Shown here: piece by piece, positions 1 to 64,000 of the stretch
How the letters are laid out: every line of letters begins with the position of its first letter
Numbering within the stretch: the first letter of the stretch is position 1
Assembly: GCF_000953825.1 (NCBI RefSeq)
Contig: NZ_BBUL01000088.1
Coordinates: 1-64,000, forward strand
DNA: 64,000 bases
Reading direction: 5' to 3'
Source of the DNA: Cellvibrio sp. OA-2007
GTDB taxonomy: Bacteria > Pseudomonadota > Gammaproteobacteria > Pseudomonadales > Cellvibrionaceae
Made by a program: the position numbers and the translations under genes
The notes under the pieces: model-generated
Seen by the model: only the letters and a program-made list of their open reading frames with translations
Databases searched by the model: none
What the model was told of the DNA's origin: nothing

Positions 1-94
1 CCGCCGTCACAGCGCTATTGGCTTTATTAGCCCAGAGCGCTTTGAGGCAAGAAATGTATGTTAGTGAACTGTCCGAAGTTGGCGGAGGGGATCA
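1..94 (+). mobile_element. Right end of an IS3-family insertion sequence
   Basis: The first 64 bases read as the last codons of an IS3-family OrfB transposase. After its stop the sequence runs through a GC-rich stretch and ends in ...GGGGATCA at 94. Read on the other strand this begins TGATCCCCTCCGCCAAC, a form typical of IS3-family terminal inverted repeats, which start with TG and end with CA. The element is inserted in a sulfatase gene whose own coding sequence resumes at about 95. The left end and the target duplication lie outside the window, so the exact boundary is inferred. Confidence 0.75.
2..64 (+). CDS. IS3-family transposase OrfB, C-terminal fragment (runs off left edge)
   Basis: Twenty residues are readable, RRHSAIGFISPERFEARNVC, followed by TAG at 62-64. 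RRHS(A/S)(I/L)G(F/Y)xSPxxFE is the conserved C-terminal signature of the IS3-family DDE integrase-like OrfB, next to the last catalytic Glu region. The rest of the transposase, including the frameshifted OrfA, is upstream of base 1. The stop lies just inside the terminal inverted repeat, as usual for this family. Confidence 0.8.
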   Translation, partial: RRHSAIGFISPERFEARNVC

Positions 95-792
95 GGCTGC
101 TGCTGTTGCGCCAGCCAATTAATGGCCAAGTCAGTCACTTTGGTGGAGTGGTATTCGGTACTGGTTGTACTAATACCATTGCTAATTAACGGCCAATTAA
201 AATAATCGGGCAGCACGCCGGTAATATTACCGCTGTAATAATCCACACCGCTGTCGGTGGGGTGGGAATTAACAGGCGAGGAACCGCCGAGATGCCATTT
301 GCCAATCACGGCGGTTTTATAATTTGCGCTGGCACTTTGGTTGCGTAAATAGCGCTGCAGGGTTTGGCTTTGCGGGTCGAGAATCGCAGGCACAAAACTA
401 ATCCCACTATTTATTCCGTGCTGGCCGGTAATAATGCTGCCGCGCGTAGTGGTGCAAGCCGGTGTCGCCCAAACGTTATCAAACACTATGCCCTGTGCTG
501 CCAAGCCATCGAGCGTAGGTGTTGCAGGGCGCTGCTGCGATAGACTGTATTGGTTGGATGCATCCAACCCAAGATCATCGGCAATAATTAATAACACATT
601 GGTTTTGGTTTCCGCCACGCTAGCATTGGACGAATTTTGTTGCACCGATGAAATCATTCCAGATGAAACACTGCTGGCAATCGATGAACTACTTACCAGA
701 GCAGATGACGTAGGTAATGGTGCAGAAGCTGCACCTCCACCGCCACAACTGATTAACAGTGTACTAGCTACGATTAAATAGACATATCTCAT
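61..792 (-). pseudogene. Lipoprotein sulfatase, truncated by IS3 insertion
   Basis: The protein starts with a signal peptide ending in a lipobox (LLIS-C at about residue 16), then a Gly/Ala/Ser-rich linker to about residue 60. The N-terminal part of a type I (formylglycine-dependent) sulfatase follows: NVLLIIADDLG with metal-binding Asp residues, the catalytic CTTTRGSIITGQ near residue 115, and GKWHLGG. Sulfatases usually have 450-550 residues, but this one stops at 243. Its last ten codons (DPLRQLRTVH) come from the inserted IS end, so true sulfatase coding covers only about 95-792. The third motif residue is Thr, where Pro, Ala or Ser is usual. The enzyme would have removed sulfate esters, probably from algal polysaccharides. 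It is almost certainly inactive because the C-terminal substrate and metal-site residues are missing. Confidence 0.8.
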
Positions 793-995
793 AATACTTC
801 TCGCTATAGCATTGCGCCCATTAAAGACTGGAAAATATCAAAAGATAGTCAATTTAGTACACAAGAGAGTGAAAAGATTGTGCAACGGATCGGATTGCAC
901 AGCAAATCACGACAACTCATAGGCACAGAACTATTACAACATTCGATGAATTTCATCGTAAAAGAAAACCTTATCGTTTTTGATATGCGGATTTG

Positions 996-1457
996 TCACA
1001 GAACCCCAATCTTCATCAAAGTCGCTTCGCCACCGCGATAAGATTCCTGCGCGATAAACTGCCAACCTAATTCGCGATAAAATTTGGCTTGATCCGGTGT
1101 AAACAAATAAAGCGGGTTGAAACCATGCGCATTGGCTTGACTGACAACATGCTTCACTAAAGCTGCGCCCACTCCGCGCTTGCGATAAATCGGGTTTACA
1201 TAGACGCTCGCGAGCCATGGGGATAATTCCGGGTGGCTGTCCATATCGCTCTCTACTAATGCTGCAGTACCTACTAAATGTTTACCATCTTCACAGATAT
1301 ACATTGCGGGCATAACCGCGCCTTTTAAAAAACGCTGCATTCTTTCGATCCGGGATTCAAGTGTGCCACCCGGATTTAAATAGCCCCACTGGGCATGGTG
1401 CCAAGCGGCAATGGTGGGAATATGTTCAGGCGCGTCGGCTAAATTAATAATTTTCAT
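996..1457 (-). CDS. GNAT-family N-acetyltransferase
   Basis: A 153-residue cytosolic protein with the GNAT fold. The acetyl-CoA pyrophosphate-binding motif A is visible near residues 88-104 (VYVNPIYRKRGVGAALV; the R-K-R-G-V-G part matches Q/RxxGxG/A), with hydrophobic strands before it (HLVGTAALVESD) and a C-terminal FYRELGWQF strand typical of motif B. Family members move an acetyl group from acetyl-CoA to an amine of a small molecule or protein. The substrate cannot be told from sequence. The gene stands alone on the minus strand, with about 200 non-coding bases before the disrupted sulfatase and an AT-rich 235-base divergent spacer on its promoter side. Confidence 0.85.
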   Translation of the reverse strand: MKIINLADAPEHIPTIAAWHHAQWGYLNPGGTLESRIERMQRFLKGAVMPAMYICEDGKHLVGTAALVESDMDSHPELSPWLASVYVNPIYRKRGVGAALVKHVVSQANAHGFNPLYLFTPDQAKFYRELGWQFIAQESYRGGEATLMKIGVL

Positions 1458-1692
1458 ATGACTTTCTTTTTCAATTTTTTAGTAGAAGAAATTTAAATGC
1501 ATTTTTTATGTTCGGTTTTTGTCGCATCAATTAGCTTAAATTAAATATTTAGTTTACTTAAACGACAATTAAATCTATTTCGTCTTTCGTGTAATACGGC
1601 GTAATAGCGGGACTCGCTTTTGCCAACTAGGCTCCATGAGCTGTTTGAAAATATGGAATCGTTTTTCTAACTAACCGTGGAGACACACAACA

Positions 1693-2859
1693 ATGAAAAT
1701 AAATTTTATGTCTAAATCTGTTTTGCTCTCGCTAGGCGTGTATTTGGGGTGTTTCACATCATTAACTTCAGCAACAGAACTTGATGTTGCAATCGATGCA
1801 TGCGCCTTGCCCGCTAAACCCGCAGCAACACAAGAAGAGACTGCATGGCGACTTTTTGTCGCAATTAATTGCAAAGTAAAAAACAATCAATTGACTTGGG
1901 AAACATGGAAATCCCAAGCTTGCTTAAAGAATCCCAATGATTGCCCCACCCAACGTTTGCACGGAAGCGCGTTGCGTACAGCCAATCTTGCCACGACACA
2001 CGACTCACCAAAACGTACTGGCGGCTGTGCGCCAATGACAACCTCCGCAACAGCTTCAGAGTCCGGCTTGGAAAATTTTGTCCCTAAAAATCTATCGGCA
2101 TCACCGGTTTTTTGCGAAGAAGTGACTATTAGCCCGGCGGAAGAAGCTTACGGTAAAAGCAAAGGACTATTAACCGTTGCGGGGCAACAGACCTATTTGC
2201 AAGCAGGCGGTGTTATTGATTTTCCAACTGGGGCAATAGAGGTCAAAGCAGATTGGGTGCCCGCATCATCCTTCACCGATGTGACCTTCGATTGCACCAA
2301 ACCAAGCAAAACTCACTACCAAGAAATCATTGATGGCCAATGTTACGCTCTGGTGGGGATTCATATCAGTTCAAAATTGTATCCCAATTGGCTCTGGGCT
2401 ACGTTTGAACCGCAAGATAAACGCACCAACCCCAACCGCTGCAACCCTAGCCTCTACAATGCCTGCTTAGATCATTGGGGCTCAACACCAGCGAAGTCCA
2501 CTGGGGCAAAAACCAAAACCACACCCAAGCTACAGGCGCTATTCAAGGCTGCAGGTAGCAAGTTAGATAAGTCATTCCAAAATTACCGTTTGGTAGGAAC
2601 ACAAACCCAATACAACCAACCCGCTGCAAGCAACGGCAACCTGGGGAACTCGTTTGTGGAGTTTAATGCGCAGGTGTCGCCATACCAAGCATCTTGTATC
2701 ACCTGCCATTCCTATGCACAGCGCAATGCCGCAGGCAAAACCCCTCAAGGCGGCCCACTGCCGGGAGCGAATAGCGTCGGCCTGCCCACACCTTTACCTG
2801 CAGGCTATAAGCCACTGGACTTCTCTTGGTTCCTTGGCTTTGGCGTCCCACAAAAATAG
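1693..2859 (+). CDS. Secreted protein with a single c-type haem motif
   Basis: A 388-residue protein with a Sec signal peptide (basic start, hydrophobic SVLLSLGVYLGCF, cleavage near residue 27). It contains one CITCH motif (CxxCH, about residue 336) near the C-terminus, which would bind haem c covalently after export to the periplasm. The rest is Cys-rich and matches no family that I recognise. Start ATG 1693 has GGAG about 10 bases upstream. Hypothetical single-haem proteins of this size are common in proteobacteria and are sometimes annotated only as cytochrome c family. An electron-transfer or redox-sensing role is inference. It is monocistronic and ends before the bidirectional terminator at 2942. 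Confidence 0.7.
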   Translation: MKINFMSKSVLLSLGVYLGCFTSLTSATELDVAIDACALPAKPAATQEETAWRLFVAINCKVKNNQLTWETWKSQACLKNPNDCPTQRLHGSALRTANLATTHDSPKRTGGCAPMTTSATASESGLENFVPKNLSASPVFCEEVTISPAEEAYGKSKGLLTVAGQQTYLQAGGVIDFPTGAIEVKADWVPASSFTDVTFDCTKPSKTHYQEIIDGQCYALVGIHISSKLYPNWLWATFEPQDKRTNPNRCNPSLYNACLDHWGSTPAKSTGAKTKTTPKLQALFKAAGSKLDKSFQNYRLVGTQTQYNQPAASNGNLGNSFVEFNAQVSPYQASCITCHSYAQRNAAGKTPQGGPLPGANSVGLPTPLPAGYKPLDFSWFLGFGVPQK

Positions 2860-2941
2860 CTAATGATTAGCATTAAATTAATGATACTCAGGGATGAGGT
2901 GCGGAAAGTGTAGCAAATAGATAATTGCTGATTATTAGAAA

Positions 2942-2973
2942 CTAAAAAGCCGCCATGCAATGCGGCTTTTTAG
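2942..2973. terminator. Bidirectional rho-independent terminator
   Basis: A perfect 12-bp stem, CTAAAAAGCCGC / GCGGCTTTTTAG, with an 8-base loop. The run of A on one side and T on the other lets it serve both the plus-strand haem protein gene and the converging minus-strand DUF998 gene. Confidence 0.9.
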
Positions 2974-2990
2974 TTTAATTGGCAGTCTAA

Positions 2991-3590
2991 CTACACCGAC
3001 ATTAGCATCACACTCATCACCATCACCCAAGCCGCTAACGCACCATAATTTATACGCTGATATAAACCCACATTAATGTTGGTTTTAAGTGCACGTAGCA
3101 TCAGCACCAATGTAACAACAGATATTGCGGCGCTCGCTGCAGAATAGAATGTGAACCATTGCGGCAAATCATGTTGTCTAATTACCCACAGCAAACACGC
3201 AGCGAGTAAAGAAAAGTACATAACCAAACCAGCAAGATTGTGGATTATTTGCACCACTGATGATTTAGGTATACCCAAATCTTCATCACAAGGAAACAAT
3301 CCTGTTACCCAATGCGATACACCTTGCACCACCATCAAGATGCCGGTTAAAAATAAAAGATTATCAGTGGACTCCATTTTCAATAACGCCACACCAAACA
3401 ATACAAACCAAAATCCAATTGGGTAATTATTAATCCACGGATGAATTTTTGTGGTAGCACGATCGCGTGCACCTAACTCACTCATGACTTGTTGGCGATG
3501 ACCATAACCGGGATACAAACGCGCCACAAAAATGACGCCTAGTAACATCCATAGCGGTGCAATAACACCCGCCACCATATATTGAGGCAT
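2991..3590 (-). CDS. DUF998 integral membrane protein
   Basis: A 199-residue protein with about six hydrophobic helices. The early segment GYGHRQQVMSELGARD and the central WVTGLFPCDEDLG match the conserved loops of DUF998 proteins, in which a periplasmic or loop 'LFPCDEG'-like motif recurs. Function is unknown. Related proteins appear in bacteria and archaea as small six-helix inner-membrane proteins. The gene converges on the terminator at 2942 and is probably monocistronic. Confidence 0.75.
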   Translation of the reverse strand: MPQYMVAGVIAPLWMLLGVIFVARLYPGYGHRQQVMSELGARDRATTKIHPWINNYPIGFWFVLFGVALLKMESTDNLLFLTGILMVVQGVSHWVTGLFPCDEDLGIPKSSVVQIIHNLAGLVMYFSLLAACLLWVIRQHDLPQWFTFYSAASAAISVVTLVLMLRALKTNINVGLYQRINYGALAAWVMVMSVMLMSV

Positions 3591-3664
3591 TATGTTCCCC
3601 CTCTATATAAAAAGGGTAGAAACATTATGTTTCCACCCTATAAAAATCGCTACGAGATTACACT

Positions 3665-4180
3665 TCACTCTTTCGCTTCTGGCTTAGCCTTTTTTGCTTT
3701 CATTTCAGTAGAAAACTCATCCATTAGTACTTTAATTTTTGGAAAAACTCCCTCCATCATTTTCTGACTAACCCCCATTGAATCCTGCATCACCAACGGC
3801 ATTTTTTTGATTGTAGATTTACCGATATCAGAATTATAAAACTCTATCATTCCCTGAATCTCTTGCTCGGTGAAATGTTTAATATACACCTGCATCATTG
3901 GCTCCTTCATTTTTTCCCAGCTCATTTCCTCCGTAACCAGCGCACTCACTTTTTTCATATACGCATCAAATTCAGGTCTATCTTTTTCAGTAAGACCCAT
4001 TTGAGTTGCTATACCAGAAGACATGCTATCAATCTGAGCATAAACCGCATCGACCATTTTCGATGCCTCTGTTAACTCTAACAATTTCTCTACAGATGCA
4101 GTAGTGGCCGGTTCACTTGAAAATACATTCAATGAAAAAACAAGACTACAAAATAATACAACCACTTTATTAAAATTCAT
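3665..4180 (-). CDS. Exported DUF2059 protein
   Basis: A 171-residue protein with a cleavable signal peptide (MNFNKVVVLFCSLVFSLNVFSS). I chose ATG 4180 because AAGGGA lies 8 bases upstream and the signal peptide starts there. The open frame extends to 4267 but adds 29 residues that do not suit an exported protein. The mature part is helical and ends in a Lys/Glu/Ala-rich tail. The stretch YIKHFTEQEIQGMIEFYNSDIG is the hallmark of DUF2059, a family of periplasmic proteins of unknown function. No clear partners are nearby. Confidence 0.8.
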   Translation of the reverse strand: MNFNKVVVLFCSLVFSLNVFSSEPATTASVEKLLELTEASKMVDAVYAQIDSMSSGIATQMGLTEKDRPEFDAYMKKVSALVTEEMSWEKMKEPMMQVYIKHFTEQEIQGMIEFYNSDIGKSTIKKMPLVMQDSMGVSQKMMEGVFPKIKVLMDEFSTEMKAKKAKPEAKE

Positions 4181-4287
4181 AAATAAATTCCCTTCAGAGT
4201 AATTTAAAAAAATAAAGCCGAAATCATGCCAGATAAATGGCGAGTGCAATATGGCATAGATTGGCAAAGCCTGCCAAGTAGGTTTTA

Positions 4288-5385
4288 CTACCGCTTCTTC
4301 AACCGCAATACCGCTTTATTCTGATCAATTACAAAATCAAAACGACCAAGAATATCGATACCGAGTAAGCCATCGAATTGATCACTATTATCCATCGGCA
4401 GGCGGGCAAGCATATGTTTGTTGAAGGTAACGCTTTCGATGGTGAAAGTATCCACTAAAAATAAATAACTCTCGACCGTACCACTTGCAGTGTTGAGTTG
4501 AATGGGCTTGGGAGATTTAACAAAGGAATAATGGCGATTGACAAAACTGGCAGTGAGGCCGCTGATGGATGCGCCGGTATCCAGTAATAACTTTACTTGC
4601 ACACCTTCGATAGTGACTGGCACCAAAAATTGGTCGCCGAAGCGAGTTAGCTGCACGCTTATTTCAGGCACTGCATTATCGTCAGCCGTTGAGCCTTCAT
4701 CCAACTTGGCGAGTATGCCCTCGGCACGCGCGCGGGTTGCTGGCTGATTAGCAGCCATCAGCGCATGGTATTGCGCCTGCTCTTTATCTTCAATTTTTAG
4801 ATTCATTTTGGCGAGCTGTAAATGTAATTCACCATTGTCAGGTGTGAGTTTTATCAGGTCGTTAATTTGCGCCATTAACCATTCGTAGCTCTCACCAAAA
4901 ATAGAAGGATTTTCCGTGAGGCGAATTAAATACTTGGCTAAATAGGCGAGTGCATTGTCAATTTTTTGTGCGTCCACTTCGGTGTTGATGTAGCGAAACC
5001 AACTGGCGACCGATTCTTTGTGCTGTCCCTGCTGCTCATAGACACGGGCCAACAGCCACAGAGCTTCTGTGTATTGTGGATTCTGTTCAAGCAATTTATT
5101 TAATAGGCGAACCGCTTCACCATAAGCGCCATTGGCAATTAATTGATTAGCACGCTCAATGGGGGTTTGTGGTCGGGCGGGTAAAAACTCAGCGGCGCTG
5201 GCAGACGGTTCCGAGCTAGCAGCTTGCGCAGAAGAATGTATTGGCGATATAGACGGCGCGTCATTTGCAACGACGCTTACACTCATTTGCGGGTGTTGAT
5301 TGTTATTGGCATGACGATACTCGCTGAGGTAAAAACCCAGCGTAAACGCCAATGCGCCGACAAGTATAACCTTTTTATTATTCAT
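4288..5385 (-). CDS. Membrane-anchored TPR protein with retropepsin-like aspartic protease domain
   Basis: 365 residues. An N-terminal signal anchor (VILVGALAFTLGFYLSEY) is followed by a low-complexity Ala/Ser linker. TPR-like helices lie at about residues 75-215 (ANQLIANGAYGEAVRLLNKLLEQNP and following). A clan AA aspartic protease domain covers about 245-365. The active-site triad is seen as LLLDTGASISGLT and the flap/second half as FDGLLGIDILGRFDFVID. Bacterial homologues are single-chain retropepsin-like proteins (TIGR02281-like) that should dimerise. The substrate is unknown. The active site faces the periplasm if the anchor is N-in. The gene ends 20 bases from glutathione peroxidase on the same strand, so the two may be co-transcribed. 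Confidence 0.75.
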   Translation of the reverse strand: MNNKKVILVGALAFTLGFYLSEYRHANNNQHPQMSVSVVANDAPSISPIHSSAQAASSEPSASAAEFLPARPQTPIERANQLIANGAYGEAVRLLNKLLEQNPQYTEALWLLARVYEQQGQHKESVASWFRYINTEVDAQKIDNALAYLAKYLIRLTENPSIFGESYEWLMAQINDLIKLTPDNGELHLQLAKMNLKIEDKEQAQYHALMAANQPATRARAEGILAKLDEGSTADDNAVPEISVQLTRFGDQFLVPVTIEGVQVKLLLDTGASISGLTASFVNRHYSFVKSPKPIQLNTASGTVESYLFLVDTFTIESVTFNKHMLARLPMDNSDQFDGLLGIDILGRFDFVIDQNKAVLRLKKR

Positions 5386-5404
5386 TGTTGAATTGGAGTA
5401 GGTG

Positions 5405-5890
5405 TCAGGATTTTAGTAATTGTTGGCGAATAAATTCAGCCATTCTTTCCGGTTTGGTTATAGTGGCAAAACGTTTGATGGGTGTGCCATCGCGGCCGAT
5501 AATAAATTTAGTAAAATTCCACTTGATTGATTTGCCCAACCAGCCAGGTAATTCTGCGGTGAGCCATTTAAATAGAGGATGAGCATTGTTGCCATTTACA
5601 TCCACCTTGGCAAACATGGGAAAATTCACACCGTAATTAATCTGGCAAGTCTGCGCGATTTGAATTGCATCGCCCGGTTCCTGCCCGCCAAATTGGTTGC
5701 AAGGAAAGCCAAGAATCACCAAGCCCTGTTCGCTAAATTCTTTATGCAGCGCTTCCAGCCCAGCATACTGTGGGGTAAAGCCGCATTGGCTAGCGGTATT
5801 AACGACTAATACCAACTTGCCAGCAAAGTCAGACAAGCTAACGGGCGCACCGCGCAAAGATTCAGCAGTGAAACTGTAGAAAGGGCTCAT
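5405..5890 (-). CDS. Glutathione peroxidase (Cys type)
   Basis: 161 residues, full length for the small bacterial Gpx/BtuE family. It reduces hydroperoxides using glutathione or thioredoxin in the cytoplasm. The catalytic tetrad is visible: Cys36 in NTASQCGFT, Gln70 in FGGQEPG, and Trp124-Asn125 in KWNFTKF. The peroxidatic residue is Cys, not selenocysteine. The conserved LGFPCNQFGGQEPG loop is intact, and Cys82 is a possible resolving Cys. The start at 5890 is preceded by AGGTGACC-type spacing on the minus strand. It lies immediately upstream of the TPR/protease gene. Confidence 0.92.
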   Translation of the reverse strand: MSPFYSFTAESLRGAPVSLSDFAGKLVLVVNTASQCGFTPQYAGLEALHKEFSEQGLVILGFPCNQFGGQEPGDAIQIAQTCQINYGVNFPMFAKVDVNGNNAHPLFKWLTAELPGWLGKSIKWNFTKFIIGRDGTPIKRFATITKPERMAEFIRQQLLKS

Positions 5891-5986
5891 AGGTCACCTG
5901 TGAGAGTTATTGGTGAAAGCAAGCATAAACCAGACTGCAGGGCGGGCGGCATTAAAGCAGCCCCCGCCCTCCGTTTGCGTAGCATA

Positions 5987-6802
5987 TCAGTATTCAGCGG
6001 CGGGTTTATCCAGCGTTTTAATTTGAATATTGCGATAAAACGTTTCCGCTCCTTCCGATTGGATTTGCAATTTTCCGCGCGCAAGTGGAACAAATTTTCC
6101 ATCCACCTTGTGACGTGAATTAAACCCGCGAAACACTTCGTGACCATTAACTTTGTGAATCAGGGTTTTGCCGTCGGCGATGACTTCCATGGTATCCCAC
6201 TCGCCACTGGGTTTTTCATAATTGCCGAGTTTTAATACGCGCGCAGCTATATTTTTGCGCAGCGGCAATTTGGGATCGTAGCGATAGAATTTCCAATCAC
6301 CTTCGTTCGCATCACCCGCGTGCACATCAATAATCACACCATCGAGGCTGTGGTAATCACCACTGTCGCCCTCTTGCACCTGGAATTCATGACTGCGCAT
6401 CCAGTGGCCGCTCTGTGCACCTTGCGCGCCGACAGCAAAGTACAACAGACCGCTGTCACGCACTACATCCAAACGCGGATGCCATTTTTGTTTGCCCCAC
6501 TTGATATCGAACTTCAGGTGAAAGTTTTCAAACTCCTCCACACTGGTCAGCCCGCCCCACTCCGCACCCGACACCCGCAACAAGCCATCAACCACGGAGA
6601 AGATATGGTTAGGGTCATTATTCAAACCATGGGGCTGATGGCGGGATACCAAATTGTATTCATTGGTTTCTGGCTGAAAGCTAACATAAGGCTCCCAACC
6701 ACTGAGATCCTTACCATTAAACAGGGATTTCCACTCGCCGCTGCCCGCAAACACCGGAGCACTGGCCAGTAAAGCACATAACAATAAACCGCCCAATTTC
6801 AT
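5987..6802 (-). CDS. Secreted DUF1080 (3-keto-disaccharide hydrolase family) protein
   Basis: 271 residues with a Sec signal peptide (MKLGGLLLCALLASAPVFAG). The mature domain begins WKSLFNGKDLSGWEPY, the signature of DUF1080, a concanavalin-like beta-sandwich. It also contains LKFDIKWG, SGLLYFAVG and FRNIQIK-type strands. Some members hydrolyse 3-keto-glycosides, and many sit next to sugar oxidoreductases or polysaccharide enzymes. Here there is no such neighbour, so the substrate is open. The gene is monocistronic and points away from the nitrate-transport promoter region. Confidence 0.82.
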   Translation of the reverse strand: MKLGGLLLCALLASAPVFAGSGEWKSLFNGKDLSGWEPYVSFQPETNEYNLVSRHQPHGLNNDPNHIFSVVDGLLRVSGAEWGGLTSVEEFENFHLKFDIKWGKQKWHPRLDVVRDSGLLYFAVGAQGAQSGHWMRSHEFQVQEGDSGDYHSLDGVIIDVHAGDANEGDWKFYRYDPKLPLRKNIAARVLKLGNYEKPSGEWDTMEVIADGKTLIHKVNGHEVFRGFNSRHKVDGKFVPLARGKLQIQSEGAETFYRNIQIKTLDKPAAEY

Positions 6803-7329
6803 CGCTTATCCTCATTTCATCTTTATAGAGTTGTGGGTTTTTATCCCCTAGTGGTACGCCTGACTGCAGCAGGCTAAAGGCTGAATTGCGGCGCGTCCAC
6901 CTATACAGATTAACAATTACAGACCTTTACCCTGAGCCAAATTCGGGCAACCACAGGTAATTGGATAGTCTTTAGCACAGCAACCGTGCAAACACTCCCG
7001 AGCAGGATAAACCCAAGCGCAAAACCACTCAGCTCAAAACTCGAAATCTGCACCATTTTAAAGAAATTTAGCCAACAAAAATGCATCCAAAAAAATCACC
7101 GCTTCAACTCCCGCAAAAAACTGAGCACCACAAAAATGCACACACCCTTTTTAACACGGGAAAAATAACCGAGAAAATGATTTCAGAATTTTTAGTTGGT
7201 GATTGGCATTAATTATGCCTTAGCGATTTTGAGCTCACACACCGCTGTAAATGTTGTAAGGATCGATACTGCAAGGATTGTCCGTCTATCACCTGATACC
7301 TAAACCATACTGACTGCGAGAATTATTTC
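6803..7329. other. 527-base non-coding region between DUF1080 and nrtA
   Basis: This region separates divergent genes. It carries promoters for both, including the sigma-54 type promoter annotated at 7203. At 7125-7130 there is GCACCA followed 7 bases later by GCAC, which resembles one good half of an NtrC site (GCACYA-N5-TRGTGC) with a poor second half. No credible coding sequence was seen. Confidence 0.5.
7203..7220 (+). promoter_or_regulatory. Sigma-54 (RpoN) -24/-12 promoter ahead of nrtA
   Basis: The sequence TTGGCATTAATTATGCCT has GG at 7205-7206 and GC at 7217-7218, exactly 10 bases apart, as in TGGCAC-N5-TTGCW. It lies about 110 bases before the nrtA start. Sigma-54 with NtrC is the usual control of nitrogen-source uptake, so this fits the gene. 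The match is good at the -24 element and fair at the -12 element. Confidence 0.6.
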
Positions 7330-8658
7330 ATGGACAAAAAAAACTCCCCCGATAGCAACGATCAAACATTGCAATTAAATCGCCGCCAGTTATTAAAAAC
7401 TGGCCTTGGCGCAGCAGGTAGTGCCGCTGTGCTTGGCATGCTGCCCGGCTTGGGCAGCCTTGCCTACGCTGCACCGGCGGCACTGGAAACCACTAAAGCA
7501 AAACTGGGCTTTATTGCATTGACCGATGCCGCGCCGTTATTTGTTGCGCAGGAAAAAGGTTTTTTTGCCAAGTACGGCATGACCGGCGTGGAAGTATTAA
7601 AACAATCCTCCTGGGGCACCACGCGCGACAATCTTGTTTTAGGTTCACAAAATAATGGCATCGACGGCGCACATATTTTATCGCCAATGCCCTACCTGAT
7701 TACTACCGGCGCAATGACGGCAAACAATCAGCCGGTGCCTATGTCCATACTCGCGCGGCTGAATTTAAACGGTCAATGTATTTCAGTTGGCAAAGAGTAT
7801 GCAGGTTTAAAAGTGGATGTGCAGGCAAAAGGTTTTAAAGAAGCCGTTGCCGCGAAAAAAGCCAGCGGTAAAGCCGTGAATGCTGCAGTTACCTTCCCCG
7901 GCGGTACCCATGATTTATGGATGCGCTATTGGCTCTCTGCGGCAGGTATTGACCCCAACAAAGATATTTCCACCATCGTAGTACCACCGGCGCAAATGGT
8001 GGCCAATATGAAAGTCGGCAACATGGATACTTTCTGTGTATGCGAACCGTGGAATGAACAATTAATTAATCAAAAAATTGGTTACACCGCATTAACAACT
8101 GGCGAGTTGTGGCACAACCACCCGGAAAAAGCCTTTGCTATGCGCAGCGATTGGATTGAAAAAAATCCCAACGCCACCCAAGCCTTGTTGATGGCGGTAA
8201 TGGAAGCGCAAATGTTTTGCGAGAAAGCCGAAAACCGCGAAGAAGTTGCGAAAATTTGTTCTGACCGCAAATGGATCGGTGCGCCGTTTAATGATGTGGT
8301 TGAACGCATGAAAGGCAATTTCGACTACGGCACTGGCCGCGTGGTGGAAAACAGCCCGGAGCAAATGCGTTACTGGAAAGACTTTGCCTCTTACCCTTTC
8401 AAGAGCCACGATGCCTGGTTTATCACCGAAGATATTCGCTGGGGCTATTTACCGGCCAGCACCGATATTAACGCACTGGTCGATAAAGTTAACCGCGAAG
8501 ACTTATGGCGTGCCGCAGCAACCACGTTAAAAATTCCCGCTGCAGAAATTCCTACCAGCACCTCACGCGGTGTAGAAAAATTCTTTGATGGAAAAGTGTT
8601 TGACCCTGCTAATCCCAAAGCCTATCTCGATAGCCTTGCGATTAAAACCTTGGCATAA
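7330..8658 (+). CDS. nrtA: Nitrate-type ABC transporter substrate-binding protein (Tat-exported)
   Basis: 442 residues. The N-terminus carries a twin-arginine signal (NRRQLLKTGLGAAGSAAVLG) ending near AYAAPA. The body is an NrtA/CmpA-type periplasmic binding protein: KLGFIALTDAAPLFVAQEKGFF, then the AHILSPMPY and TFPGGTHDLWMRYWL segments that line the ligand pocket in this family, and CVCEPWNEQ. It would capture nitrate (or nitrite, bicarbonate or cyanate, which use close relatives) and pass it to the permease that follows 15 bases later. A sigma-54 promoter upstream supports nitrogen control. No ATPase gene is adjacent. The second set at 11.9-15.3 kb includes one. The specific ligand is inferred. 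Confidence 0.85.
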   Translation: MDKKNSPDSNDQTLQLNRRQLLKTGLGAAGSAAVLGMLPGLGSLAYAAPAALETTKAKLGFIALTDAAPLFVAQEKGFFAKYGMTGVEVLKQSSWGTTRDNLVLGSQNNGIDGAHILSPMPYLITTGAMTANNQPVPMSILARLNLNGQCISVGKEYAGLKVDVQAKGFKEAVAAKKASGKAVNAAVTFPGGTHDLWMRYWLSAAGIDPNKDISTIVVPPAQMVANMKVGNMDTFCVCEPWNEQLINQKIGYTALTTGELWHNHPEKAFAMRSDWIEKNPNATQALLMAVMEAQMFCEKAENREEVAKICSDRKWIGAPFNDVVERMKGNFDYGTGRVVENSPEQMRYWKDFASYPFKSHDAWFITEDIRWGYLPASTDINALVDKVNREDLWRAAATTLKIPAAEIPTSTSRGVEKFFDGKVFDPANPKAYLDSLAIKTLA

Positions 8659-8673
8659 CGCGGAGTAATTACC

Positions 8674-9525
8674 ATGGCCGAATCCAGCATCACCACCAGC
8701 GGATTTACCGACGAATCGCGCAGCATTGCGCAGCGGGCAAAAGCAATTGGGCAATATTTTTTAGTCAGAGTGACACCGGCACTGGTTGTGATCAGTTTAT
8801 TGGTCGCACTCTGGCAAATTACCTGCTCGCAGCCGGACTCCAGTCTACCCTCTGCCAGCACTGTGTTTGAGGAGACACGCTACCTGATTGAAAATCCGTT
8901 TTACGACAATGGCGGCACCGATGTCGGAATGGGCTGGCAATTATTAGCGAGCCTCAAGCGGGTGGCGATTGGTTATACGCTGGCGGTGATAGCCGGAGTT
9001 GCGCTGGGCATTTTGGTTGGCCAGTCAAAGTGGGCAATGCGCGGGCTGGATCCACTCTTTCAAGTCTTGCGCACCGTACCACCACTCGCCTGGCTGCCGC
9101 TGTCCCTTGCAGGATTTCAAGACAGCAATCCGTCCGCGTTGTTTGTCATTTTTATTACCTCTATCTGGCCAATTATTATCAACACCTCGGTTGGTGTGCG
9201 AAATATTCCCGCCGACTACCGCAATGTTGCACGCGTGGTGCGTTTAAATGGCTGGCAGTATTTTTACAAAATCATGTTGCCCGCCGCAGCGCCTTATATA
9301 TTTTCGGGTTTGCGCATCGGCATAGGTTTGTCCTGGTTGGCAATTATCGCCGCCGAAATGCTGGTGGGTGGTGTGGGTATTGGCTTCTTTATTTGGGATG
9401 CCTGGAACTCATCGCGCATCAGCGACATCATTCTCGCGTTGATTTATGTAGGGCTGATTGGATATGCACTGGATCGGCTTGTAGGTCTGGTGGGCTATTT
9501 GGTCACACGGGGAACGGCACAGTAA
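8674..9525 (+). CDS. nrtB: Nitrate-type ABC transporter permease
   Basis: 283 residues with about six membrane helices. The BPD permease EAA-type loop is seen as MLPAAAPYIFSGLRIGIGLSW, preceded by FQVLRTVPPLAWLPL, both characteristic of the NrtB/SsuC/TauC group. It forms the inner-membrane channel for the preceding binding protein. The ATG at 8674 follows CGGAG and is 15 bases after nrtA, so the two genes form one operon. It ends at the hairpin near 9572 with no ATPase. It presumably borrows one, possibly that at 14454. Confidence 0.87.
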   Translation: MAESSITTSGFTDESRSIAQRAKAIGQYFLVRVTPALVVISLLVALWQITCSQPDSSLPSASTVFEETRYLIENPFYDNGGTDVGMGWQLLASLKRVAIGYTLAVIAGVALGILVGQSKWAMRGLDPLFQVLRTVPPLAWLPLSLAGFQDSNPSALFVIFITSIWPIIINTSVGVRNIPADYRNVARVVRLNGWQYFYKIMLPAAAPYIFSGLRIGIGLSWLAIIAAEMLVGGVGIGFFIWDAWNSSRISDIILALIYVGLIGYALDRLVGLVGYLVTRGTAQ

Positions 9526-9571
9526 CACGCAAAACAATCACCCAGCGGCACCATCCAGCACAACTAACCGC

Positions 9572-9604
9572 AACGCCAGCATCGCCAATGCTGGCGTTTT
9601 TTAT
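9572..9604 (+). terminator. Rho-independent terminator after nrtAB
   Basis: An 11-bp stem, AACGCCAGCAT / ATGCTGGCGTT, with a 5-base loop is followed by a run of T (TTTTTT). It ends the two-gene nrtAB unit 45 bases after the permease stop. Confidence 0.9.
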
Positions 9605-9674
9605 GCGCACTGATCTTGCTGTTGAAACCTTGCGTATACTGTAATAACACTTAACTGAATCAAGGCACCCATCC

Positions 9675-10205
9675 ATGTTCAAACCTTGGAAAATGCTATT
9701 CGTATCAGGCCTGATGCTTATGCTCTCTTCATGCTCAACCACATCCATCGACGAATACGCCAGCAATCAACCACAGCTTGATCCGCAAGCGTTTTTTAAC
9801 GGCCAGTTGAGCGCCCACGGTGTGCTGAAAGATCGCAGCGGAAAAGTCACGCGTTACTTCAACGCAAGCATCAATGCCTATTGGCAAAACGGTATTGGCA
9901 CCCTGGAAGAGAAATTTATTTTTGATGACGGCGAAATTCAGTACCGCAACTGGACACTCACCCCAACGACCAACGGCTACGCCGCAACCGCAGGGGATGT
10001 GATTGGCACAGGCAAGGCGCAAGTCAAAGGCAACGCCATGCAATTAAACTATGTGCTGGAGATCAATTACAAAGGCTCACCACTGCAACTCAAGGTAGAT
10101 GATTGGATGTGGCAAGTTGATAACAAAACCTTACTCAATGAATCTACGTTGCGCAAATGGGGCTTCAAGGTTGGCAGTATTCAATTGGTGATTGTAAAAA
10201 AATAA
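9675..10205 (+). CDS. DUF3833 lipoprotein
   Basis: 176 residues with a lipoprotein signal peptide (LMLMLSSC, lipid-modified Cys about 20). The mature part has the DUF3833 pattern: FFNGQLSAHGVLKDRSGKVTRYF, then YRNWTLTP, and DDWMWQVDNKTLLNESTLRKWG near the end. DUF3833 proteins are small outer-membrane or periplasmic lipoproteins of unknown function. In other proteobacteria they often sit near chalcone-isomerase-like or cyclopropane-fatty-acid genes, but not here. It is monocistronic and converges on the TPR lipoprotein gene with only 17 bases between the stops. Confidence 0.8.
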   Translation: MFKPWKMLFVSGLMLMLSSCSTTSIDEYASNQPQLDPQAFFNGQLSAHGVLKDRSGKVTRYFNASINAYWQNGIGTLEEKFIFDDGEIQYRNWTLTPTTNGYAATAGDVIGTGKAQVKGNAMQLNYVLEINYKGSPLQLKVDDWMWQVDNKTLLNESTLRKWGFKVGSIQLVIVKK

Positions 10206-10222
10206 CTCCCCAGGTCATAACA

Positions 10223-11395
10223 TTAAAACCGTATCGTTCGTAATTGATATAACTTATCGCGCATGTTTTGTGCATTATCTGTATCACCCAACTGATCGTA
10301 TATGTCCGCGGCTAACCGATAGAAGCGCGCTTCATTGCCCTCCTTCTTAATTGCTTTTTTGATTAAGGTTAAAGCGCCTTGAAGATCATTTTTATTCATC
10401 TTTTCTTCGGCGCGTTTATACATAAAATATGGATTGGCATTGCGATATTGGCGCACCCGCTTTTGGTAATATTCACTCTGTTCCAATTTGCCCATATCTT
10501 TATACAGGCCAGCAAGATTGTGCATGATATTGTAATCGCGCGGATTGATGCTTAAACCATGCAAGTAAATCGCCTCTGCTTCCGGCAGTAACTTTTGGCG
10601 GCGATAAAAGCTGCCGAAATTGCTCCAAATATAACTCGGTTCCTGACTCATCAGCAGCGCTTTACGCAAATGTAAAAAACCTTCACGCACATTGCCCTCA
10701 GCTGCTAATTCCATTCCGCGATTAGAATAAAACTGGGCGGCCACTAAGTCCTTGTCGATCACCTGCTGTTTGTAGTGAGAGCGATAGCGCCGCATTTCCA
10801 GGTCCACCACTATATCGCTCACATCCGCCGTGCCGATAATACGAATATAGGACTTGTTCACGCGCGGCATAAATACTTTGGCATTGACGTGGCGCATCAG
10901 CAGATAGGTATCACTCGCGCGCATATCCCAAGTGGGTGGCAAGATCACCTCATTGACTTCAGCCTTCAACCCCACATGCCGCGCCATTGCCACATACAAG
11001 AGCGTGTAACTGATGCAATTAGCCTGACGCCGCTCGAATGCTTCTATGCCAGTAATGGTGTCATAGGCGCTGTAGGTAATCCCGCGCCCGCCGTAACTAA
11101 CCGATGTCATCAAGGCTTTATGCAACGCTTCGGCTTTGGCATCGCTGCGCTTGAGCTGAGCAGTGGCAGCCTCCGCAAAGAGCTGCATTTCTTTTGTCAT
11201 GCCGAATAGATCTGCATTGGGCAACTCTTCGGGCAAATAGGGACGCCCTAAAATCAGCTCGCCCGACAGCTCGCGTGCCAAAACACCTTTATCCGCCATA
11301 AATGGCATTTTTTGCACCACAGAAGTACAGGCGCAGAGTGTCAAACAACTGAAAATGACTAGGAATCGGAATAATTTCATTCTTTTGAGGCTCAT
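10223..11395 (-). CDS. Lipoprotein with transglutaminase-like and TPR domains
   Basis: 390 residues. A lipobox (LTLCAC) follows a hydrophobic leader. A transglutaminase-like segment lies at about residues 85-190 with a candidate catalytic Cys in RRQANCISYTLLYVAMARHVGLKAE and a downstream His in MRHVNAKVF. At least four TPR units occupy about 215-385 (SNFGSFYRRQKLLPEAEAIYLHGLSINP and following). The combination suggests a membrane-attached scaffold with a peptidase or acyl-transfer fold, but many such domains have lost activity. The substrate is unknown. An alternative start at Met6 (MKLFRF) is possible. Confidence 0.72.
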   Translation of the reverse strand: MSLKRMKLFRFLVIFSCLTLCACTSVVQKMPFMADKGVLARELSGELILGRPYLPEELPNADLFGMTKEMQLFAEAATAQLKRSDAKAEALHKALMTSVSYGGRGITYSAYDTITGIEAFERRQANCISYTLLYVAMARHVGLKAEVNEVILPPTWDMRASDTYLLMRHVNAKVFMPRVNKSYIRIIGTADVSDIVVDLEMRRYRSHYKQQVIDKDLVAAQFYSNRGMELAAEGNVREGFLHLRKALLMSQEPSYIWSNFGSFYRRQKLLPEAEAIYLHGLSINPRDYNIMHNLAGLYKDMGKLEQSEYYQKRVRQYRNANPYFMYKRAEEKMNKNDLQGALTLIKKAIKKEGNEARFYRLAADIYDQLGDTDNAQNMRDKLYQLRTIRF

Positions 11396-11900
11396 CGGGG
11401 GCTGAATACTCCACTTGAGTATAGGGGGTATTTGGCGCTTGTGCGCGTCACAAATGTCACGCTAACTCCGCGAGATACAAGCCTTTTTTTCTTTTCACTT
11501 AACTTCGCTGGCCGATCTAAAACACACATGGTTGCACGCACTGAATGATATCAACGCACCGCTGCGCAAAATAAGTGCATGTGTATTCAGCTTCGGCAAC
11601 TTCACGTGCTCACTCGCAACACAGATTCTGGCACCAAAAAAAAGCAGTAAGTTTTTTCATGACCCAGCAGCGCGCAAAACCAAATAAAAAGCCACGATAA
11701 GTGCAAAAACACTGCGCCGTTAAAGTGCATTGCCGATCTTGGCACAGTGTTTGAATAAGCCATTGTGTACTGATTCATTACACCACCATTTTTTACACAC
11801 ACTTTTATTTTTACGTTTTGTTTTTTTAGAGCAGCCACCCAGACAAATTTTTACTTTATTTTTTTGCAGATAATTTTTTAATTGATGCCAGGAGTAAGAG
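11396..11900. other. 505-base non-coding region upstream of the second nrt operon
   Basis: Divergent spacer between the TPR lipoprotein and nrtA2. It is AT-rich in its last 150 bases. It carries a weaker sigma-54-like element at 11739-11756 (TTGGCACAGTGTTTGAAT), with a consensus -24 box but GA instead of GC at -12. No supported small gene was seen. Confidence 0.45.
11739..11756 (+). promoter_or_regulatory. Possible sigma-54 promoter of the second nrt operon
   Basis: TTGGCAC at the -24 position is a perfect consensus half. The -12 half reads TTGAA, not TTGCA. Spacing between the two halves is correct. The predicted start is about 130 bases before nrtA2, similar to the layout at the first set. 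The call is tentative because the invariant GC of the -12 box is GA. Confidence 0.35.
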
Positions 11901-13307
11901 ATGAAAAAAATCACTACAACAACAGATAAAATTTCACGCTTATTGCGACCGATTGCAAAAACCACATTGGCAATTGCCACTGCGTTTTCATTGCTGACCA
12001 GCGCACATGCCGAAACCGGACCCGCGGAAAAAGACACCTTAAAATTCGGCTTTATTAAATTAACCGACATGATTCCTCTGGCCGTTGCTTATGAAAATGG
12101 CTACTTCGACGACGAAGGTTTAAGCGTTGAACTGGAAGCGCAAGCTAACTGGAAAGTGGTACTTGACCGCGTTATTACTGGCGAATTAGATGGCTCACAC
12201 ATGCTGGCTGGCCAACCGATTGGCTCTACTATTGGCTTCGGCACCAACGCGCACATAGTGACTTCATTTGTAATGGATTTAAACGGTAATGGTTTAACAG
12301 TTGCCAACGATGTTTGGAAAAAAATGAAGAAAAATGTTCCAGTCGGCGCCGATGGAAAATTAGTTCACCCAATTAAAGCTGATGCATTAAAACCAGTTGT
12401 TATGGCAGCCAAAGATGCAGGCCAAACATTCCCCATGGGAATGGTATTCCCCGTCTCAACCCACAACTATGAAATTCGCTATTGGCTAGCCGCAGGCGGA
12501 ATTCACCCTGGTTTTTACGCTCCAGCTAAAGGCGATATCACCGGCCAAATTAAAGCCGATGTTTTGCTCTCAGTAACACCGCCACCACAAATGCCTGCAA
12601 CTTTGGAAGCGGGCACTATTAAAGGTTATATGGTGGGCGAGCCATGGAACCAACAAGCCGTATTTCGCGGTATTGGGGTACCGGTTGTTACCAACAACGA
12701 TATTCACAGCAACTTCACTGAAAAAGTATTTGGTGTTACCAAAGAGTGGGCAGACAAATACCCAAACACCCATATTCGCGTAGTGAAATCATTAATTCGT
12801 GCCGCCAAATGGTTGGATGAAAACAACAACGCCAATCGCTCTGCTGCTGCCAAAATGATTTCCGCATCGCACTACGTGGGCGCAGATTACAAAGTTATCG
12901 CCAACTCTATGACCGGCGTTTTTGAATACGACCGCGGCGATGTACGCAAACAACCTGACTTCAATGTGTTTTTCCGCTACAACGCCAACATGCCTTACTA
13001 CTCAGACGCCATCTGGTACTTAACTCAAATGCGTCGCTGGGGCCAAATTGCCGAGCCAAAACCTGATAGCTGGTACACCGAAACTGCGAAAAAAATATTC
13101 CTGCCAGAAGTGTATCGCCAAGCAGTGAAAGATTTGATTGCCGAAGGAAAAATGTCTGCTGCTGATTTCCCCGAACTGGATAAAACCGATGGTTTCCGCA
13201 AACCGGAAGACACCAAATTTATCGACGGAAAAGTTTTTGACGCTACCAAGCCAAACGATTACCTCAAACAATTTGAGATTGGTTTGAAAGGCGACGAACA
13301 AATTTAA
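11901..13307 (+). CDS. nrtA: Nitrate-type ABC transporter substrate-binding protein (Sec-exported paralogue)
   Basis: 468 residues. An extended N-terminal region with a Sec signal peptide ([18 protein letters not shown]) has no twin-arginine pair, unlike its paralogue at 7330. The body has the same family landmarks: [49 protein letters not shown] and a C-terminal [17 protein letters not shown] that parallels the other copy. AGGAG lies just before the ATG. It heads a three-gene operon with permease and ATPase. The ligand is nitrate or a similar small anion, by family. Confidence 0.85.
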
Positions 13308-13389
13308 TTAGCAGTTTTGTTAAGCATGTAAAAACATAAGCCCGCTTATTGTTGCACATACAATTAAGCGGGCATGCAGAGGAAAGATT

Positions 13390-14367
13390 ATGAACAGCAC
13401 TCTCGCTTCAGTAAAAATAGAACAATTAAAAAGCATTAAATGGCCAGAATTAATTGTTAAAACTCTTATGCCAATGATTGGTATCGCATTGTTTTTAATG
13501 GTTTGGCACGCCGCTGCACCGAACATTAAAACCTCGCTGGGCGATTTCCCTCAGCCAAAACAAGTATTTGAACAATGGGGCAATTTGGTGGATGAGTACA
13601 CCGCCGAACAAGCGCGCGAAGCAAAATATTATGAGCGTCAAGATAAGCGCAATGCCGAGCTGATCGCCAAAGACCCTGAGGCAAAATTAGATGAGCGCCC
13701 CTTCAGTGGCCGCCCCACTTTTTTCGACAAAATTGAAACCAGTTTAGTAACCGTATTATCGGGATTTTTAGTGGCAACGATTATCGCCATTCCAGTAGGT
13801 ATTATGATCGGCTTGAGCCAGCCACTGTACAACGCGATCAATCCACTGATTCAGTTATTCAAACCCGTATCGCCACTAGCATGGCTGCCATTGGTCACAC
13901 TGGTAGTGAGCGCTGTGTATGTATCTGACGCGCCTATGTTCTCCAAGTCCTACATTATCTCGCTCTTAACTGTGAGCCTATGCTCGCTCTGGCCCACCAT
14001 GCTCAACACCGCAGTCGGTGTTGCAGGCGTAAGCAAAGATTTAATTAATGTCAGTCGCGTATTGCGCTTGGGCTGGTTTACTCACGTAGTGAAAATTGTT
14101 TTGCCCTCCGCCATTCCCATGATGTTTACCGGCCTGCGTATTTCTCTCGGTATCGCCTGGATGGTGTTGATCGCCGCTGAAATGCTTTCGCAAAATCCAG
14201 GTTTGGGCAAATTTGTGTGGGATGAGTTTCAAAATGGCTCTTCCGATTCATTAAGCCGCATCTGTTTGGCCATTTTAGTGATAGGTCTGATTGGGTTTTT
14301 ACTCGACCGCACAATTTTGATGCTGCAAACCTATATCAATTGGGATAAGAGCGCAGTGGTTCGTTAA
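13390..14367 (+). CDS. nrtB: Nitrate-type ABC transporter permease (paralogue)
   Basis: 325 residues, about 40 longer than the first permease because of a charged periplasmic insertion near residues 50-110 (EYTAEQAREAKYYERQDKRNAE and on), as seen in proteobacterial NrtB/NasE. Membrane helices follow, with FKPVSPLAWLPLV and the EAA loop VLPSAIPMMFTGLRISLGIAW. It forms the inner-membrane pore with the ATPase encoded 86 bases downstream. The start has GAGGAAAG a few bases before the ATG. Confidence 0.88.
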   Translation: MNSTLASVKIEQLKSIKWPELIVKTLMPMIGIALFLMVWHAAAPNIKTSLGDFPQPKQVFEQWGNLVDEYTAEQAREAKYYERQDKRNAELIAKDPEAKLDERPFSGRPTFFDKIETSLVTVLSGFLVATIIAIPVGIMIGLSQPLYNAINPLIQLFKPVSPLAWLPLVTLVVSAVYVSDAPMFSKSYIISLLTVSLCSLWPTMLNTAVGVAGVSKDLINVSRVLRLGWFTHVVKIVLPSAIPMMFTGLRISLGIAWMVLIAAEMLSQNPGLGKFVWDEFQNGSSDSLSRICLAILVIGLIGFLLDRTILMLQTYINWDKSAVVR

Positions 14368-14453
14368 CCACTGCATGATTGGGTACGTTAATTGCCTATT
14401 AAATCCTGAGCACCTTATTTTATTTATTTCAGTTTGTTACAGAGGAATCCAGC

Positions 14454-15314
14454 ATGAGCCAGATCCATTTGGAATTAAGTAGAGTCGGCATTGAATTTCC
14501 CACCCCCAAAGGCCCCTTTTGCGCGCTGCAAAATGTGGATTTAAAAATTAAAAAAGGTGAATTTGTTTCGCTGATTGGCCACTCCGGCTGCGGCAAATCT
14601 ACTGTGTTAAATATTGTCGCTGGTTTGTATCAAGCAACCACTGGCGGCGTAATGCTAAATGGCCGCGAAGTTAACGAGCCAGGCCCCGAGCGCGCGGTGG
14701 TATTCCAAAACCATTCGCTGCTGCCTTGGCTGACCGCCTATGAAAATGTAGAGCTAGGCGTAAAACGTGTATTTAAAGGCAGAAAAACCAAAGCAGAAAT
14801 GCGCGAGTGGATTGAGCACAATCTGGAATTAGTGCACATGACCCACGCACTGCACAAACGCCCCGATGAATTATCCGGCGGTATGAAACAGCGTGTAGGT
14901 ATCGCCCGCGCACTGGCGATGGAGCCGCAGGTATTGCTGATGGATGAACCCTTCGGCGCACTGGATGCCCTCACCCGCGCGCACCTGCAAGACTCGCTGA
15001 TGGAAATCCAAAACGAATTGGGCAACACCGTCATTATGATTACCCATGATGTTGATGAAGCGGTGCTGCTCTCTGACCGCATAGTGATGATGACCAACGG
15101 CCCCGCCGCGACAGTGGGCGAAATATTGGATGTGCCCCTCGCGCGCCCGCGCAATCGTCTGGAGCTGGCCGACAATGCCGAGTACAACCACTATCGCTCA
15201 TCGGTGTTGCGCTTTTTGTATGAGAAGCAAAAAAAAATTGAATCGATCGACGCCAAACGCGCCGAAAAAAAACAGGATAAAGGCACTGCAGAAAAATCCA
15301 AAAGCGTCGCCTGA
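14454..15314 (+). CDS. nrtD: Nitrate-type ABC transporter ATP-binding protein
   Basis: 286 residues. All ABC ATPase motifs are present: Walker A GHSGCGKST (about residue 43), Q-loop VVFQNHSLLPWL, signature LSGGMKQRVG, Walker B LLMDEPFGALDA and switch His in MITHDVDEA. The closest types are NrtC/NrtD/NasD of nitrate uptake. It has no C-terminal binding-protein domain, so it is the short (NrtD-like) type. The C-terminal tail is Lys/Glu/Ala-rich. It is the last gene of the operon, before the terminator at 15381, and could also energise the ATPase-less set upstream. Confidence 0.88.
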   Translation: MSQIHLELSRVGIEFPTPKGPFCALQNVDLKIKKGEFVSLIGHSGCGKSTVLNIVAGLYQATTGGVMLNGREVNEPGPERAVVFQNHSLLPWLTAYENVELGVKRVFKGRKTKAEMREWIEHNLELVHMTHALHKRPDELSGGMKQRVGIARALAMEPQVLLMDEPFGALDALTRAHLQDSLMEIQNELGNTVIMITHDVDEAVLLSDRIVMMTNGPAATVGEILDVPLARPRNRLELADNAEYNHYRSSVLRFLYEKQKKIESIDAKRAEKKQDKGTAEKSKSVA

Positions 15315-15380
15315 TAGTGCACCAATTCTTACAAAAGTGCAGCGCCATGCCCAAATGGCATGCACTCCTGTCCTCTGTTT

Positions 15381-15404
15381 GCCCCAGCTTGCTGGGGCTT
15401 TTTT
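15381..15404 (+). terminator. Rho-independent terminator of the second nrt operon
   Basis: A 7-bp GC-rich stem, GCCCCAG / CTGGGGC, with a 4-base loop is followed by six T. It lies 67 bases after the ATPase stop. Confidence 0.9.
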
Positions 15405-15590
15405 ATACCCCCAACGAAAATATTTGACCTAAGCCAACTTTTTCACCGGCAAACAGAGCGAATAAATATTGCTCACAGTGATTATTTTTTTGTCTGGCGC
15501 ATTTTTCATCATTGGTATATATTGTGCAGCATATTTGATGACACTCATCCGTGACGGATCACGCACTTCTGGAAACAAGGCGCGAACTCC

Positions 15591-17402
15591 ATGCTGCAAC
15601 TCATCCACAACCCAGCTCATTTCTCCAGCTCTCCAACGCAATCAGCTGCCCCCGCAGCAACCCCCGAACTAACCACCACCTATGCCGACTTGCTTGTGGA
15701 TTACCTCGCCCAAATGGGTATAGATAAGGTATTCGGCGTGCCGGGCGGGGCGATTGAACCCCTGCTTAACTCATTGGCACGCAGCGAGCGCAATGGAGGG
15801 CCGCGTTTGGTCGTTGCGCGCCATGAATGCGGCGCTGCCTTTATGGCTGATGGCTACGCGCGCGAAAGCGGCAAAATGGGTGTGGTCTGCGCCACTACTG
15901 GCCCCGGCGCCACCAACCTGATTACCGGTGTCGCCTCGGCACTGGCCGATGAAGTGCCTATGCTGGTAATTACCGCGCAAACGCCACTGCCCAAGTTTGG
16001 TAAACGCGCACTGCAGGAATCCAGCTGCACCGCTATAGATACTGTGGGCATGTTCCGCTACGTCACCCAATTTAATACCCTGGTATCTCATCACGAACAG
16101 CTTGAGAGCAAATTGGTCTCGGCAATCATGGCGGCGCATCGCAAACCCAACGGTCCTGTACATATCAGTATTCCCGCCGATGTGTTGCGCGCACCAGCAA
16201 CCATCAATGCCCATATCCACAGCGACTTGTTAGTGCACGATTTCGCCATGGCCGACGATTCCGCCATTGCCCGCCTGTGCGAAAAGCTCGGCAAGGTCGA
16301 TAACATCGTGATGTATATCGGCAATGGCGTAGGCAAAGCCAGCAAACAAATCATGGAGTTTATCGAGCTGACCGGCGCGGCATTTGTCACTGGCCCTATG
16401 GGCAAAACCTGGGTCGATGAACATCACCCGCTCTATCGCGGTGTATTTGGTTTTGCTGGGCACGAGAGCGCTAAAAATCTGCTGCAAAACCCGGCGGTGA
16501 ACTTAATTCTGGCGGTGGGTACCGAGCTGGGCGAGCTGGGCACTAGCGGCTGGAAAGACGATTTGCTCAACACCAAGCTGGTGCATATCGACTCATCAAT
16601 CGAACACTTCACCCGCTCGCCCATGGCGAACCTGCATGTGTTCGGCAATATCGATGTGATCTTTGATCGTTTGGTAAAGAGCGTGCACGAAGCGCGCAAA
16701 TGGGGGCGCCGCTGGCAGACACTGCCAGGTGCGGCCACTGAAAATGCCAACGGCGGTTTTTTCACGCTCAACGATGCTGAAAAATGCTATTCCAACGCCA
16801 GCCCGGTAAAGCCCCAGCGGTTGATGTCCCACCTCTCCCGCGCGCTACCCGACAACACTCGCATATTTGTCGATGCCGGTAACGGCTGGTCTTGGGCGAC
16901 CCACTACCTGACGCGCGCAAATAGTGAAGGTTTGTATCGTATCGCCATGGGCTACGGCTCCATGGCCTGGTCGATTGGCGCCGCGATTGGATCTGCCATT
17001 GCCAATCCCGGTGCACCTACCTTATGTATTGTGGGCGATGGCTCTTATTTGATGAGCGCACAGGAAATCACCGTCGCTGCCCAGCAAAAGCTGCCTGTGG
17101 TTTTTTTAGTATTAAATGATTCAGCGATGGGCATGGTGATGCACGGGCAAATGCTCGGGCAGCAAGAATCTATCGGCTGGGAATTAAATGATGTCAATTA
17201 CGCACTCATGGCGCAGGCGATGGGCGTAGACGGCATAGTGATCGATTCACCAGAACAATTAGACGCGCTGGATTACGCCGCATTATTTCAAAAAAATGGC
17301 CCCACCCTGCTTGATGTCCGCATCGACCGCAATGAAATTCCACCCATGGGCGACCGCATCAAAGGTCTGGCGGTAAATGGCTCGGCAACACCGGGAGGTT
17401 AA
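15591..17402 (+). CDS. Thiamine-diphosphate-dependent enzyme, acetolactate synthase-like
   Basis: 603 residues with the three ThDP-enzyme domains. The N-terminal Pyr domain has the essential Glu in RHECGAAFMADGYAR (about residue 80) and GPGATNLITGVASAL. A central nucleotide-type domain follows. The C-terminal PP domain has the ThDP/Mg motif GDGSYLMSAQEIT...LVLND. These enzymes decarboxylate 2-oxo acids and ligate or reduce the carbanion. The family also holds acetolactate synthase, glyoxylate carboligase and oxalyl-CoA decarboxylase. No regulatory ilvH/ilvN subunit gene is adjacent, so a catabolic role is more likely than branched-chain amino-acid synthesis. The reaction cannot be assigned from sequence alone. 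Confidence 0.82.
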   Translation: MLQLIHNPAHFSSSPTQSAAPAATPELTTTYADLLVDYLAQMGIDKVFGVPGGAIEPLLNSLARSERNGGPRLVVARHECGAAFMADGYARESGKMGVVCATTGPGATNLITGVASALADEVPMLVITAQTPLPKFGKRALQESSCTAIDTVGMFRYVTQFNTLVSHHEQLESKLVSAIMAAHRKPNGPVHISIPADVLRAPATINAHIHSDLLVHDFAMADDSAIARLCEKLGKVDNIVMYIGNGVGKASKQIMEFIELTGAAFVTGPMGKTWVDEHHPLYRGVFGFAGHESAKNLLQNPAVNLILAVGTELGELGTSGWKDDLLNTKLVHIDSSIEHFTRSPMANLHVFGNIDVIFDRLVKSVHEARKWGRRWQTLPGAATENANGGFFTLNDAEKCYSNASPVKPQRLMSHLSRALPDNTRIFVDAGNGWSWATHYLTRANSEGLYRIAMGYGSMAWSIGAAIGSAIANPGAPTLCIVGDGSYLMSAQEITVAAQQKLPVVFLVLNDSAMGMVMHGQMLGQQESIGWELNDVNYALMAQAMGVDGIVIDSPEQLDALDYAALFQKNGPTLLDVRIDRNEIPPMGDRIKGLAVNGSATPGG

Positions 17403-17511
17403 TACTAAACTGATTGATTATTGGGGAAACTTGTAACGCAAAACCTACCTAGGCGAAAAGGAGCTCGCAGTTTATGCTAGGCTGAAAGGATATTAATGCG
17501 GAGACCGACGA

Positions 17512-20049
17512 GTGTTAACTGATAACACCCAATCCAATCAATCCAGCTCGCCTATTAACCTCCTTATCGTTAATAACGACGCCCACGCGATGACTGCCAT
17601 TACCGGTAGTTTACGTTCGGCTGGGCTCAATAAGTACACCTGCGTCGACTCCGCACAACAAGCGCTACGCGCCCTGCGCCAACAGCCAGTTGATGTATTG
17701 ATTGTAGATGTTGACACCGCCGATATGGATGGCTGGCGCTTATCGCGTTTGGTGCGCAGCGGCATTCTAGAATGCCGCGCTGATCTGCCGATTATTATTA
17801 TCGCCAGCACTTGGTGTGAGCGCATCGCCGAAGTCACCGCGCGCGAATATGGCATCAATCAACTACTCCCCCTCGATCACATCAAACAACTGCCTGCCGC
17901 CGTGCAAAAACTGGCTCATCGGCAACACAACAGCACTGACAAACCGCGCTTGCTGGTAGTAGAGGATGAACCCGACACCGCCGATTTGATCAAACGCGTA
18001 CTCTCGCCCTCGTTTGAGATTGAAGTTGCCTACGAAGGTGACACCGGCCTGCGCGCCTGGGTACAACGACGACACGATTTGGTTTTGCTCGATGTGATGC
18101 TGCCCAAATTATCCGGACGCGACATCTTAATTGAAATTGGCAGTATTGATCCCAACCAGCCGGTGGTGATTATGACGGCGCATACCACCATCGATCAGGC
18201 CGAAGAATTAATGCTGCTCGGTGCGGTCGATTTTTTACCTAAACCATTTCGCGCGGAACAGTTGCGTAAAGTCTGTGATATCGCCATTCATCGCGATGAT
18301 TTTCTAGTGAGCAACGCGCAATTTGCCGCGCGCGTGAAATCCCTGCAAGAACGCGAGCTGGCCTACCGCCAACTCTACCAAAACCACCATCAACTGCTCG
18401 AAGATTTACAGTCAGTGGTGATGGAGCTGGATGAGCATTTTGTAATCTGCTACCTCAATCGCGCATGGGAAACCATGATGGGCTACCCCATTAGCGAATG
18501 CATCGGCCAGCCACTGGAAAATTTTATCGCACCAGAAGATGTAGCGCAGTTTTCGCTGTTCCAAAATAAAATTCGCAAAGCCCTGCTACAGAATAAGCCC
18601 TGCCCCGAAATTGAAATTTGCCTGAGCAATAATCGCCACCAGAAATTATGGGCACAATTAAAAATCAGCCGCTCCAGCAATAGCAAACAACAGGGCAATT
18701 TGACTGTTTGTTTGGACAACATCACCGAGCGGCGCGAATCGCAAGAGCAGCTTAAATATTTAGCCATGCACGATTCGCTCACCGGTTTGTACAACCGTCA
18801 CTTTTTTGAAACCACACTTGCACAATTAACCGCCGACTCGGTGCGCAATAAACGCCAGCACGCGCTGGTGTACTTGGATCTGGATCACTTTAAAGTTATT
18901 AACGATACCTTCGGCCATCAAAAAGGCGATGAAGTACTGCGCGAAATGTCGCACCTGTTGAGTAAACGCATTCGCGGCGCCGATATCCTCTGCCGTTTAG
19001 GCGGCGATGAATTTGCCATCTTATTGCGCGACATTCACAGCACCGAAGCACACGAGTTTGCCCGTAGCATTCAGCAGATTATTAGCGAGTTCAGTTTTCA
19101 AATGCATGAACAGCGGGTCAACCTCGGCAGTAGTATCGGCCTCACACTAATTGATGGTAGTACCAATAATGCGGAAGAGCACTTGATGCGCGCCGATATA
19201 GCGCTCTATGTCGCCAAAGGGCGCGGGCGCAATTTAATTCATCAATACAATCCGCTCGACAGTGAAAGCGATGAGCTGCGCCACTCGATTAATATGTCGC
19301 AAAAAGTACGCGCCGCAATCGCCGATGACCGGATGACGCTCTACTTTCAGCCTATTTTTGATATCAAAAAGAATAAAGTATCCTATTACGAAGCACTGGT
19401 TCGCCTGGTAGAAACCGATGGCAAAGTTATTGGCCCCAATAATTTTATTCCCGCACTGGAAGCGGCGGGTGAAATGCATTTGTTAGATCGCTGGATTATT
19501 AAACTAGCCATACGCAACTTAAAAGCGCACCCTGAACTAAACCATATCGCCATTAATCTCTCAGCCCAGGCGTTTAAAGATGAAAATCTGGTGCCCACCA
19601 TTCTGGAGAATTTAAAAGAGACGGAAGTAGACCCCAAGCGCATCACCTTTGAACTCACTGAAAGTGCAAGCTTGTTTAACCTGCACATCACCCAGCGGGT
19701 GATTGCCGAACTACACAAGTTGGGCTGTAGCTTTTCAGTGGATGATTTTGGTTCTGGTTTTAGTAGTTTTGCTTACTTGAAAGATTTACCGGCGGATTAC
19801 ATTAAACTCGATGGTTCGTTTATTCAAAACTTACACCGCGATACGATTGACCAAACGCTAGTGCGCTCCATGATTCAGGTCATTCAGGCTCTGGGCAAAA
19901 AAGCGGTGGCAGAATATGTAGAGAACGAGGCCATTCTCGACATTTTAAAAACCATGGGCGTAGATTTTGTGCAGGGCTATCACATCGGGCATCCGCTGCC
20001 AATCACCCAACTATTTACCGAACAAACTATTAGCAAAACCTCACGCTAA
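17512..20049 (+). CDS. Dual-receiver response regulator with PAS, GGDEF and EAL domains
   Basis: 845 residues starting with GTG 17512. Domain order: REC1 (about 15-135), REC2 (145-265), PAS (285-405), GGDEF (415-580) and EAL (590-840). REC1 has the acceptor-type Asp in LIVDVDTADMDGW but LLPLDH where a conserved Lys is expected, so it may be degenerate. REC2 is canonical (VVEDEPD, LLDVMLP, PKPF). Both catalytic signatures look intact: RLGGDEFAIL for c-di-GMP synthesis and YYEALVRLVE plus DDFGSGFSS for hydrolysis. It is probably a bifunctional or switchable c-di-GMP enzyme driven by a partner kinase. None is adjacent. The gene starts 110 bases after the ThDP enzyme. Confidence 0.92.
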   Translation: MLTDNTQSNQSSSPINLLIVNNDAHAMTAITGSLRSAGLNKYTCVDSAQQALRALRQQPVDVLIVDVDTADMDGWRLSRLVRSGILECRADLPIIIIASTWCERIAEVTAREYGINQLLPLDHIKQLPAAVQKLAHRQHNSTDKPRLLVVEDEPDTADLIKRVLSPSFEIEVAYEGDTGLRAWVQRRHDLVLLDVMLPKLSGRDILIEIGSIDPNQPVVIMTAHTTIDQAEELMLLGAVDFLPKPFRAEQLRKVCDIAIHRDDFLVSNAQFAARVKSLQERELAYRQLYQNHHQLLEDLQSVVMELDEHFVICYLNRAWETMMGYPISECIGQPLENFIAPEDVAQFSLFQNKIRKALLQNKPCPEIEICLSNNRHQKLWAQLKISRSSNSKQQGNLTVCLDNITERRESQEQLKYLAMHDSLTGLYNRHFFETTLAQLTADSVRNKRQHALVYLDLDHFKVINDTFGHQKGDEVLREMSHLLSKRIRGADILCRLGGDEFAILLRDIHSTEAHEFARSIQQIISEFSFQMHEQRVNLGSSIGLTLIDGSTNNAEEHLMRADIALYVAKGRGRNLIHQYNPLDSESDELRHSINMSQKVRAAIADDRMTLYFQPIFDIKKNKVSYYEALVRLVETDGKVIGPNNFIPALEAAGEMHLLDRWIIKLAIRNLKAHPELNHIAINLSAQAFKDENLVPTILENLKETEVDPKRITFELTESASLFNLHITQRVIAELHKLGCSFSVDDFGSGFSSFAYLKDLPADYIKLDGSFIQNLHRDTIDQTLVRSMIQVIQALGKKAVAEYVENEAILDILKTMGVDFVQGYHIGHPLPITQLFTEQTISKTSR

Positions 20050-20126
20050 ACGAAGGTACTGCGATAATTGCAGCTGAATTAACTCATGCAATTATACGCA
20101 GCACTCACTCAGCAATCAGGCTCGCA

Positions 20127-20849
20127 TCAAGTCACATTCACACCACCGTCAACAGCCCAAATGGCACCGGTGGTATAACTTGACTCCAACTGCGCGACAA
20201 TCACTTCCGCCACTTCATCGGCACGACCGTAGCGAGCCAATGGAATAGTGGTTTCCATATGGGCTTTTACTGCCGCTTGCGTTTGTTCATCAAGACCTAG
20301 TTTGGTAATAATCGGCGTATCAATTGCGCCCGGTGCAACAGCATTAATACGCACCCCAATAGGGGCAAATTCAATCGCCAAACTTTTGGTGCACGCCTCT
20401 AATGCACCCTTGGTTGCCGCATAAAGCGCCGCATTCGCCAAACCATTATTGACCACGGCCGACGACACATTGGTAATACTGCCGCTCGCTTTCTGTAGCG
20501 CCGGCAAAACACCTTTAATTAAATCCAAAGGGCCGCGAACATTGGTATTCATAAACTCGTCAAAGTCGGCACTTGTGCAATAGGCAAGCGGAGCAAAACG
20601 CGCAATTGCTGCGTTGTTAACTAACGCACTCAGCGATTTCCCCTCAAAGTGCCCTGCCAATTTAATTACGTCACTGGCACAGCCCATATCCGCCACTATG
20701 CCTTTTACTCCCAATTCCGCTGCAGCCCGCTCGACACGCTCACTATTGCGCCCACAAATAGTCACATCGTAACCCTTGGCTTTTAACAGTTTTGCCGTCG
20801 CATAACCAATACCGGAATTGCCGCCAGTAACTAACGCTGTTTTTTGCAT
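20127..20849 (-). CDS. Short-chain dehydrogenase/reductase
   Basis: 240 residues from ATG 20849. A longer open frame reaches 20960 but the extra residues come from a simple repeat and overlap the previous gene. The classical SDR landmarks are present: TGGNSGIG cofactor loop (residues 8-15), NNAAIA, catalytic Ser in TNVSSAVVN and YAATKGALE (Tyr-x-x-x-Lys), then PGAIDTPI. It is a cytosolic NAD(P)(H)-dependent oxidoreductase of unknown substrate. It is the last gene of a minus-strand run behind the two citrate-synthase-like genes and the TonB receptor, so it probably acts on a metabolite of that set. Confidence 0.88.
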   Translation of the reverse strand: MQKTALVTGGNSGIGYATAKLLKAKGYDVTICGRNSERVERAAAELGVKGIVADMGCASDVIKLAGHFEGKSLSALVNNAAIARFAPLAYCTSADFDEFMNTNVRGPLDLIKGVLPALQKASGSITNVSSAVVNNGLANAALYAATKGALEACTKSLAIEFAPIGVRINAVAPGAIDTPIITKLGLDEQTQAAVKAHMETTIPLARYGRADEVAEVIVAQLESSYTTGAIWAVDGGVNVT

Positions 20850-20876
20850 AATGATTTCTCTGTTGAAAAAATTGCG

Positions 20877-20905
20877 GAAAAGAAAAAGAAAAAGAAAAAG
20901 AAAAA
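20877..20905. repeat. Hexanucleotide simple repeat (GAAAAA)n
   Basis: Four perfect GAAAAA units in a row (20882-20905), with a further partial unit before them. The tract lies in the 61-base gap between the citrate-synthase-like gene and the SDR. Unit-number changes would alter the distance from the previous gene's stop to the SDR ribosome-binding site without changing frame. Confidence 0.85.
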
Positions 20906-20910
20906 TGGAA

Positions 20911-21753
20911 TTAATCAGGAACCGAGCGAATAGCAACACCTTGATAATCAATATCATCACAGCGCAGCGGTAAAAATGTATCAGGCGCTTGATGGTAGGT
21001 ATCCAAATAACAAGCCGTTACACCGCTGGCGACCAGCGTAGTAAATATTTGATATACCTCATCGGGACAAAAATCATGATCCGCCATTACAGCCGATACA
21101 TAACCATTAATATTCATTCCCTCGTCATATTTTTCCTGCAAAACACGCTCAATTTCCATTGCCAATTGCAGATGCGGGCCGGTTGGAAAACCATAAGCTT
21201 CCGCGATGCTTGCCATGGCACGAATGCGTTCATCACCTTTCGCAATAGGGCGAATATACCCAATAATTAACGGCTTACCACCACGCGCAGGTACACTTGC
21301 CACTATCTGTTCAGCCGATAGCCCTTGCTGATGACTCACCAAGGCAGCCTGAATAAATTGCACACCCTCCTTTAATGGATAGACGCCATAGGTGCGCGAA
21401 TCTGTCGCCAGCACGCCCATAGCGGTAGCTGCAATTGCCGATGCGCGCGCACTACCAGCAAGCGCCCCAATTTGATTGCACCAAATACGCGGATCAGGCC
21501 AGCTCAAGCAGGAGTAACCCACCTCTACCCAATGAGCAAATTCCGGGGAAACCATTTTTCCGGTCGCGTTTAATACCACAATCTGGAAGTAAGATTTTTT
21601 TCCTACCAAATCATCCATCATGGAATAGCCATGACTAAAAACGCCTTTACCGGGAAACCATCCTCCTGTCTTGCTGACTATTTTCCCGCGGCGGGCATCA
21701 AGTATTTTAATGATGCGCTGATCGCTAAATGTTTTTTGATTCACGCTAATCAC
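20911..21753 (-). CDS. Citrate-synthase-superfamily protein, second of a pair
   Basis: 280 residues. Start GTG 21753 overlaps the stop of the preceding gene by 4 bases (GTGA), so translation is coupled. The C-terminal half has a citrate-synthase/citryl-CoA-lyase pattern: GYIRPIAKGDERIRAM, where GFGHPxxxxxDPR is usual, and MNINGYVSAVMADHDF, where NVDG... is usual. The position of the second catalytic His reads Arg, and that of the catalytic Asp reads Asn. The HGG His is not evident (TYGVYPLKEG). It is much shorter than normal citrate synthase (about 430 residues). I infer a partner subunit, possibly CoA- or acid-binding, without the standard chemistry. Family membership is by eye. Confidence 0.6.
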   Translation of the reverse strand: MISVNQKTFSDQRIIKILDARRGKIVSKTGGWFPGKGVFSHGYSMMDDLVGKKSYFQIVVLNATGKMVSPEFAHWVEVGYSCLSWPDPRIWCNQIGALAGSARASAIAATAMGVLATDSRTYGVYPLKEGVQFIQAALVSHQQGLSAEQIVASVPARGGKPLIIGYIRPIAKGDERIRAMASIAEAYGFPTGPHLQLAMEIERVLQEKYDEGMNINGYVSAVMADHDFCPDEVYQIFTTLVASGVTACYLDTYHQAPDTFLPLRCDDIDYQGVAIRSVPD

Positions 21754-22544
21754 CGCTCAATAAAATAATTTTCATCGGAGACAAACGGCATGGCGGTGAT
21801 AGGTTTATTTGCTAACTCTAGCCCATGAGCAACCAAACCCGGCGCGCCCATTAATTGATACAAACAAACACCCGCTTTAGGCTGAAAGCCCAAATCCGAT
21901 AAGACCGCAGCGGCAACTCCGGGCATTAACCATCCCATACCATTTGCTGCAAGCGCACCACTCAGCTGGTTGCCCCAATGCAAGGCTTTACCTGCACCGG
22001 GTAGTTGCGCGAGCTGCGCGGCATGCTTGCATGCAAGCAGATCAACACCGCCATAATAAGCGCCGAACCCAGGAATAGATGTTGAGGATTGCAGATGATC
22101 CACCGCACACGCAGTAGCATCGGTATTGTGTTGCTTGCGCAAAAAACGCATCGCGTCTTCCACTAAGCCGCCGCCGTGATGATCGCCGCCGAGCAGCGCG
22201 GCGCCGATCGGGAGTATGTGAGCAGGCTCGGTTTTGCCAATACCTGCATTCATCGCGGCGCGGGTAGCCGGATGACGCGGGCCGGGATTGATGAGCGCAA
22301 TCATCAGTTGTTGCAAAATTTGAGTTTCTTCCGGCGCTGGCAACTCACCGCGAAATAACAAATAAAACACATCGGTAAACGATCGCTTTGCCATCAACTC
22401 ATTGAGATCATAACCATGGCAAAATGCCGCACTGGCGATGTAGGGATTATCATTGCTGGGTTGCTCAAGATAAATTTTCGTACTGGCTCGCTCGGTAAAA
22501 GCTTCATTTCTGCTGCGCACCTGATTGGTTTTTTGCTCTTGCAT
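21750..22544 (-). CDS. Citrate-synthase-superfamily protein, first of a pair
   Basis: 264 residues from ATG 22544, which has GGGA 8 bases upstream. The N-terminal part matches the small/large-domain start of citrate synthase (FCHGYDLNELMAKRSFTDVFYLLFRGELP). Then come GDHHGGGLVEDAMRFL (the HGG His is kept), IPGFGAYYGGVD (GFGH in active enzymes, so the His is replaced by Ala), NGMGWLMPGVAAAVLSDLGF (the catalytic Asp region lacks Asp) and APGLVAHGLELANKP. It overlaps the next gene by 4 bases and follows the TonB receptor by 35 bases. Probably it forms a heteromer with its neighbour. The reaction, if any, is unknown. Confidence 0.62.
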   Translation of the reverse strand: MQEQKTNQVRSRNEAFTERASTKIYLEQPSNDNPYIASAAFCHGYDLNELMAKRSFTDVFYLLFRGELPAPEETQILQQLMIALINPGPRHPATRAAMNAGIGKTEPAHILPIGAALLGGDHHGGGLVEDAMRFLRKQHNTDATACAVDHLQSSTSIPGFGAYYGGVDLLACKHAAQLAQLPGAGKALHWGNQLSGALAANGMGWLMPGVAAAVLSDLGFQPKAGVCLYQLMGAPGLVAHGLELANKPITAMPFVSDENYFIER

Positions 22545-22579
22545 TAGCACAGTCCCGCGCTGATTAGGAATATGTAGAA

Positions 22580-24772
22580 TTAATTGAACCTATAACTAAA
22601 CTCCACCCAAATACTGCGCGATTCCAACAAATAATCTTCTGGAATTTCACCGCTACTCGGCTCGCGCGCCTCTGTATCTGCGACATTGCGCACCGCAATC
22701 ATCAAATCCAGATTGGGTAAAAAATTAGCTTTGCGCACATTCATATCCCACAAGCTGTAATTGGCTATTGGGCTGCGGCTATCACCTGGAGTTTGAAGAG
22801 TGGGGTTCGCCTGACGACGGCTGCGCTCGCCCACCCACGCATATTGATTATGCAAATACCACTCGGGCAAGAATTCCCAATTCATCATTAATTTGAATTG
22901 TTTTGCTGGCGCCTCATGCACAGGAAAGCCAGTACTTTGATCCTGTGCATTTTGATAGGAGTAGCTGGAGGCGAGCGAGAAAGTATCAAGCGGGCGCCAG
23001 TTTAGCTCTAGCTCATAACCATCACCTTGTTGATCGCCGGCATTTTTAGCAATTTTGTTGGCAAGGTCAGTGGGAACAAATTCAATTAAATCTGAAGCGC
23101 GATAATCAAATAATGTCAGATTGGTTCCAAGACGTTCAGAGATATAAAAATTAAATGACAACTCGGTGGTGGCGATGCGCTCTGCGCCTACAGCAGAGTT
23201 CCCCAAAGATACGGGATTATTTTTACTCGCCTTTTCAGTAAACGACGGCGCGCGAAATGCACGGCCATGCATTAATTTAGTCGTTAGACGTTCATTGGTG
23301 GCCCAAACGAGAGCCACGCGCGGATTGGTGGTAGAACCAAAGTCCGAGTAATGATCGTAGCGCACTCCGCTGGTCAATTGCAGGTCACTCGTAATCTGCC
23401 ACTCATCTTGCAGTGATAAATAGCCGATAGAACGGGAGTAGTTGGATAAAAATGCGTACTCTGTACCGCTCACATCTATCAAGGTTCCATCAACCATCAT
23501 CTCTGATCCGGTAAGCACTCCAGGGCCAAAGTTTTTGCGCTCACGCGGTGTGGCCGATTGTTCCCGCCCACCCACTGCGCTACGAACCTTATGCGAATCC
23601 CAGCCATTAAAGATGGCGACATAATCCAATTGCGCATCTTCCGTTGTTCCACCCGGATTGCCAATTAAGCCATCAGAAAATAATGTCCAACTCACATTAG
23701 GTTGGGAGAAATCAATATTTCCCTGATTGCCAGTCAATTTGCTAATGGGCAATACCGCACCACCAGGAAACAAAGTAAACATAGATTCCTGGTCATAGCG
23801 GAAATAACTAAGCCGCACGCTCTTGTCCCAATCGCTATTGTCGTTATCAAAACGGTAAGTAAAATCGGCCATCCATAAATCGCTGTCATCACTACCGGCG
23901 GCATCAAGCACCTGCGCAGCGCCTGCACCAACACCAGCATCCCGCGACAACCAATTCCAAAAATTAAACTGCCATTGCGCACTGCTCAACGCCAAATGCG
24001 TATCTAGCACTTCATAGCGAGTGGATAAACTACCAGGAGCGTGCGAGGCATTGGTTCCTAAAAGGGAATCGAGCGTAGACTGTAAATCTGCACTTACTCT
24101 GCGCTCCTTATCACCGTCCGAGTTTTGGTATGCCATAGTGAATGCAACATCCACAGCGTGCCAATTAGTTGCAGTCTCCAACCACAATTCACGGCTGCCA
24201 AAAGATCCAGAGGTTGCGCCCACGCGAGTTGAATCTATTACTGATGCATCTTTAGTAATAACGTTAATCACCCCCGAAAAAGCATCCGCACCGTAAATTG
24301 CTGAGCCGGGGCCACGAATAACTTCGACGCGCTCAATGCTGGCGGCAGGCAAACGAAACAAAGTGGGCCGCCCGCCCTGAGCGTTGTATTGAACAGGTAT
24401 GCCATTCAACATCAACAAGACATGAGGATTTAAACCGGTATGAATGCCGCGAATGGAATAAACCGAATCCAACCGGCTCAAAGAAGAAATCGAGACATGC
24501 AATCCAGGGACTGTCTCCAGCACCTCATTGAGATTGCGCGCCCCCATGGCAAGAATTTCTTCTGCGGAGATAACTGTCGCTGTCGCTGGTGCACGATCCA
24601 ACGGTGTACTGTTGCCCGTGGCAATAGAGATTTCAATCTGACCCAATTCGGCCAACGAGAGATTATAGAAGTCACCCGAGGAAATAGTATCCCCGGTTTC
24701 AGCACACAGGCTATTTGCCCAAGAGGCAAACACCAACGCCAATAAAGTCGTTCGTATTTTTTTCGCACGCAT
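22580..24772 (-). CDS. TonB-dependent outer-membrane receptor
   Basis: 730 residues with a Sec signal peptide (LLALVFASWANSLCAE). The plug domain lies at about 45-170 (TATVISAEEILAMGARNLNEVLETVPGL, then VRGPGSAIYGADAFSGVINVITKD). A 22-strand-type barrel follows, ending in a C-terminal aromatic (WVEFSYRFN). It is similar in kind to receptors encoded next to YfiR-domain hybrid kinases. That kinase gene lies 207 bases upstream on the same strand. The ligand is unknown. The downstream citrate-synthase-like genes suggest an organic acid or an iron-carboxylate chelate, which is inference. Confidence 0.9.
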   Translation of the reverse strand: MRAKKIRTTLLALVFASWANSLCAETGDTISSGDFYNLSLAELGQIEISIATGNSTPLDRAPATATVISAEEILAMGARNLNEVLETVPGLHVSISSLSRLDSVYSIRGIHTGLNPHVLLMLNGIPVQYNAQGGRPTLFRLPAASIERVEVIRGPGSAIYGADAFSGVINVITKDASVIDSTRVGATSGSFGSRELWLETATNWHAVDVAFTMAYQNSDGDKERRVSADLQSTLDSLLGTNASHAPGSLSTRYEVLDTHLALSSAQWQFNFWNWLSRDAGVGAGAAQVLDAAGSDDSDLWMADFTYRFDNDNSDWDKSVRLSYFRYDQESMFTLFPGGAVLPISKLTGNQGNIDFSQPNVSWTLFSDGLIGNPGGTTEDAQLDYVAIFNGWDSHKVRSAVGGREQSATPRERKNFGPGVLTGSEMMVDGTLIDVSGTEYAFLSNYSRSIGYLSLQDEWQITSDLQLTSGVRYDHYSDFGSTTNPRVALVWATNERLTTKLMHGRAFRAPSFTEKASKNNPVSLGNSAVGAERIATTELSFNFYISERLGTNLTLFDYRASDLIEFVPTDLANKIAKNAGDQQGDGYELELNWRPLDTFSLASSYSYQNAQDQSTGFPVHEAPAKQFKLMMNWEFLPEWYLHNQYAWVGERSRRQANPTLQTPGDSRSPIANYSLWDMNVRKANFLPNLDLMIAVRNVADTEAREPSSGEIPEDYLLESRSIWVEFSYRFN

Positions 24773-24979
24773 AATGACAACCTATTCAACAGAGTTGGTG
24801 TCATTCCGCTGACAATATCACTCAACTTACTGGCAATGTAGACTCGCCACCAAGATACGCCGCAACTAAAAAGCTGATCATCTACAAAGAGGGACTAAGT
24901 ACTTTTAGCACTAAGGATGACTAAAGATAGTTCACCTTTGCATTAAAGCAAAGCGGGAAAATGTGAGTTTCCGTAAAGA

Positions 24980-27373
24980 TCAGGGATTCTTGCGCGGAGC
25001 CAGACGCTCAATAGCCAGCTTGAGCGTTTCGCGTCTGACCGGTTTGGTTAAATATTCTTCCGCCGGTTGGCGATTAAAGCGCTTACGCTCCTCAATCATG
25101 GATATCACAATAACGGGAATATCGCATATATCAGCATCGGCCTTAATTCGCTCAAATAAAATCCAACCGTGCTGATCGGGTAAAAATAAATCAAGCGTTA
25201 TGACATCGGGTTTAATCGATTGAATTAGGCGCCATCCACTTTCGGCATCACTGGCGGTATGGACTTGATAACCCTCTGCGCGAATAGTGCGCGCCATTAT
25301 GTCGAGAAACGCTGGGTCATCATCAATCATCACCACTTGTTCACCCGTTGCAGCGGGAACTAACGGAGCAACAGCAAGTGGTGGTGCATCTTCATCAATA
25401 GCGGGTTGCGTTTGCACTGTCGCAGGCTTCATTGGTAGCGGCAATTCCACAATAAATTTGGCTCCCGCGCCCAACTCGCTTTCAACGCGAATCTTACCGC
25501 CCATCAACTCACACAACTGGCGAGTAATGGACAAGCCCAAACCGCTGCCTTGAAATTTGCGCGTGGTACCCGAGTCGGCCTGCTTAAATGGATCAAAGAT
25601 TGCGACCTGCTGCTCCTGGGATATGCCAATACCTGTATCAGCCACACTGATATAAATTTGCTGCGGTTGATGATAAGCCTTAATTCTCACCTGACCACCG
25701 GGGGCAAACTTAATCGCATTACCCAACAAATTGATCAATATGTGGAGTAGTTTTTCCGGATCGGCCAAGGGCAAAAACTCACCATCATCGGCATCTACTT
25801 GCAGTTGTATAGCATTTTTTTCGGCGAGTGACGTCACTGTTCCAAGTGCCTCATCAACTAGCGTTGATAATTTTACTTCGGTTAAATCCAAATCCATTCG
25901 CCCGGATTCAATTTTAGCCAGATCCAGCACGCCATTAATTAGTTTTAGCAAGCGCTCACTGTTGAGAATAACGCGACTTAAATCTTTCAGATGATGCTCA
26001 TCATCCGCCAGCTTTAACTCTTCAATCACCACTTCGGTATAACCAATGATAGCCTGCAAGGGAGTACGCAACTCATGGCTCATCAAGGATAGGAATTCAC
26101 TTTTGGCTTTACTCGCATCCTCTGCTTTGCGCTTGGCAATGGCGAGCCGGTCGCGGGCTATTTGCAGATCTTGCGTGTGTGCCGCCAAGCGCTGGTTATC
26201 GCGACGCTTGATGGTATAGGCAATCAATACAGTGATAATTAATAGCGCGCCCAAAATCACTGAGCCCCATAAATAGCGCAGTGCCACTTTTTGCGAATCG
26301 ACCAGCTCATCCAAATCTACAATGGCATTTTTTTGTTTGAGGATGGTTTCCTCTTGGGTTTTAATTTTCGAATTTAAATAAGTGAGCCGTTTTTCTCGCG
26401 CATCAATCTCTTGCAAAATCGTACGCAAGTGCGCTTGCTGCGCATCCAATTCTTGAGTGCGCAAATCCACTTCATGCAACAGCGCTTCACGCTCTTGTTT
26501 ACTCGTTTCAATTTGAGTTTGCTGGTCTTGCAGCAGTATTTTTTGTTGTGCAATCAAGGCGTCACTTTTTTCAATGCCCTGATTCAACTCAGCCATTTGC
26601 GCCTGCAAACTGGCGTTCATTGCCTGCTGGGTTTTAATGGCAGTAGTTAATTCATTCAGCGTTTTCTCGCGCCCACGCAATTGTTTTTGCAGCGCAACCA
26701 AAGACGCCTGCCCTTGACGATACAATTTGGCAACATCAATTTCAGTGCCGCCATTCAAAATTAATTCCGGTAAAGGTGTTAAACCGTGATTAATAATATT
26801 GGATTTATTAACTTCAAATTTAAGCCGGTCATTATCGGTAGTAATCAGGTTAATCATCACCAATTGTTTATTATTATAGGACTCAGTCACCAGTAATACC
26901 GGCTTGCCTTCTAGCGCATCATAAATATCCGTTATAGTTTTGGCGTTCACCTTTTCAACATATACCATATGGTATTGCGCGAGGGAGCTCACCCGATTCA
27001 CCTGGGTAACTCGAATGGGTAAATTGCGCAACTTGACTCTATCGCGTAGCACCGCCAGCTCTGCCATTAGCGCAGGATTGTTCGCACCATAAACCGCGAG
27101 ATCGAATGAGGTCATTGTGGCTTGATTGGGCCACTCAATATTTTTAGCGAAGTTGTATAAATAGGAGGCGGTAATTTTTTCTTTGTTGAGCCCCTGCGCC
27201 CATACTGGGCTGGCACTGAGCAGAAGCAAGATGGCAGAGGAAAGTAACGCAAATAGCACTGTCTGCGCCCTGCCCAGCGGTTGCAACCAAGGGCGGCACA
27301 AAACGACGACTGACAGGAAGGTTTTCATTAACATCGGAGTAAGTCTTATCGCTATTTTCAACCACTGAAGCAT
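24980..27373 (-). CDS. Hybrid sensor histidine kinase with periplasmic YfiR (DUF4154) domain
   Basis: 797 residues. A signal peptide or anchor is followed by a YfiR/DUF4154 domain at about 60-205 (TASYLYNFAKNIEWPNQ, VNRVSSLAQYHMVYVEK). A long coiled coil spans 215-365. One membrane helix lies at about 372-392. HisKA has the phospho-His in SLMSHELRTPLQAIIG (about 437). HATPase_c follows with GTGIG- and GSGLGLS-type loops, then a C-terminal REC with Asp in VITLDLFLP. The periplasmic domain senses a signal, possibly relayed by the TonB receptor encoded just downstream. The C-terminal receiver stores the phosphate, but no separate output regulator is adjacent. An internal ATG at 27328 is an alternative start. 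Confidence 0.9.
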   Translation of the reverse strand: MLQWLKIAIRLTPMLMKTFLSVVVLCRPWLQPLGRAQTVLFALLSSAILLLLSASPVWAQGLNKEKITASYLYNFAKNIEWPNQATMTSFDLAVYGANNPALMAELAVLRDRVKLRNLPIRVTQVNRVSSLAQYHMVYVEKVNAKTITDIYDALEGKPVLLVTESYNNKQLVMINLITTDNDRLKFEVNKSNIINHGLTPLPELILNGGTEIDVAKLYRQGQASLVALQKQLRGREKTLNELTTAIKTQQAMNASLQAQMAELNQGIEKSDALIAQQKILLQDQQTQIETSKQEREALLHEVDLRTQELDAQQAHLRTILQEIDAREKRLTYLNSKIKTQEETILKQKNAIVDLDELVDSQKVALRYLWGSVILGALLIITVLIAYTIKRRDNQRLAAHTQDLQIARDRLAIAKRKAEDASKAKSEFLSLMSHELRTPLQAIIGYTEVVIEELKLADDEHHLKDLSRVILNSERLLKLINGVLDLAKIESGRMDLDLTEVKLSTLVDEALGTVTSLAEKNAIQLQVDADDGEFLPLADPEKLLHILINLLGNAIKFAPGGQVRIKAYHQPQQIYISVADTGIGISQEQQVAIFDPFKQADSGTTRKFQGSGLGLSITRQLCELMGGKIRVESELGAGAKFIVELPLPMKPATVQTQPAIDEDAPPLAVAPLVPAATGEQVVMIDDDPAFLDIMARTIRAEGYQVHTASDAESGWRLIQSIKPDVITLDLFLPDQHGWILFERIKADADICDIPVIVISMIEERKRFNRQPAEEYLTKPVRRETLKLAIERLAPRKNP

Positions 27374-27430
27374 AGCCTGTTCATTCAGCTATTGATAGGT
27401 CTTGCAAATTCCCCCCATCGCAAAAAACAA

Positions 27431-27452
27431 AAAGGCTCCCGCAGGAGCCTTT
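27431..27452 (-). terminator. Rho-independent terminator of the secreted-protein operon
   Basis: A 9-bp stem, AAAGGCTCC / GGAGCCTTT, with a 4-base loop, followed on the minus strand by TTTTTGTTTTTTG. It lies 31 bases beyond the stop of the jelly-roll-like gene. Confidence 0.9.
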
Positions 27453-27482
27453 AATCAGTGCGAACGCACAACACAAGGCGAA

Positions 27483-29000
27483 CTACATATAAGCCTTGGC
27501 AAAGGCTGCCTTAGACTCCTGGATATAACTGCGCACTTTTACCGCATGGGATTCCCAGAGTGCACGATCTTTTTCATCGGTAAAGGGGTTCTGATCTTTG
27601 GCTACCGAGCGATCAAACTTGTCATAAAATGTAATGACCGAAGAGGCAATTTGATTAAACCGCTCTTTAAAGACTTGCGTCTCTTCCATAGTGCCCGTCG
27701 CTTTCATCATGAATTGCACAAATTCCGTATTGGAGCTTGAGTGATTTTGATAGCTCTCAGCCTGCACCAAAAAGTAATTGTTAATTTCTTGTAACGCTGC
27801 GCTGCGCGTAGGCTCATCTTTGCTCAACACGCGATTATAATTTTCTTGCCCACGCCCCATGCCTCCGGCGATTAGTGATTCCTTCAGGTGTTTATCCAAG
27901 TCTTTGCGAAACTTATCCACTTCGCGCTGGATATCGACCAAATCTTTGTCCAGTGCAAGCACCGTATTTAGTTCTTTTTCTACCTCGGTCATAAAGCCTT
28001 CAACTTTAGTGAAGGTTTTCAAGCCATTAGCTTCTGCAAATTTACGCGCCTTGCGGTCAATACCCGCATTCTCGTAGGCGACCTTATCAAATGCAGTGGC
28101 AACAATAGTTTTAAAGGGTTCGGCAAACGCAGCATAAGCGCCTTGTGTCATTACGTTGAGTGTTGCAGTAGCTATATCACCCAAGGGGCGCAAGAGTGAG
28201 TCCATACGCGCTTTTTGCAGTGGCGATGCCACCAAGCGCACATCATTCACTATACCTTTAAACGTTTGATAGCCGAGTGGATTGGCCATCTTGCCGCGTT
28301 CAGAGGTTGCTAACACCAGAGTCACACTGGAGTAAATGCCATTGGCATACTCCAAATACTGGCGCTGCACATCAATTTGCGCAGCGTAGTTTTTACCCAG
28401 CGTGCGCAATGCATCGGCTTGCACCTGATAGTTTTTGTCGTCACGCAATTTGCCCAACACTTCAGCAATCACTTTTTCCTGATTTTTTTGCAGTGCAGTG
28501 TCCAGCAAAATTTTTTCCAAGCTCAAGTCATCGATCCAAGCCTGACCATTGGTCACCTCAAAATCAAGGCGTAGATATTTTTTGCCCGGATCGTCAATTG
28601 AAATACGCTTTGCATGATATTCGGCTGAATCATTGCTGCCCTGTATCTGCCCCACCCGCACCCAACCGCTATCGCTATTTTGGTTGCTCGCGACGAGAAC
28701 ATTGATTTTATATTGCGCCGCAGGCGATGAGGTTTTGATCCAAAACTCCAATGTGCCCTGCTCGCTTAAATGAGTACGCAAACGCACCGACGCCTCACCT
28801 TGCTCAAACTGTAATGCCCCAGTGCCCGTGCGCGCCTGCTCTTTGGAAAAAGTTGCGCCATACATCAGCGCCCACTTTTTTTGCTCTGCGTCATTTTCAA
28901 ATCCGCTCTTAAAAATCACCGACTTTTGCTGCGCCCCGGCAAAAGCAGCCGTCAAGCTGATGGTGGATACAACTAAAACACTCGCGATTTTTTTCAACAT
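27483..29000 (-). CDS. Secreted protein with N-terminal jelly-roll-like domain, function unknown
   Basis: 505 residues from ATG 29000, where the signal peptide begins (MLKKIASVLVVSTISLTAAFAGA). Upstream in-frame codons to 29027 use TTG and are less likely. Residues about 30-170 resemble a carbohydrate-binding jelly roll (FKSGFENDAEQKKWAL, GTLEFWIKTSS, YLRLDFEVTNGQAWIDDLSLEK). The remaining 330 residues are helical, charged and of no family I recognise. They include a long helix with alternating Lys/Asp/Leu (LDKDLVDIQREVDKFRKDLDKHL). It is likely periplasmic or surface exposed. It follows the degenerate deacetylase-like gene on the same strand and ends at its own terminator. Confidence 0.65.
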   Translation of the reverse strand: MLKKIASVLVVSTISLTAAFAGAQQKSVIFKSGFENDAEQKKWALMYGATFSKEQARTGTGALQFEQGEASVRLRTHLSEQGTLEFWIKTSSPAAQYKINVLVASNQNSDSGWVRVGQIQGSNDSAEYHAKRISIDDPGKKYLRLDFEVTNGQAWIDDLSLEKILLDTALQKNQEKVIAEVLGKLRDDKNYQVQADALRTLGKNYAAQIDVQRQYLEYANGIYSSVTLVLATSERGKMANPLGYQTFKGIVNDVRLVASPLQKARMDSLLRPLGDIATATLNVMTQGAYAAFAEPFKTIVATAFDKVAYENAGIDRKARKFAEANGLKTFTKVEGFMTEVEKELNTVLALDKDLVDIQREVDKFRKDLDKHLKESLIAGGMGRGQENYNRVLSKDEPTRSAALQEINNYFLVQAESYQNHSSSNTEFVQFMMKATGTMEETQVFKERFNQIASSVITFYDKFDRSVAKDQNPFTDEKDRALWESHAVKVRSYIQESKAAFAKAYM

Positions 29001-29072
29001 GTTGATCTCGTAGCTCTTCATCATCAATCGTGGTTAACAGTAAACATAAATTTCAACAAGCCATTGCCAGTT

Positions 29073-30005
29073 CTATTCAACTAGCCCTGGGACTCTAGTC
29101 TGCAAGAAAGAATCGACCATTGTTTTGCGCTCCCCCAAGACACGTGCATAAACAACACGCTCATCGCGCAGGCGTGTTATGGAATTTAAATAGTTATTCG
29201 CCCCCCAGCGGTTGGCTGCAATCGGGTTGGCAATCGGGTCATTCATGGCGCGCTCAGCGGCGATCATTGTCCAACCCTGCTCGTGCAAGCGATCTACCAG
29301 GGCAACAATAAAATAGGCAGCCAAATCATTTTCTTGCAATACCAGCACTTGCCTTGGCGAATAACCCAACAGGTTAAACGCTTTGGCATCCTGCTGCGCA
29401 AGCGACTGCGCAATAAAATCGACATAGGCATCTTCCAGTGTGGCCATATTCACTGGGCGATTAGCGCGAATTTTTTTCTGATACAACTGGTCCAGATATT
29501 GATCTACCCCGCGCATAGGGTTTATACCGGTAAATGCAGGTTGATAACCGCGCGCCTGCAAAAAATTCGCCAGCCCATTTTGAAGATTCACATCGCCGTA
29601 TTCGTGTAGATAAGAAAAATGAACATGTTTTTTATAACCGCGATAAGCCTGCAGCACCCGATTAGCTTTAAGGATGCCAACTTCGTAAGCATAGAGATCG
29701 CTTTTGGTTACCAAACTGTGGCCATGCCCGGCGTTTACCAATAGGTGCCCTTTATCGCTGTAAAGAGCCAAACGCGCTTTGTCTTTTTGATCAATACCTT
29801 TGGTTTTAATTAAAAACATCGCTTGCGGAACACCTGCTGTTGCCAAATTTCGCACCAGCATTTGTGAACGCGCCATAGCATCCAGCGAGGTGGACGTTTG
29901 CAATGTGTGATCAAATGCAATGACTACTTCTCGCGCGTTAACCGCCCCGGAAGTAGCCATGAGACCAATCCAACACAAACTACCGAGCAACCAATTTTTC
30001 AACAC
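29073..30005 (-). CDS. Exported polysaccharide-deacetylase-like protein, degenerate motifs
   Basis: 310 residues with a Sec signal peptide (LLGSLCWIGLMATSGAVNA). The start of the mature domain (EVVIAFDHTLQTSTSLDAMA...LATAGVPQAMFLI) and LVNAGHGHSLVTKSDLYAYEV follow the layout of NodB-type polysaccharide deacetylases. The usual TFDDGP and NHTxxH metal motifs are altered to AFDHT and NAGHGH. The C-terminal half is not typical of the family. It may be a non-catalytic relative or may use a different metal site. It is probably co-transcribed with the VOC gene (37 bases upstream) and the jelly-roll-like gene downstream. Confidence 0.5.
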   Translation of the reverse strand: MLKNWLLGSLCWIGLMATSGAVNAREVVIAFDHTLQTSTSLDAMARSQMLVRNLATAGVPQAMFLIKTKGIDQKDKARLALYSDKGHLLVNAGHGHSLVTKSDLYAYEVGILKANRVLQAYRGYKKHVHFSYLHEYGDVNLQNGLANFLQARGYQPAFTGINPMRGVDQYLDQLYQKKIRANRPVNMATLEDAYVDFIAQSLAQQDAKAFNLLGYSPRQVLVLQENDLAAYFIVALVDRLHEQGWTMIAAERAMNDPIANPIAANRWGANNYLNSITRLRDERVVYARVLGERKTMVDSFLQTRVPGLVE

Positions 30006-30042
30006 AGGCTTTTCTCATGTAAAAAAGTTATTGGGTAGAACC

Positions 30043-30450
30043 TTACTCAGGTAACTCATACAGCTCCAACGGTAAACCGTCTGGATCCTGAAAAAATGTA
30101 AACCGCTTTAAGGTGTACTCGTCAATACGCACCGGCTCCACATTAATCTGGTGAGACGCTAACCAGGCGATATATTGATCCAGGTCGCGCACCACAAATG
30201 CCAGATGACGCAAACCACAGGCCTCAGGTTGCGATGGGCGTGCCGGCGGATTGGGAAAGGAAAACAATTCCAGCTGCGTGCCATCTGGTAAAGCCAAATC
30301 CAACTTCCACGAGGCGCGCGCCGCGCGATAATGCTCTGCAATAATCTGCAACCCTAAAACATCGACGTAAAAGTGTTTGGATTTTTCATAATCCACACAG
30401 ATCAGTGCAACATGGTGAACTGCTTGTAAAACCGGCGCGCCAGACGTCAT
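30043..30450 (-). CDS. VOC-family metalloprotein (glyoxalase-I-like)
   Basis: 135 residues, one complete VOC module of two beta-alpha-beta-beta-beta units. Metal-ligand positions are visible as His in VHHVALICVDYEKSKHFYVDVLGL, Glu in TQLELFSFP, His in LRHLAFVVRDLD and Glu in DPDGLPLELYE. This pattern matches the small SMU1112c/YaeR-type (GloA2) proteins. They bind a divalent metal, but their substrate is not known. True glyoxalase I activity cannot be claimed. It is the first gene of a possible three-gene minus-strand group. Confidence 0.85.
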   Translation of the reverse strand: MTSGAPVLQAVHHVALICVDYEKSKHFYVDVLGLQIIAEHYRAARASWKLDLALPDGTQLELFSFPNPPARPSQPEACGLRHLAFVVRDLDQYIAWLASHQINVEPVRIDEYTLKRFTFFQDPDGLPLELYELPE

Positions 30451-30678
30451 GAATCACTCGCTTTACGTTAACGCCACACCACTCAACTGGGCTATCCGCC
30501 GGGCGGGCAAGGGCAACAGGGTTTTAGTATAACCTTCCGCCTTGTAAAAACGATGGTTTTTACCCAAGCCAGATGGCCCGTGCTTATGCTGCCCCGCTTT
30601 AGCTGTATCCTGTCTGAACAGCCATCGCACCCAACTCTCGCCCATGCCGGCATAGTGGCGCAAATTGCGGCCATAAAA

Positions 30679-30699
30679 AATCCCGGGCTAGCCGGGATT
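30679..30699 (-). terminator. Rho-independent terminator of the chemotaxis operon
   Basis: An 8-bp stem, AATCCCGG / CCGGGATT, with a 5-base loop, followed by TTTTTTA on the minus strand. It lies 10 bases after the stop of the REC-EAL gene, the last gene of the che cluster. Confidence 0.88.
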
Positions 30700-30708
30700 C
30701 AAAGATAT

Positions 30709-31932
30709 CTATTTGCGCTGTTGCCGTCGCAATTGGCTTAAGCCGGTTTTAATGAACGCCAATAAGTCATCGGGAAATAAGGGTTTAGAAAAATAATACC
30801 CCTGTACCAAATCGACCCCCAACGAATGGATAATGTGAAAATCCTCTTCCGTCTCTACTCCTTCCGCAACCGTTGTCAGATTTAAATTTTTAGCCAACTC
30901 AACCGTGCTAGCCAAAATCGTTAACTGTTGTGGGCGAGCGGCAGAGCGATGCACCAGTGAGCGATCGATTTTTAATTCGGTCGCAGGCACACGGGATAAT
31001 TGCTGCGCATTCGCAAAACCAGTGCCGTAATCATCAATTGCAATATGAAAACCTTTCAAACGCAAGCGTGCCAAAGTGCGAATGGCACTGGCCAATTCGC
31101 CCAACAAAGCATTTTCGGTAATTTCAAATGTTACATCCGCAGGGGCTATACCATAGTCTTCCGCGAGCTTGCATAACCAATCAACCATATCGGAATCCGC
31201 TAATGACAGCGGCGATAAATTAAACGCAAGATTGAAACGCAAACCATAATTTTGCCAAGTCTGTTTATGCTGAAAGGCAACTTGCAATAGATGCCGGGTG
31301 AGCATATCAATCATGCCGTGGCGTTCAGCCAGCGGGATAAACACACCAGGTGAGATGGTGCCCTTTTGTGGATGACGCCAACGCGCCAAGGCTTCAACTC
31401 CTTTCAACATCAACCCCTGCACTGTGAGCTTGGGTTGAAACGCCAAGGTCAACTCACCATTGGCAAGTGCCTGCCCCAACTCAACCGCAGTGACATCATT
31501 TTCCGGCGCAACTTTGGGCTCGGATGCTTTGCTTTTTGCATCCTGAATAAAGCGCAACAGACTGCACTCTAGTGCATCGGGTAGCAGCGGTTTCTGGAAA
31601 GTGCCGAGCACATGCAAACCATCGGCTTCGGCCATAGTGCCAACACTGGCGATTAAAATAGGGTCTTTGGCACTGAGAATAATCACACTGCTAGTACACT
31701 TGTTTTGTGCCATCGAACGAATCAGCTCAACACCGTCCATAATCGGCATTTCAAGATCAATCAGCACCACATCCACACTGCGCGCAGCAAGCACCTGCAG
31801 CGCATCAACACCATTGGCCGCATCATGAAGATCATTCACGCCCAAATCCTGACACAACTCTTTTGCGTACTGACGCTGGGTCAGACTGTCGTCAGTAACT
31901 AACACACTCAACTCGGAAATCGCTGACTTCAT
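30709..31932 (-). CDS. Response regulator with c-di-GMP phosphodiesterase (EAL) domain
   Basis: 407 residues. A REC domain at 8-130 ([16 protein letters not shown] with acceptor Asp, FQKPL) is followed by an EAL domain at about 150-400. The EAL catalytic signatures look intact: [43 protein letters not shown] and [12 protein letters not shown]. It resembles VieA/PvrR-type regulators without an HTH. The start overlaps cheB by 4 bases (ATGA), so it belongs to the chemotaxis operon. It would link phosphorelay input to a fall in c-di-GMP and hence to motility. Confidence 0.92.
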
Positions 31933-32975
31933 GCCTTGCCCCCCAGAACTGCAGGTATTTGCGATAAGGGCATAACCTCCTTTGCCGCCCCGAGGTTAAT
32001 TGCCTCTTTAGGCATACCAAACACAACACAGGACTGTTCATCTTGCGCGATAGTTCTACAACCAACCTGCCGCATTTCCAATAAACCTCTTGCGCCATCA
32101 TCGCCCATTCCGGTCATGATAATACCCATTGCATTGCGCCCGGCTGCGCGCGCCGCTGAACGAAACAACACATCGACTGAAGGGCAGTGCCGGTTCACAC
32201 TTGGGCCGCGAAATACTTTGGCGACATACTGCGCACCCGAGCGCTGTACTTCAAGATGATGTCCACCCGGTGCGATTAATACGCGCCCGGGAATCAACCG
32301 GTCACCTGTCTCCGCCTCTTTTACATCCACCTCACAGAGCCCGTCCAAGCGCTTGGCAAACGCTGCGGTAAATTTTTCAGGCATATGCTGTACCACCGCG
32401 ATGCCCGGACAAGTGCGGGGAATTTTGCTGAGAATTTCTTCCAATGCTTGAGTGCCGCCGGTTGACGTACCAATCACGATGATCGTATCCGTGGTCGCGG
32501 CCATACTGACTAAATCTGAAGCCGGTGCCAAGGGAGCAGCTTTTTTAGCGCTGACAGCAGTTCCACGCCGCGCGACATGTGCGCCAGCCGCACCTCTCAC
32601 CGTTTGCCAAAGCAAATGTTTTGCTTCAAGAAGAAAATCTTTAACGCCCAATTGGGGCTTGGTAATGACATCAATCGCACCTGCCGACAAGGCCTGCAAC
32701 GTCAGCTCAGCGCCTTTTTCCGCTAAGGAGGAACAAATAATTACCGGTGTCGGCCGCTCATGCATAAGTTGACGGAGAAAGGTCAAGCCATCCATGCGCG
32801 GCATTTCAATATCCAACAAAATGACATCGGGCCATTTTTTTTGCATTTGTTGCTGGGCAAAAATAGGATCAGAGGCGGTGGCATAGACATTAATATCCGC
32901 TGCTTCATTCAGCACACCACTCAGCACTTGGCGCACAACGGCTGAATCATCTACTACCATCACATCAATTGTCAT
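31929..32975 (-). CDS. cheB: Chemotaxis protein-glutamate methylesterase CheB
   Basis: 348 residues. The N-terminal receiver has acceptor Asp55 in [12 protein letters not shown] linker lies at about 130-165. The C-terminal methylesterase has catalytic Ser in [10 protein letters not shown], His in [16 protein letters not shown] and Asp in [11 protein letters not shown]. CheB removes methyl groups from receptor glutamates and deamidates glutamines, which resets receptor sensitivity. CheA activates it by phosphorylation. It starts 128 bases after cheD and overlaps the REC-EAL gene at its 3' end. Confidence 0.95.
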
Positions 32976-33103
32976 AATCTCTCTACTTTCAGCGCGTTAA
33001 ATGAATCGACCAGTTCACCGAACATTGAAGACCAAACACAGCACTTGCGACGGCCAGACTGCAATTAACCAAGTATTGACGATCACACCGTTATTTCAAT
33101 GAT

Positions 33104-33610
33104 TCAACGCTGATTCATTTGATAATGTTTTAACTGAATTTCACCCGTAGACATAACCAGCATCAGCGACCGGGAGATGTCGCCGCCAACATCTGTTTGA
33201 ATGGGTTGAAGTTTTTCGCGCCGCAGCCACTGACAGGCATAGGCAATATTGTCCTGCCCGATTGAAGTTGAGGTGCGATAGGCAAACATATCACCACCGC
33301 CAAAAAGCCCAAGCTGATACTCAGCAATATCGGCATGTGCCAACATTGACTTTTTCATCTGCGCCAAAGCATGAACGGCATAGCGACAATCGCCAACAGC
33401 CCCTTGGACTGGAATATTTTTTTTCTTTGGTTCAGTCGCGAGTAAATAGTGACACAAGCCACCAATTTTCAATTTAGGATGCCATGCGGTCAACGCGACG
33501 CATGAACCCAACACTGTATGTAACCGCTCATATTCACCACCGAAATACCACTCACCTGGATGGACGCTGTGTAATGGCTTTATAAGTGGCGCAACGGCCA
33601 TAAGGCTCAC
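33104..33610 (-). CDS. cheD: Chemoreceptor glutamine deamidase CheD
   Basis: 168 residues. The catalytic Cys and His are seen in LGSCVALTAWHPKLKIGGLCHYLL, followed by the conserved FGGGDMF and GGDISRSL segments. CheD deamidates specific receptor glutamines and in some species is docked by CheC. No cheC gene lies here. The start overlaps the cheR stop by 4 bases. Confidence 0.92.
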   Translation of the reverse strand: MSLMAVAPLIKPLHSVHPGEWYFGGEYERLHTVLGSCVALTAWHPKLKIGGLCHYLLATEPKKKNIPVQGAVGDCRYAVHALAQMKKSMLAHADIAEYQLGLFGGGDMFAYRTSTSIGQDNIAYACQWLRREKLQPIQTDVGGDISRSLMLVMSTGEIQLKHYQMNQR

Positions 33611-34440
33611 CGCCCGACCAAACGATAAATAGCGGGCTTAACCGGCGCAAATCGCGCGCTGATGCCATGTAAACTCTCCGAATGCCCAACATACAAAATT
33701 CCGCCAGGGTTTAATTTTTCCGCAATTCTTTCCAAAATTTTTGTTTTGTTTTCGTTTTCAAAATAAATCAGCACATTGCGTAGAAACACTAAATCAAAAT
33801 TTCCTATATCTGGAAAATCCTCATGCAAATTTAACGTGAAGAAATGTACCGACTCGCGCAACTCAGCGGTTACCCGCACATTGCCCTGCTGCGGCCCAAC
33901 CCCCTTACGACAAAAACGGCGCAAATACTCTGGTGGAATATTTTTGGTGCGCATTTCAGGATAAATACCCACTTTTGCCTGTTCGACCACCGTGCGATTG
34001 ACATCCGAACACAACAATTCCCACTCGCTTTGACAGCGATCCTTCAGCAGCATGGCAATACTATAAGGTTCCTCCCCAGTAGACGATGCAGCACTCCACA
34101 CCCGAAAATTACGACCCGGCCTCAATGCAGGTAAGATTTCCTGTTGCAAATAATCGAAATGTTTTTGTTCGCGAAAAAAATAGGTTTCATTCGTAGTGAT
34201 CAACTCTAACGCAAGATTCAACTCGGTTTTTCCCTGCGGGCTTTGAATCAAACGATAATAATCACTAAATCCTTTAACCTGACATGCCTGCAGACGTTTC
34301 CACAAACGATTACTCAATAGCGCTTTTTTCTGGGCGGGTAAAAAAATTCCCAACTTATCTTGAATTAGCCGCTGAAACAGCTGGAACTCTTTGTCTGAAG
34401 GGATGGGAGTAGTGTTGTCCATTTCCATAGCGAGACTCAT
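33607..34440 (-). CDS. cheR: Chemotaxis protein methyltransferase CheR
   Basis: 277 residues from ATG 34440. The open frame begins at GTG 34473, and ATG 34428 is also possible. The N-terminal helical domain (FQLFQRLIQDKLGIFL) precedes the SAM-dependent methyltransferase domain with TNETYFFREQKHFDYL, the SAM loop VWSAASSTGEEPYSIAML and LVFLRNVLIYFE. CheR methylates receptor glutamates. Its partner esterase CheB is in the same operon. No TPR or pentapeptide tether is seen. Confidence 0.94.
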   Translation of the reverse strand: MSLAMEMDNTTPIPSDKEFQLFQRLIQDKLGIFLPAQKKALLSNRLWKRLQACQVKGFSDYYRLIQSPQGKTELNLALELITTNETYFFREQKHFDYLQQEILPALRPGRNFRVWSAASSTGEEPYSIAMLLKDRCQSEWELLCSDVNRTVVEQAKVGIYPEMRTKNIPPEYLRRFCRKGVGPQQGNVRVTAELRESVHFFTLNLHEDFPDIGNFDLVFLRNVLIYFENENKTKILERIAEKLNPGGILYVGHSESLHGISARFAPVKPAIYRLVGR

Positions 34441-34566
34441 CTTATTAACTTTTATCGACGCACAGTCAGCCACCTTATTGTGCGCCGCTTATTGCCAACC
34501 AATGTGAAGCGCCTGATTTACTACCGCAAAACAAATGCATACATTCTGGTTGGCAATAACTCCATC

Positions 34567-36234
34567 TCACGAAAATCGCACAAAATTTTTGTCCAACTCA
34601 TCATCACTAATATGTACTTTTTTAGCTGCCCCGGACTTGGGCTTATTTTCCGGTGGCAGATTCTTTTTCGCAGACGCTTTGAATGATGTGCTTTTACTGA
34701 GCCCATCCAATTTGAAGTAGGTCATGGACTCTTGTAAGCGAATCGCTTGCGCACTCATTTCTTCCGAAGTAGAACTCAACTCTTCTGATGCGGCTGCGTT
34801 TTGCTGCATGGTCTGACTTACCTGACCAATAGCTCCATTTATTTGGGCTACACCAGCGTTCTGCTCAGACGAGGCAGCGGCAATTTCCTGCACCAAATCA
34901 GCCGTTTTGCGAATAGCGGGCACCATGTCTTTGAGCATAGTTCCGGCCGTTTCTGCCCGCTTAACTGTATCCAATGCCAGTGTGCCAATCTCTTGCGCGG
35001 CCACCTGACTACGCTCCGCTAATTTGCGCACTTCCGACGCGACTACGGCAAAACCACGGCCGTGTTCACCAGCGCGCCCAGCTTCGATTGCCGCATTCAA
35101 CGCGAGCAAATTGGTTTGATAGGCGATGTCATCAATCACACTGATGCGCTCGGCAATCTTTTGCATTGCCTCAACGGTGCCCATTACCGCTTCACCACCG
35201 GTTGCAGCATCGCGCGCAGCTTTTTGAGCCATACCATCGGTAATTTTTGCGTTCTCACTGTTTTGTGAGATAGAGGCTGACATCTCTTCCATAGACGCAG
35301 AGGTTTCTTCCACGCTCGCCGCTTGCACTGACGCGCCTTTTGCCAATGATTGTGCTGTGGCATTTACCTCTTCGGAGGCAGATGAGAGTGCATCTGCAGA
35401 ACTACGTACATCGCCGATAATTTCCGCCAACTGCTTGCTCATATTGGCAACACTGGCAAGCAGTGAGCTGTTATCACCCGGTTTTAGTTGTATATCAATA
35501 TTGAGGTGACCATCGGCGACCTGCGACACCACGCTGGCGGTATAAGCAGGCTCACCACCCAAAACCTTGAACATATCGCGAAAAATGAGCGTCATCACTG
35601 CAATAATAATTGCCGAAGCCACCAAACAAATAATCAACAACAAACGCACAGTATTGCTGTAAATCTGCTCAGTTTTAGCATCTGAATCTTTTAAGAATTG
35701 CTCAAAATCTGCCAGTGTTTTAGTGGCAAGCTCTTCCATTTGTCTACTGGTTTCGCGATCCATACCGCTAACTGCTCTATCAACTAACTTACCTGTTTCA
35801 GGATTTTCCTGATCAAATTTTTGCAGCGCCTCACGATAGCGCCCACCCAATTCAGCATGCTCTTTTTGCAATGCAACAATTGCAGCTACCGATTCTTGAT
35901 CATCCTTTTGCAGCGCCATCGCACTGGCTAGAAGCCCCTGCACGGCCTTTTCTTCCTTATTAAATCCTTCTGCATATTTTAAGAACATATCCGGATCATT
36001 GCCACGCAATAGAATATTCTTCCACTCTTGCACTTGGGTTTTAAACCCAATAGCTGCACGTTCAATTTCCGCTAAAAAATCGGCTCTTAACTGAACGCTT
36101 GCTGAGGTTTCATCAACCACCTTGTTGTAAGAACTGATTTGCAAATATGCCGTGAGCCCTAAAGTAGATAGCCCCAGTACAATCAAAATACTAAGCACCA
36201 TAATTTTAAATTTTAACGTGAGATTGCTAAACAT
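34567..36234 (-). CDS. Methyl-accepting chemotaxis protein, four-helix-bundle sensor
   Basis: 555 residues. The first membrane helix is at about 11-31. A helical periplasmic domain covers about 32-195 and has no PAS/Cache features, so it is probably of the 4HB/HBM type. The second helix is at about 196-216 ([21 protein letters not shown]). A HAMP follows, then the cytoplasmic signalling coiled coil with the hairpin tip [33 protein letters not shown]. Likely methylation helices carry [15 protein letters not shown] and [15 protein letters not shown]. The C-terminus lacks a CheR-docking pentapeptide. It lies inside the che operon and so is a likely dedicated receptor. Confidence 0.94.
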
Positions 36235-36274
36235 GATTACTCCCTCAAAACCGCTGAGTTATTGGTATGTAAAA

Positions 36275-36784
36275 TTATTGCAGCTGCGCTTCAACCAAGT
36301 GCGCCAGCTCGCGGATGGAAAGAGCGCTATTAGCATCTAACAGCACGACGAACTCATCATCGCGCTTGGCGATCCCCTGAATAAAATCAGCGCGAATATT
36401 GGCTCCAAATGAAGGGGCATCCTCAATATTGTCATCATTCATATCAATTACTTCACTGACCGAATCTGCCAGCAAACCCAACACATGATTCTGTTCACTG
36501 TTCTGTAACTCAACCACAATGATGCAAGTTCGTTTTTGTACTTCGATAGGTTTGCGCCCCAGCCGCACCGCCAAATCAATCACCGGCACCACTTCACCGC
36601 GCAGATTGATCACACCGCGAAGAAAATTAGGCATCAGTGGCACTTCAGTAATGCCGCTGTACTCAATAATCTCCCGCGTTTGCGACAATTCCAAACCATA
36701 GTTTTCATTGCCAATTCGAAACGTCAGGTATTGTTTGATCACCTCTACTGACTGAGCCTTTTTTTGTCTGCTGGGCTGATTCAT
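36275..36784 (-). CDS. cheW: Chemotaxis coupling protein CheW
   Basis: 169 residues, a single CheW SH3-like double barrel. Conserved features include YLTFRIGNENYGLELSQTREII, the NLRGEVVPVIDLAVRLG core and the C-terminal VVLLDAN strand. It links receptors to CheA in the core signalling array. Its start overlaps the cheA stop by 4 bases. An N-terminal Gln/Lys-rich stretch of about 20 residues extends it slightly. Confidence 0.93.
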   Translation of the reverse strand: MNQPSRQKKAQSVEVIKQYLTFRIGNENYGLELSQTREIIEYSGITEVPLMPNFLRGVINLRGEVVPVIDLAVRLGRKPIEVQKRTCIIVVELQNSEQNHVLGLLADSVSEVIDMNDDNIEDAPSFGANIRADFIQGIAKRDDEFVVLLDANSALSIRELAHLVEAQLQ

Positions 36785-38982
36785 TGTTCCTGCTCCTGCG
36801 CGCTCACTGAAAAAGCGTTGTTGCGTAAATGTTCACGATTAATAGCAAAGCCAATCAATTGCTGGACATCGAGGATGAGTGACACTGCCCCTGTACCTAA
36901 CAGACTGGAACCACCAATGCCTTTGAGCGCCTGAAATATAGGCCCCATAGGTTTTACTACGGTTTGAATCTCGCCATGCAGCTCATCTACCACTATGCCT
37001 GCACGCTTCTCGCCAAATTGCACCACCACAATTTTTTCACGGCTGTGATCTTTGGGTTCCAGTGAAAAAATTTCCCGCAAGCGAATGTAAGGCACCTGTT
37101 CACCGCGCAGATTCACACAGTTCTGACCTTGCACATGCATCAGCGAATTTAAATCTACACATTCGAGAATGGTGTTTTGCGGCACAATAAAATCGATGTG
37201 GCCAGCAGTAACATGAAAGCCATCGATAATCGCCAGCGTCAAGGGCAAGCGAATACTGAAGCTGGTGCCAACGCCAACTTCACTTTCTATTTCAATGCCG
37301 CCCTGCAACTCTTCAATATTGCGCTTTACAACATCCATCCCCACCCCGCGCCCGGACAAATTAGTAACCTGTTCCGCAGTAGATAAACCCGGGTGGAAAA
37401 TTAATTGAAACAGCTCCTGACGCGTAAGATGCTCACCCTCTTCAAGAATGCCGTTGGCAATCGCTTTTTTTCGAATGCGCTCAATATCCAAACCGCCGCC
37501 ATCATCATGAATGCCTATCACTATGTTGCCCGCATCGTGGCGTGCGGTCAGCTTGATGGTGCCAGAACTGGATTTGCCTCGCTCCTGACGTACCGCTATA
37601 GCTTCAATACCGTGATCCATGGCGTTGCGTACAATATGCATCAGTGGATCATTTAACTTTTCCACCATTGAGCGATCAAGTTCGGTTTCAGCACCTTCAA
37701 TTTCCAATTCAATTTCTTTGCCGATTGATTTTGCGGTATCGCGCACGACACGCTTGAACTTTTGAAACGTATCGCCAATGGGAACCATGCGCAATGTAAG
37801 TGCTGCATCGCGGATTGCCTCGGTAAAATTCCCCATTGAAGTTACCGCTTCAATTAGCGTGGGATTGCCCATTTTGGAGGACAGCAAATCGACCCGTTGG
37901 CGATTGATAACCAACTCGCCAATCAGATTAATCAGAATATCCAAGCGCTCTGCATCAACGCGGATAAAACGATTTTCGCCGCTGGTTTTTTTCTCGCTGA
38001 CTTTCTTTTGTTTATCGAGTGCGGCATTAACAATTTCCGCTGGAACCGACTGCTCCTCGATTAAAATATTACCCAGCATTCCCACTGCGCCACTGCTTTT
38101 CGCCTGACTTTTTTGTGTTGCTAATGCCGCTTCCAGCTCTTGAAAAGTGATCGCGTGACTTTTTACTAAAATTTCCCCCAAGCGCTGGGTGTTTTCAGGT
38201 AGGGATTTAATTAAATTGACATAGGCCTCGATATTACTTCGCGGCGGAATAATCTTTAACTCTGACTCTTCTCGCACGAACATGAAAGCGTCTTCGATTT
38301 GCTGCTGAGAGGCATTACTTATGAGAGTTATTTCAAAACCGAGATACAATTGCTCAGGGTCATAATCATCGAACGCGGGCAGATGCTCGGTAATTGTGGT
38401 GATATGGCTAATCTCGCCCAATGTGCGTAGATAACGCAAAATCGACAAAGGATCCATGCCATTGCGCAGCAAATCCGGGCCGAAGCGAACGGAGATATGC
38501 CAAGCTTCGTGATTGGTTTCCACATCACTGTTGCTTGCATGTGTGGTTGCAACGCTCGCGGCTGGTACATTTGCCGCAACTTGTTGTGGTGCTGCTTCCA
38601 ACCAAGGCTGTAATGAATCGAGCAATGCCTTGCCTTGCGCAAGGCACGCTGCATCGTTTTCTTGCTCCTGCCGCGCATTTTCTACCAGCACAGCAATGTG
38701 GTCGCGGCAAGGTAGAAAAATACTTAATAGATCACTGCTGATAACAATTTTTTCGTCGCGCGCGCGATCCAACACGTTTTCAACAATATGGGTAAAACTG
38801 ACAATATCATTGAGCCCGAACAAACCCGCCGAGCCTTTAATCGTATGCGCTGCACGAAAAATTTCGTTGATGGTCTCCATATCTGTATCGCCCTCATCCA
38901 TGCGCAGCAGTGCTGCCTCCATAGAGTTGAGAAAATCTTCCGCCTCTGCGAAGAATGTCTGCAAAGCACCGTCGAGGTTCAT
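36781..38982 (-). CDS. cheA: Chemotaxis histidine kinase CheA
   Basis: 733 residues. The P1 Hpt domain carries phospho-acceptor His46 in AHTIKGSAGLFG. A regulator-binding-like domain lies at about 165-255. An unusual pair of short repeats at about 265-325 (LGEILVKSHAITFQELEAALATQ and LGNILIEEQSVPAEIVNAALDKQ) resembles the MshEN/GspE N-terminal motif. Then come P3 dimerisation, P4 ATPase with HIVRNAMDHGIE, DDGGGLD and GRGVGMDVV, and P5 CheW-like. It phosphorylates CheY, CheB and possibly the REC-EAL protein. Confidence 0.95.
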   Translation of the reverse strand: MNLDGALQTFFAEAEDFLNSMEAALLRMDEGDTDMETINEIFRAAHTIKGSAGLFGLNDIVSFTHIVENVLDRARDEKIVISSDLLSIFLPCRDHIAVLVENARQEQENDAACLAQGKALLDSLQPWLEAAPQQVAANVPAASVATTHASNSDVETNHEAWHISVRFGPDLLRNGMDPLSILRYLRTLGEISHITTITEHLPAFDDYDPEQLYLGFEITLISNASQQQIEDAFMFVREESELKIIPPRSNIEAYVNLIKSLPENTQRLGEILVKSHAITFQELEAALATQKSQAKSSGAVGMLGNILIEEQSVPAEIVNAALDKQKKVSEKKTSGENRFIRVDAERLDILINLIGELVINRQRVDLLSSKMGNPTLIEAVTSMGNFTEAIRDAALTLRMVPIGDTFQKFKRVVRDTAKSIGKEIELEIEGAETELDRSMVEKLNDPLMHIVRNAMDHGIEAIAVRQERGKSSSGTIKLTARHDAGNIVIGIHDDGGGLDIERIRKKAIANGILEEGEHLTRQELFQLIFHPGLSTAEQVTNLSGRGVGMDVVKRNIEELQGGIEIESEVGVGTSFSIRLPLTLAIIDGFHVTAGHIDFIVPQNTILECVDLNSLMHVQGQNCVNLRGEQVPYIRLREIFSLEPKDHSREKIVVVQFGEKRAGIVVDELHGEIQTVVKPMGPIFQALKGIGGSSLLGTGAVSLILDVQQLIGFAINREHLRNNAFSVSAQEQEQ

Positions 38983-38994
38983 GGTGTAGTTCCT

Positions 38995-39300
38995 TTATGA
39001 TTCGATTGCAAATTGCGTGTTTACATCCAGCGCAGTCAGTACACTTTCTACCGACTCATTACTTTTGCTGATAAACAATGGTCTACGCACAGAAGAAAAA
39101 AACTTTTTCGCAAACAGCAGCAGCTGCACACCCGCCGTGTCTATCTCACCCACCGAGGACAAATCAAACGCAACCCTGTCTGCCAACTTTTCGTAATCGG
39201 CAAACAATTCATCTTTAATCTGTGCAACGTAATAAATAGTAAGGTCGCCCTCAAAGATCAGTGTCGAGGTATCCTTGCTCTTTTTTCGCGAAATATTCAT
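38995..39300 (-). CDS. STAS-domain protein
   Basis: 101 residues, one STAS domain (anti-sigma-factor-antagonist-like). The phosphorylation or switch loop reads GEIDTAGVQLLLFA, with Thr in place of the Ser of SpoIIAA. It lies 12 bases upstream of cheA and downstream of cheY, as in several proteobacterial che operons where a STAS protein tunes signalling. Partners are unknown. Confidence 0.85.
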   Translation of the reverse strand: MNISRKKSKDTSTLIFEGDLTIYYVAQIKDELFADYEKLADRVAFDLSSVGEIDTAGVQLLLFAKKFFSSVRRPLFISKSNESVESVLTALDVNTQFAIES

Positions 39301-39328
39301 GGCCGTTTCCTATTAGAGATAACACCGG

Positions 39329-39691
39329 TCAGATCAGCATCGAAACCGCTTGCAACATTTGTTCAGGGCGGAAAGGTTTTACAATCCAGGCTTTGGCACC
39401 TGCCGCCTGGCCTTCGCGTTTTTTATCTTCCGCACCTTCTGTGGTGAGCATGATCACCGGCGTAAATTTATAATTGGCTTTGGTTTTCATTTCTTTCAAA
39501 AAGGTAATGCCATCCATATTCGGCATATTCACATCGGAAATGACCAAATTGATTTTTTGCCCATCCAGTTTAGTTAGTGCATCTTTTCCGTCGCTCGCCT
39601 CCACAACAGTGTAACCAGCGCCGCGCAGGGCAATTCCTACCACCTGCCTTACACTGGCAGAGTCATCAACTACGAGAATTACTTTGGACAT
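39329..39691 (-). CDS. cheY: Chemotaxis response regulator CheY
   Basis: 120 residues, a single receiver. The acidic pair VVDDS, acceptor Asp53 in VISDVNMPNMDG, Thr in MLTTEGAE and Lys in IVKPFRPEQM are all present. Phospho-CheY binds the flagellar switch, or a pilus motor in some systems. Flagellar genes are not in this window, so the output is inferred. It lies 9 bases after the receptor gene. Confidence 0.94.
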   Translation of the reverse strand: MSKVILVVDDSASVRQVVGIALRGAGYTVVEASDGKDALTKLDGQKINLVISDVNMPNMDGITFLKEMKTKANYKFTPVIMLTTEGAEDKKREGQAAGAKAWIVKPFRPEQMLQAVSMLI

Positions 39692-39700
39692 TCACTACTC

Positions 39701-40960
39701 CTAAAAGAACGTTATTTCTGAATTATTGGCGCCTTTGGATTGTGCGGAACCGCTACCGCGATGCACATCAACCTGTTCTAAAGTGGTGTAGGTTTTTTGC
39801 AGCGAGCGCAACCATTGACCAGTGTCGATTGCAATCACCGGTTCGCCATGACGCAGACGAGTCTCCTGATCGGCGATAGCGCCTACCAGTTTTTCCATAT
39901 CATCAATCACATGGCCTAAAATTTGACTGACACGATCCTGAAATTGCAAATTTACCAAGACCTCTTCCACACTGGCTTGCACTGCCGCGCTTTCGTGCTC
40001 TAACACTTGCGCCGATTGCAAAATGCTTTCACTGGAATGCTGAAACTGCTCAAGCACCTGCGCGATTGAGGATTCAGATTTCACCAAGCGCGAGTTATCT
40101 TCAGCGGCATATTCGGCAGTTCGATCAAGTGTGGTTTGCAGGGTGGAGTTAACTTGTTCAATACGGCGACCAATACGCGCACCGGTTTCACCCGAACGCG
40201 TGGACAGAGTGCGAACCTCATCGGCTACCACGGCAAATCCACGTCCATATTCGCCAGCCCGCGCAGCTTCAATCGCTGCATTGAGCGCAAGCAAATTGGT
40301 TTGAGATGCTATGCCGGCAACCTCTGCACTCATGCCACTTAATTCCACGGTAATTTTGGAGAGACCGGAAATCTCCGAGAGCAATTCATCGCGCTGCTCA
40401 ATCGCTTGGCGCAAGGTATGGGTGATTTGACCTAATTCATCGTTGGCAAAATGAATCACTCCACTCAAACCAGTATCGCCTTTCATATTGATCGCTGTGG
40501 TAGATGAACTTGCCACTGCCGCCTGTAGGCGCTGGTGAATATCAGAGAAACGCCCCACCAATTCAGTGATGCTATTTTCTAACTGGTGGCGCGCCAATTC
40601 AGTTTGGCGCTGCCATAGCGGTAAGATTTCTTTTAGTAGATGCTGATAATTTTCCAATAGTGGGCGATACATTTGCGCGAGCTGCTGCCCACCTTGCGCT
40701 TGCGCCAACGAACTTTGCATTTCATCTTCGCGCTTGGAGGCTTGTATCACTTGCGACACAGCAATCCCGGCGGCAGCCAGCACAAGCAATACCAACAAGG
40801 CTTTCCAAAACATCGCGAACGAGGCGAGAAAAACGAGCAACAACCCTAACACTCCCAGAACCGCGATTGCCCCCAGCACTAGCAAGTGAGATGAGCCGCG
40901 CTGAGTGTCTGAAAATGAATTAAAACTGGGAGACTTCCCATTTGGATAACTGGTATTCAT
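39701..40960 (-). CDS. Methyl-accepting chemotaxis protein without periplasmic sensor
   Basis: 419 residues. Two closely spaced membrane helices (about 26-50 and 52-70) leave almost no periplasmic loop. A cytoplasmic helical region follows, then the signalling tip [35 protein letters not shown]. With no external sensor it may sense the membrane, the proton motive force or internal signals. It is the first gene of the che operon, 80-odd bases after a strong sigma-70 promoter. Confidence 0.9.
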
Positions 40961-41046
40961 TGGTAGAGTCCATCAAATTCAATCGCAAGATGCAGAGTAG
41001 TGTTCGTTGTTATTGCTGCACACGTTGCTGCTATGTAGGTTAACTA

Positions 41047-41075
41047 GGTATAGACGGGGTTTATATGGGTGTCAA
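41047..41075 (-). promoter_or_regulatory. Sigma-70 promoter of the chemotaxis operon
   Basis: On the minus strand TTGACA (41070-41075) and TATACC (41047-41052) are separated by exactly 17 bases. The -35 is a perfect match and the -10 matches 4 of 6. The expected start is near 41040, about 80 bases before the first receptor gene. Confidence 0.7.
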
Positions 41076-41153
41076 AACGGCACGCCTGAGTGAATCTACT
41101 CAGACAGAGGTATGTGAAAGGGGGATACTACATTTAACAATAGACGCAATAAA

Positions 41154-41191
41154 AAAACGGCGCACCGGAAACTTATCCGATGCGCCGTTTT
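41154..41191. terminator. Rho-independent terminator after ppc
   Basis: An 11-bp outer stem, AAAACGGCGCA / TGCGCCGTTTT, encloses a second short stem (CGGA/TCCG). T-rich sequence follows on the minus strand. It ends ppc transcription and insulates the downstream che promoter. Confidence 0.88.
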
Positions 41192-41256
41192 AAACCATTG
41201 AAATTTATGGCATGGCCAACTCCTGAGTTACCGGTGCTGGCCCAAAAGAGAGGCAA

Positions 41257-43875
41257 TCAACCCGTATTACGCATACCTGCTGCAATACCTGCCATAGTAA
41301 CTTTGAGCGCGCGCTCGAGGTCGGGGCTAATGGTTTCACTGCTGCGATAGCGCTTGAGCAATTCCGCCTGCAGGTAGTTGAGCGGGTCAACGTAGGGCTT
41401 ACGTACTTCCAGCGACTGGCGCAGCATAGGCTCATCGGCAAGCAGCACATCTTGCTTTTTCAATTGGTTGATCAAGCCCTCAAGCGCTTGCAGATCCCCG
41501 CGCAACTCCTGACCCAAACCGCGATACTCCACCGGCACCAACTGCTGTTCGTAATAGGTGCAGATAGGGCCATCGGCTTTACCGATTACCATCTCCAACA
41601 GATCGAGGAAACTGGAGAAAAACGGCCAGTTGCTTACCATATCTTGCAACAATTCAGGGTCATTTTTTAATGCATATTCAAACGCTTGGCGAGTACCCAA
41701 CCAGGCGGGCAAATTCAGGCGCACTTGCGTCCAGGCAAAGACCCAGGGAATTGCGCGCAAACTCTCTACCCCACCGGTCGATTTGCGCTTGGCCGGACGA
41801 CTGCCCAGCGCCAACAAACTCAATTCCTGCTCTGGCGTAAGATTGCGGAAATAAGGTACGAAGTCTTTATGGCCGCGAACTACTGCGCGATAGGCTTCCA
41901 AACTGGCAGTGCCCATGCGTTCGATCAGATCGCGCCATTCTGCTTTGGGCGCTGCGTTAGGCGCCATAGTCGCGCGCAAAGTGGCCACTACATAAGAAGA
42001 CAAACTGCTAAAGGCAACCCGTGGCAGACCAAACTTGTAGCGAATCATCTCGCCCTGCTCAGTCACCCGGATACGGCCCTTGACCGAACCCGGCGGCTGG
42101 GATGCCATGGCTTTCTCTACCGGGCCGCCGCCGCGCCCAACAGTGCCGCCACGGCCGTGGAACAGCACCAGCGATACATCGAACTTATCGGCCAATGCCA
42201 CCAGTTTTTCCTGTGCCTTGTATTGCGCCCAGGTTGCGGCCAGTTTGCCTGCGTCTTTAGCCGAGTCGGAATAACCAATCATGACGGTTTGTTGATTTGC
42301 GGAATACTGCTGATACCACTCCAGATTCCACAAACGCTCCATCACAATCGGCGCGCGATCAAGGTCATCCAGCGTTTCAAACAGCGGCACAATCGGCATG
42401 TTCCAGGTCATGCCACACTCTTTCAACAAGAGCGCTACAGCCAGTACATCGGATGGCTGCTGTGCCATGGAGATCACATAGTGCGAGAGAATTTCACGGG
42501 GTTCTTGTGCCACCACACGGCAAGTCGCCAATACTTCTGCTGTCTCGTCACTCATCGGCCAGCTAATCGGCAACAGCGGGCGCTTGCTATTGAGTGATTC
42601 CAGCAAGAACGCCTGACGCTCTTCTTCTGCCCATTCGCGATAATTGCCCAAGCCCAAGTATTGCACCAACTCATCAATCGCTTGCACATGGCGGTCGCCA
42701 TCCTGACGGATATCGAGCGGCACCAAATTAATACCAAAGCAGTGAATACGGCGAATCGTATCGACCAATGGACCATTGGCGATATGGGGCAGACCCACTT
42801 CATGCAGCGAGCGGAAGCAGAGCATCAACGGCGACAATAAATCTTCACGGCTGGTGATCAGATCGGCCGGTACTTCTACCGAGCGCCCCTGCAAGCGCGC
42901 TTCGGCCCACTCCAGGGTGGATTGAATACGGCGACGCAAATCAAACATCACATCGCGATAAGGGGTAGTACTCTCAGGGTACAAAGCGCGCAGTTCGTCG
43001 CTCGCCTCGATCATACTCAGGTCACCACCCAAGCTGTATACATCGCGCGAGTAGAGCTCGGCTGCCATCCAGCGGCCCAACAGCAATACTTCGCGGGTAA
43101 TTTTGTGGGTTACATTGGGGTTGCCGTCGCGGTCACCGCCCATCCACGAATAAAACTTAACCGGGCGGATATCCACCGGCAGGGACTCGCCCAAATGGCG
43201 TGTGCACATGCGATCCAAGTGGCGGATAAAATCTGGCACCGCCTGCCAGAGGCTGTTTTCGATCACGGCAAAGCCCCATTTGGCTTCATCTACAGCTGTC
43301 GGGCGAGTGGTACGGATTTCATCGGTAGCCCAGATCTCTTCGACCAAACGGTGTAGACGACCACGCAATTTGTCCTGCTCAAATGCCAGCAGGCTGCCAT
43401 TTTGACGGTCGGCCAAGGTATCAACAATTTGATCGTACTTGCGGATCAGGGTGCGGCGAGTTACTTCGGTGGGGTGCGCGGTGAGAACGAGTTCAATACG
43501 CAGCTTATTAATAATTTGTGCGAGTGCATCTTTTTTGCCGTGAAGACCGGCAAACTCTTGAATCATAGTTTGCAGGCTGTCATCGCGCTCGGCTTCGGCG
43601 CTGGAAAAATACTCTTGGTCGGCGATGTTCGCCAGATTCAGAAATTGATTAAACGCCCGCACGATCGGCAGAATATCCTGATCATCCAAGCTGCTTAACA
43701 TAGCAACCAGAGGCGCAGAATCACCATTTTCAGCTTTAGTAATGGCTTTCCCTAATTGGCGAATACCTTCTACCTTGGTAAACAGTTCAACACCTTCATG
43801 GGCATGAATTGTCTCCCCTAATAGTTCCCCAAGTAGGCGGACATTTTCGCGCAGGGTTTCAGGTAGCTTTAACAT
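41257..43875 (-). CDS. ppc: Phosphoenolpyruvate carboxylase
   Basis: 872 residues, full length. It fixes bicarbonate on PEP to make oxaloacetate, the main anaplerotic step. The conserved blocks are present: VLTAHPTEVTRRTL with catalytic His, GGDRDGNPNVT, MIGYSDSAKDAG, LFHGRGGTVGRGGGP and QGEMIRYKFG, ending in the standard MRNTG. GGAG lies 11 bases before the ATG. It is a stand-alone gene with a terminator behind it. Confidence 0.97.
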   Translation of the reverse strand: MLKLPETLRENVRLLGELLGETIHAHEGVELFTKVEGIRQLGKAITKAENGDSAPLVAMLSSLDDQDILPIVRAFNQFLNLANIADQEYFSSAEAERDDSLQTMIQEFAGLHGKKDALAQIINKLRIELVLTAHPTEVTRRTLIRKYDQIVDTLADRQNGSLLAFEQDKLRGRLHRLVEEIWATDEIRTTRPTAVDEAKWGFAVIENSLWQAVPDFIRHLDRMCTRHLGESLPVDIRPVKFYSWMGGDRDGNPNVTHKITREVLLLGRWMAAELYSRDVYSLGGDLSMIEASDELRALYPESTTPYRDVMFDLRRRIQSTLEWAEARLQGRSVEVPADLITSREDLLSPLMLCFRSLHEVGLPHIANGPLVDTIRRIHCFGINLVPLDIRQDGDRHVQAIDELVQYLGLGNYREWAEEERQAFLLESLNSKRPLLPISWPMSDETAEVLATCRVVAQEPREILSHYVISMAQQPSDVLAVALLLKECGMTWNMPIVPLFETLDDLDRAPIVMERLWNLEWYQQYSANQQTVMIGYSDSAKDAGKLAATWAQYKAQEKLVALADKFDVSLVLFHGRGGTVGRGGGPVEKAMASQPPGSVKGRIRVTEQGEMIRYKFGLPRVAFSSLSSYVVATLRATMAPNAAPKAEWRDLIERMGTASLEAYRAVVRGHKDFVPYFRNLTPEQELSLLALGSRPAKRKSTGGVESLRAIPWVFAWTQVRLNLPAWLGTRQAFEYALKNDPELLQDMVSNWPFFSSFLDLLEMVIGKADGPICTYYEQQLVPVEYRGLGQELRGDLQALEGLINQLKKQDVLLADEPMLRQSLEVRKPYVDPLNYLQAELLKRYRSSETISPDLERALKVTMAGIAAGMRNTG

Positions 43876-44646
43876 GGAGTTTCTCCAACAAATCGAGGAT
43901 TAAAAACGCATTAACGAATCATCAAAACGGCAGGCATTCTACGCCATCCCTCCGAATGAGGGTAAATACTGACGACAGGAATAGCCGGATTATTGATAAA
44001 AATTCGCTAAGTGAATGATTCAGCGCTTCCCGGCGGGCGCGCAGATTACAAAGGTGCACAGCCTGTTGCAAGCGCACCAAAGCTGACCACTGAATTAAAA
44101 CTAAGAATAAACGGTAAATTAACACGGCTGACCAGCTTCGCATGCCCCGCTCACACCCTCAAGCATTATCACAAACCTGCCATTGATCATTCAGCTAGAT
44201 GTAACACGCTGAGCAAAGACTGTGCCTATCACCGAGCGCATCGCGATTCTTGCGCTTATCCACAATAGCTGTGGATAACTCTGTGAGTGAACGCTTGGTA
44301 ATAGTTCTCAACCCCTGTTAGCGCTGATTCGCGCAACAGTGTTCAATTCGTGGGCGCTCCGTAAAAAACCTTCCTTGTTGTTGAATAATAGTCATTAAAC
44401 GCCATCCCTCGGCTTAATTGGCACCTCAGTTCCCCTTCGTACTTGTGCGCTTCATTTTGTCGTAAAGTCGAACGTAAAAACGCCACTTTGGCGAAAAGTC
44501 AAGCTAGCGTTTTGTTGCGAGGGCCGTAGACTCGATTTCCGGATAAAAATTGTACACATGAGCTGTGTGATTTTTTATTCGCTCAAAAACAGGCTTTTGT
44601 TTTTGAATAATTCCAACAATCCGACAGTCTTGATAAAAGATGGAGA
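43876..44646. other. Long non-coding region between ppc and the LPMO remnant
   Basis: About 770 bases with no convincing gene. Weak open frames on both strands have no family features and no good ribosome-binding sites. The notable element is the inverted DnaA-box pair at 44256-44278. The last 200 bases are likely promoter and leader of the ruined AA10 gene. Confidence 0.6.
44256..44278. promoter_or_regulatory. Inverted pair of perfect DnaA boxes
   Basis: TTATCCACA (44256-44264) and TGTGGATAA (44270-44278) form an inverted repeat with a 5-base spacer. Each matches the strict DnaA-box consensus TTAT(C/A)CACA. No dnaA, dnaN, rpmH or AT-rich unwinding region is near, so it is not an obvious chromosome origin. 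It could be a DnaA-titration or regulatory site. Confidence 0.6.
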
Positions 44647-44652
44647 GTGAAA

Positions 44653-45007
44653 GTGAAAATAATCAACAATCAACCGGCTATTTCCCGTTTCAAATCATTT
44701 AGTGCCTTTAGTTTGTCTGCTGCAGCGCACCGGTCGCCATGTTGTGTACAGTGTCTGGCAGCGCGCCGCTTCTGATGCTCTGGAAGGCTTTTACCAATGT
44801 ATCGATGTGGTTTATAGCGGCGCGCCTAATAGCTCATCTTCTGTTGCAGTAACGCCAAGCAGCTCTTCGGTTCCGTCTACTTCCGCATCTTCGTCTAGCG
44901 TCTCTGATAACACCTGTGCAGGCCTGCCAACCTGGAACAGCAACACTGTGTACAACAAACCAGAGCAAGTGCAGCACAACAGCCAATGTTGGCTAAACAG
45001 TGATTGA
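44653..45007 (+). pseudogene. Remnant of a chitin-active AA10 lytic polysaccharide monooxygenase
   Basis: GTG 44653 opens a signal-peptide-like start (KIINNQPAISRFKSFSAFSL). After about 24 residues the frame shifts. In another frame, at about 44722, the sequence reads RTGRHVVYSVWQR...EGFYQCIDVVYSG, the C-terminal end of an AA10 LPMO catalytic domain. This is followed by a Ser/Pro/Thr-rich linker and CAGLPTWNSNTVYNKPEQVQHNSQ, the start of a CBM5/12/73-type chitin-binding module, which is itself cut short. The catalytic core, including the N-terminal His of the copper site, is missing. This is best explained by an internal deletion plus a 3' truncation. Confidence 0.75.
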
Positions 45008-45010
45008 AGA

Positions 45011-45036
45011 AACGGTAGCTTGGCTGCCGTTTTTTT
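45011..45036 (+). terminator. Rho-independent terminator after the LPMO remnant
   Basis: AACGGTAGC / GCTGCCGTT (9 bp, one G-T pair) with a 3-base loop, followed by seven T. It starts just after the remnant's stop. Confidence 0.88.
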
Positions 45037-45055
45037 ATGGTTGATAAATAAAAAA

Positions 45056-45079
45056 CCCACACAACAATTGCTGTGTGGG
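45056..45079 (-). terminator. Rho-independent terminator at the end of the alginate/gluconeogenesis run
   Basis: An 8-bp stem, CCCACACA / TGTGTGGG, with an 8-base loop that includes CAATTG. On the minus strand it is followed by TTTTTT. It lies downstream of the amidohydrolase gene, which ends at 45159. Confidence 0.85.
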
Positions 45080-45158
45080 GAGAAAAAATTAAGAGTTACG
45101 GTCGTCACTCTTAATCAGCGAAAAATTTAATCAGTAGATTTTTTAATTCAGTAAACAT

Positions 45159-46016
45159 TTACTCAGTGCACCAATCCAGCCACTCACAAATACCGCGCCC
45201 CATTACCCATTCCAAATCACTGCCTTTCAACCAGTCTATGGTTTCGATAAATTGGTCGGCTGCACTGCGATAAGTCGCATTCAACCGCGAAAAATCACTG
45301 CCCCAAAACATTCGCCGTGGGCCGAAAGCCTCGAACACACGTTTTAAATGATCCTGCGTGTCGCGATACGGATAGGCTGTTTGCGACCAGCTGGGAACCG
45401 CGCTGGTTTTCACCGCAAAATTTTTATATTTTGCCAAAGCGCACCAGCACTCTACTTGTTGCGCAACATGGTCTGCATCTGAACGCTGGATATTTAAATG
45501 ATCTAGCGATAATTTTAATGCCGGATGTTTTGCCAATAACTTCTGAATAATCCCCGAGGCATTTTCCAAACCAGGCAACATAAGTGTGACCGGTACGTGA
45601 TGACGTTCGGCCATAGGCCAAAGCCAATCGAAAGCACCAGCGCGCAATAATTGTTGATAGCGCTGGCTGTGAAAAATGCAGCGCACGCCCAACATCCCCT
45701 GCTGTTGCCGCCATAGAATAAACTGCTCATCATTCATTGGCTGCTCTAAAAAAATGCGTCCCATTATGGCGAAGCGATCAGGGTGTGACTGCACTGCATC
45801 CAAGGCTAAATCGTTGTAATGCCCCTCCCAAGACGGCGGGATTAAAATCGCGCGATTTACTCCTGCACCGTCCATTGCCGCAACCAGCATTTGTTTGGTC
45901 ATGCCACAATCACTGACACCGGGATACGCCGTGTGCGGTTTTGCCGCCGTTGGGTTAGGCCATGGGCGCGCCGCACAGTGGGGCGCCCAGATGTGAACAT
46001 GAGAATCAACAATCAA
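45159..46016 (-). CDS. Amidohydrolase-superfamily (TIM-barrel) hydrolase
   Basis: 285 residues. The N-terminal metal motif HVHIW (residues 6-10), a central SLDHLN and a late FWGSDFS (Asp) are the landmarks of the amidohydrolase_2 group (lactonases such as LigI and related decarboxylases). This group hydrolyses cyclic esters or decarboxylates aromatic acids. The substrate is unknown. It starts 42 bases after fbp on the same strand, so it seems to be the last gene of the operon. A role on a sugar lactone is inference. Confidence 0.78.
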   Translation of the reverse strand: MIVDSHVHIWAPHCAARPWPNPTAAKPHTAYPGVSDCGMTKQMLVAAMDGAGVNRAILIPPSWEGHYNDLALDAVQSHPDRFAIMGRIFLEQPMNDEQFILWRQQQGMLGVRCIFHSQRYQQLLRAGAFDWLWPMAERHHVPVTLMLPGLENASGIIQKLLAKHPALKLSLDHLNIQRSDADHVAQQVECWCALAKYKNFAVKTSAVPSWSQTAYPYRDTQDHLKRVFEAFGPRRMFWGSDFSRLNATYRSAADQFIETIDWLKGSDLEWVMGRGICEWLDWCTE

Positions 46017-46058
46017 TTCAATCTATCTCTGCGGTGCGCGGTCACAGCGATTAAAAAC

Positions 46059-47090
46059 TTAATAGGCTTCATCATTCTCGATCAACACCGGCTCCGCCTG
46101 CTGGTCGCGTTTAAATAAATAGGTATTGCAAATATCGACTTCATTGGCCGAGCCGAGTACAACCGACACCCGCTGATGAAGCGACTCAGGGGTAATTTCC
46201 AAAATACGCTGGATTTTATTCATCGCTTCACTGCAAGCTTTGCCGCCTGCGTTTTCAATTAACAACGCCATAGGATTCGCTTCATAAAGCAAACGCAATT
46301 TGGCAGGCTGACGCGGGTTGCGGTTGTCATTGGGGTACATAAAAATACCGCCACGGGTTAATACCCGGTGCACATCGCCCACCATGGCTGCATTCCAGCG
46401 CATATTAAAACGCTTGCCGCGCACCCCTGTTTCACCGAGCAGTAAATCCGCCACATAGCGTTTGAAGTTGTCGCTCCAAAAGCGTTGATTTGCCATATTG
46501 ATGGAAAACTCTTGCGTGTTTTGCGGAACCTGCAGCTGCGCATTAGTTAACACCCATTCATTGCTGTGTGGGTCAAGGGTAAAACAGCGCGTTGGACCGC
46601 CGCTGGTCAACACCAATAAAGTGGATGCACCGTAAAGAACATAACCTGCACACAACTGATTTTTGCCCAGTTGAAAAAATTGTGCGGGGCTATCTGCGGC
46701 AACATTTTCCAATGCCGGGTAGATAGTAAAGATGGTGCCGATCTGACCATTGATATCAATATTCGATGAACCGTCCAGCGGATCAAACGCAACAATGTAT
46801 TTACCCGATTGATGCAGCGCGACCACATGCTCCTCTTCTTCAGAGGCCAAGGCGCGTACACAACTATTTTCGCTCAATGCGGATTTCAATAAATCATTGG
46901 CGATGACATCCAATTTCTTTTGCGTCTCGCCTTGCACATTTTCCACTTGCGCCGAACCCAGTACCCCGGCCAATGCACCTTGACGAACTGCGAATGCTAT
47001 TTCTTTGGTGACGTCAATCAGTGTGGTAACAACACTCTTCAGTTCGGCGCTAGCCTTATCGTGATTGAGACAATTTTCCAGGTCTTGCAT
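46059..47090 (-). CDS. fbp: Class I fructose-1,6-bisphosphatase
   Basis: 343 residues from ATG 47090. AAGG sits 9 bases before it, while the alternative ATG 47096 is too close to that site and the frame to 47219 lacks family similarity. Metal and substrate motifs are intact: SEEEE (about residue 80), FDPLDGSSNIDINGQIGTIF, and a C-terminal YEANPMALLIENAGGKA. It hydrolyses fructose-1,6-bisphosphate to fructose-6-phosphate, the committed gluconeogenic step. It follows fbaA and tpiA on the same strand, in line with growth on alginate, where carbon enters as triose phosphate and pyruvate. Confidence 0.95.
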   Translation of the reverse strand: MQDLENCLNHDKASAELKSVVTTLIDVTKEIAFAVRQGALAGVLGSAQVENVQGETQKKLDVIANDLLKSALSENSCVRALASEEEEHVVALHQSGKYIVAFDPLDGSSNIDINGQIGTIFTIYPALENVAADSPAQFFQLGKNQLCAGYVLYGASTLLVLTSGGPTRCFTLDPHSNEWVLTNAQLQVPQNTQEFSINMANQRFWSDNFKRYVADLLLGETGVRGKRFNMRWNAAMVGDVHRVLTRGGIFMYPNDNRNPRQPAKLRLLYEANPMALLIENAGGKACSEAMNKIQRILEITPESLHQRVSVVLGSANEVDICNTYLFKRDQQAEPVLIENDEAY

Positions 47091-47283
47091 TGGCATATAC
47101 CTTCTGAAATTGCGATTAATTGAGCTAGCAACAATCGCTGGATTCTGTTTATTGGCCGCTGACCGCTTAGCCAGTTCATTACTAATAGAATGCATTGCGT
47201 ATTGCGCTGAATTAATCATAAAAATAATGCTTCATTGGGTTAACAAGGGGTTGATATAGACCCGTTCAAACAGCGGATCTGAT

Positions 47284-48366
47284 TTAGCTATAGCGACCAA
47301 CGCAATTTAAATCGCGAAACGATTGCTGCAAACGCAACACCATGCTTTCTTCCAGGCTGCGCAACCAAACTCGTGGATCATAATATTTTTTATTCGGTGC
47401 ATCGGCACCTTTGGGGTTGCCAATCTGCCCCTGCAAATAATCTTGATTGGTTTTGTAATAATCCATCACTCCCTGCCAGGCCGCCCATTGGGTATCTGTA
47501 TCTATATTCATTTTGATTACCCCATAAGTAATTGACTCGGCGATTTCAGCCGGGTCAGAACCTGAACCGCCATGAAAAACAAAATCCAAACTATTGTGCG
47601 GAATATTAAATTTTTCACTCACATAGGTTTGTGAATTTTTCAAAATTTCCGGAGTGAGTTTTACATTGCCGGGTTTATAAACACCGTGCACATTGCCAAA
47701 TGACGCAGCAATAGTGAAACGCGAGCTGATTGCACTTAAACGCTCGTAGGCATAGGCCACATCTTCAGGCTGGGTATAAAGCGCCGAGCTATCCATACCA
47801 GAATTATCTACACCGTCTTCTTCACCACCGGTGCACCCTAATTCGATTTCCAAGGTCATGCCCATCTTGCTCATGCGCACCAAATAGCGCGAGCAGATAT
47901 CAATATTTTCTTCCAGCGACTCTTCCGATAAATCCAGCATATGCGAGCTGAATAGAGGCTTGCCGGTTTCAGCAAAAAATTTTTCACCCGCATCAAGCAA
48001 ACCATCAATCCAGGGTAATAATTTTTTCGCCGCGTGATCCGTATGCAAAATTACTGGCACGCCATAGGCTTCAGCAACGGTATGCACATATTTAGCCGCA
48101 GCCACTGCGCCCAATACCGAACTTTCCAAACCAGGCAAGGACAAACCCTTACCTAAAAAAAATGCCGAGCCGCCTTGGGATAACTGCACAATAACGGGCG
48201 AGCTAATTTTTTTAGCCGCTTCCAAGGTCGCATTGATCGAGTTAGTGCCCACAACATTGACAGCGGGATATGCAAACCCCTGCTGCTTGGCAATACGAAA
48301 TAACATTTGCACTTGATCACCGGTTGCGACACCGGCAGGTACTACATTCACAAGATTACTCATCAT
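47284..48366 (-). CDS. fbaA: Class II fructose-bisphosphate aldolase
   Basis: 360 residues (start ATG 48366 or 48363; AGGTGA lies just upstream). Zinc and active-site motifs of the class IIA enzyme are present: LHTDHAAKKLLPW, SSHMLDLSEESLEEN, ELGCTGGEEDGVDN and VFHGGSGSDPAEI. In the gluconeogenic direction it condenses dihydroxyacetone phosphate and glyceraldehyde-3-phosphate. It lies 15 bases after tpiA and before fbp. Confidence 0.95.
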   Translation of the reverse strand: MMSNLVNVVPAGVATGDQVQMLFRIAKQQGFAYPAVNVVGTNSINATLEAAKKISSPVIVQLSQGGSAFFLGKGLSLPGLESSVLGAVAAAKYVHTVAEAYGVPVILHTDHAAKKLLPWIDGLLDAGEKFFAETGKPLFSSHMLDLSEESLEENIDICSRYLVRMSKMGMTLEIELGCTGGEEDGVDNSGMDSSALYTQPEDVAYAYERLSAISSRFTIAASFGNVHGVYKPGNVKLTPEILKNSQTYVSEKFNIPHNSLDFVFHGGSGSDPAEIAESITYGVIKMNIDTDTQWAAWQGVMDYYKTNQDYLQGQIGNPKGADAPNKKYYDPRVWLRSLEESMVLRLQQSFRDLNCVGRYS

Positions 48367-48381
48367 GATCACCTGTCCCGA

Positions 48382-49206
48382 TTAATTAACTGAAGCTGCA
48401 GATTGTGGCGCACTACCCGGCTGATTACCTTTGGCAATGGCCTGCTCGGATACCTGCTGACAAATCGCTAAAAAATGGCCTGGGTCCAGGCTTGCACCGC
48501 CCACTAACAAACCGTCGATATCGGTTTGCGCCAACAGCTCTTTGGCATTAGTTTTAGTAACGCTGCCGCCGTATAACAAACGAATACGCTCAGCCGTCGC
48601 TTCACCCAATAACACCGCTAATTCACGGCGAATAAATTGATGCACTTCCTGCGCCATTTCCGGCGTCGCAGCAAGCCCGGTACCAATTGCCCAAACTGGC
48701 TCATAGGCGATACATAAATCTTTGCCGTCCAGATTAATATTTTCCAAACCTTCACTGAGTTGACGGAATATAACGTCTTTAGTGATATTGGCATCGCGCT
48801 CTTCCAGGTTTTCACCAATACACAACACCGGCAACAGGCCATGATTAAGTGCGGTTTGCACTTTAATCTGGCAGCTCTGATTATTTTCGCGAAACATAGC
48901 GCGGCGCTCTGAATGGCCAATCAAACAAAGTTTACAACCCGCCTGTTTTAGCATTTGCGCCGAGGTCTCACCTGTGTAAGCGCCCGATTCAAACTTGCTG
49001 ACATTCTGGCTGCCGATACTGATCTCTGAATGCTGCAAAAAGGTGAGCATATCGCGCATATAAATATAGGGCGGGCAAATCGCAATTTGCGTTTCAAAAT
49101 GCTTGCCGATAAAGGAAGCCACCGAGGTACAAATTAAATCTATACCGCCATTGAGCTTCCAATTGGCGATAACCATAGGCTTACGCTTGTGCTGTTGAGC
49201 ATTCAT
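48382..49206 (-). CDS. tpiA: Triose-phosphate isomerase
   Basis: 274 residues, slightly long because of a C-terminal Ala/Ser-rich tail. Key residues are visible: NWKLNG (Lys), catalytic His in IGHSERR, catalytic Glu in AYEPVWAIGTG and LLYGGSV. It interconverts the two triose phosphates. It may head a sub-operon tpiA-fbaA-fbp-amidohydrolase, because a hairpin separates it from kdgK upstream. It is probably an extra, pathway-dedicated copy, but the chromosome outside the window cannot be seen. Confidence 0.95.
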   Translation of the reverse strand: MNAQQHKRKPMVIANWKLNGGIDLICTSVASFIGKHFETQIAICPPYIYMRDMLTFLQHSEISIGSQNVSKFESGAYTGETSAQMLKQAGCKLCLIGHSERRAMFRENNQSCQIKVQTALNHGLLPVLCIGENLEERDANITKDVIFRQLSEGLENINLDGKDLCIAYEPVWAIGTGLAATPEMAQEVHQFIRRELAVLLGEATAERIRLLYGGSVTKTNAKELLAQTDIDGLLVGGASLDPGHFLAICQQVSEQAIAKGNQPGSAPQSAASVN

Positions 49207-49373
49207 CTTTTTCTTCCTGACAATACCGAATACTGATTCGGAACAAGGTTATTCAGTACAAAGTGATCGGCAATAGTTACCCGCAGCTGTGCAATGCACG
49301 ACTGAAGCTAACATCCAACGTAAAATTGACTTACGAACAGAACTTTTTGGATAAAACCCTACATATAAAATCG

Positions 49374-49408
49374 ATGAGTGATCTATTGCTACGCAACACA
49401 TCACTCAT
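49374..49408 (-). terminator. Hairpin after kdgK, possible terminator
   Basis: A 9-bp stem, ATGAGTGAT / ATCACTCAT, with an inner TTGC/GCAA stem. On the minus strand it is followed only by ATTTTATAT, so termination may be partial. It divides the lyase-kdgK part from the tpiA part of the locus. Confidence 0.5.
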
Positions 49409-49414
49409 TGATTG

Positions 49415-50347
49415 TTAAGCAGTGAGGCCAACCCAAAAATCGGTAAATACTTTTTCCGGAATAATGGCACCAGGGTGTTGGATCACCAAACCTGCCGTGC
49501 GTGCCGCCCACTCAATAGCGGTCGCTACAGACCTGCCCGACATACGCGCGCCCAAAAACACACCGTTAAATGAATCGCCGGCAGAGGTGGTATCAACAAC
49601 TTTGCTGGCAGGCGTGACCGGATAAATGTCTAGGGCATCGCCAGCGATATAACAAATTTCAGCTGGACCATTTTTCAATACCACTTCAGCGATATGAAAT
49701 TGGCTTAATAAAGCGCGAATTTGGTTCACCTCGGCCAAACCATAGAGCTGCACAAAATCATCGACACCGGGTAACAACAAATCGCAAAAGCCAAATGCTT
49801 TTTCAAAGTTTTGTTTGGCGGTATTCGCATCTGGCCACAACCGCGCGCGGTAATTAGGATCAAAGGCAATTTTTACACCAGCGCGTTTTAAATCGGCCAG
49901 TAGCGCCCAAAATAATGGGCGATCCTGCGGCTCCAAAACAGCCAGTGAAATGCCTGAAAAGAAAAACCAATCTGCGTGCAGCAAGCGCTCGCGGACCACT
50001 TCATCCATCAGCGACATAAGTTGTCGTGCGGCAGAATTTTCACGCCAGTAAGTAAAGGTGCGCTCGCCTTCCGCATCGGTATTAATCCAATAGAGCCCTG
50101 GAATACGGGTCGGCGAACGCACTACTGATGCACAATCCAATTGCTCTTTTGCACAGTGTGCGAGCATGGCCTCGCTTAATTTATCATTACCTACTGCGGT
50201 TAACAGGCAAGTATCTATGTGGGCAAAGGCACGCTTTAAATACACCGCAGTATTATAAAAATCGCCTGCAAATGACTGACGCAAGTGACCGGGTTCGATC
50301 TCTTGCAACTCTGCCATGCACTCGCCCATGAGAAATATCTGACTCAT
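49415..50347 (-). CDS. kdgK: 2-keto-3-deoxygluconate kinase (PfkB family)
   Basis: 310 residues from ATG 50347. A TTG 18 bases upstream in frame is less likely. The PfkB landmarks are N-terminal LMGECMAEL, FDPNYRARLWPD and the phosphate/catalytic motif DTTSAGDSFNGVFLG. It phosphorylates KDG to KDPG in the cytoplasm, the last dedicated step of alginate breakdown before KDPG aldolase (not in this window). It follows the transporter gene by 40 bases. Confidence 0.93.
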   Translation of the reverse strand: MSQIFLMGECMAELQEIEPGHLRQSFAGDFYNTAVYLKRAFAHIDTCLLTAVGNDKLSEAMLAHCAKEQLDCASVVRSPTRIPGLYWINTDAEGERTFTYWRENSAARQLMSLMDEVVRERLLHADWFFFSGISLAVLEPQDRPLFWALLADLKRAGVKIAFDPNYRARLWPDANTAKQNFEKAFGFCDLLLPGVDDFVQLYGLAEVNQIRALLSQFHIAEVVLKNGPAEICYIAGDALDIYPVTPASKVVDTTSAGDSFNGVFLGARMSGRSVATAIEWAARTAGLVIQHPGAIIPEKVFTDFWVGLTA

Positions 50348-50387
50348 AAATAACTCTTTACTCAACCGTTAATCCGCACACCATTGA

Positions 50388-51668
50388 CTATTTGCTGTCG
50401 GGTTTTGCCACTGGCTCAATACGCCCAGCAAGAAACACCGAAGCCAATACTAATGGCACTAGCGCCGCGCCCAGTACAAAGAAGGGGCCGTAATTTCCAC
50501 CGGCAGTCAGCATAGGTACCAACTGGATGCTGATAATCACACTCAGTACAGCCGAGGTACCACTCATGCCCGCCAAAGAACCCACGCTTTTGCCCGAGAA
50601 GAAATCACTCGGCATAGTTTGAATATTGCTAATGGCCGCTTGAAACCCGAACAAAATAACGGCAATTAATAACACTGCCAGCAACGGTGTATTGGCCATA
50701 GAGGTCAAAATCAACGCGGGCAACATAATCACGCATCCCAAACTAATCACTGATTTACGCGCTTTATTAACTGACCAATTGCGTTTGATCAAATGGCCAA
50801 CTAACCAACCACCAAACAGCGCACCAATAGCAGCGCCCACATAGGGCACCCAGGCAAAGATACCGATTTGTTTTACATCAAAACCAAATTTTTCATTCAG
50901 GTATAACGGCAACCAGGCCACAAATAACCACCAGATTGGATCGATAAAAAAGCGTGCTGAGATAACACTCCAGCTTTGACGATGCTTTAATAATTCCAAC
51001 CAACCCGGTACATATTCTTGTTCGGTGGTATCAGTAACTTTCTGACCAGACAAAATATATTCACGCTCCTCAGGAGTAATCCAAGGATGCGAGTCTGGTG
51101 AGGATTTATAAATAATTAACCAAGGAATTATCCACAGAAAACCAAGGCCACCAATAATCAAAAAGGTCGCTTTCCAACCGAGAAAAGCATACATAAATGC
51201 AATGAGCGGTGGTGCAATAATCGACCCCATAGAGGCGCCAGCACCAAAAATCCCCTGCGCCAAAGCGCGCTCGCGCACCGGAAACCACTCAGCATTCGCT
51301 TTGGTTGCACCAGGCCAGTTACCCGCTTCACCCAAACCGAGGAAAAAGCGAAAAATACTGAAGCTCATTACCGAACTGGCAACAGCATGCAATGCAATCG
51401 AAACCGACCAGACTACAATCGACAATAAAAAGCCAATGCGAGTACCCAAGGCATCAAAAATCTTGCCGAACAGCGATTGGCCAATTGCATAGGAAATCAT
51501 AAACACCGTAATAATATTGGCGTAATCCTGCTTTCCCATGCCCAGTTCTTCGGCTATACCCGGCCACATTACGGAGAGCGCAGTGCGGTCAATATAGTTA
51601 ATAACCGTAGCAATCCCCACTAAGGTAATAACCAGCCAGCGTAAGTTTTTTACGGTTTTTTGACTCAT
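50388..51668 (-). CDS. MFS transporter of the ACS/hexuronate type
   Basis: 426 residues with 12 predicted membrane helices. Family features are the N-terminal WLVITLVGIATVINYIDRTALSV and the GxxxDxxGxR-like loop FGKIFDALGTRIG. The ACS/ExuT branch carries organic-acid and hexuronate anions with protons. Placed between kdgF and kdgK, with a 4-base overlap with kdgF, it most likely imports DEH, KDG or unsaturated alginate mono- and oligomers across the inner membrane (compare ToaA-D of Vibrio). The actual substrate is inferred. Confidence 0.9.
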   Translation of the reverse strand: MSQKTVKNLRWLVITLVGIATVINYIDRTALSVMWPGIAEELGMGKQDYANIITVFMISYAIGQSLFGKIFDALGTRIGFLLSIVVWSVSIALHAVASSVMSFSIFRFFLGLGEAGNWPGATKANAEWFPVRERALAQGIFGAGASMGSIIAPPLIAFMYAFLGWKATFLIIGGLGFLWIIPWLIIYKSSPDSHPWITPEEREYILSGQKVTDTTEQEYVPGWLELLKHRQSWSVISARFFIDPIWWLFVAWLPLYLNEKFGFDVKQIGIFAWVPYVGAAIGALFGGWLVGHLIKRNWSVNKARKSVISLGCVIMLPALILTSMANTPLLAVLLIAVILFGFQAAISNIQTMPSDFFSGKSVGSLAGMSGTSAVLSVIISIQLVPMLTAGGNYGPFFVLGAALVPLVLASVFLAGRIEPVAKPDSK

Positions 51669-52012
51669 ACTTTTGCCTCTAATAAATCTTCGCGATAAGG
51701 ACTAAACGTATCAATCAAAATACCTTCTTCAATACACACCGCGCCATGCTCAACATAGGGTGCAACAAAAAAGCTATCGCCCTCTTTCATGCGCTTGATA
51801 ACACCGCCGAGATTCACATCAAAAACACCTTTGGCGATATAGGCAACTTGCGAGTGAACATGGCTGTGCACATAACCTTCAGTGCCCGCCGCAAACCAGA
51901 CCTTCACCACCATTAAATCTTTGTTGTAGCCAAGCACTTGGCGAACCATGCCGCCGCCCAAATCTACCTTGGGAGTTTCTTCGCTAAATATGAAATCTTT
52001 ACTTGTTGTCAT
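51665..52012 (-). CDS. kdgF: Cupin KdgF, unsaturated uronate linearising enzyme
   Basis: 115 residues, one cupin barrel. Metal ligands are seen in VHSHVHSQVAYIAKG (two His and a Gln) and VAPYVEHGAV (His). KdgF converts the cyclic 4,5-unsaturated uronate released by exolytic lyases to linear ketouronate (DEH), which speeds its entry to catabolism. It lies 43 bases after the PL17 gene and overlaps the transporter start by 4 bases. Confidence 0.93.
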   Translation of the reverse strand: MTTSKDFIFSEETPKVDLGGGMVRQVLGYNKDLMVVKVWFAAGTEGYVHSHVHSQVAYIAKGVFDVNLGGVIKRMKEGDSFFVAPYVEHGAVCIEEGILIDTFSPYREDLLEAKV

Positions 52013-52055
52013 AAAATTATCCCCTTCGTGGAAAGACTGTTAATTGTTGGTATTT

Positions 52056-54293
52056 TTAGTTTTCGGTAAGGTCTACCAGACGGAAACGTCCGCGAAACGA
52101 ATACGACTTACCCTTAACTGTAACTTTATTTATTTTTTGCTCATCAAATTTACGAGCATTGTTTAGCAACAGTAACAATTTCAAACCATTGTTAAATTCA
52201 ACACTCAATTGATCTATATCGCCCTGTTGTTGATGAGCTATAGAGCTGACCTTACTATTGGCAGCAGTGGTAAATTCACTGACCGGGTTATATTCGCCAT
52301 GCGGTTCAAATACACTGGCAAACACAGTGTTTTTTGCACTGGGAATACGCAGCACAAAAGCATTTTCAGTACGCAAATTGAAATTCGGATCATTCGCTCC
52401 AATTTGCGTAAACAGTACTTTCATATCTGCTTGAGCAAGTGTGCTGAGTGTATAAAAGCGACCATTATCATTTAACCAGGTGATTTGACTCAGCGGCTTT
52501 TCGGCGGTGGCTGTGGCTTTCAACCACAAATGTTCATAACCAAATTTTTTCCCCAGCGGCGCCAGCGTTTGAGTAGCCGTGTTTAAGCTGAAATTGGTTT
52601 CTACCAAGTGCCCTTTATATTGCAGGGGCAAATCTAACTGATGCGCCTTATTAGACTTCACCGTCAATACATCCAACACTACCGGCTGGGCTAATTTTTT
52701 ATGGCTGACTTGTGCCATAGTGCGCACAAATTCAACATCCGGGTAAGCATTGTCTACCCGTGCAGCGGTAATTTTTAACGCACCTTCATTGGCAAAATAG
52801 AGCAGTTCTGGGTGGTTGCGATCACCCACATCAGTGTCACCGTTAAAATGACTGGTTTCATCCACCACCAAGGTGTTATGGGCGATGGTTTGATTGGCGT
52901 AAGTTTTATTTTCGGGCAAATAACGCCCACCAAATTTTGCTTCGACATTTAAAAAACGCGCCGCGCCATAATCGGATACAATTTCTGCACCTTTGTCGTA
53001 AAACAGCCAATTTAATTTATCGAAATGGCCATGCCCCATACCTTGAGCAGTTGCTTTAAATACCAAAGCTTGATCCTGTTCGCGCATCACCACCAAACCA
53101 CCAGCATCGCCTTTGGCACCATCCTGAAAGACCATGGATGAAAATGCGTAAGGCTGCTCCAAATGCTGATCCAATGCCTGCGCAACACGCAGACCATCGC
53201 CAGTGAGAATAATTTTATCCTGCTGTTTGGCAATCGCTAACAAGCCCGCATCTTTTGTTGCGGAATAAGCGATAGCAACACCATTCACCAATTCGATCGT
53301 ATTCAAGCCCTTATCTTTGATCGCATCATTAATAGGGAAAAATAAATTGTTGTAACTCAATTGAATGGTGGTGTTGACCGCTTTTAACACTATGCCATCG
53401 CGATAGGAAAATATTTTTCGCTGCGGTTCATTCACGGCAATCGCTTTGGCAAAAGTCACAAAAGGCAGCAGTGCATAGCGTTGATAGTAGGGACCTTCAG
53501 TGTAGTAACCCTGCGGCGAAAACAATTCATCTAGCTGACGAAGAAAACCGCCTTTACCGGATTTATCCGCACCATAAAGCGCTTGCTCCACCCACTCCTG
53601 TTCACCCAACACATAACCGGTCATGCCCACCGCACAGGTTGCCCAGGTCGCGTGGTTGTGAATGGTATTAAAGGTATGCGGTGAACCTTCGGATAAAAAC
53701 AGTGCTACCGGGCGCAAAATTCCCGCTTCAATTTTTTTGCGTTCGGTCGCTGTGAGTGCAGGTATTACGGCATCGTAAGCTTGAATGGTATAAACCAACC
53801 AAACCGATTCATTCAGGTTCTGCCAAAACAGTTTTCCCGCCGATATAACCGAATCAGTTTTACGCTGCGGATGTAGAGGCAGAGTCGGGTACAAATCGGC
53901 GTACATCAACAATAGGTCGCGCACATAGTTTGCGTACTTTTTATCGCCCGTTAATTGATAGACAATTGCCGCATCGTACATAGTTTGCGCATTGTTTTTA
54001 TGCACTTCATGGGTAAAGCCACCACCGGCATCGCGCGGCACCGGCACTTGTTTGGGTTCGTTTAGTTTTATATCAAGCTGCGTTTTTTTGGCTTGAAATT
54101 CGGATTGAAAACGCCCAGCATGCGTCACTTCTGCGCGCATTTCTTTGACATCTTGCGCAGTGATGACCAACGCTGGATGCGCTTTCGCATCATCCGCAAG
54201 TGCATATTCAGCAAGACCATAGCAAACAAAAAGTGCAATTAACCCGAGGCGAGAAAGCAGGCTTTTATGCTTTGTTATCGTTGCTTTTTTCAT
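52056..54293 (-). CDS. PL17 oligoalginate lyase (exolytic)
   Basis: 745 residues from ATG 54293 (the GTG 12 bases upstream is less likely), with a Sec signal peptide (LGLIALFVCYGLAEYALA). An N-terminal alpha/alpha-toroid alginate-lyase domain (about 50-380) and a C-terminal heparinase-II/III-like beta domain (about 400-690) are the PL17 layout. Catalytic candidates match those of Saccharophagus Alg17C: Asn-His in NTIHNHATWATC and Tyr in SPQGYYTEGPYYQRY. It releases unsaturated monosaccharide from alginate oligomers, probably in the periplasm. It lies 51 bases after the PL6 gene. Confidence 0.94.
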   Translation of the reverse strand: MKKATITKHKSLLSRLGLIALFVCYGLAEYALADDAKAHPALVITAQDVKEMRAEVTHAGRFQSEFQAKKTQLDIKLNEPKQVPVPRDAGGGFTHEVHKNNAQTMYDAAIVYQLTGDKKYANYVRDLLLMYADLYPTLPLHPQRKTDSVISAGKLFWQNLNESVWLVYTIQAYDAVIPALTATERKKIEAGILRPVALFLSEGSPHTFNTIHNHATWATCAVGMTGYVLGEQEWVEQALYGADKSGKGGFLRQLDELFSPQGYYTEGPYYQRYALLPFVTFAKAIAVNEPQRKIFSYRDGIVLKAVNTTIQLSYNNLFFPINDAIKDKGLNTIELVNGVAIAYSATKDAGLLAIAKQQDKIILTGDGLRVAQALDQHLEQPYAFSSMVFQDGAKGDAGGLVVMREQDQALVFKATAQGMGHGHFDKLNWLFYDKGAEIVSDYGAARFLNVEAKFGGRYLPENKTYANQTIAHNTLVVDETSHFNGDTDVGDRNHPELLYFANEGALKITAARVDNAYPDVEFVRTMAQVSHKKLAQPVVLDVLTVKSNKAHQLDLPLQYKGHLVETNFSLNTATQTLAPLGKKFGYEHLWLKATATAEKPLSQITWLNDNGRFYTLSTLAQADMKVLFTQIGANDPNFNLRTENAFVLRIPSAKNTVFASVFEPHGEYNPVSEFTTAANSKVSSIAHQQQGDIDQLSVEFNNGLKLLLLLNNARKFDEQKINKVTVKGKSYSFRGRFRLVDLTEN

Positions 54294-54344
54294 AAAGAAA
54301 TCCACGTTTATTTAACGACCGAGGCAATAGGGATTAGCCCAACT

Positions 54345-56597
54345 TTACTCTTCGCGATTACCCACATATTTCACAGTGGAGTCGCCCTTGGTGTGCAACT
54401 CACTTACCTTGAGTGCGGGGACCTTGCTGAAACGATTGGCGTTAATTTCGGTATCTGGATCGCCAACCGTATGCTCAATCACAATGCCTGCCGTACCCAC
54501 AAACTGATTGTTGCCAATACGCGTGTATTGCACACCGTGTAAATAAAGTGACGCCTGAAGCTTATTGCGACTACCCTGCCCCACTTTTTCAACATGGTTC
54601 TGGGTAAAAAGCAGATGCGGCCCAAAGGTGCTCTCGTCGGTACCACCGCGATACATGCTGAGCAATGCACCCTCGATATTGGTAAAACGGCTCTTATCCA
54701 CAATGAGTGTTTCCGCATTGTAGTTACCGAGGTCATCAATCTCTTTATCCAACTTCAACAGATCGCCAGTAATCTTGTTAATTTCTGAATTCTGGATACG
54801 AATTTCTTCTGCCAGACTGCGACTACCCGCATTTAGAAAATGATGGGAGTGATTGATGTTTAAATTTTCCACTTTGGTATTTTCAACAAGCAAACGATAA
54901 CTGACATACATTCCGCTTTTCAGTGTGCGAATCAGAATATTGCCTGCCGAATCCGGGCTTTCACTGCCATCAATAGTAAGATTGCTCAGCTTTAAGGAGC
55001 CGCCATTTTGGATTTCAAATAAGGTAGTACGCCCCGGCAAGATCACTACAGTGCCAGATTTTTTAGCGCGAATACTCAGCACCTTATTAATTTCCAAAAG
55101 CTTGGCAATTTTATAACGGCCAGGCGCTAGCACTAATTGGTCACCGGTTTCCGCTGCCGCTATAGCACTAAACAGAGAGTCTTCCACTCCTGCGTCCACA
55201 GCAATCACTTTGCCTGAGTCAAACTCTACACGATCCGCTTTTTTCTCATACCACTGCGGCCCTACTGCTGATTTTTTAATAGGTTGCAATGACGCAGCCG
55301 CACCAATATTTTTATACGCATCACCTTGCGGCATTAACAGCCCGGCTGCATTGCGCTTCATGGTTATTTTTTTACTGCCAAAGCCTTGTTTTAAACTCGC
55401 TGAGTCTGCGTTGTGCAGAACATTTTCCGCAAAGGCAATTCCACTCATGTCGTCAAAAATTTTAAATACGTCGGCAGCGGTATCATTGAACACCAAATTT
55501 TTCTGCATACGGCTATTTACCGGCGGCGCATTGCGCTCCGCATCACTACCGGCACCTAACTGAATATTATCAACATTGATAAACGTGTTATTTTCAATCT
55601 GAGCATTAACCACTTGGCCATAGCGATTGATAGGCGCATTGACTGTGCCATTCATTACTGCAAAACCACTGCCGAAACGGGTTCCAGTTAAACCTTCCAA
55701 ATAGTTATTGCGCACAATTTGGTCGCGATTAATAACGCGGATACCACCGGTGTGCGCTGCGCCATTGCCGAAAAACACATTACCTTCAACTAAATTGCCA
55801 TTACCGTGACGCAAGGTCAGGGTTCCGCGCGCCTCAAAAAATACATTGTTGCGGATAACGTTTTTGCCCGACTTAATTGAAATAACTTCTACTTCGCCGT
55901 CGCAGCGATCGAAGTAGTTATTTTCAATGACCGTATGAGAGTCGGTCAGTGAATAGGTACTTGTGCCAACGCGCAAGGTTTCGCCACCATTGGATCCAAG
56001 AATTGGGCGATGACCGAAATAGTTGTGGTCAATTTGATGATGATTCTGCTGGCTATCAGCGCTATCCAAACGCACTGCCATAGTGACACCCAAATTGCGC
56101 TTGCCGGCTAAATAACTATGGTCAAAGCGATTGTGCTTGCCATATAAAGCAACCCAATAATCGGAGGAGTCGCGATCGGGGTTATTAAAGTTTTCAATCA
56201 CCACTTGGGTGACACGGGAATTGTTTGCCAAATGGCTGTCGTTGCGCTTAAACGCAATTACCTCTTCGGTCGGGGTGTAACCGTTTTTAAACACCAACCC
56301 TTCTACAATTAAATAATTTCCAGCCAAACGTAAGTTGGAACGCCCGGAGATGATTACCTTGCCGGGTGTTTCAGCGCGCAAGGTAATGGGTTGCTGGGCC
56401 GTACCCTCAGCAAAAAAACCAATTTCAAAATCAGACCAGACACCATTTTTTAATACTATGGCATCGCCCGGCACTACTTTTTTCAGTGCTGACTTAAACG
56501 CGCTTTGGCTTTCAACCAGAACATCTTTTGCCAATAGCTGACCACTCAGTGACAAACCAAGCACCAGAACACTAAAGATTTTTCCGAACCATTGCAT
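54345..56597 (-). CDS. PL6 alginate lyase (two parallel beta-helix domains)
   Basis: 750 residues with a Sec signal peptide (FSVLVLGLSLSGQLLA). The N-terminal beta-helix of about 400 residues has the chondroitinase-B/PL6 fold signature: GGETLRVGTSTYSLTDS, then VISIKSGKNVIRNN (catalytic Lys) and GTLTLRHGNGNLVEGN (catalytic Arg). A second beta-helix (about 450-750) follows, as in two-domain AlyGC-type enzymes. These cleave poly-MG or poly-G alginate by beta-elimination, mostly exolytically. A terminator-like hairpin separates it from the TonB receptor gene upstream. Confidence 0.94.
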   Translation of the reverse strand: MQWFGKIFSVLVLGLSLSGQLLAKDVLVESQSAFKSALKKVVPGDAIVLKNGVWSDFEIGFFAEGTAQQPITLRAETPGKVIISGRSNLRLAGNYLIVEGLVFKNGYTPTEEVIAFKRNDSHLANNSRVTQVVIENFNNPDRDSSDYWVALYGKHNRFDHSYLAGKRNLGVTMAVRLDSADSQQNHHQIDHNYFGHRPILGSNGGETLRVGTSTYSLTDSHTVIENNYFDRCDGEVEVISIKSGKNVIRNNVFFEARGTLTLRHGNGNLVEGNVFFGNGAAHTGGIRVINRDQIVRNNYLEGLTGTRFGSGFAVMNGTVNAPINRYGQVVNAQIENNTFINVDNIQLGAGSDAERNAPPVNSRMQKNLVFNDTAADVFKIFDDMSGIAFAENVLHNADSASLKQGFGSKKITMKRNAAGLLMPQGDAYKNIGAAASLQPIKKSAVGPQWYEKKADRVEFDSGKVIAVDAGVEDSLFSAIAAAETGDQLVLAPGRYKIAKLLEINKVLSIRAKKSGTVVILPGRTTLFEIQNGGSLKLSNLTIDGSESPDSAGNILIRTLKSGMYVSYRLLVENTKVENLNINHSHHFLNAGSRSLAEEIRIQNSEINKITGDLLKLDKEIDDLGNYNAETLIVDKSRFTNIEGALLSMYRGGTDESTFGPHLLFTQNHVEKVGQGSRNKLQASLYLHGVQYTRIGNNQFVGTAGIVIEHTVGDPDTEINANRFSKVPALKVSELHTKGDSTVKYVGNREE

Positions 56598-56643
56598 TGC
56601 ATTACCTCATCAACATTGTGTAGCGCTGGGGTTGAATAAAAAT

Positions 56644-56679
56644 GGTGAAACACGCACCTTAATCGATCCGTGTTTCACC
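56644..56679 (-). terminator. Hairpin between the TonB receptor and PL6 genes
   Basis: A perfect 11-bp stem, GGTGAAACACG / CGTGTTTCACC, with a 14-base loop, followed on the minus strand by ATTTTTATT. It could terminate part of the receptor transcript or process the mRNA, so receptor and enzyme levels would differ. Confidence 0.7.
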
Positions 56680-56709
56680 CAACTTCCACGAGCAAAAACA
56701 ACAACCAGT

Positions 56710-59700
56710 TTAGAAAGTAGCTTTTAATTTCAAATAGTATTTAGTACCCGAAGCCGAGATACCCGCATTCAAATCATCAACCGCGCGAGTGAAGTATTGC
56801 GGCTCTTCCAACACATTGATGCCCTGTAAAGATACTTTCAGGTTATCCAAAATGTCGTAAGAGATAGACACATCCACATATTCAAACGGCTCTACATAAC
56901 GGTTTGATGCCGGGTCTTCATTAGGTTGGAAGTAACGCGAGCGCGATTTATAAAGCGCGCGGATTTCCCAGTCTTCGTTCTCCCAAAATACCGAGCCAGA
57001 AAACACCTCTTTAGAGAAGCCAAATAAATTGGCGGGTTCAGCAAATGGATAAGCCTCTGCGATTTTTGCACCAGTCTCATCGTATTGCGCACCAAAGATC
57101 GGATCTTCGTTTTCGAAATCAGAATCGGCATAGTTATAGGCGAGCTTTACCCCAAAACCATCAAACGGGGCAGGTAGCCAAGTAAAACTATGCTGACCTG
57201 CTAATTCCCAACCAGTAAGACGTGCCGAATCATCAGTATAGGTGCCGGTGAGTAATTCGGTTTCTATATTTACTCCTTCAATAGTTACTGTAGTAGGAAT
57301 CAACACTTCCCGAAAATTCGCTTTGAAATTTTTGTAGTAGTAAGCCACCGAGATAGATGAATCTTTACTCGGGTACCACTCCAGCGATATATCGGCGTTA
57401 TCGGATAACAATGGCTCTAAAAATGGATTATCGCCCGACGCACGAGCAATCAAGTCGTTGGGGTTGGTGATATTGTCGCTACCTTCAACCAGCAAGCGAC
57501 CAGAACCCATGTCTTGCAAATTAGGGCGGGACATAGCGCGATAAAGTGCACCGCGCAACAATAAATCATCTTCCAGATAGAAGGTGATATTAGAGCTTGG
57601 CAGCACGGTAGTGACGCTGTGCTCATTGGTGAATTCAGTTACATCGCCACCAGTGACCGCGACCAGCGAGTAAAAAGTTTCACCATTTTCTTCACGGGTA
57701 TCCAAATCATATTCTCTGGAGTAACCGGTAGATGTCACCTTGGTATTCACCACACGTACACCAACATTACCGGTCACCGGCACGCCCAGATTGCCTTCAA
57801 AACTACCCATCACATAGGCGGCAAATACATCTTCATTGATTACGTCATCACCTACGCTACGGCGGTCTGCCAACTTACCAAAGTCAGCAAAAGTACCGTC
57901 GCTGTTGTAACCCGACATAATCCCGAAACCACAGCGTCCATCGAGTTGCGCATAGCCGCCATCAGGGAAGCCCGAGCCACCAACAGTGCCGAGAAAATCT
58001 GAATTGGTCCAACCGATAAAACAATTGTCTACAATACGGTCAACTGTAGGTGCACCCGTAACATTGTATTCACGCTGTTCTACTTTTCCGGTTACCGGGT
58101 TCCACATTGAATCGGTATCCTGATCGGAATAAAGCTCTTGTTCCGAGTAGCGCACACCGGCTTTGACTTTGGAAATTACACCGGTATCGAATTTATATTC
58201 AGCATCAAAACGTGCAGCGGCAATCGTGTCGAAACGCTCTTCCAGTTGGCGGCGATATTTAGCAACGGTTCGATTGGCGTTGTTGGCCATCGACCAACTT
58301 GCTGGATCGGCGGGATTAAATGCTTCACTCGCAACAAAGCCCGCATCGTCAGCACTGCGGCGACTCTTATCGAGAAACTCCAGTTGCGGTACAAATGAAT
58401 CTATATTGCTGATGGAGTAGTTGATATAGGCATCAGTACCCAAGCGCGACTGGAAACTACTGCGGTCGCGATGCGAGCGGGAATAGGAGATATCACCTTC
58501 CAGCGTTAAATTATCGGTCGCATCAAAAGCTGCATTTAAGCCCCAACCAAGGTAGGTTTCTTGCTCTAAACGGTAGTAGCCCTGAGTTTCAACTTTAGAA
58601 GCACCAGTGGAGTACCACAGCGAATGATCTTGACTGACCACTTGATCGCGCAAATCGCGACGAGTATCAGTCAATACGAAATCGTGACGATTTTCAAAGT
58701 AGGAATTGTCTGAGGTCACTATGTCCGCATTGATATCCCAACGCTCATTGGGCTGCCACTGAACCGCACCCACCAGACCTTCGCGATAGTCGCCATCAGT
58801 CTGATTGCGCCAGGTATAGGAGCCAGAGCGCACATAAATAGAATCGGGATCAAAGCTGTCGTAGTTGTTGCGTGTCACACCGGTCGCAGCAGAGGTTTCG
58901 CAGCGCGCGTTAGTGCCCGAGGTTACCGGCGTACCATCAGCTTTACGGCTAGCACAGGCAACCATAGTGCCGCTGCTCATGGTGATAGTTTCTTCAGGGT
59001 TGGCCGAGTCAGTGCGCTGAACACCAACTGTCACACCTACCTTACCAAAATTATCTGTCTCAAACTGATCCACATAAGAAATGGTTTGCTCATCGCCCAG
59101 GCCATTTTCACCGTCCTGGTTTGCACTCACTTCATTGTAAATGGCGCTTACATCAACAGTAATTTTACGGCGAGCGAAATCCAGCGGGCGCAACGAGTTA
59201 ATGTTGACCGTACCAGCTACGCCACCTTCTACCAGATCTGCCTGCTGTGACTTATACACAGTCACTTTGTCGCTCAAATCTGAAGGGAATTTTTTGTAGT
59301 TCACCGCGCGCGTATAACCTGCACTGGTAACCACACGGCCATTAAAGGTGCCGGAGCCTAAAAAGGGGCCAAGACCGCGAATAGACATTTCAGATGCACT
59401 GCCTTTACCGCGATGCCCTGAAACAGAGGTGATGTTTTCAATAACATCGGACATAGACAAACCAGGCAAACCACCAAAGTCAGATGCTGCTATGGCATCC
59501 ACAATTGCCGTGTTTTCTCTCTTTACATCCATAGAGCGGGTCATAGTGGCGCGCAATCCAGTCACGACCACCTCTTCAACCACACCCGAAACATTCTCTT
59601 TAGTTTCTTCGGCTGCGGTTTGCGCTATAGCGGGAACACCCATTAAACCAAGCAGAGCTGAGGAGTAGATCAGCGGACTCAAGCTTGATTTTAGATTTAA

Positions 59701-59754
59701 TAACGCCAAAGCCTCTGCAAGCTTGGTGCGTTTTACCGGTAGTTGTGCAGGCAT
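56710..59754 (-). CDS. Large TonB-dependent receptor, probable alginate-oligomer importer
   Basis: 1014 residues from ATG 59754. GAGGA lies 7 bases upstream, while the GTG at 59790 coincides with the predicted transcription start. A signal peptide (LIYSSALLGLMGVPAIAQ) is followed by a TonB box-like EEVVVTGLRATMTRSMDVKR and a plug to about 200 (LSMSDVIENITSVSGHRGKG). A long barrel ends in YLKLKATF. It is of the TonB-Xanth-Caul (TIGR01782) type common in carbohydrate utilisation loci. It is the first gene of the alginate gene run, so it probably carries alginate oligosaccharides across the outer membrane. Confidence 0.93.
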   Translation of the reverse strand: MPAQLPVKRTKLAEALALLNLKSSLSPLIYSSALLGLMGVPAIAQTAAEETKENVSGVVEEVVVTGLRATMTRSMDVKRENTAIVDAIAASDFGGLPGLSMSDVIENITSVSGHRGKGSASEMSIRGLGPFLGSGTFNGRVVTSAGYTRAVNYKKFPSDLSDKVTVYKSQQADLVEGGVAGTVNINSLRPLDFARRKITVDVSAIYNEVSANQDGENGLGDEQTISYVDQFETDNFGKVGVTVGVQRTDSANPEETITMSSGTMVACASRKADGTPVTSGTNARCETSAATGVTRNNYDSFDPDSIYVRSGSYTWRNQTDGDYREGLVGAVQWQPNERWDINADIVTSDNSYFENRHDFVLTDTRRDLRDQVVSQDHSLWYSTGASKVETQGYYRLEQETYLGWGLNAAFDATDNLTLEGDISYSRSHRDRSSFQSRLGTDAYINYSISNIDSFVPQLEFLDKSRRSADDAGFVASEAFNPADPASWSMANNANRTVAKYRRQLEERFDTIAAARFDAEYKFDTGVISKVKAGVRYSEQELYSDQDTDSMWNPVTGKVEQREYNVTGAPTVDRIVDNCFIGWTNSDFLGTVGGSGFPDGGYAQLDGRCGFGIMSGYNSDGTFADFGKLADRRSVGDDVINEDVFAAYVMGSFEGNLGVPVTGNVGVRVVNTKVTSTGYSREYDLDTREENGETFYSLVAVTGGDVTEFTNEHSVTTVLPSSNITFYLEDDLLLRGALYRAMSRPNLQDMGSGRLLVEGSDNITNPNDLIARASGDNPFLEPLLSDNADISLEWYPSKDSSISVAYYYKNFKANFREVLIPTTVTIEGVNIETELLTGTYTDDSARLTGWELAGQHSFTWLPAPFDGFGVKLAYNYADSDFENEDPIFGAQYDETGAKIAEAYPFAEPANLFGFSKEVFSGSVFWENEDWEIRALYKSRSRYFQPNEDPASNRYVEPFEYVDVSISYDILDNLKVSLQGINVLEEPQYFTRAVDDLNAGISASGTKYYLKLKATF

Positions 59755-59793
59755 TCTGCTGTCCTCGTGAATATTATTGTTACTAACCACAAA

Positions 59794-59821
59794 ATCTTAA
59801 CAGTTAAGACCAGCATGTCAA
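59794..59821 (-). promoter_or_regulatory. Sigma-70 promoter of the alginate receptor, with overlapping palindrome
   Basis: On the minus strand TTGACA (59816-59821) and TAAGAT (59794-59799) are 16 bases apart. A perfect inverted repeat TCTTAAC-A-GTTAAGA (59795-59809) covers the -10 region, where a repressor would block RNA polymerase. The predicted start is near 59787. Confidence 0.6.
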
Positions 59822-59870
59822 TCTAAAATTGACCAATAACCAAATATAAATATTACCGATAACTCAAATC

Positions 59871-59881
59871 TGGTATTACCA
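59871..59881. promoter_or_regulatory. Candidate FadR-type GntR operator TGGTATTACCA
   Basis: An inverted repeat TGGT-ATT-ACCA that fits the TGGTNNNACCA core bound by FadR-family GntR regulators. It lies between the divergent TonB receptor and gntR genes. Related sequences occur at 61713 and 62954-62974. Confidence 0.5.
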
Positions 59882-59934
59882 ATAAAAAGACCAAGAACTC
59901 TTGAAATATGGAGACACACGACAGACCTTTTTAG

Positions 59935-60003
59935 AATTGGCTTTGCCAATTACCTAGCGATTGAGTTATCCTTGACCAGAAACCATATTTTGGTGCGCAC
60001 CAA
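59935..60003. promoter_or_regulatory. Two palindromes directly upstream of the GntR regulator gene
   Basis: AATTGGC-TTT-GCCAATT (59935-59951) and TTGGTGCGCACCAA (59990-60003) are both perfect inverted repeats. The second ends 12 bases before the gntR ATG and overlaps its leader. They are likely sites for autoregulation or for a second regulator. A weak TTGAGT-N17-CATATT promoter sits between them. Confidence 0.45.
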
Positions 60004-60015
60004 TGAGGATAAGAA

Positions 60016-60756
60016 ATGAAGAACCGTCGTTTGTTTTGGCGCATTGTCGAAAAAATTGAAAATCTGATTGATACCGGCATTTACCCGCCGGGCAGCAGAC
60101 TGCCGCCAGAGCGGGAGCTCGCTGAAAACTACGGCGTAAGCCGGCCCACTATTCGCGAAGCCATCATTGCACTGGAAGTTCGCGGCCGCGTGGAAGTCAA
60201 AACCGGCTCAGGTATTTATGTTGTAGAAAACCAAGCCGCCGAAAATAATGATTTGAAAATTAGCGCCTTTGAGCTCACTCAAGCGCGGGCATTAGTAGAA
60301 GGCGAAGCAGCTGCACTCGCAGCAACCACTATCACCGAAGAGGAGCTGGCAGCACTGCACCAAACTCTGGTTGACATGGAAACCGAAGCAAGCGCCGAAA
60401 GTGCCGACAAAGAGTTTCATTTAATTATCTCCAAGGCAACACGCAACAATGCCATCCTGGTTGCAGTAGAAAAACTTTGGCTACTGCGCGGCGCCAACGA
60501 AGACATCATCGATGCATATAAGGGTGTGTGTAATCAAAGCTCCCCCAAGCGCATGGAAGAGCACACGGCCATTTACAGCGCACTTAAAGAGCGTGATGCA
60601 AATGCAGCGCGCGCCGCAATGCACCTCCACTTTAAACGCCTGATCAACGCCTTGTTTGATGCAAGCGAGAAGCGCGCTCTGGAAGAGATACGCCGAAAAA
60701 CCTCGGAAAATAGAGGCCGATACTCACTCGACCACCTTGCACCTGCGCACAACTAA
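60016..60756 (+). CDS. GntR-family (FadR subfamily) regulator of the alginate locus
   Basis: 246 residues. The N-terminal winged HTH at about 5-75 has the family signature PPGSRLPPERELAENYGVSRPTIREAI. A FCD ligand domain follows at about 85-225, with candidate metal-site residues Asp in DKEFHLIISKATRN and His in EEHTAIYSAL and MHLHFKR. It is divergent from the alginate receptor operon and adjacent to the DEH/KDG dehydrogenase genes. It most likely represses them until DEH, KDG or a related intermediate binds. The effector is inferred. Confidence 0.9.
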   Translation: MKNRRLFWRIVEKIENLIDTGIYPPGSRLPPERELAENYGVSRPTIREAIIALEVRGRVEVKTGSGIYVVENQAAENNDLKISAFELTQARALVEGEAAALAATTITEEELAALHQTLVDMETEASAESADKEFHLIISKATRNNAILVAVEKLWLLRGANEDIIDAYKGVCNQSSPKRMEEHTAIYSALKERDANAARAAMHLHFKRLINALFDASEKRALEEIRRKTSENRGRYSLDHLAPAHN

Positions 60757-60796
60757 CCCGATAAGATCGCACAATGTGCCGATTAGAACCTCAAAA

Positions 60797-60822
60797 AAAA
60801 GACCTGCATCAGCAGGTCTTTT
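60797..60822. terminator. Bidirectional terminator between gntR and the SDR
   Basis: An 11-bp stem, AAAAGACCTGC / GCAGGTCTTTT, with a 4-base loop and A/T runs on both sides. It serves the converging genes. Confidence 0.92.
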
Positions 60823-60846
60823 TTATTTAACAGCAACAAAAAATAA

Positions 60847-61596
60847 TTACGAAAACAACAAACCACCATTAATATCAACGCAATTACCCGTCATAAAGGA
60901 AGCCTCTTGCGACATTAAAAATGCCACAAGACTACCCACCTCATCGGCAGTGCCTTCACGCTTCAATGCAGTTGCTGCAGCAACCTTGGTGCGAATTTCA
61001 TCCTGCGTAAATTGATCGTGAAAGCCGGTGCTAATCATGCCAGGGCAAACACTATTAACACGAATATTTTTCGCGCCCAACTCTTTCGCTAAACCGCGCG
61101 TAAAAGTCATGATCGCTCCTTTTGATGTGGCATAAGCTACAGCACCGCCACCACCGCCATCGCGCCCCGCTTGCGATGCAAAAGTCACAATACTATCGCC
61201 ATCTTTTAAATGCGGAATAGTGGCGTGCGCCATCATAAACAATGAGGTCAAATTCACATTCATTACATTGTGCCAATGCTGTAGCGACATATCTTCAATT
61301 TTAATACGCTCCAGCAAACCACCAGACACATGCACCAAACCATTAAGATGACCAAACCCTTCGAGCGCCGCAGCCACAACACCATTCGCCTCAGCTTCTT
61401 GAGTAAGATCAGCCCTGAGGGCGATCGCACTAACACCATAGCTTTCTACTTCTTTTACAACATTAAGTGCAGCACCGGAACTGGAATGATAGGTCAGCAC
61501 TATATTAGCGCCGCGCTTTGCCAACGCTAACGCACATGAGCGCCCTATATCGCGCCCACCACCTGCCACTATGAATACCTTGCCTTTCATGTCCAT
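60847..61596 (-). CDS. SDR oxidoreductase, candidate DEH reductase
   Basis: 249 residues from ATG 61596 (GGAG 6 bases upstream; the GTG one codon before is less likely). The SDR cofactor loop reads GGGRDIG, followed by HVSGG, catalytic Ser in TFASQAG, YATSKGAIM (Tyr-x-x-x-Lys) and CPGMIST. It resembles the reductases (Sphingomonas A1-R type) that reduce DEH to KDG with NAD(P)H. A related role such as 2-keto-3-deoxygluconate dehydrogenase cannot be excluded. It lies next to the GntR regulator. Confidence 0.82.
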   Translation of the reverse strand: MDMKGKVFIVAGGGRDIGRSCALALAKRGANIVLTYHSSSGAALNVVKEVESYGVSAIALRADLTQEAEANGVVAAALEGFGHLNGLVHVSGGLLERIKIEDMSLQHWHNVMNVNLTSLFMMAHATIPHLKDGDSIVTFASQAGRDGGGGGAVAYATSKGAIMTFTRGLAKELGAKNIRVNSVCPGMISTGFHDQFTQDEIRTKVAAATALKREGTADEVGSLVAFLMSQEASFMTGNCVDINGGLLFS

Positions 61597-61947
61597 CACA
61601 GTCTCCAGACTTAAATAAAGAAATTGGCGCCGCTATCTGCCCCAATAGTTATTGGAATAAGTCATTTAAATTTACCATGATAATCAAGCATGTCAAACAA
61701 ATTATTAGATAGTGGCATTACCAAAATGCCAGCAACACCCGCCCAATACAGCAGCAAAAAACTGCAATACTTCTGCAGAGCCATTGAAAAAAATCAGACA
61801 GTGAAACCGACCAATTCTGAGCAGATAATTACTTATGAGGCAGGCACAATACAGCGAGGAATATAGGAAATTTCGATGCAATAGAAGAGGAAGCCGCGCG
61901 CCACTAAATGAATTAGCGCGCGACCACACCATTAAGCAAGACTCAAA
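61597..61947. promoter_or_regulatory. Intergenic region upstream of the SDR gene, with GntR-like site
   Basis: 351 bases with no supported gene. TGGCATTACCA (61713-61723) differs by one base from the operator at 59871, and TGGCAT...ATGCCA around it can form a hairpin. It is the promoter region of the SDR and the trailer of the beta-hydroxyacid dehydrogenase. Confidence 0.5.
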
Positions 61948-62826
61948 TTACTTCTCTAGCTTAAGGAAGTAATCAAAGATCTCTGGCACATTACCGTTAC
62001 CCATACCTGCCTCAACGGCCGCCTTGAGGTTAGCGGAAGTGCCTTCGGCGATCTGAGCGCGCGTACCAAGATTATCAACCATCTCCAGGAAGTACCCCAG
62101 ATCTTTGTTGGCATTAGCAATTGAGAAACCCAAGTCACTCACACCATCAACTGCGTAGTTTTTGCAGAATTTCATAAACGGTGAACTTGATGGGCCAGTG
62201 GACATAATTTCAAACAACTGCTGGCGATCAACACCTGCGCGCTCAGCCACAGCAAATGCCTGTGACATTGCCGCCACGGTAGTCATGCCCATAAAGTTAT
62301 TGATCAATTTGGTGGTGTGGCCAGCGCCAAGCGCACCAAGATAAAAAACATTCTCGCCCTGCATCTCAAGTACGGGCTTCACTTTTTCAAAAGTCGCCTT
62401 ATCCCCAGCGGCCATAATATTGAGCAGACCATCTTTTGCATGCGCCGGGGTGCGCCCCAGTGGAGCATCAATCATGCCCGCGCCTTTTTTCGCTAGATCA
62501 GCGCCAATTTTGCGGGTTGAAGCTGGAATTGAAGTGCCGAAATCAACCAATACCGCACCTTCTTTAATACCTGCCAGGATGCCATCTTCGGCATAAACCA
62601 GCTTTTCAACAACGGCAGAAGTGGTGAGGCAGAGCATCACTATATCGGCAGCTGCAGCCAGTTCACGCGCAGAGGTAGCCTCGGTAGCACCACGAGCAAC
62701 AACTGCGGCAACCGCCTCTTTGTTGAGGTCCATTACAATTGGCTTAAAGCCTTTCTTTTGCAGGTTCTCAACCATGTTGCTGCCCATAAGGCCAAGACCG
62801 ATGAAACCAATGACAGGTTTTGTCAT
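61948..62826 (-). CDS. Beta-hydroxyacid dehydrogenase-family NAD(P) oxidoreductase
   Basis: 292 residues. The nucleotide-binding start is FIGLGLMGSNM, then come DAPLGRTPAHAKDG (substrate loop) and GAGHTTKLINNFMG with the catalytic Lys. This is the 3-hydroxyisobutyrate / tartronate-semialdehyde reductase family. In alginate clusters such as that of Vibrio splendidus a member of this family (DehR) reduces DEH to KDG. Tartronate-semialdehyde reduction is the main alternative. Two TACCAA-type repeats lie upstream. Confidence 0.88.
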   Translation of the reverse strand: MTKPVIGFIGLGLMGSNMVENLQKKGFKPIVMDLNKEAVAAVVARGATEATSARELAAAADIVMLCLTTSAVVEKLVYAEDGILAGIKEGAVLVDFGTSIPASTRKIGADLAKKGAGMIDAPLGRTPAHAKDGLLNIMAAGDKATFEKVKPVLEMQGENVFYLGALGAGHTTKLINNFMGMTTVAAMSQAFAVAERAGVDRQQLFEIMSTGPSSSPFMKFCKNYAVDGVSDLGFSIANANKDLGYFLEMVDNLGTRAQIAEGTSANLKAAVEAGMGNGNVPEIFDYFLKLEK

Positions 62827-62953
62827 ATCTAACTCCTAGAGAGATTGATGTGCGTTAAATGACATACAAGACGAAACGATTATTTCCCCCTGCAGATAGC
62901 TTACCAAATTATATCCAAATAGCGCATTTTGTCAATCCAATATCTTCATTATT

Positions 62954-62974
62954 ATTACCAAGCTGCATTACCAA
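62954..62974. promoter_or_regulatory. Direct repeat ATTACCAA upstream of the dehydrogenase
   Basis: ATTACCAA occurs at 62954-62961 and 62967-62974, 13 bases apart, and TTACCAAA lies at 62901. The same octamer ends the operator at 59871 and the site at 61713, so a common regulator is likely. Confidence 0.45.
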
Positions 62975-63026
62975 TTAATGCAACAAACTAAGACCACCCA
63001 ACAAGCCCAACCCTGCGACATAAAAA

Positions 63027-63055
63027 AGGCGGGATACTCCTTGAATATCCCGCCT
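63027..63055 (-). terminator. Terminator after the PEP-CTERM gene
   Basis: A 10-bp stem, AGGCGGGATA / TATCCCGCCT, with a 9-base loop, followed on the minus strand by TTTTTTA. It begins 23 bases beyond the PEP-CTERM stop. Confidence 0.9.
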
Positions 63056-63077
63056 CTTATACAGCATCACCTAAGCC

Positions 63078-63641
63078 TTAAGCTCGACGGCAGCGCAGCA
63101 AGACTCCAGCCAGCCCGAGCAATGCAAGCAGCAAGCCGCTCGATTCCGGAACCTGCACGGCAGGTCTAGTGCTTTCACCTTGCAGGTTGATTTTCACCTG
63201 GGTACCAGAATTAAACGCCAAGCCCTGCCAGTTCACATAAACACTGCGTGCATCAAAACTGATACGGCTCGCATCCAACCCCACCATATTGGATGACGCA
63301 TCCAGCGCGGCTGCGGTTAAATTGACAAACCCACCCAGATCGCGAATCACAAAACCACTAAAGCTTGCAGCATCCCAAGCGGTATCGCTATCACTGTAAA
63401 AAAAGTTATTGATCACTATGGCGTTATCTGCGACATCAACAGAAAACATATCGTAGAAATTAAATTCAACACCATCGCCAACCACGGCAGAATCCAACTC
63501 GGCATAGGTACTAGCCAGCGTAGGATAATAATAGGTAAAACCAACACTCTCGCCATTTAGCAGCCCCGCTTGAGCATGCAAACTGGCGAGCGCAAAACCG
63601 ACAACGGCGAGCATTTTTTTAACTGTGTTATTTAACATCAT
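63078..63641 (-). CDS. PEP-CTERM-anchored secreted protein
   Basis: 187 residues from ATG 63641 (GAAGGA 6 bases upstream). A Sec signal peptide (KKMLAVVGFALASLHAQAG) precedes a beta-rich, low-charge body. The C-terminus VPESSGLLLALLGLAGVLLRCRRA is a PEP-CTERM-type sorting signal: VPE motif, hydrophobic helix, Arg-rich tail. Such proteins are cut and anchored by an exosortase encoded elsewhere and are often linked to extracellular polysaccharide. It lies directly downstream of the PL7 lyase on the same strand. Function unknown. Confidence 0.82.
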   Translation of the reverse strand: MMLNNTVKKMLAVVGFALASLHAQAGLLNGESVGFTYYYPTLASTYAELDSAVVGDGVEFNFYDMFSVDVADNAIVINNFFYSDSDTAWDAASFSGFVIRDLGGFVNLTAAALDASSNMVGLDASRISFDARSVYVNWQGLAFNSGTQVKINLQGESTRPAVQVPESSGLLLALLGLAGVLLRCRRA

Positions 63642-63683
63642 GCAACATCCTTCACTTAACAATTAATAGAGAGGCAGAAATGA

Positions 63684-64000
63684 TTAATCTAATGAAAGAC
63701 CATAAATTTCCAGCACAGAAGTACCCCATGGATCGGTTTCATAGCGGCCCGATGTCCAGCCTTTGGCAGCACAGGTATCATTTGTGCCACCGTAGATATC
63801 GGTGACGGTACAGGCCTGATGATAATTGCCCGCCTTAAAGTAACAGCTGCCAATCACACCACTAAACGCCTGGGTTTTAGTTGACGTCACACCGGTGCGC
63901 TCATTGGTATAAGACACAGTTTGATAACCACTACCATCGGTACTGATCACCACATTCATCATGTCGCCAATTTTGTACGCGGAATCCAGAATGTCGTATG
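63684..64000 (-). CDS. PL7 alginate lyase, C-terminal part (runs off right edge)
   Basis: 105 codons are visible, ending in VLEIYGLSLD. SCYFKAGNYHQACT holds the YFKAGxYxQ signature of PL7 (alginate_lyase2), with the catalytic Tyr. Upstream, SAYKIGDMMNVVISTDGSG continues in frame to base 64000 without a stop, so the gene starts outside the window. PL7 enzymes endolytically cut alginate by beta-elimination, making oligomers for the PL6/PL17 exo-enzymes. Whether it has binding modules cannot be seen. Confidence 0.9.
   Translation of the reverse strand, partial: YDILDSAYKIGDMMNVVISTDGSGYQTVSYTNERTGVTSTKTQAFSGVIGSCYFKAGNYHQACTVTDIYGGTNDTCAAKGWTSGRYETDPWGTSVLEIYGLSLD

Follow-up and report, generated by a model that had tools for sequence, protein, structure and literature searches.

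A 64,000-nucleotide stretch of the genome of Cellvibrio sp. OA-2007 (contig NZ_BBUL01000088.1, positions 1 to 64,000; hereafter the window) carries a run of sensing, transport and metabolic genes that raises the question of whether its products take up and degrade a small molecule or make and detect one. A first-pass annotation of the letters alone had read the run as five minus-strand genes, encoding a YfiR-domain hybrid kinase, a TonB receptor, two citrate-synthase-superfamily proteins (CS1 and CS2) that overlap by 4 nt, and a short-chain dehydrogenase/reductase (SDR), in a combination that it did not recognise.

Gene content of the locus

The minus strand does carry all five genes (Table 1), including the 4-nt overlap of CS1 and CS2; Pfam found the expected domains in the kinase and the receptor, and the AlphaFold models of CS1 and CS2 both have a citryl-CoA-lyase fold. 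The start of the SDR is most likely the ATG at 20849 rather than 20960, the nearest relatives being 242 aa (L058) and 240 aa (L062) in length and the others no longer than 267 aa. The most telling neighbours, a thiamine diphosphate (TPP)-dependent enzyme gene and a GGDEF-EAL gene, lie on the plus strand just outside the span first annotated. The existence and conservation of the five genes are confirmed, but the system has a core different from that first proposed, which lacked the TPP enzyme and the GGDEF-EAL protein and included a kinase family and an SDR family that each occur in 15 of 80 loci.

Table 1. Genes of the locus, with coordinates in the window
Feature	Coordinates	Strand	Basis
TPP (ThDP)-dependent acyloin-synthase-like enzyme, 603 aa, CybE/CsmA/BbmA-like	15591..17402	+	Pfam TPP_enzyme N, M, C
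c-di-GMP output protein: two receiver domains, PAS, GGDEF, EAL	17512..20049	+	Pfam and motifs
SDR, 240 aa, accessory reductase	20127..20849	-	Pfam adh_short; start corrected
CS2, citryl-CoA-lyase-fold subunit	20911..21753	-	AF2 model, best PDB 6hxp
CS1, citryl-CoA-lyase-fold subunit, more degenerate than CS2	21750..22550	-	AF2 model, best PDB 6hxp
TonB-dependent receptor of specific family	22580..24772	-	Pfam Plug and TonB barrel
Hybrid histidine kinase (sensor): YfiR (DUF4154), HisKA, HATPase, receiver	24980..27373	-	Pfam

CS1 and CS2

The models of CS1 (pLDDT 94.0) and CS2 (pLDDT 89.6) have the same top Foldseek match in the PDB, citryl-CoA lyase 6hxp (probability 1.00 for each). At the sequence level, CS1 matches Pfam Citrate_synt over residues 43-82 only (40 residues, E 6.8e-9, score 35.7 against a cut-off of 27), CS2 has no Pfam match, and the NCBIfam citryl-CoA lyase models match both far below cut-off (best 86.7 against 212 for CS1, 46.9 against 245 for CS2). 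The catalytic aspartate of the citryl-CoA-lyase family (D541 in M. concilii and D1026 in human ACLY, taken from the mutated positions in PDB titles) aligns to N216 of CS2 and P210 of CS1, and is absent at these positions from all 44 CS2 and all 40 CS1 sequences. CS2 has conserved pocket residues of its own (SWPDxRxWxN, DSxxYG, GYxRPxxxGDER and N214). No natural fusion of CS1 with CS2 occurs among the ten strong CS2 matches of a phylum-level search, since their open frames are 267-296 aa.

Linkage and distribution

The genome collection contains 211 relatives of CS2, of which 80 loci were examined, 43 of them with long flanks. CS1 and CS2 are adjacent on the same strand in 79 of the 80; one locus (L125) has the receptor and CS2 but no detectable CS1. 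The TonB receptor family is near CS1/CS2 in 73 of the 80 loci and in 41 of the 43 with long flanks, the other two having another TonB family beside the TPP gene. The TPP enzyme is near CS1/CS2 in 40 of the 43 long-flank loci (301-1146 bits); the remaining three genomes have it elsewhere, adjoined in each (3/3) by a GGDEF-EAL relative, incomplete because the stretch ends within it. The GGDEF-EAL protein family occurs in 43 of the 80 loci, and the GGDEF and histidine kinase counts in the long-flank tally are matches to common domains. The linkage of these genes is far above chance, and the pairing of citrate-synthase-like genes with receptor and kinase, on whose conservation the first-pass annotation had staked its proposal, recurs in other genomes.

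Among 244 genomes of the order, CS1 was counted in 34, the TPP enzyme in 37 and both in 32. CS1 matched 61 genomes at E 1e-3, but the count was restricted to the 34 reaching E 1e-17; the other 27 were taken by score alone as having generic citrate synthases or citryl-CoA lyases. Both CS1 genomes that fell short of the TPP cut-off carry a TPP gene inside the locus. Five genomes have the TPP enzyme without CS1: in G141, G164 and G186 the contig breaks off at the receptor, G181 has a ketosynthase (KAS III) instead, as described below, and the fifth is G051. In the phylum, the TPP enzyme occurs in 10 of 239 genomes (including that of the window), and the same 10 have the strong CS2 matches among 398 genomes; this CS2 search gave 34 positive genomes, of which only the 10 strongest were counted. 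The receptor family is found in 30 of the 34 CS1 genomes and its distances correlate with those of the enzymes (Mantel r 0.56-0.63), which suggests a shared ligand. Six of 244 genomes have a receptor match at 1e-80 but none for TPP at 1e-100, and the five of these that were fetched contain no CS genes.

The gene set marked by CS2 is found in bacteria as distant as Cellvibrio, Gallionellaceae, Desulfuromonadales and Desulfobulbaceae. Searches of viral contigs gave three pattern matches and no relative; on plasmids, CS1 found only generic citryl-CoA-lyase-like genes (24-36% identity), and CS2 and KAS III found no match. A literature search that lacked most subscription journals found no published description of this gene set, and the part of PMC13380032 that was available contains nothing on such a locus. 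A coherent system, widespread in bacteria and apparently undescribed, underlies the combination that had seemed unfamiliar.

The TPP enzyme and its partner

The closest PDB entries to the TPP enzyme are BbmA (300 bits) and CsmA (267 bits), ahead of acetolactate synthase (213 bits), and the family profile (A3) at 1e-100 matches only BbmA (491 bits) and CsmA (411 bits). The glycine at the position of BbmA G484 is retained (G519). In seven of the 40 loci the TPP enzyme scores only 301-320 bits, as distant from the window's enzyme as BbmA. PMC12395478 lists CsmA and "BpmA" as CybE homologues; CybE is the acyloin synthase that acts in the biosynthesis of furanolides, which have antibiotic activity. 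CybF is described as a 3-oxoacyl-ACP synthase in PMC8777810. With BbmA and CsmA taken as proxies for CybE, the TPP enzyme is a putative acyloin synthase of the CybE type.

The locus of the window has no CybF-type KAS III. One locus (L163) has the TPP enzyme, a KAS III, the receptor, a binding protein and a kinase, with the KAS III in place of CS1/CS2 and its Cys-His-Asn retained in an alignment read by eye. Thirty loci of this family were fetched, and CS1/CS2 occupy the corresponding place in all of them but L163 (29), leaving KAS III beside TPP in one of 30; no KAS III above 91 bits besides that of L163 was found among the 244 genomes. A search of the window and the other 101 loci at E 1e-8 gave no further swap, an absence that says little because nearly all of these loci were picked by their CS genes.

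Sensors, output and accessory genes

The GGDEF-EAL protein has the GGDEF, I-site RxxD, EAL and DDFG motifs. The YfiR domain of the hybrid kinase is flanked by hydrophobic segments, one near residue 35 and the other near residue 363. Elsewhere pairs of a binding protein and a kinase are found, and several sensors, of which the window's kinase family is one, can take each other's place. The receptor has Plug and barrel domains only, the STN signalling domain of FecA-type (FecIR) receptors being absent according to Pfam.

The SDR is accessory. Other tailoring genes were tallied in 95 distinct loci (101 stretches minus six contigs present twice): eight have a sulfotransferase, three of them with APS kinase, and four an O-methyltransferase, no sulfotransferase or O-methyltransferase match lying more than 2 kb from CS2; 83 of the 95, including the window, have no such tailoring gene. 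Thirteen gene families occur in at least six of the 80 loci, and none is an inner-membrane transporter, a CoA ligase or transferase, or an exporter. A lipid A acyltransferase near TPP (four loci), BdpA, YaeR and an ABC transporter were rejected as parts of the cluster, each being confined to a few close relatives.

Proposed system and alternatives

The first-pass annotation had proposed import of a carboxylate or metal-carboxylate and its processing by aldol-type or CoA chemistry. This function is unsupported, because both subunits have lost the catalytic aspartate and the 13 families include no inner-membrane transporter or CoA ligase; the partners that are conserved or recur with the pair, a CybE-like acyloin synthase, sulfotransferases, APS kinase and O-methyltransferases, point to biosynthesis. 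The preferred reading, with chances that seem about even, is that the cluster builds a small molecule of acyloin or lactone type instead of breaking one down, and senses this product via the TonB receptor and c-di-GMP. By kinship to CybE, CsmA and BbmA, the TPP enzyme would join two alpha-keto acids into an alpha-hydroxy-beta-keto acid or acyloin. The fold of CS1 and CS2, their loss of canonical catalysis and the one in-place KAS III swap suggest a heteromer that would combine the acyloin with an acyl-CoA and close or trim it to a small lactone-like product, as the citrate-synthase-fold counterpart of CybF. In some lineages the SDR, sulfotransferase and APS kinase, or O-methyltransferase may tailor the product. 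Once released, it would return through the dedicated receptor to the periplasm, where the YfiR kinase, or in other loci a binding protein and kinase, would detect it, and phosphotransfer would set the activity of the receiver-GGDEF-EAL protein towards c-di-GMP; it is from linkage that the receptor and sensors may be supposed to see the cluster's own product. Among the observations that count against this proposal, the KAS III swap is from a single genome, no CoA ligase, ammonia lyase or exporter is conserved, and different lineages use sensors of different fold, although a single ligand would not be expected to need them.

Uptake and catabolism, with entry of an acyloin, hydroxy-acid or lactone through the receptor, the TPP enzyme, CS1/CS2 and SDR acting as lyases and the kinase sensing a nutrient, would account for the TonB receptor and periplasmic sensors, which are usual for nutrients, and enzymes of the TPP and citryl-CoA-lyase types are capable of lyase reactions. 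An NMT1-type ABC importer adjoins the TPP gene in the window (Pfam), and gene sizes alone suggest the same in the Cellvibrio-type loci L053 and L061. This reading is nevertheless unlikely, given the lack of inner-membrane transporters and CoA ligases or transferases in families of at least six of 80 loci, the synthetic character of the sulfotransferase, APS kinase and O-methyltransferase, the replacement of the CS pair by KAS III in L163, and the description of the nearest TPP relatives as synthases.

TonB receptors mostly carry metal chelates, and haem and siderophore receptors are among the 25 NCBIfam matches listed for this receptor, all below cut-off. A metallophore, that is, a small alpha-hydroxy-keto or lactone chelator released and recovered with its metal through the receptor, would also be compatible with a biosynthetic cluster, but is distinctly unlikely: the conserved families include no exporter or metal-handling gene, no Fur-box-like site was found in the window at up to three mismatches (a weak test), and a metallophore would give no account of the sensor kinase or the c-di-GMP output. 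The antibiotic activity of furanolides (PMC12395478) and the variation of sensors between lineages would fit an unrelated effector, such as an antimicrobial, whose synthesis is merely controlled by the receptor and kinase as a separate environmental sensor; the tracking of the enzymes by the receptor family, in occurrence and in distance, makes this improbable.

The synthesis-and-sensing reading may, with somewhat less than an even chance, describe a new signalling system, in which a self-made acyloin-derived molecule (butenolide-like, sometimes sulfated or methylated) is produced by a CybE-type TPP enzyme and a citrate-synthase-fold heteromer that performs new chemistry, and returned by its own TonB receptor to the periplasm to control c-di-GMP. 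If so, a citrate-synthase-fold heteromer would be able to replace a ketosynthase-type enzyme, and small-molecule biosynthesis would be tied to TonB-dependent sensing and c-di-GMP in distant bacteria; the proposal gives a concrete product class to a gene set with 211 CS2 relatives.

Comparison with known systems

Citryl-CoA lyase, the C-terminal module of ATP-citrate lyase and citrate synthase share the predicted fold of CS1 and CS2, but are one protein where there are two divergent paralogues here, and the catalytic aspartate is absent from all 84 CS1 and CS2 sequences, whose NCBIfam scores are far below cut-off. FecA-type TonB signalling (FecIR) depends on an STN domain that this receptor lacks. 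In YfiBNR, YfiR-type sensing operates in c-di-GMP control, and here too a periplasmic YfiR domain is tied to c-di-GMP output; this one, however, forms part of a hybrid kinase that accompanies a TonB receptor and biosynthetic enzymes, and most relatives of the cluster use sensors other than YfiR. Alpha-hydroxyketone signalling, by CqsA/LqsA with CqsS/LqsS, resembles the proposed system in that an alpha-hydroxyketone-type signal would be read by a histidine kinase. CqsA and LqsA are PLP enzymes, whereas a TPP enzyme and CS pair, a TonB receptor and a GGDEF-EAL output are found here, with no PLP enzyme family in the 17 scanned window genes or among the representatives scanned for conserved neighbour families.

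The biosynthesis of furanolides (cyanobacterin, cyb) is similar in that the TPP enzyme is nearest to CsmA and BbmA, reported homologues of CybE, and that a KAS III-type second enzyme adjoins the TPP gene in one genome (L163). The second enzyme is KAS III-type CybF in the cyb pathway but usually the citrate-synthase-fold pair here, and CybB and CybC are not conserved, no ammonia lyase (CybB) or acyl-CoA ligase (CybC) having been found in the 17 scanned window genes or in families present in at least six of 80 loci. Unlike the cyb cluster, this one is joined to a TonB receptor, a sensor kinase and a c-di-GMP output.

Genes of the locus

The five genes that the first-pass annotation had joined into one possible sensing-uptake-metabolism system, encoding a YfiR-domain hybrid kinase, a TonB receptor, a citrate-synthase-like pair (CS1 and CS2) and an SDR, all lie on the minus strand where it had placed them, and a domain scan bears out the domains assigned to them; the SDR gene stands, but its start is most likely ATG 20849 instead. 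The grouping is also real, but its heart is the TPP enzyme (ThDP-dependent and acyloin-synthase-like), CS1, CS2 and the receptor. The TPP gene and the neighboring GGDEF-EAL regulator gene, both missed by that annotation, are central. The whole is a conserved system of a CybE-like acyloin synthase, a citrate-synthase-fold pair, a TonB receptor, a sensor kinase and a c-di-GMP output. The combined system is apparently undescribed: a literature search, with subscription journals mostly outside its reach, found no published description of one. The window also contains NMT1_2-type ABC transporter genes in two sets. The second set directly precedes the TPP gene, an arrangement that two other Cellvibrio-type loci (L053 and L061) seem to share, judging by gene sizes. 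Directly beyond the kinase gene is BdpA (BAR-domain-like protein A; 787 bits against an NCBIfam cut-off of 750), which occurs with its neighbors in 5 of 80 loci (best 80 of 211 CS2 relatives).

Coordinates of features in the window and at loci of other genomes
Feature	Sequence	Position	Strand
ABC transporter set, NMT1_2-type	window	7330-9525	+
ABC transporter set, NMT1_2-type	window	11901-15314	+
TPP enzyme (603 aa)	window	15591-17402	+
GGDEF-EAL regulator	window	17512-20049	+
SDR	window	20127-20849	-
CS2	window	20911-21753	-
CS1	window	21750-22550	-
TonB receptor	window	22580-24772	-
YfiR-domain hybrid kinase	window	24980-27373	-
BdpA	window	27483-29027	-
Neighbors of BdpA	window	29073-30450	
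Partial NRPS condensation-domain-like protein	L118	12780-13601	+
CS2	L125	8866-9690	+
Receptor, ABC_sub_bind protein, hybrid kinase	L172 (G142:C234)	7917-13593	

Conservation across genomes

Scanning 84,980 species genomes with an alignment of CS2 yielded 211 relatives. The analysis used the best 80; these include Cellvibrio, Teredinibacter, Gallionellaceae, Desulfuromonadales, Desulfobulbaceae, Colwellia and Rheinheimera, and the closest in a named genome is that of Cellvibrio sp. UBA7671 (89%), so that the window is probably from a Cellvibrio-like genome. CS1 adjoins CS2 on the same strand in 79 of these best 80 of 211, two of these 79 being short pieces truncated at contig ends; in L125, the sole such case, no CS1 is detectable and CS2 adjoins the receptor. 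In 43 loci, the sequence extends at least 8 kb before CS2 and at least 7.5 kb after it. These contain CS1 (43), a TonB receptor (41) and a TPP enzyme (40), as well as GGDEF-EAL-type (32) and kinase (36) matches, both of the latter via common domains, and an SDR of the window's kind (6). Family clustering over all 80 loci (best 80 of 211) gave GGDEF-EAL in 43, a binding protein in 28, the kinase of the binding protein in 24, and the window's kinase family and SDR in 15 each. The CS pair is conserved with the receptor and kinase elsewhere, as the original proposal demanded. Among 244 genomes of the order, 34 have a strong CS1, 37 the TPP enzyme and 32 both (Fisher 2e-32, not a true probability because the genomes are related), and in both CS1 genomes that fall below the TPP cut, the locus itself includes a TPP gene. 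A phylum-wide sample of 239 genomes (own genome counted) includes 10 with the TPP enzyme, the same 10 that have strong CS2 matches among 398 genomes. Across 51 loci, the four core families show correlated protein distances (Mantel r 0.32-0.76), a level reached by none of 2000 permutations.

Three long-flank loci with no TPP gene nearby (L059, L060 and L129) have one elsewhere in the genome (88, 88 and 53% identity), adjoined in all three by a GGDEF-EAL-type gene cut by the stretch end, and two loci without the usual receptor family (L101 and L105) have another TonB receptor family, seen also in L041; these exceptional loci are consistent with the pattern. The clusters of Desulfuromonadales (L086, L079, L066 and L098) and of L088, a MAG labelled Chloroflexi, point to wide transfer or to errors in binning. 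L172 combines a receptor of the same broad family with an ABC_sub_bind protein and a hybrid kinase; TPP and CS genes are absent from this stretch, which is perhaps a listener without a synthase. A Lipid A acyltransferase-like gene lies upstream of the TPP gene in L055, L056, L058 and L062, and the Electrothrix cluster L118 includes a partial NRPS condensation-domain-like protein (Pfam 35 bits).

The enzymes

The nearest solved relatives of the TPP enzyme are BbmA (300 bits) and CsmA (267 bits), ahead of acetolactate synthase (213 bits), and a profile built from 14 cluster TPP enzymes matches only BbmA (with a mutant of it) and CsmA at 1e-100. PMC12395478 describes CsmA and 'BpmA', which we take to be the BbmA of the PDB, as homologs of CybE, the acyloin synthase of furanolide biosynthesis that joins two alpha-keto acids. 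The position of BbmA Gly484 is also glycine in the cluster enzymes (G519), versus Gln or Trp in two aligned acetolactate synthases. TPP matches in the long-flank loci score 301-1146 bits. The set is wide, since in 7 of the 40 loci with TPP the enzyme (301-320 bits) is as distant from that of the window as BbmA.

Pfam matches citrate synthase to part of CS1 and to no part of CS2; citryl-CoA lyase models of NCBIfam are nearest to both, and citryl-CoA lyase 6hxp is the best PDB match of each AlphaFold model. The catalytic aspartate (D541 of the M. concilii enzyme, mutated in PDB 6znw, and D1026 of human ACLY, from PDB titles) aligns with N216 of CS2 and P210 of CS1, and is found at these positions in 0 of 44 CS2 and 0 of 40 CS1 members. 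CS1 and CS2 thus share the fold, yet the features tested place them outside both the citryl-CoA lyases and the citrate synthases. The invariant residues of CS2 (S84, P86, W91, N93, Y122, R168, P169, D174, E175, R176 and N214) are perhaps a rebuilt pocket, and polar invariants are few in CS1 (E29, N35, Y47 and R92). Constant adjacency and asymmetric conservation suggest that the two form a heteromer with a single functional site.

Proposed synthesis, sensing and output

The first-pass annotation proposed import and metabolism of a carboxylate or metal-carboxylate; we rank this as less likely than synthesis and sensing. Of 95 distinct loci, 8 have a sulfotransferase gene within 2 kb of CS2, accompanied in 3 of them by an APS kinase, and 4 have an O-methyltransferase gene at that distance, with none beyond 2 kb in the same loci; the window has neither. 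Inner-membrane transporters and CoA ligases are absent from the 13 families present in at least 6 of 80 loci (best 80 of 211), and the binding proteins among these families have no conserved permease alongside. No N-terminal hydrophobic stretch was found in the TPP enzyme, CS1, CS2 or SDR; the kinase has one, and the receptor start resembles a signal peptide by eye. Because of these tailoring genes, missing families and enzyme N-termini, we favor a pathway in the cytoplasm whose product is a small, decorated molecule.

The periplasmic parts differ between loci. The sensor of the window is YfiR fused to a hybrid kinase; elsewhere, kinases accompany ABC_sub_bind, Phosphonate-bd or SBP-like proteins, and some are fused to GGDEF-EAL. 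The regulator of the window carries a pair of receiver domains along with the GGDEF, I-site and EAL motifs. An inner-membrane importer would be unnecessary for a receptor that delivers its ligand only to a periplasmic sensor, in keeping with the gene content, and the ligand may be the cluster's own product.

Substitution by a KAS III-like enzyme

L163 keeps the order TPP enzyme, second enzyme, TonB receptor, binding protein and kinase, but a 316-aa KAS III-like protein replaces CS1/CS2, which occupy the slot in the remaining 29 of 30 loci fetched from its family. The KAS III triad is Cys, His and Asn, and all three are present in this protein (alignment read by eye). The L163 TPP enzyme has matches in 51 of 112 genomes of its family, with identities of up to 72%. 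Replacement at the same spot, in one genome, suggests an equivalent role for CS1/CS2 and KAS III. In the furanolide pathway, CybE is followed by the furanolide synthase CybF, described as a 3-oxoacyl-ACP synthase (PMC8777810), whose cascade involves an acyl-CoA (PMC13288894); L163 likewise pairs a TPP enzyme with an adjacent KAS III-type enzyme.
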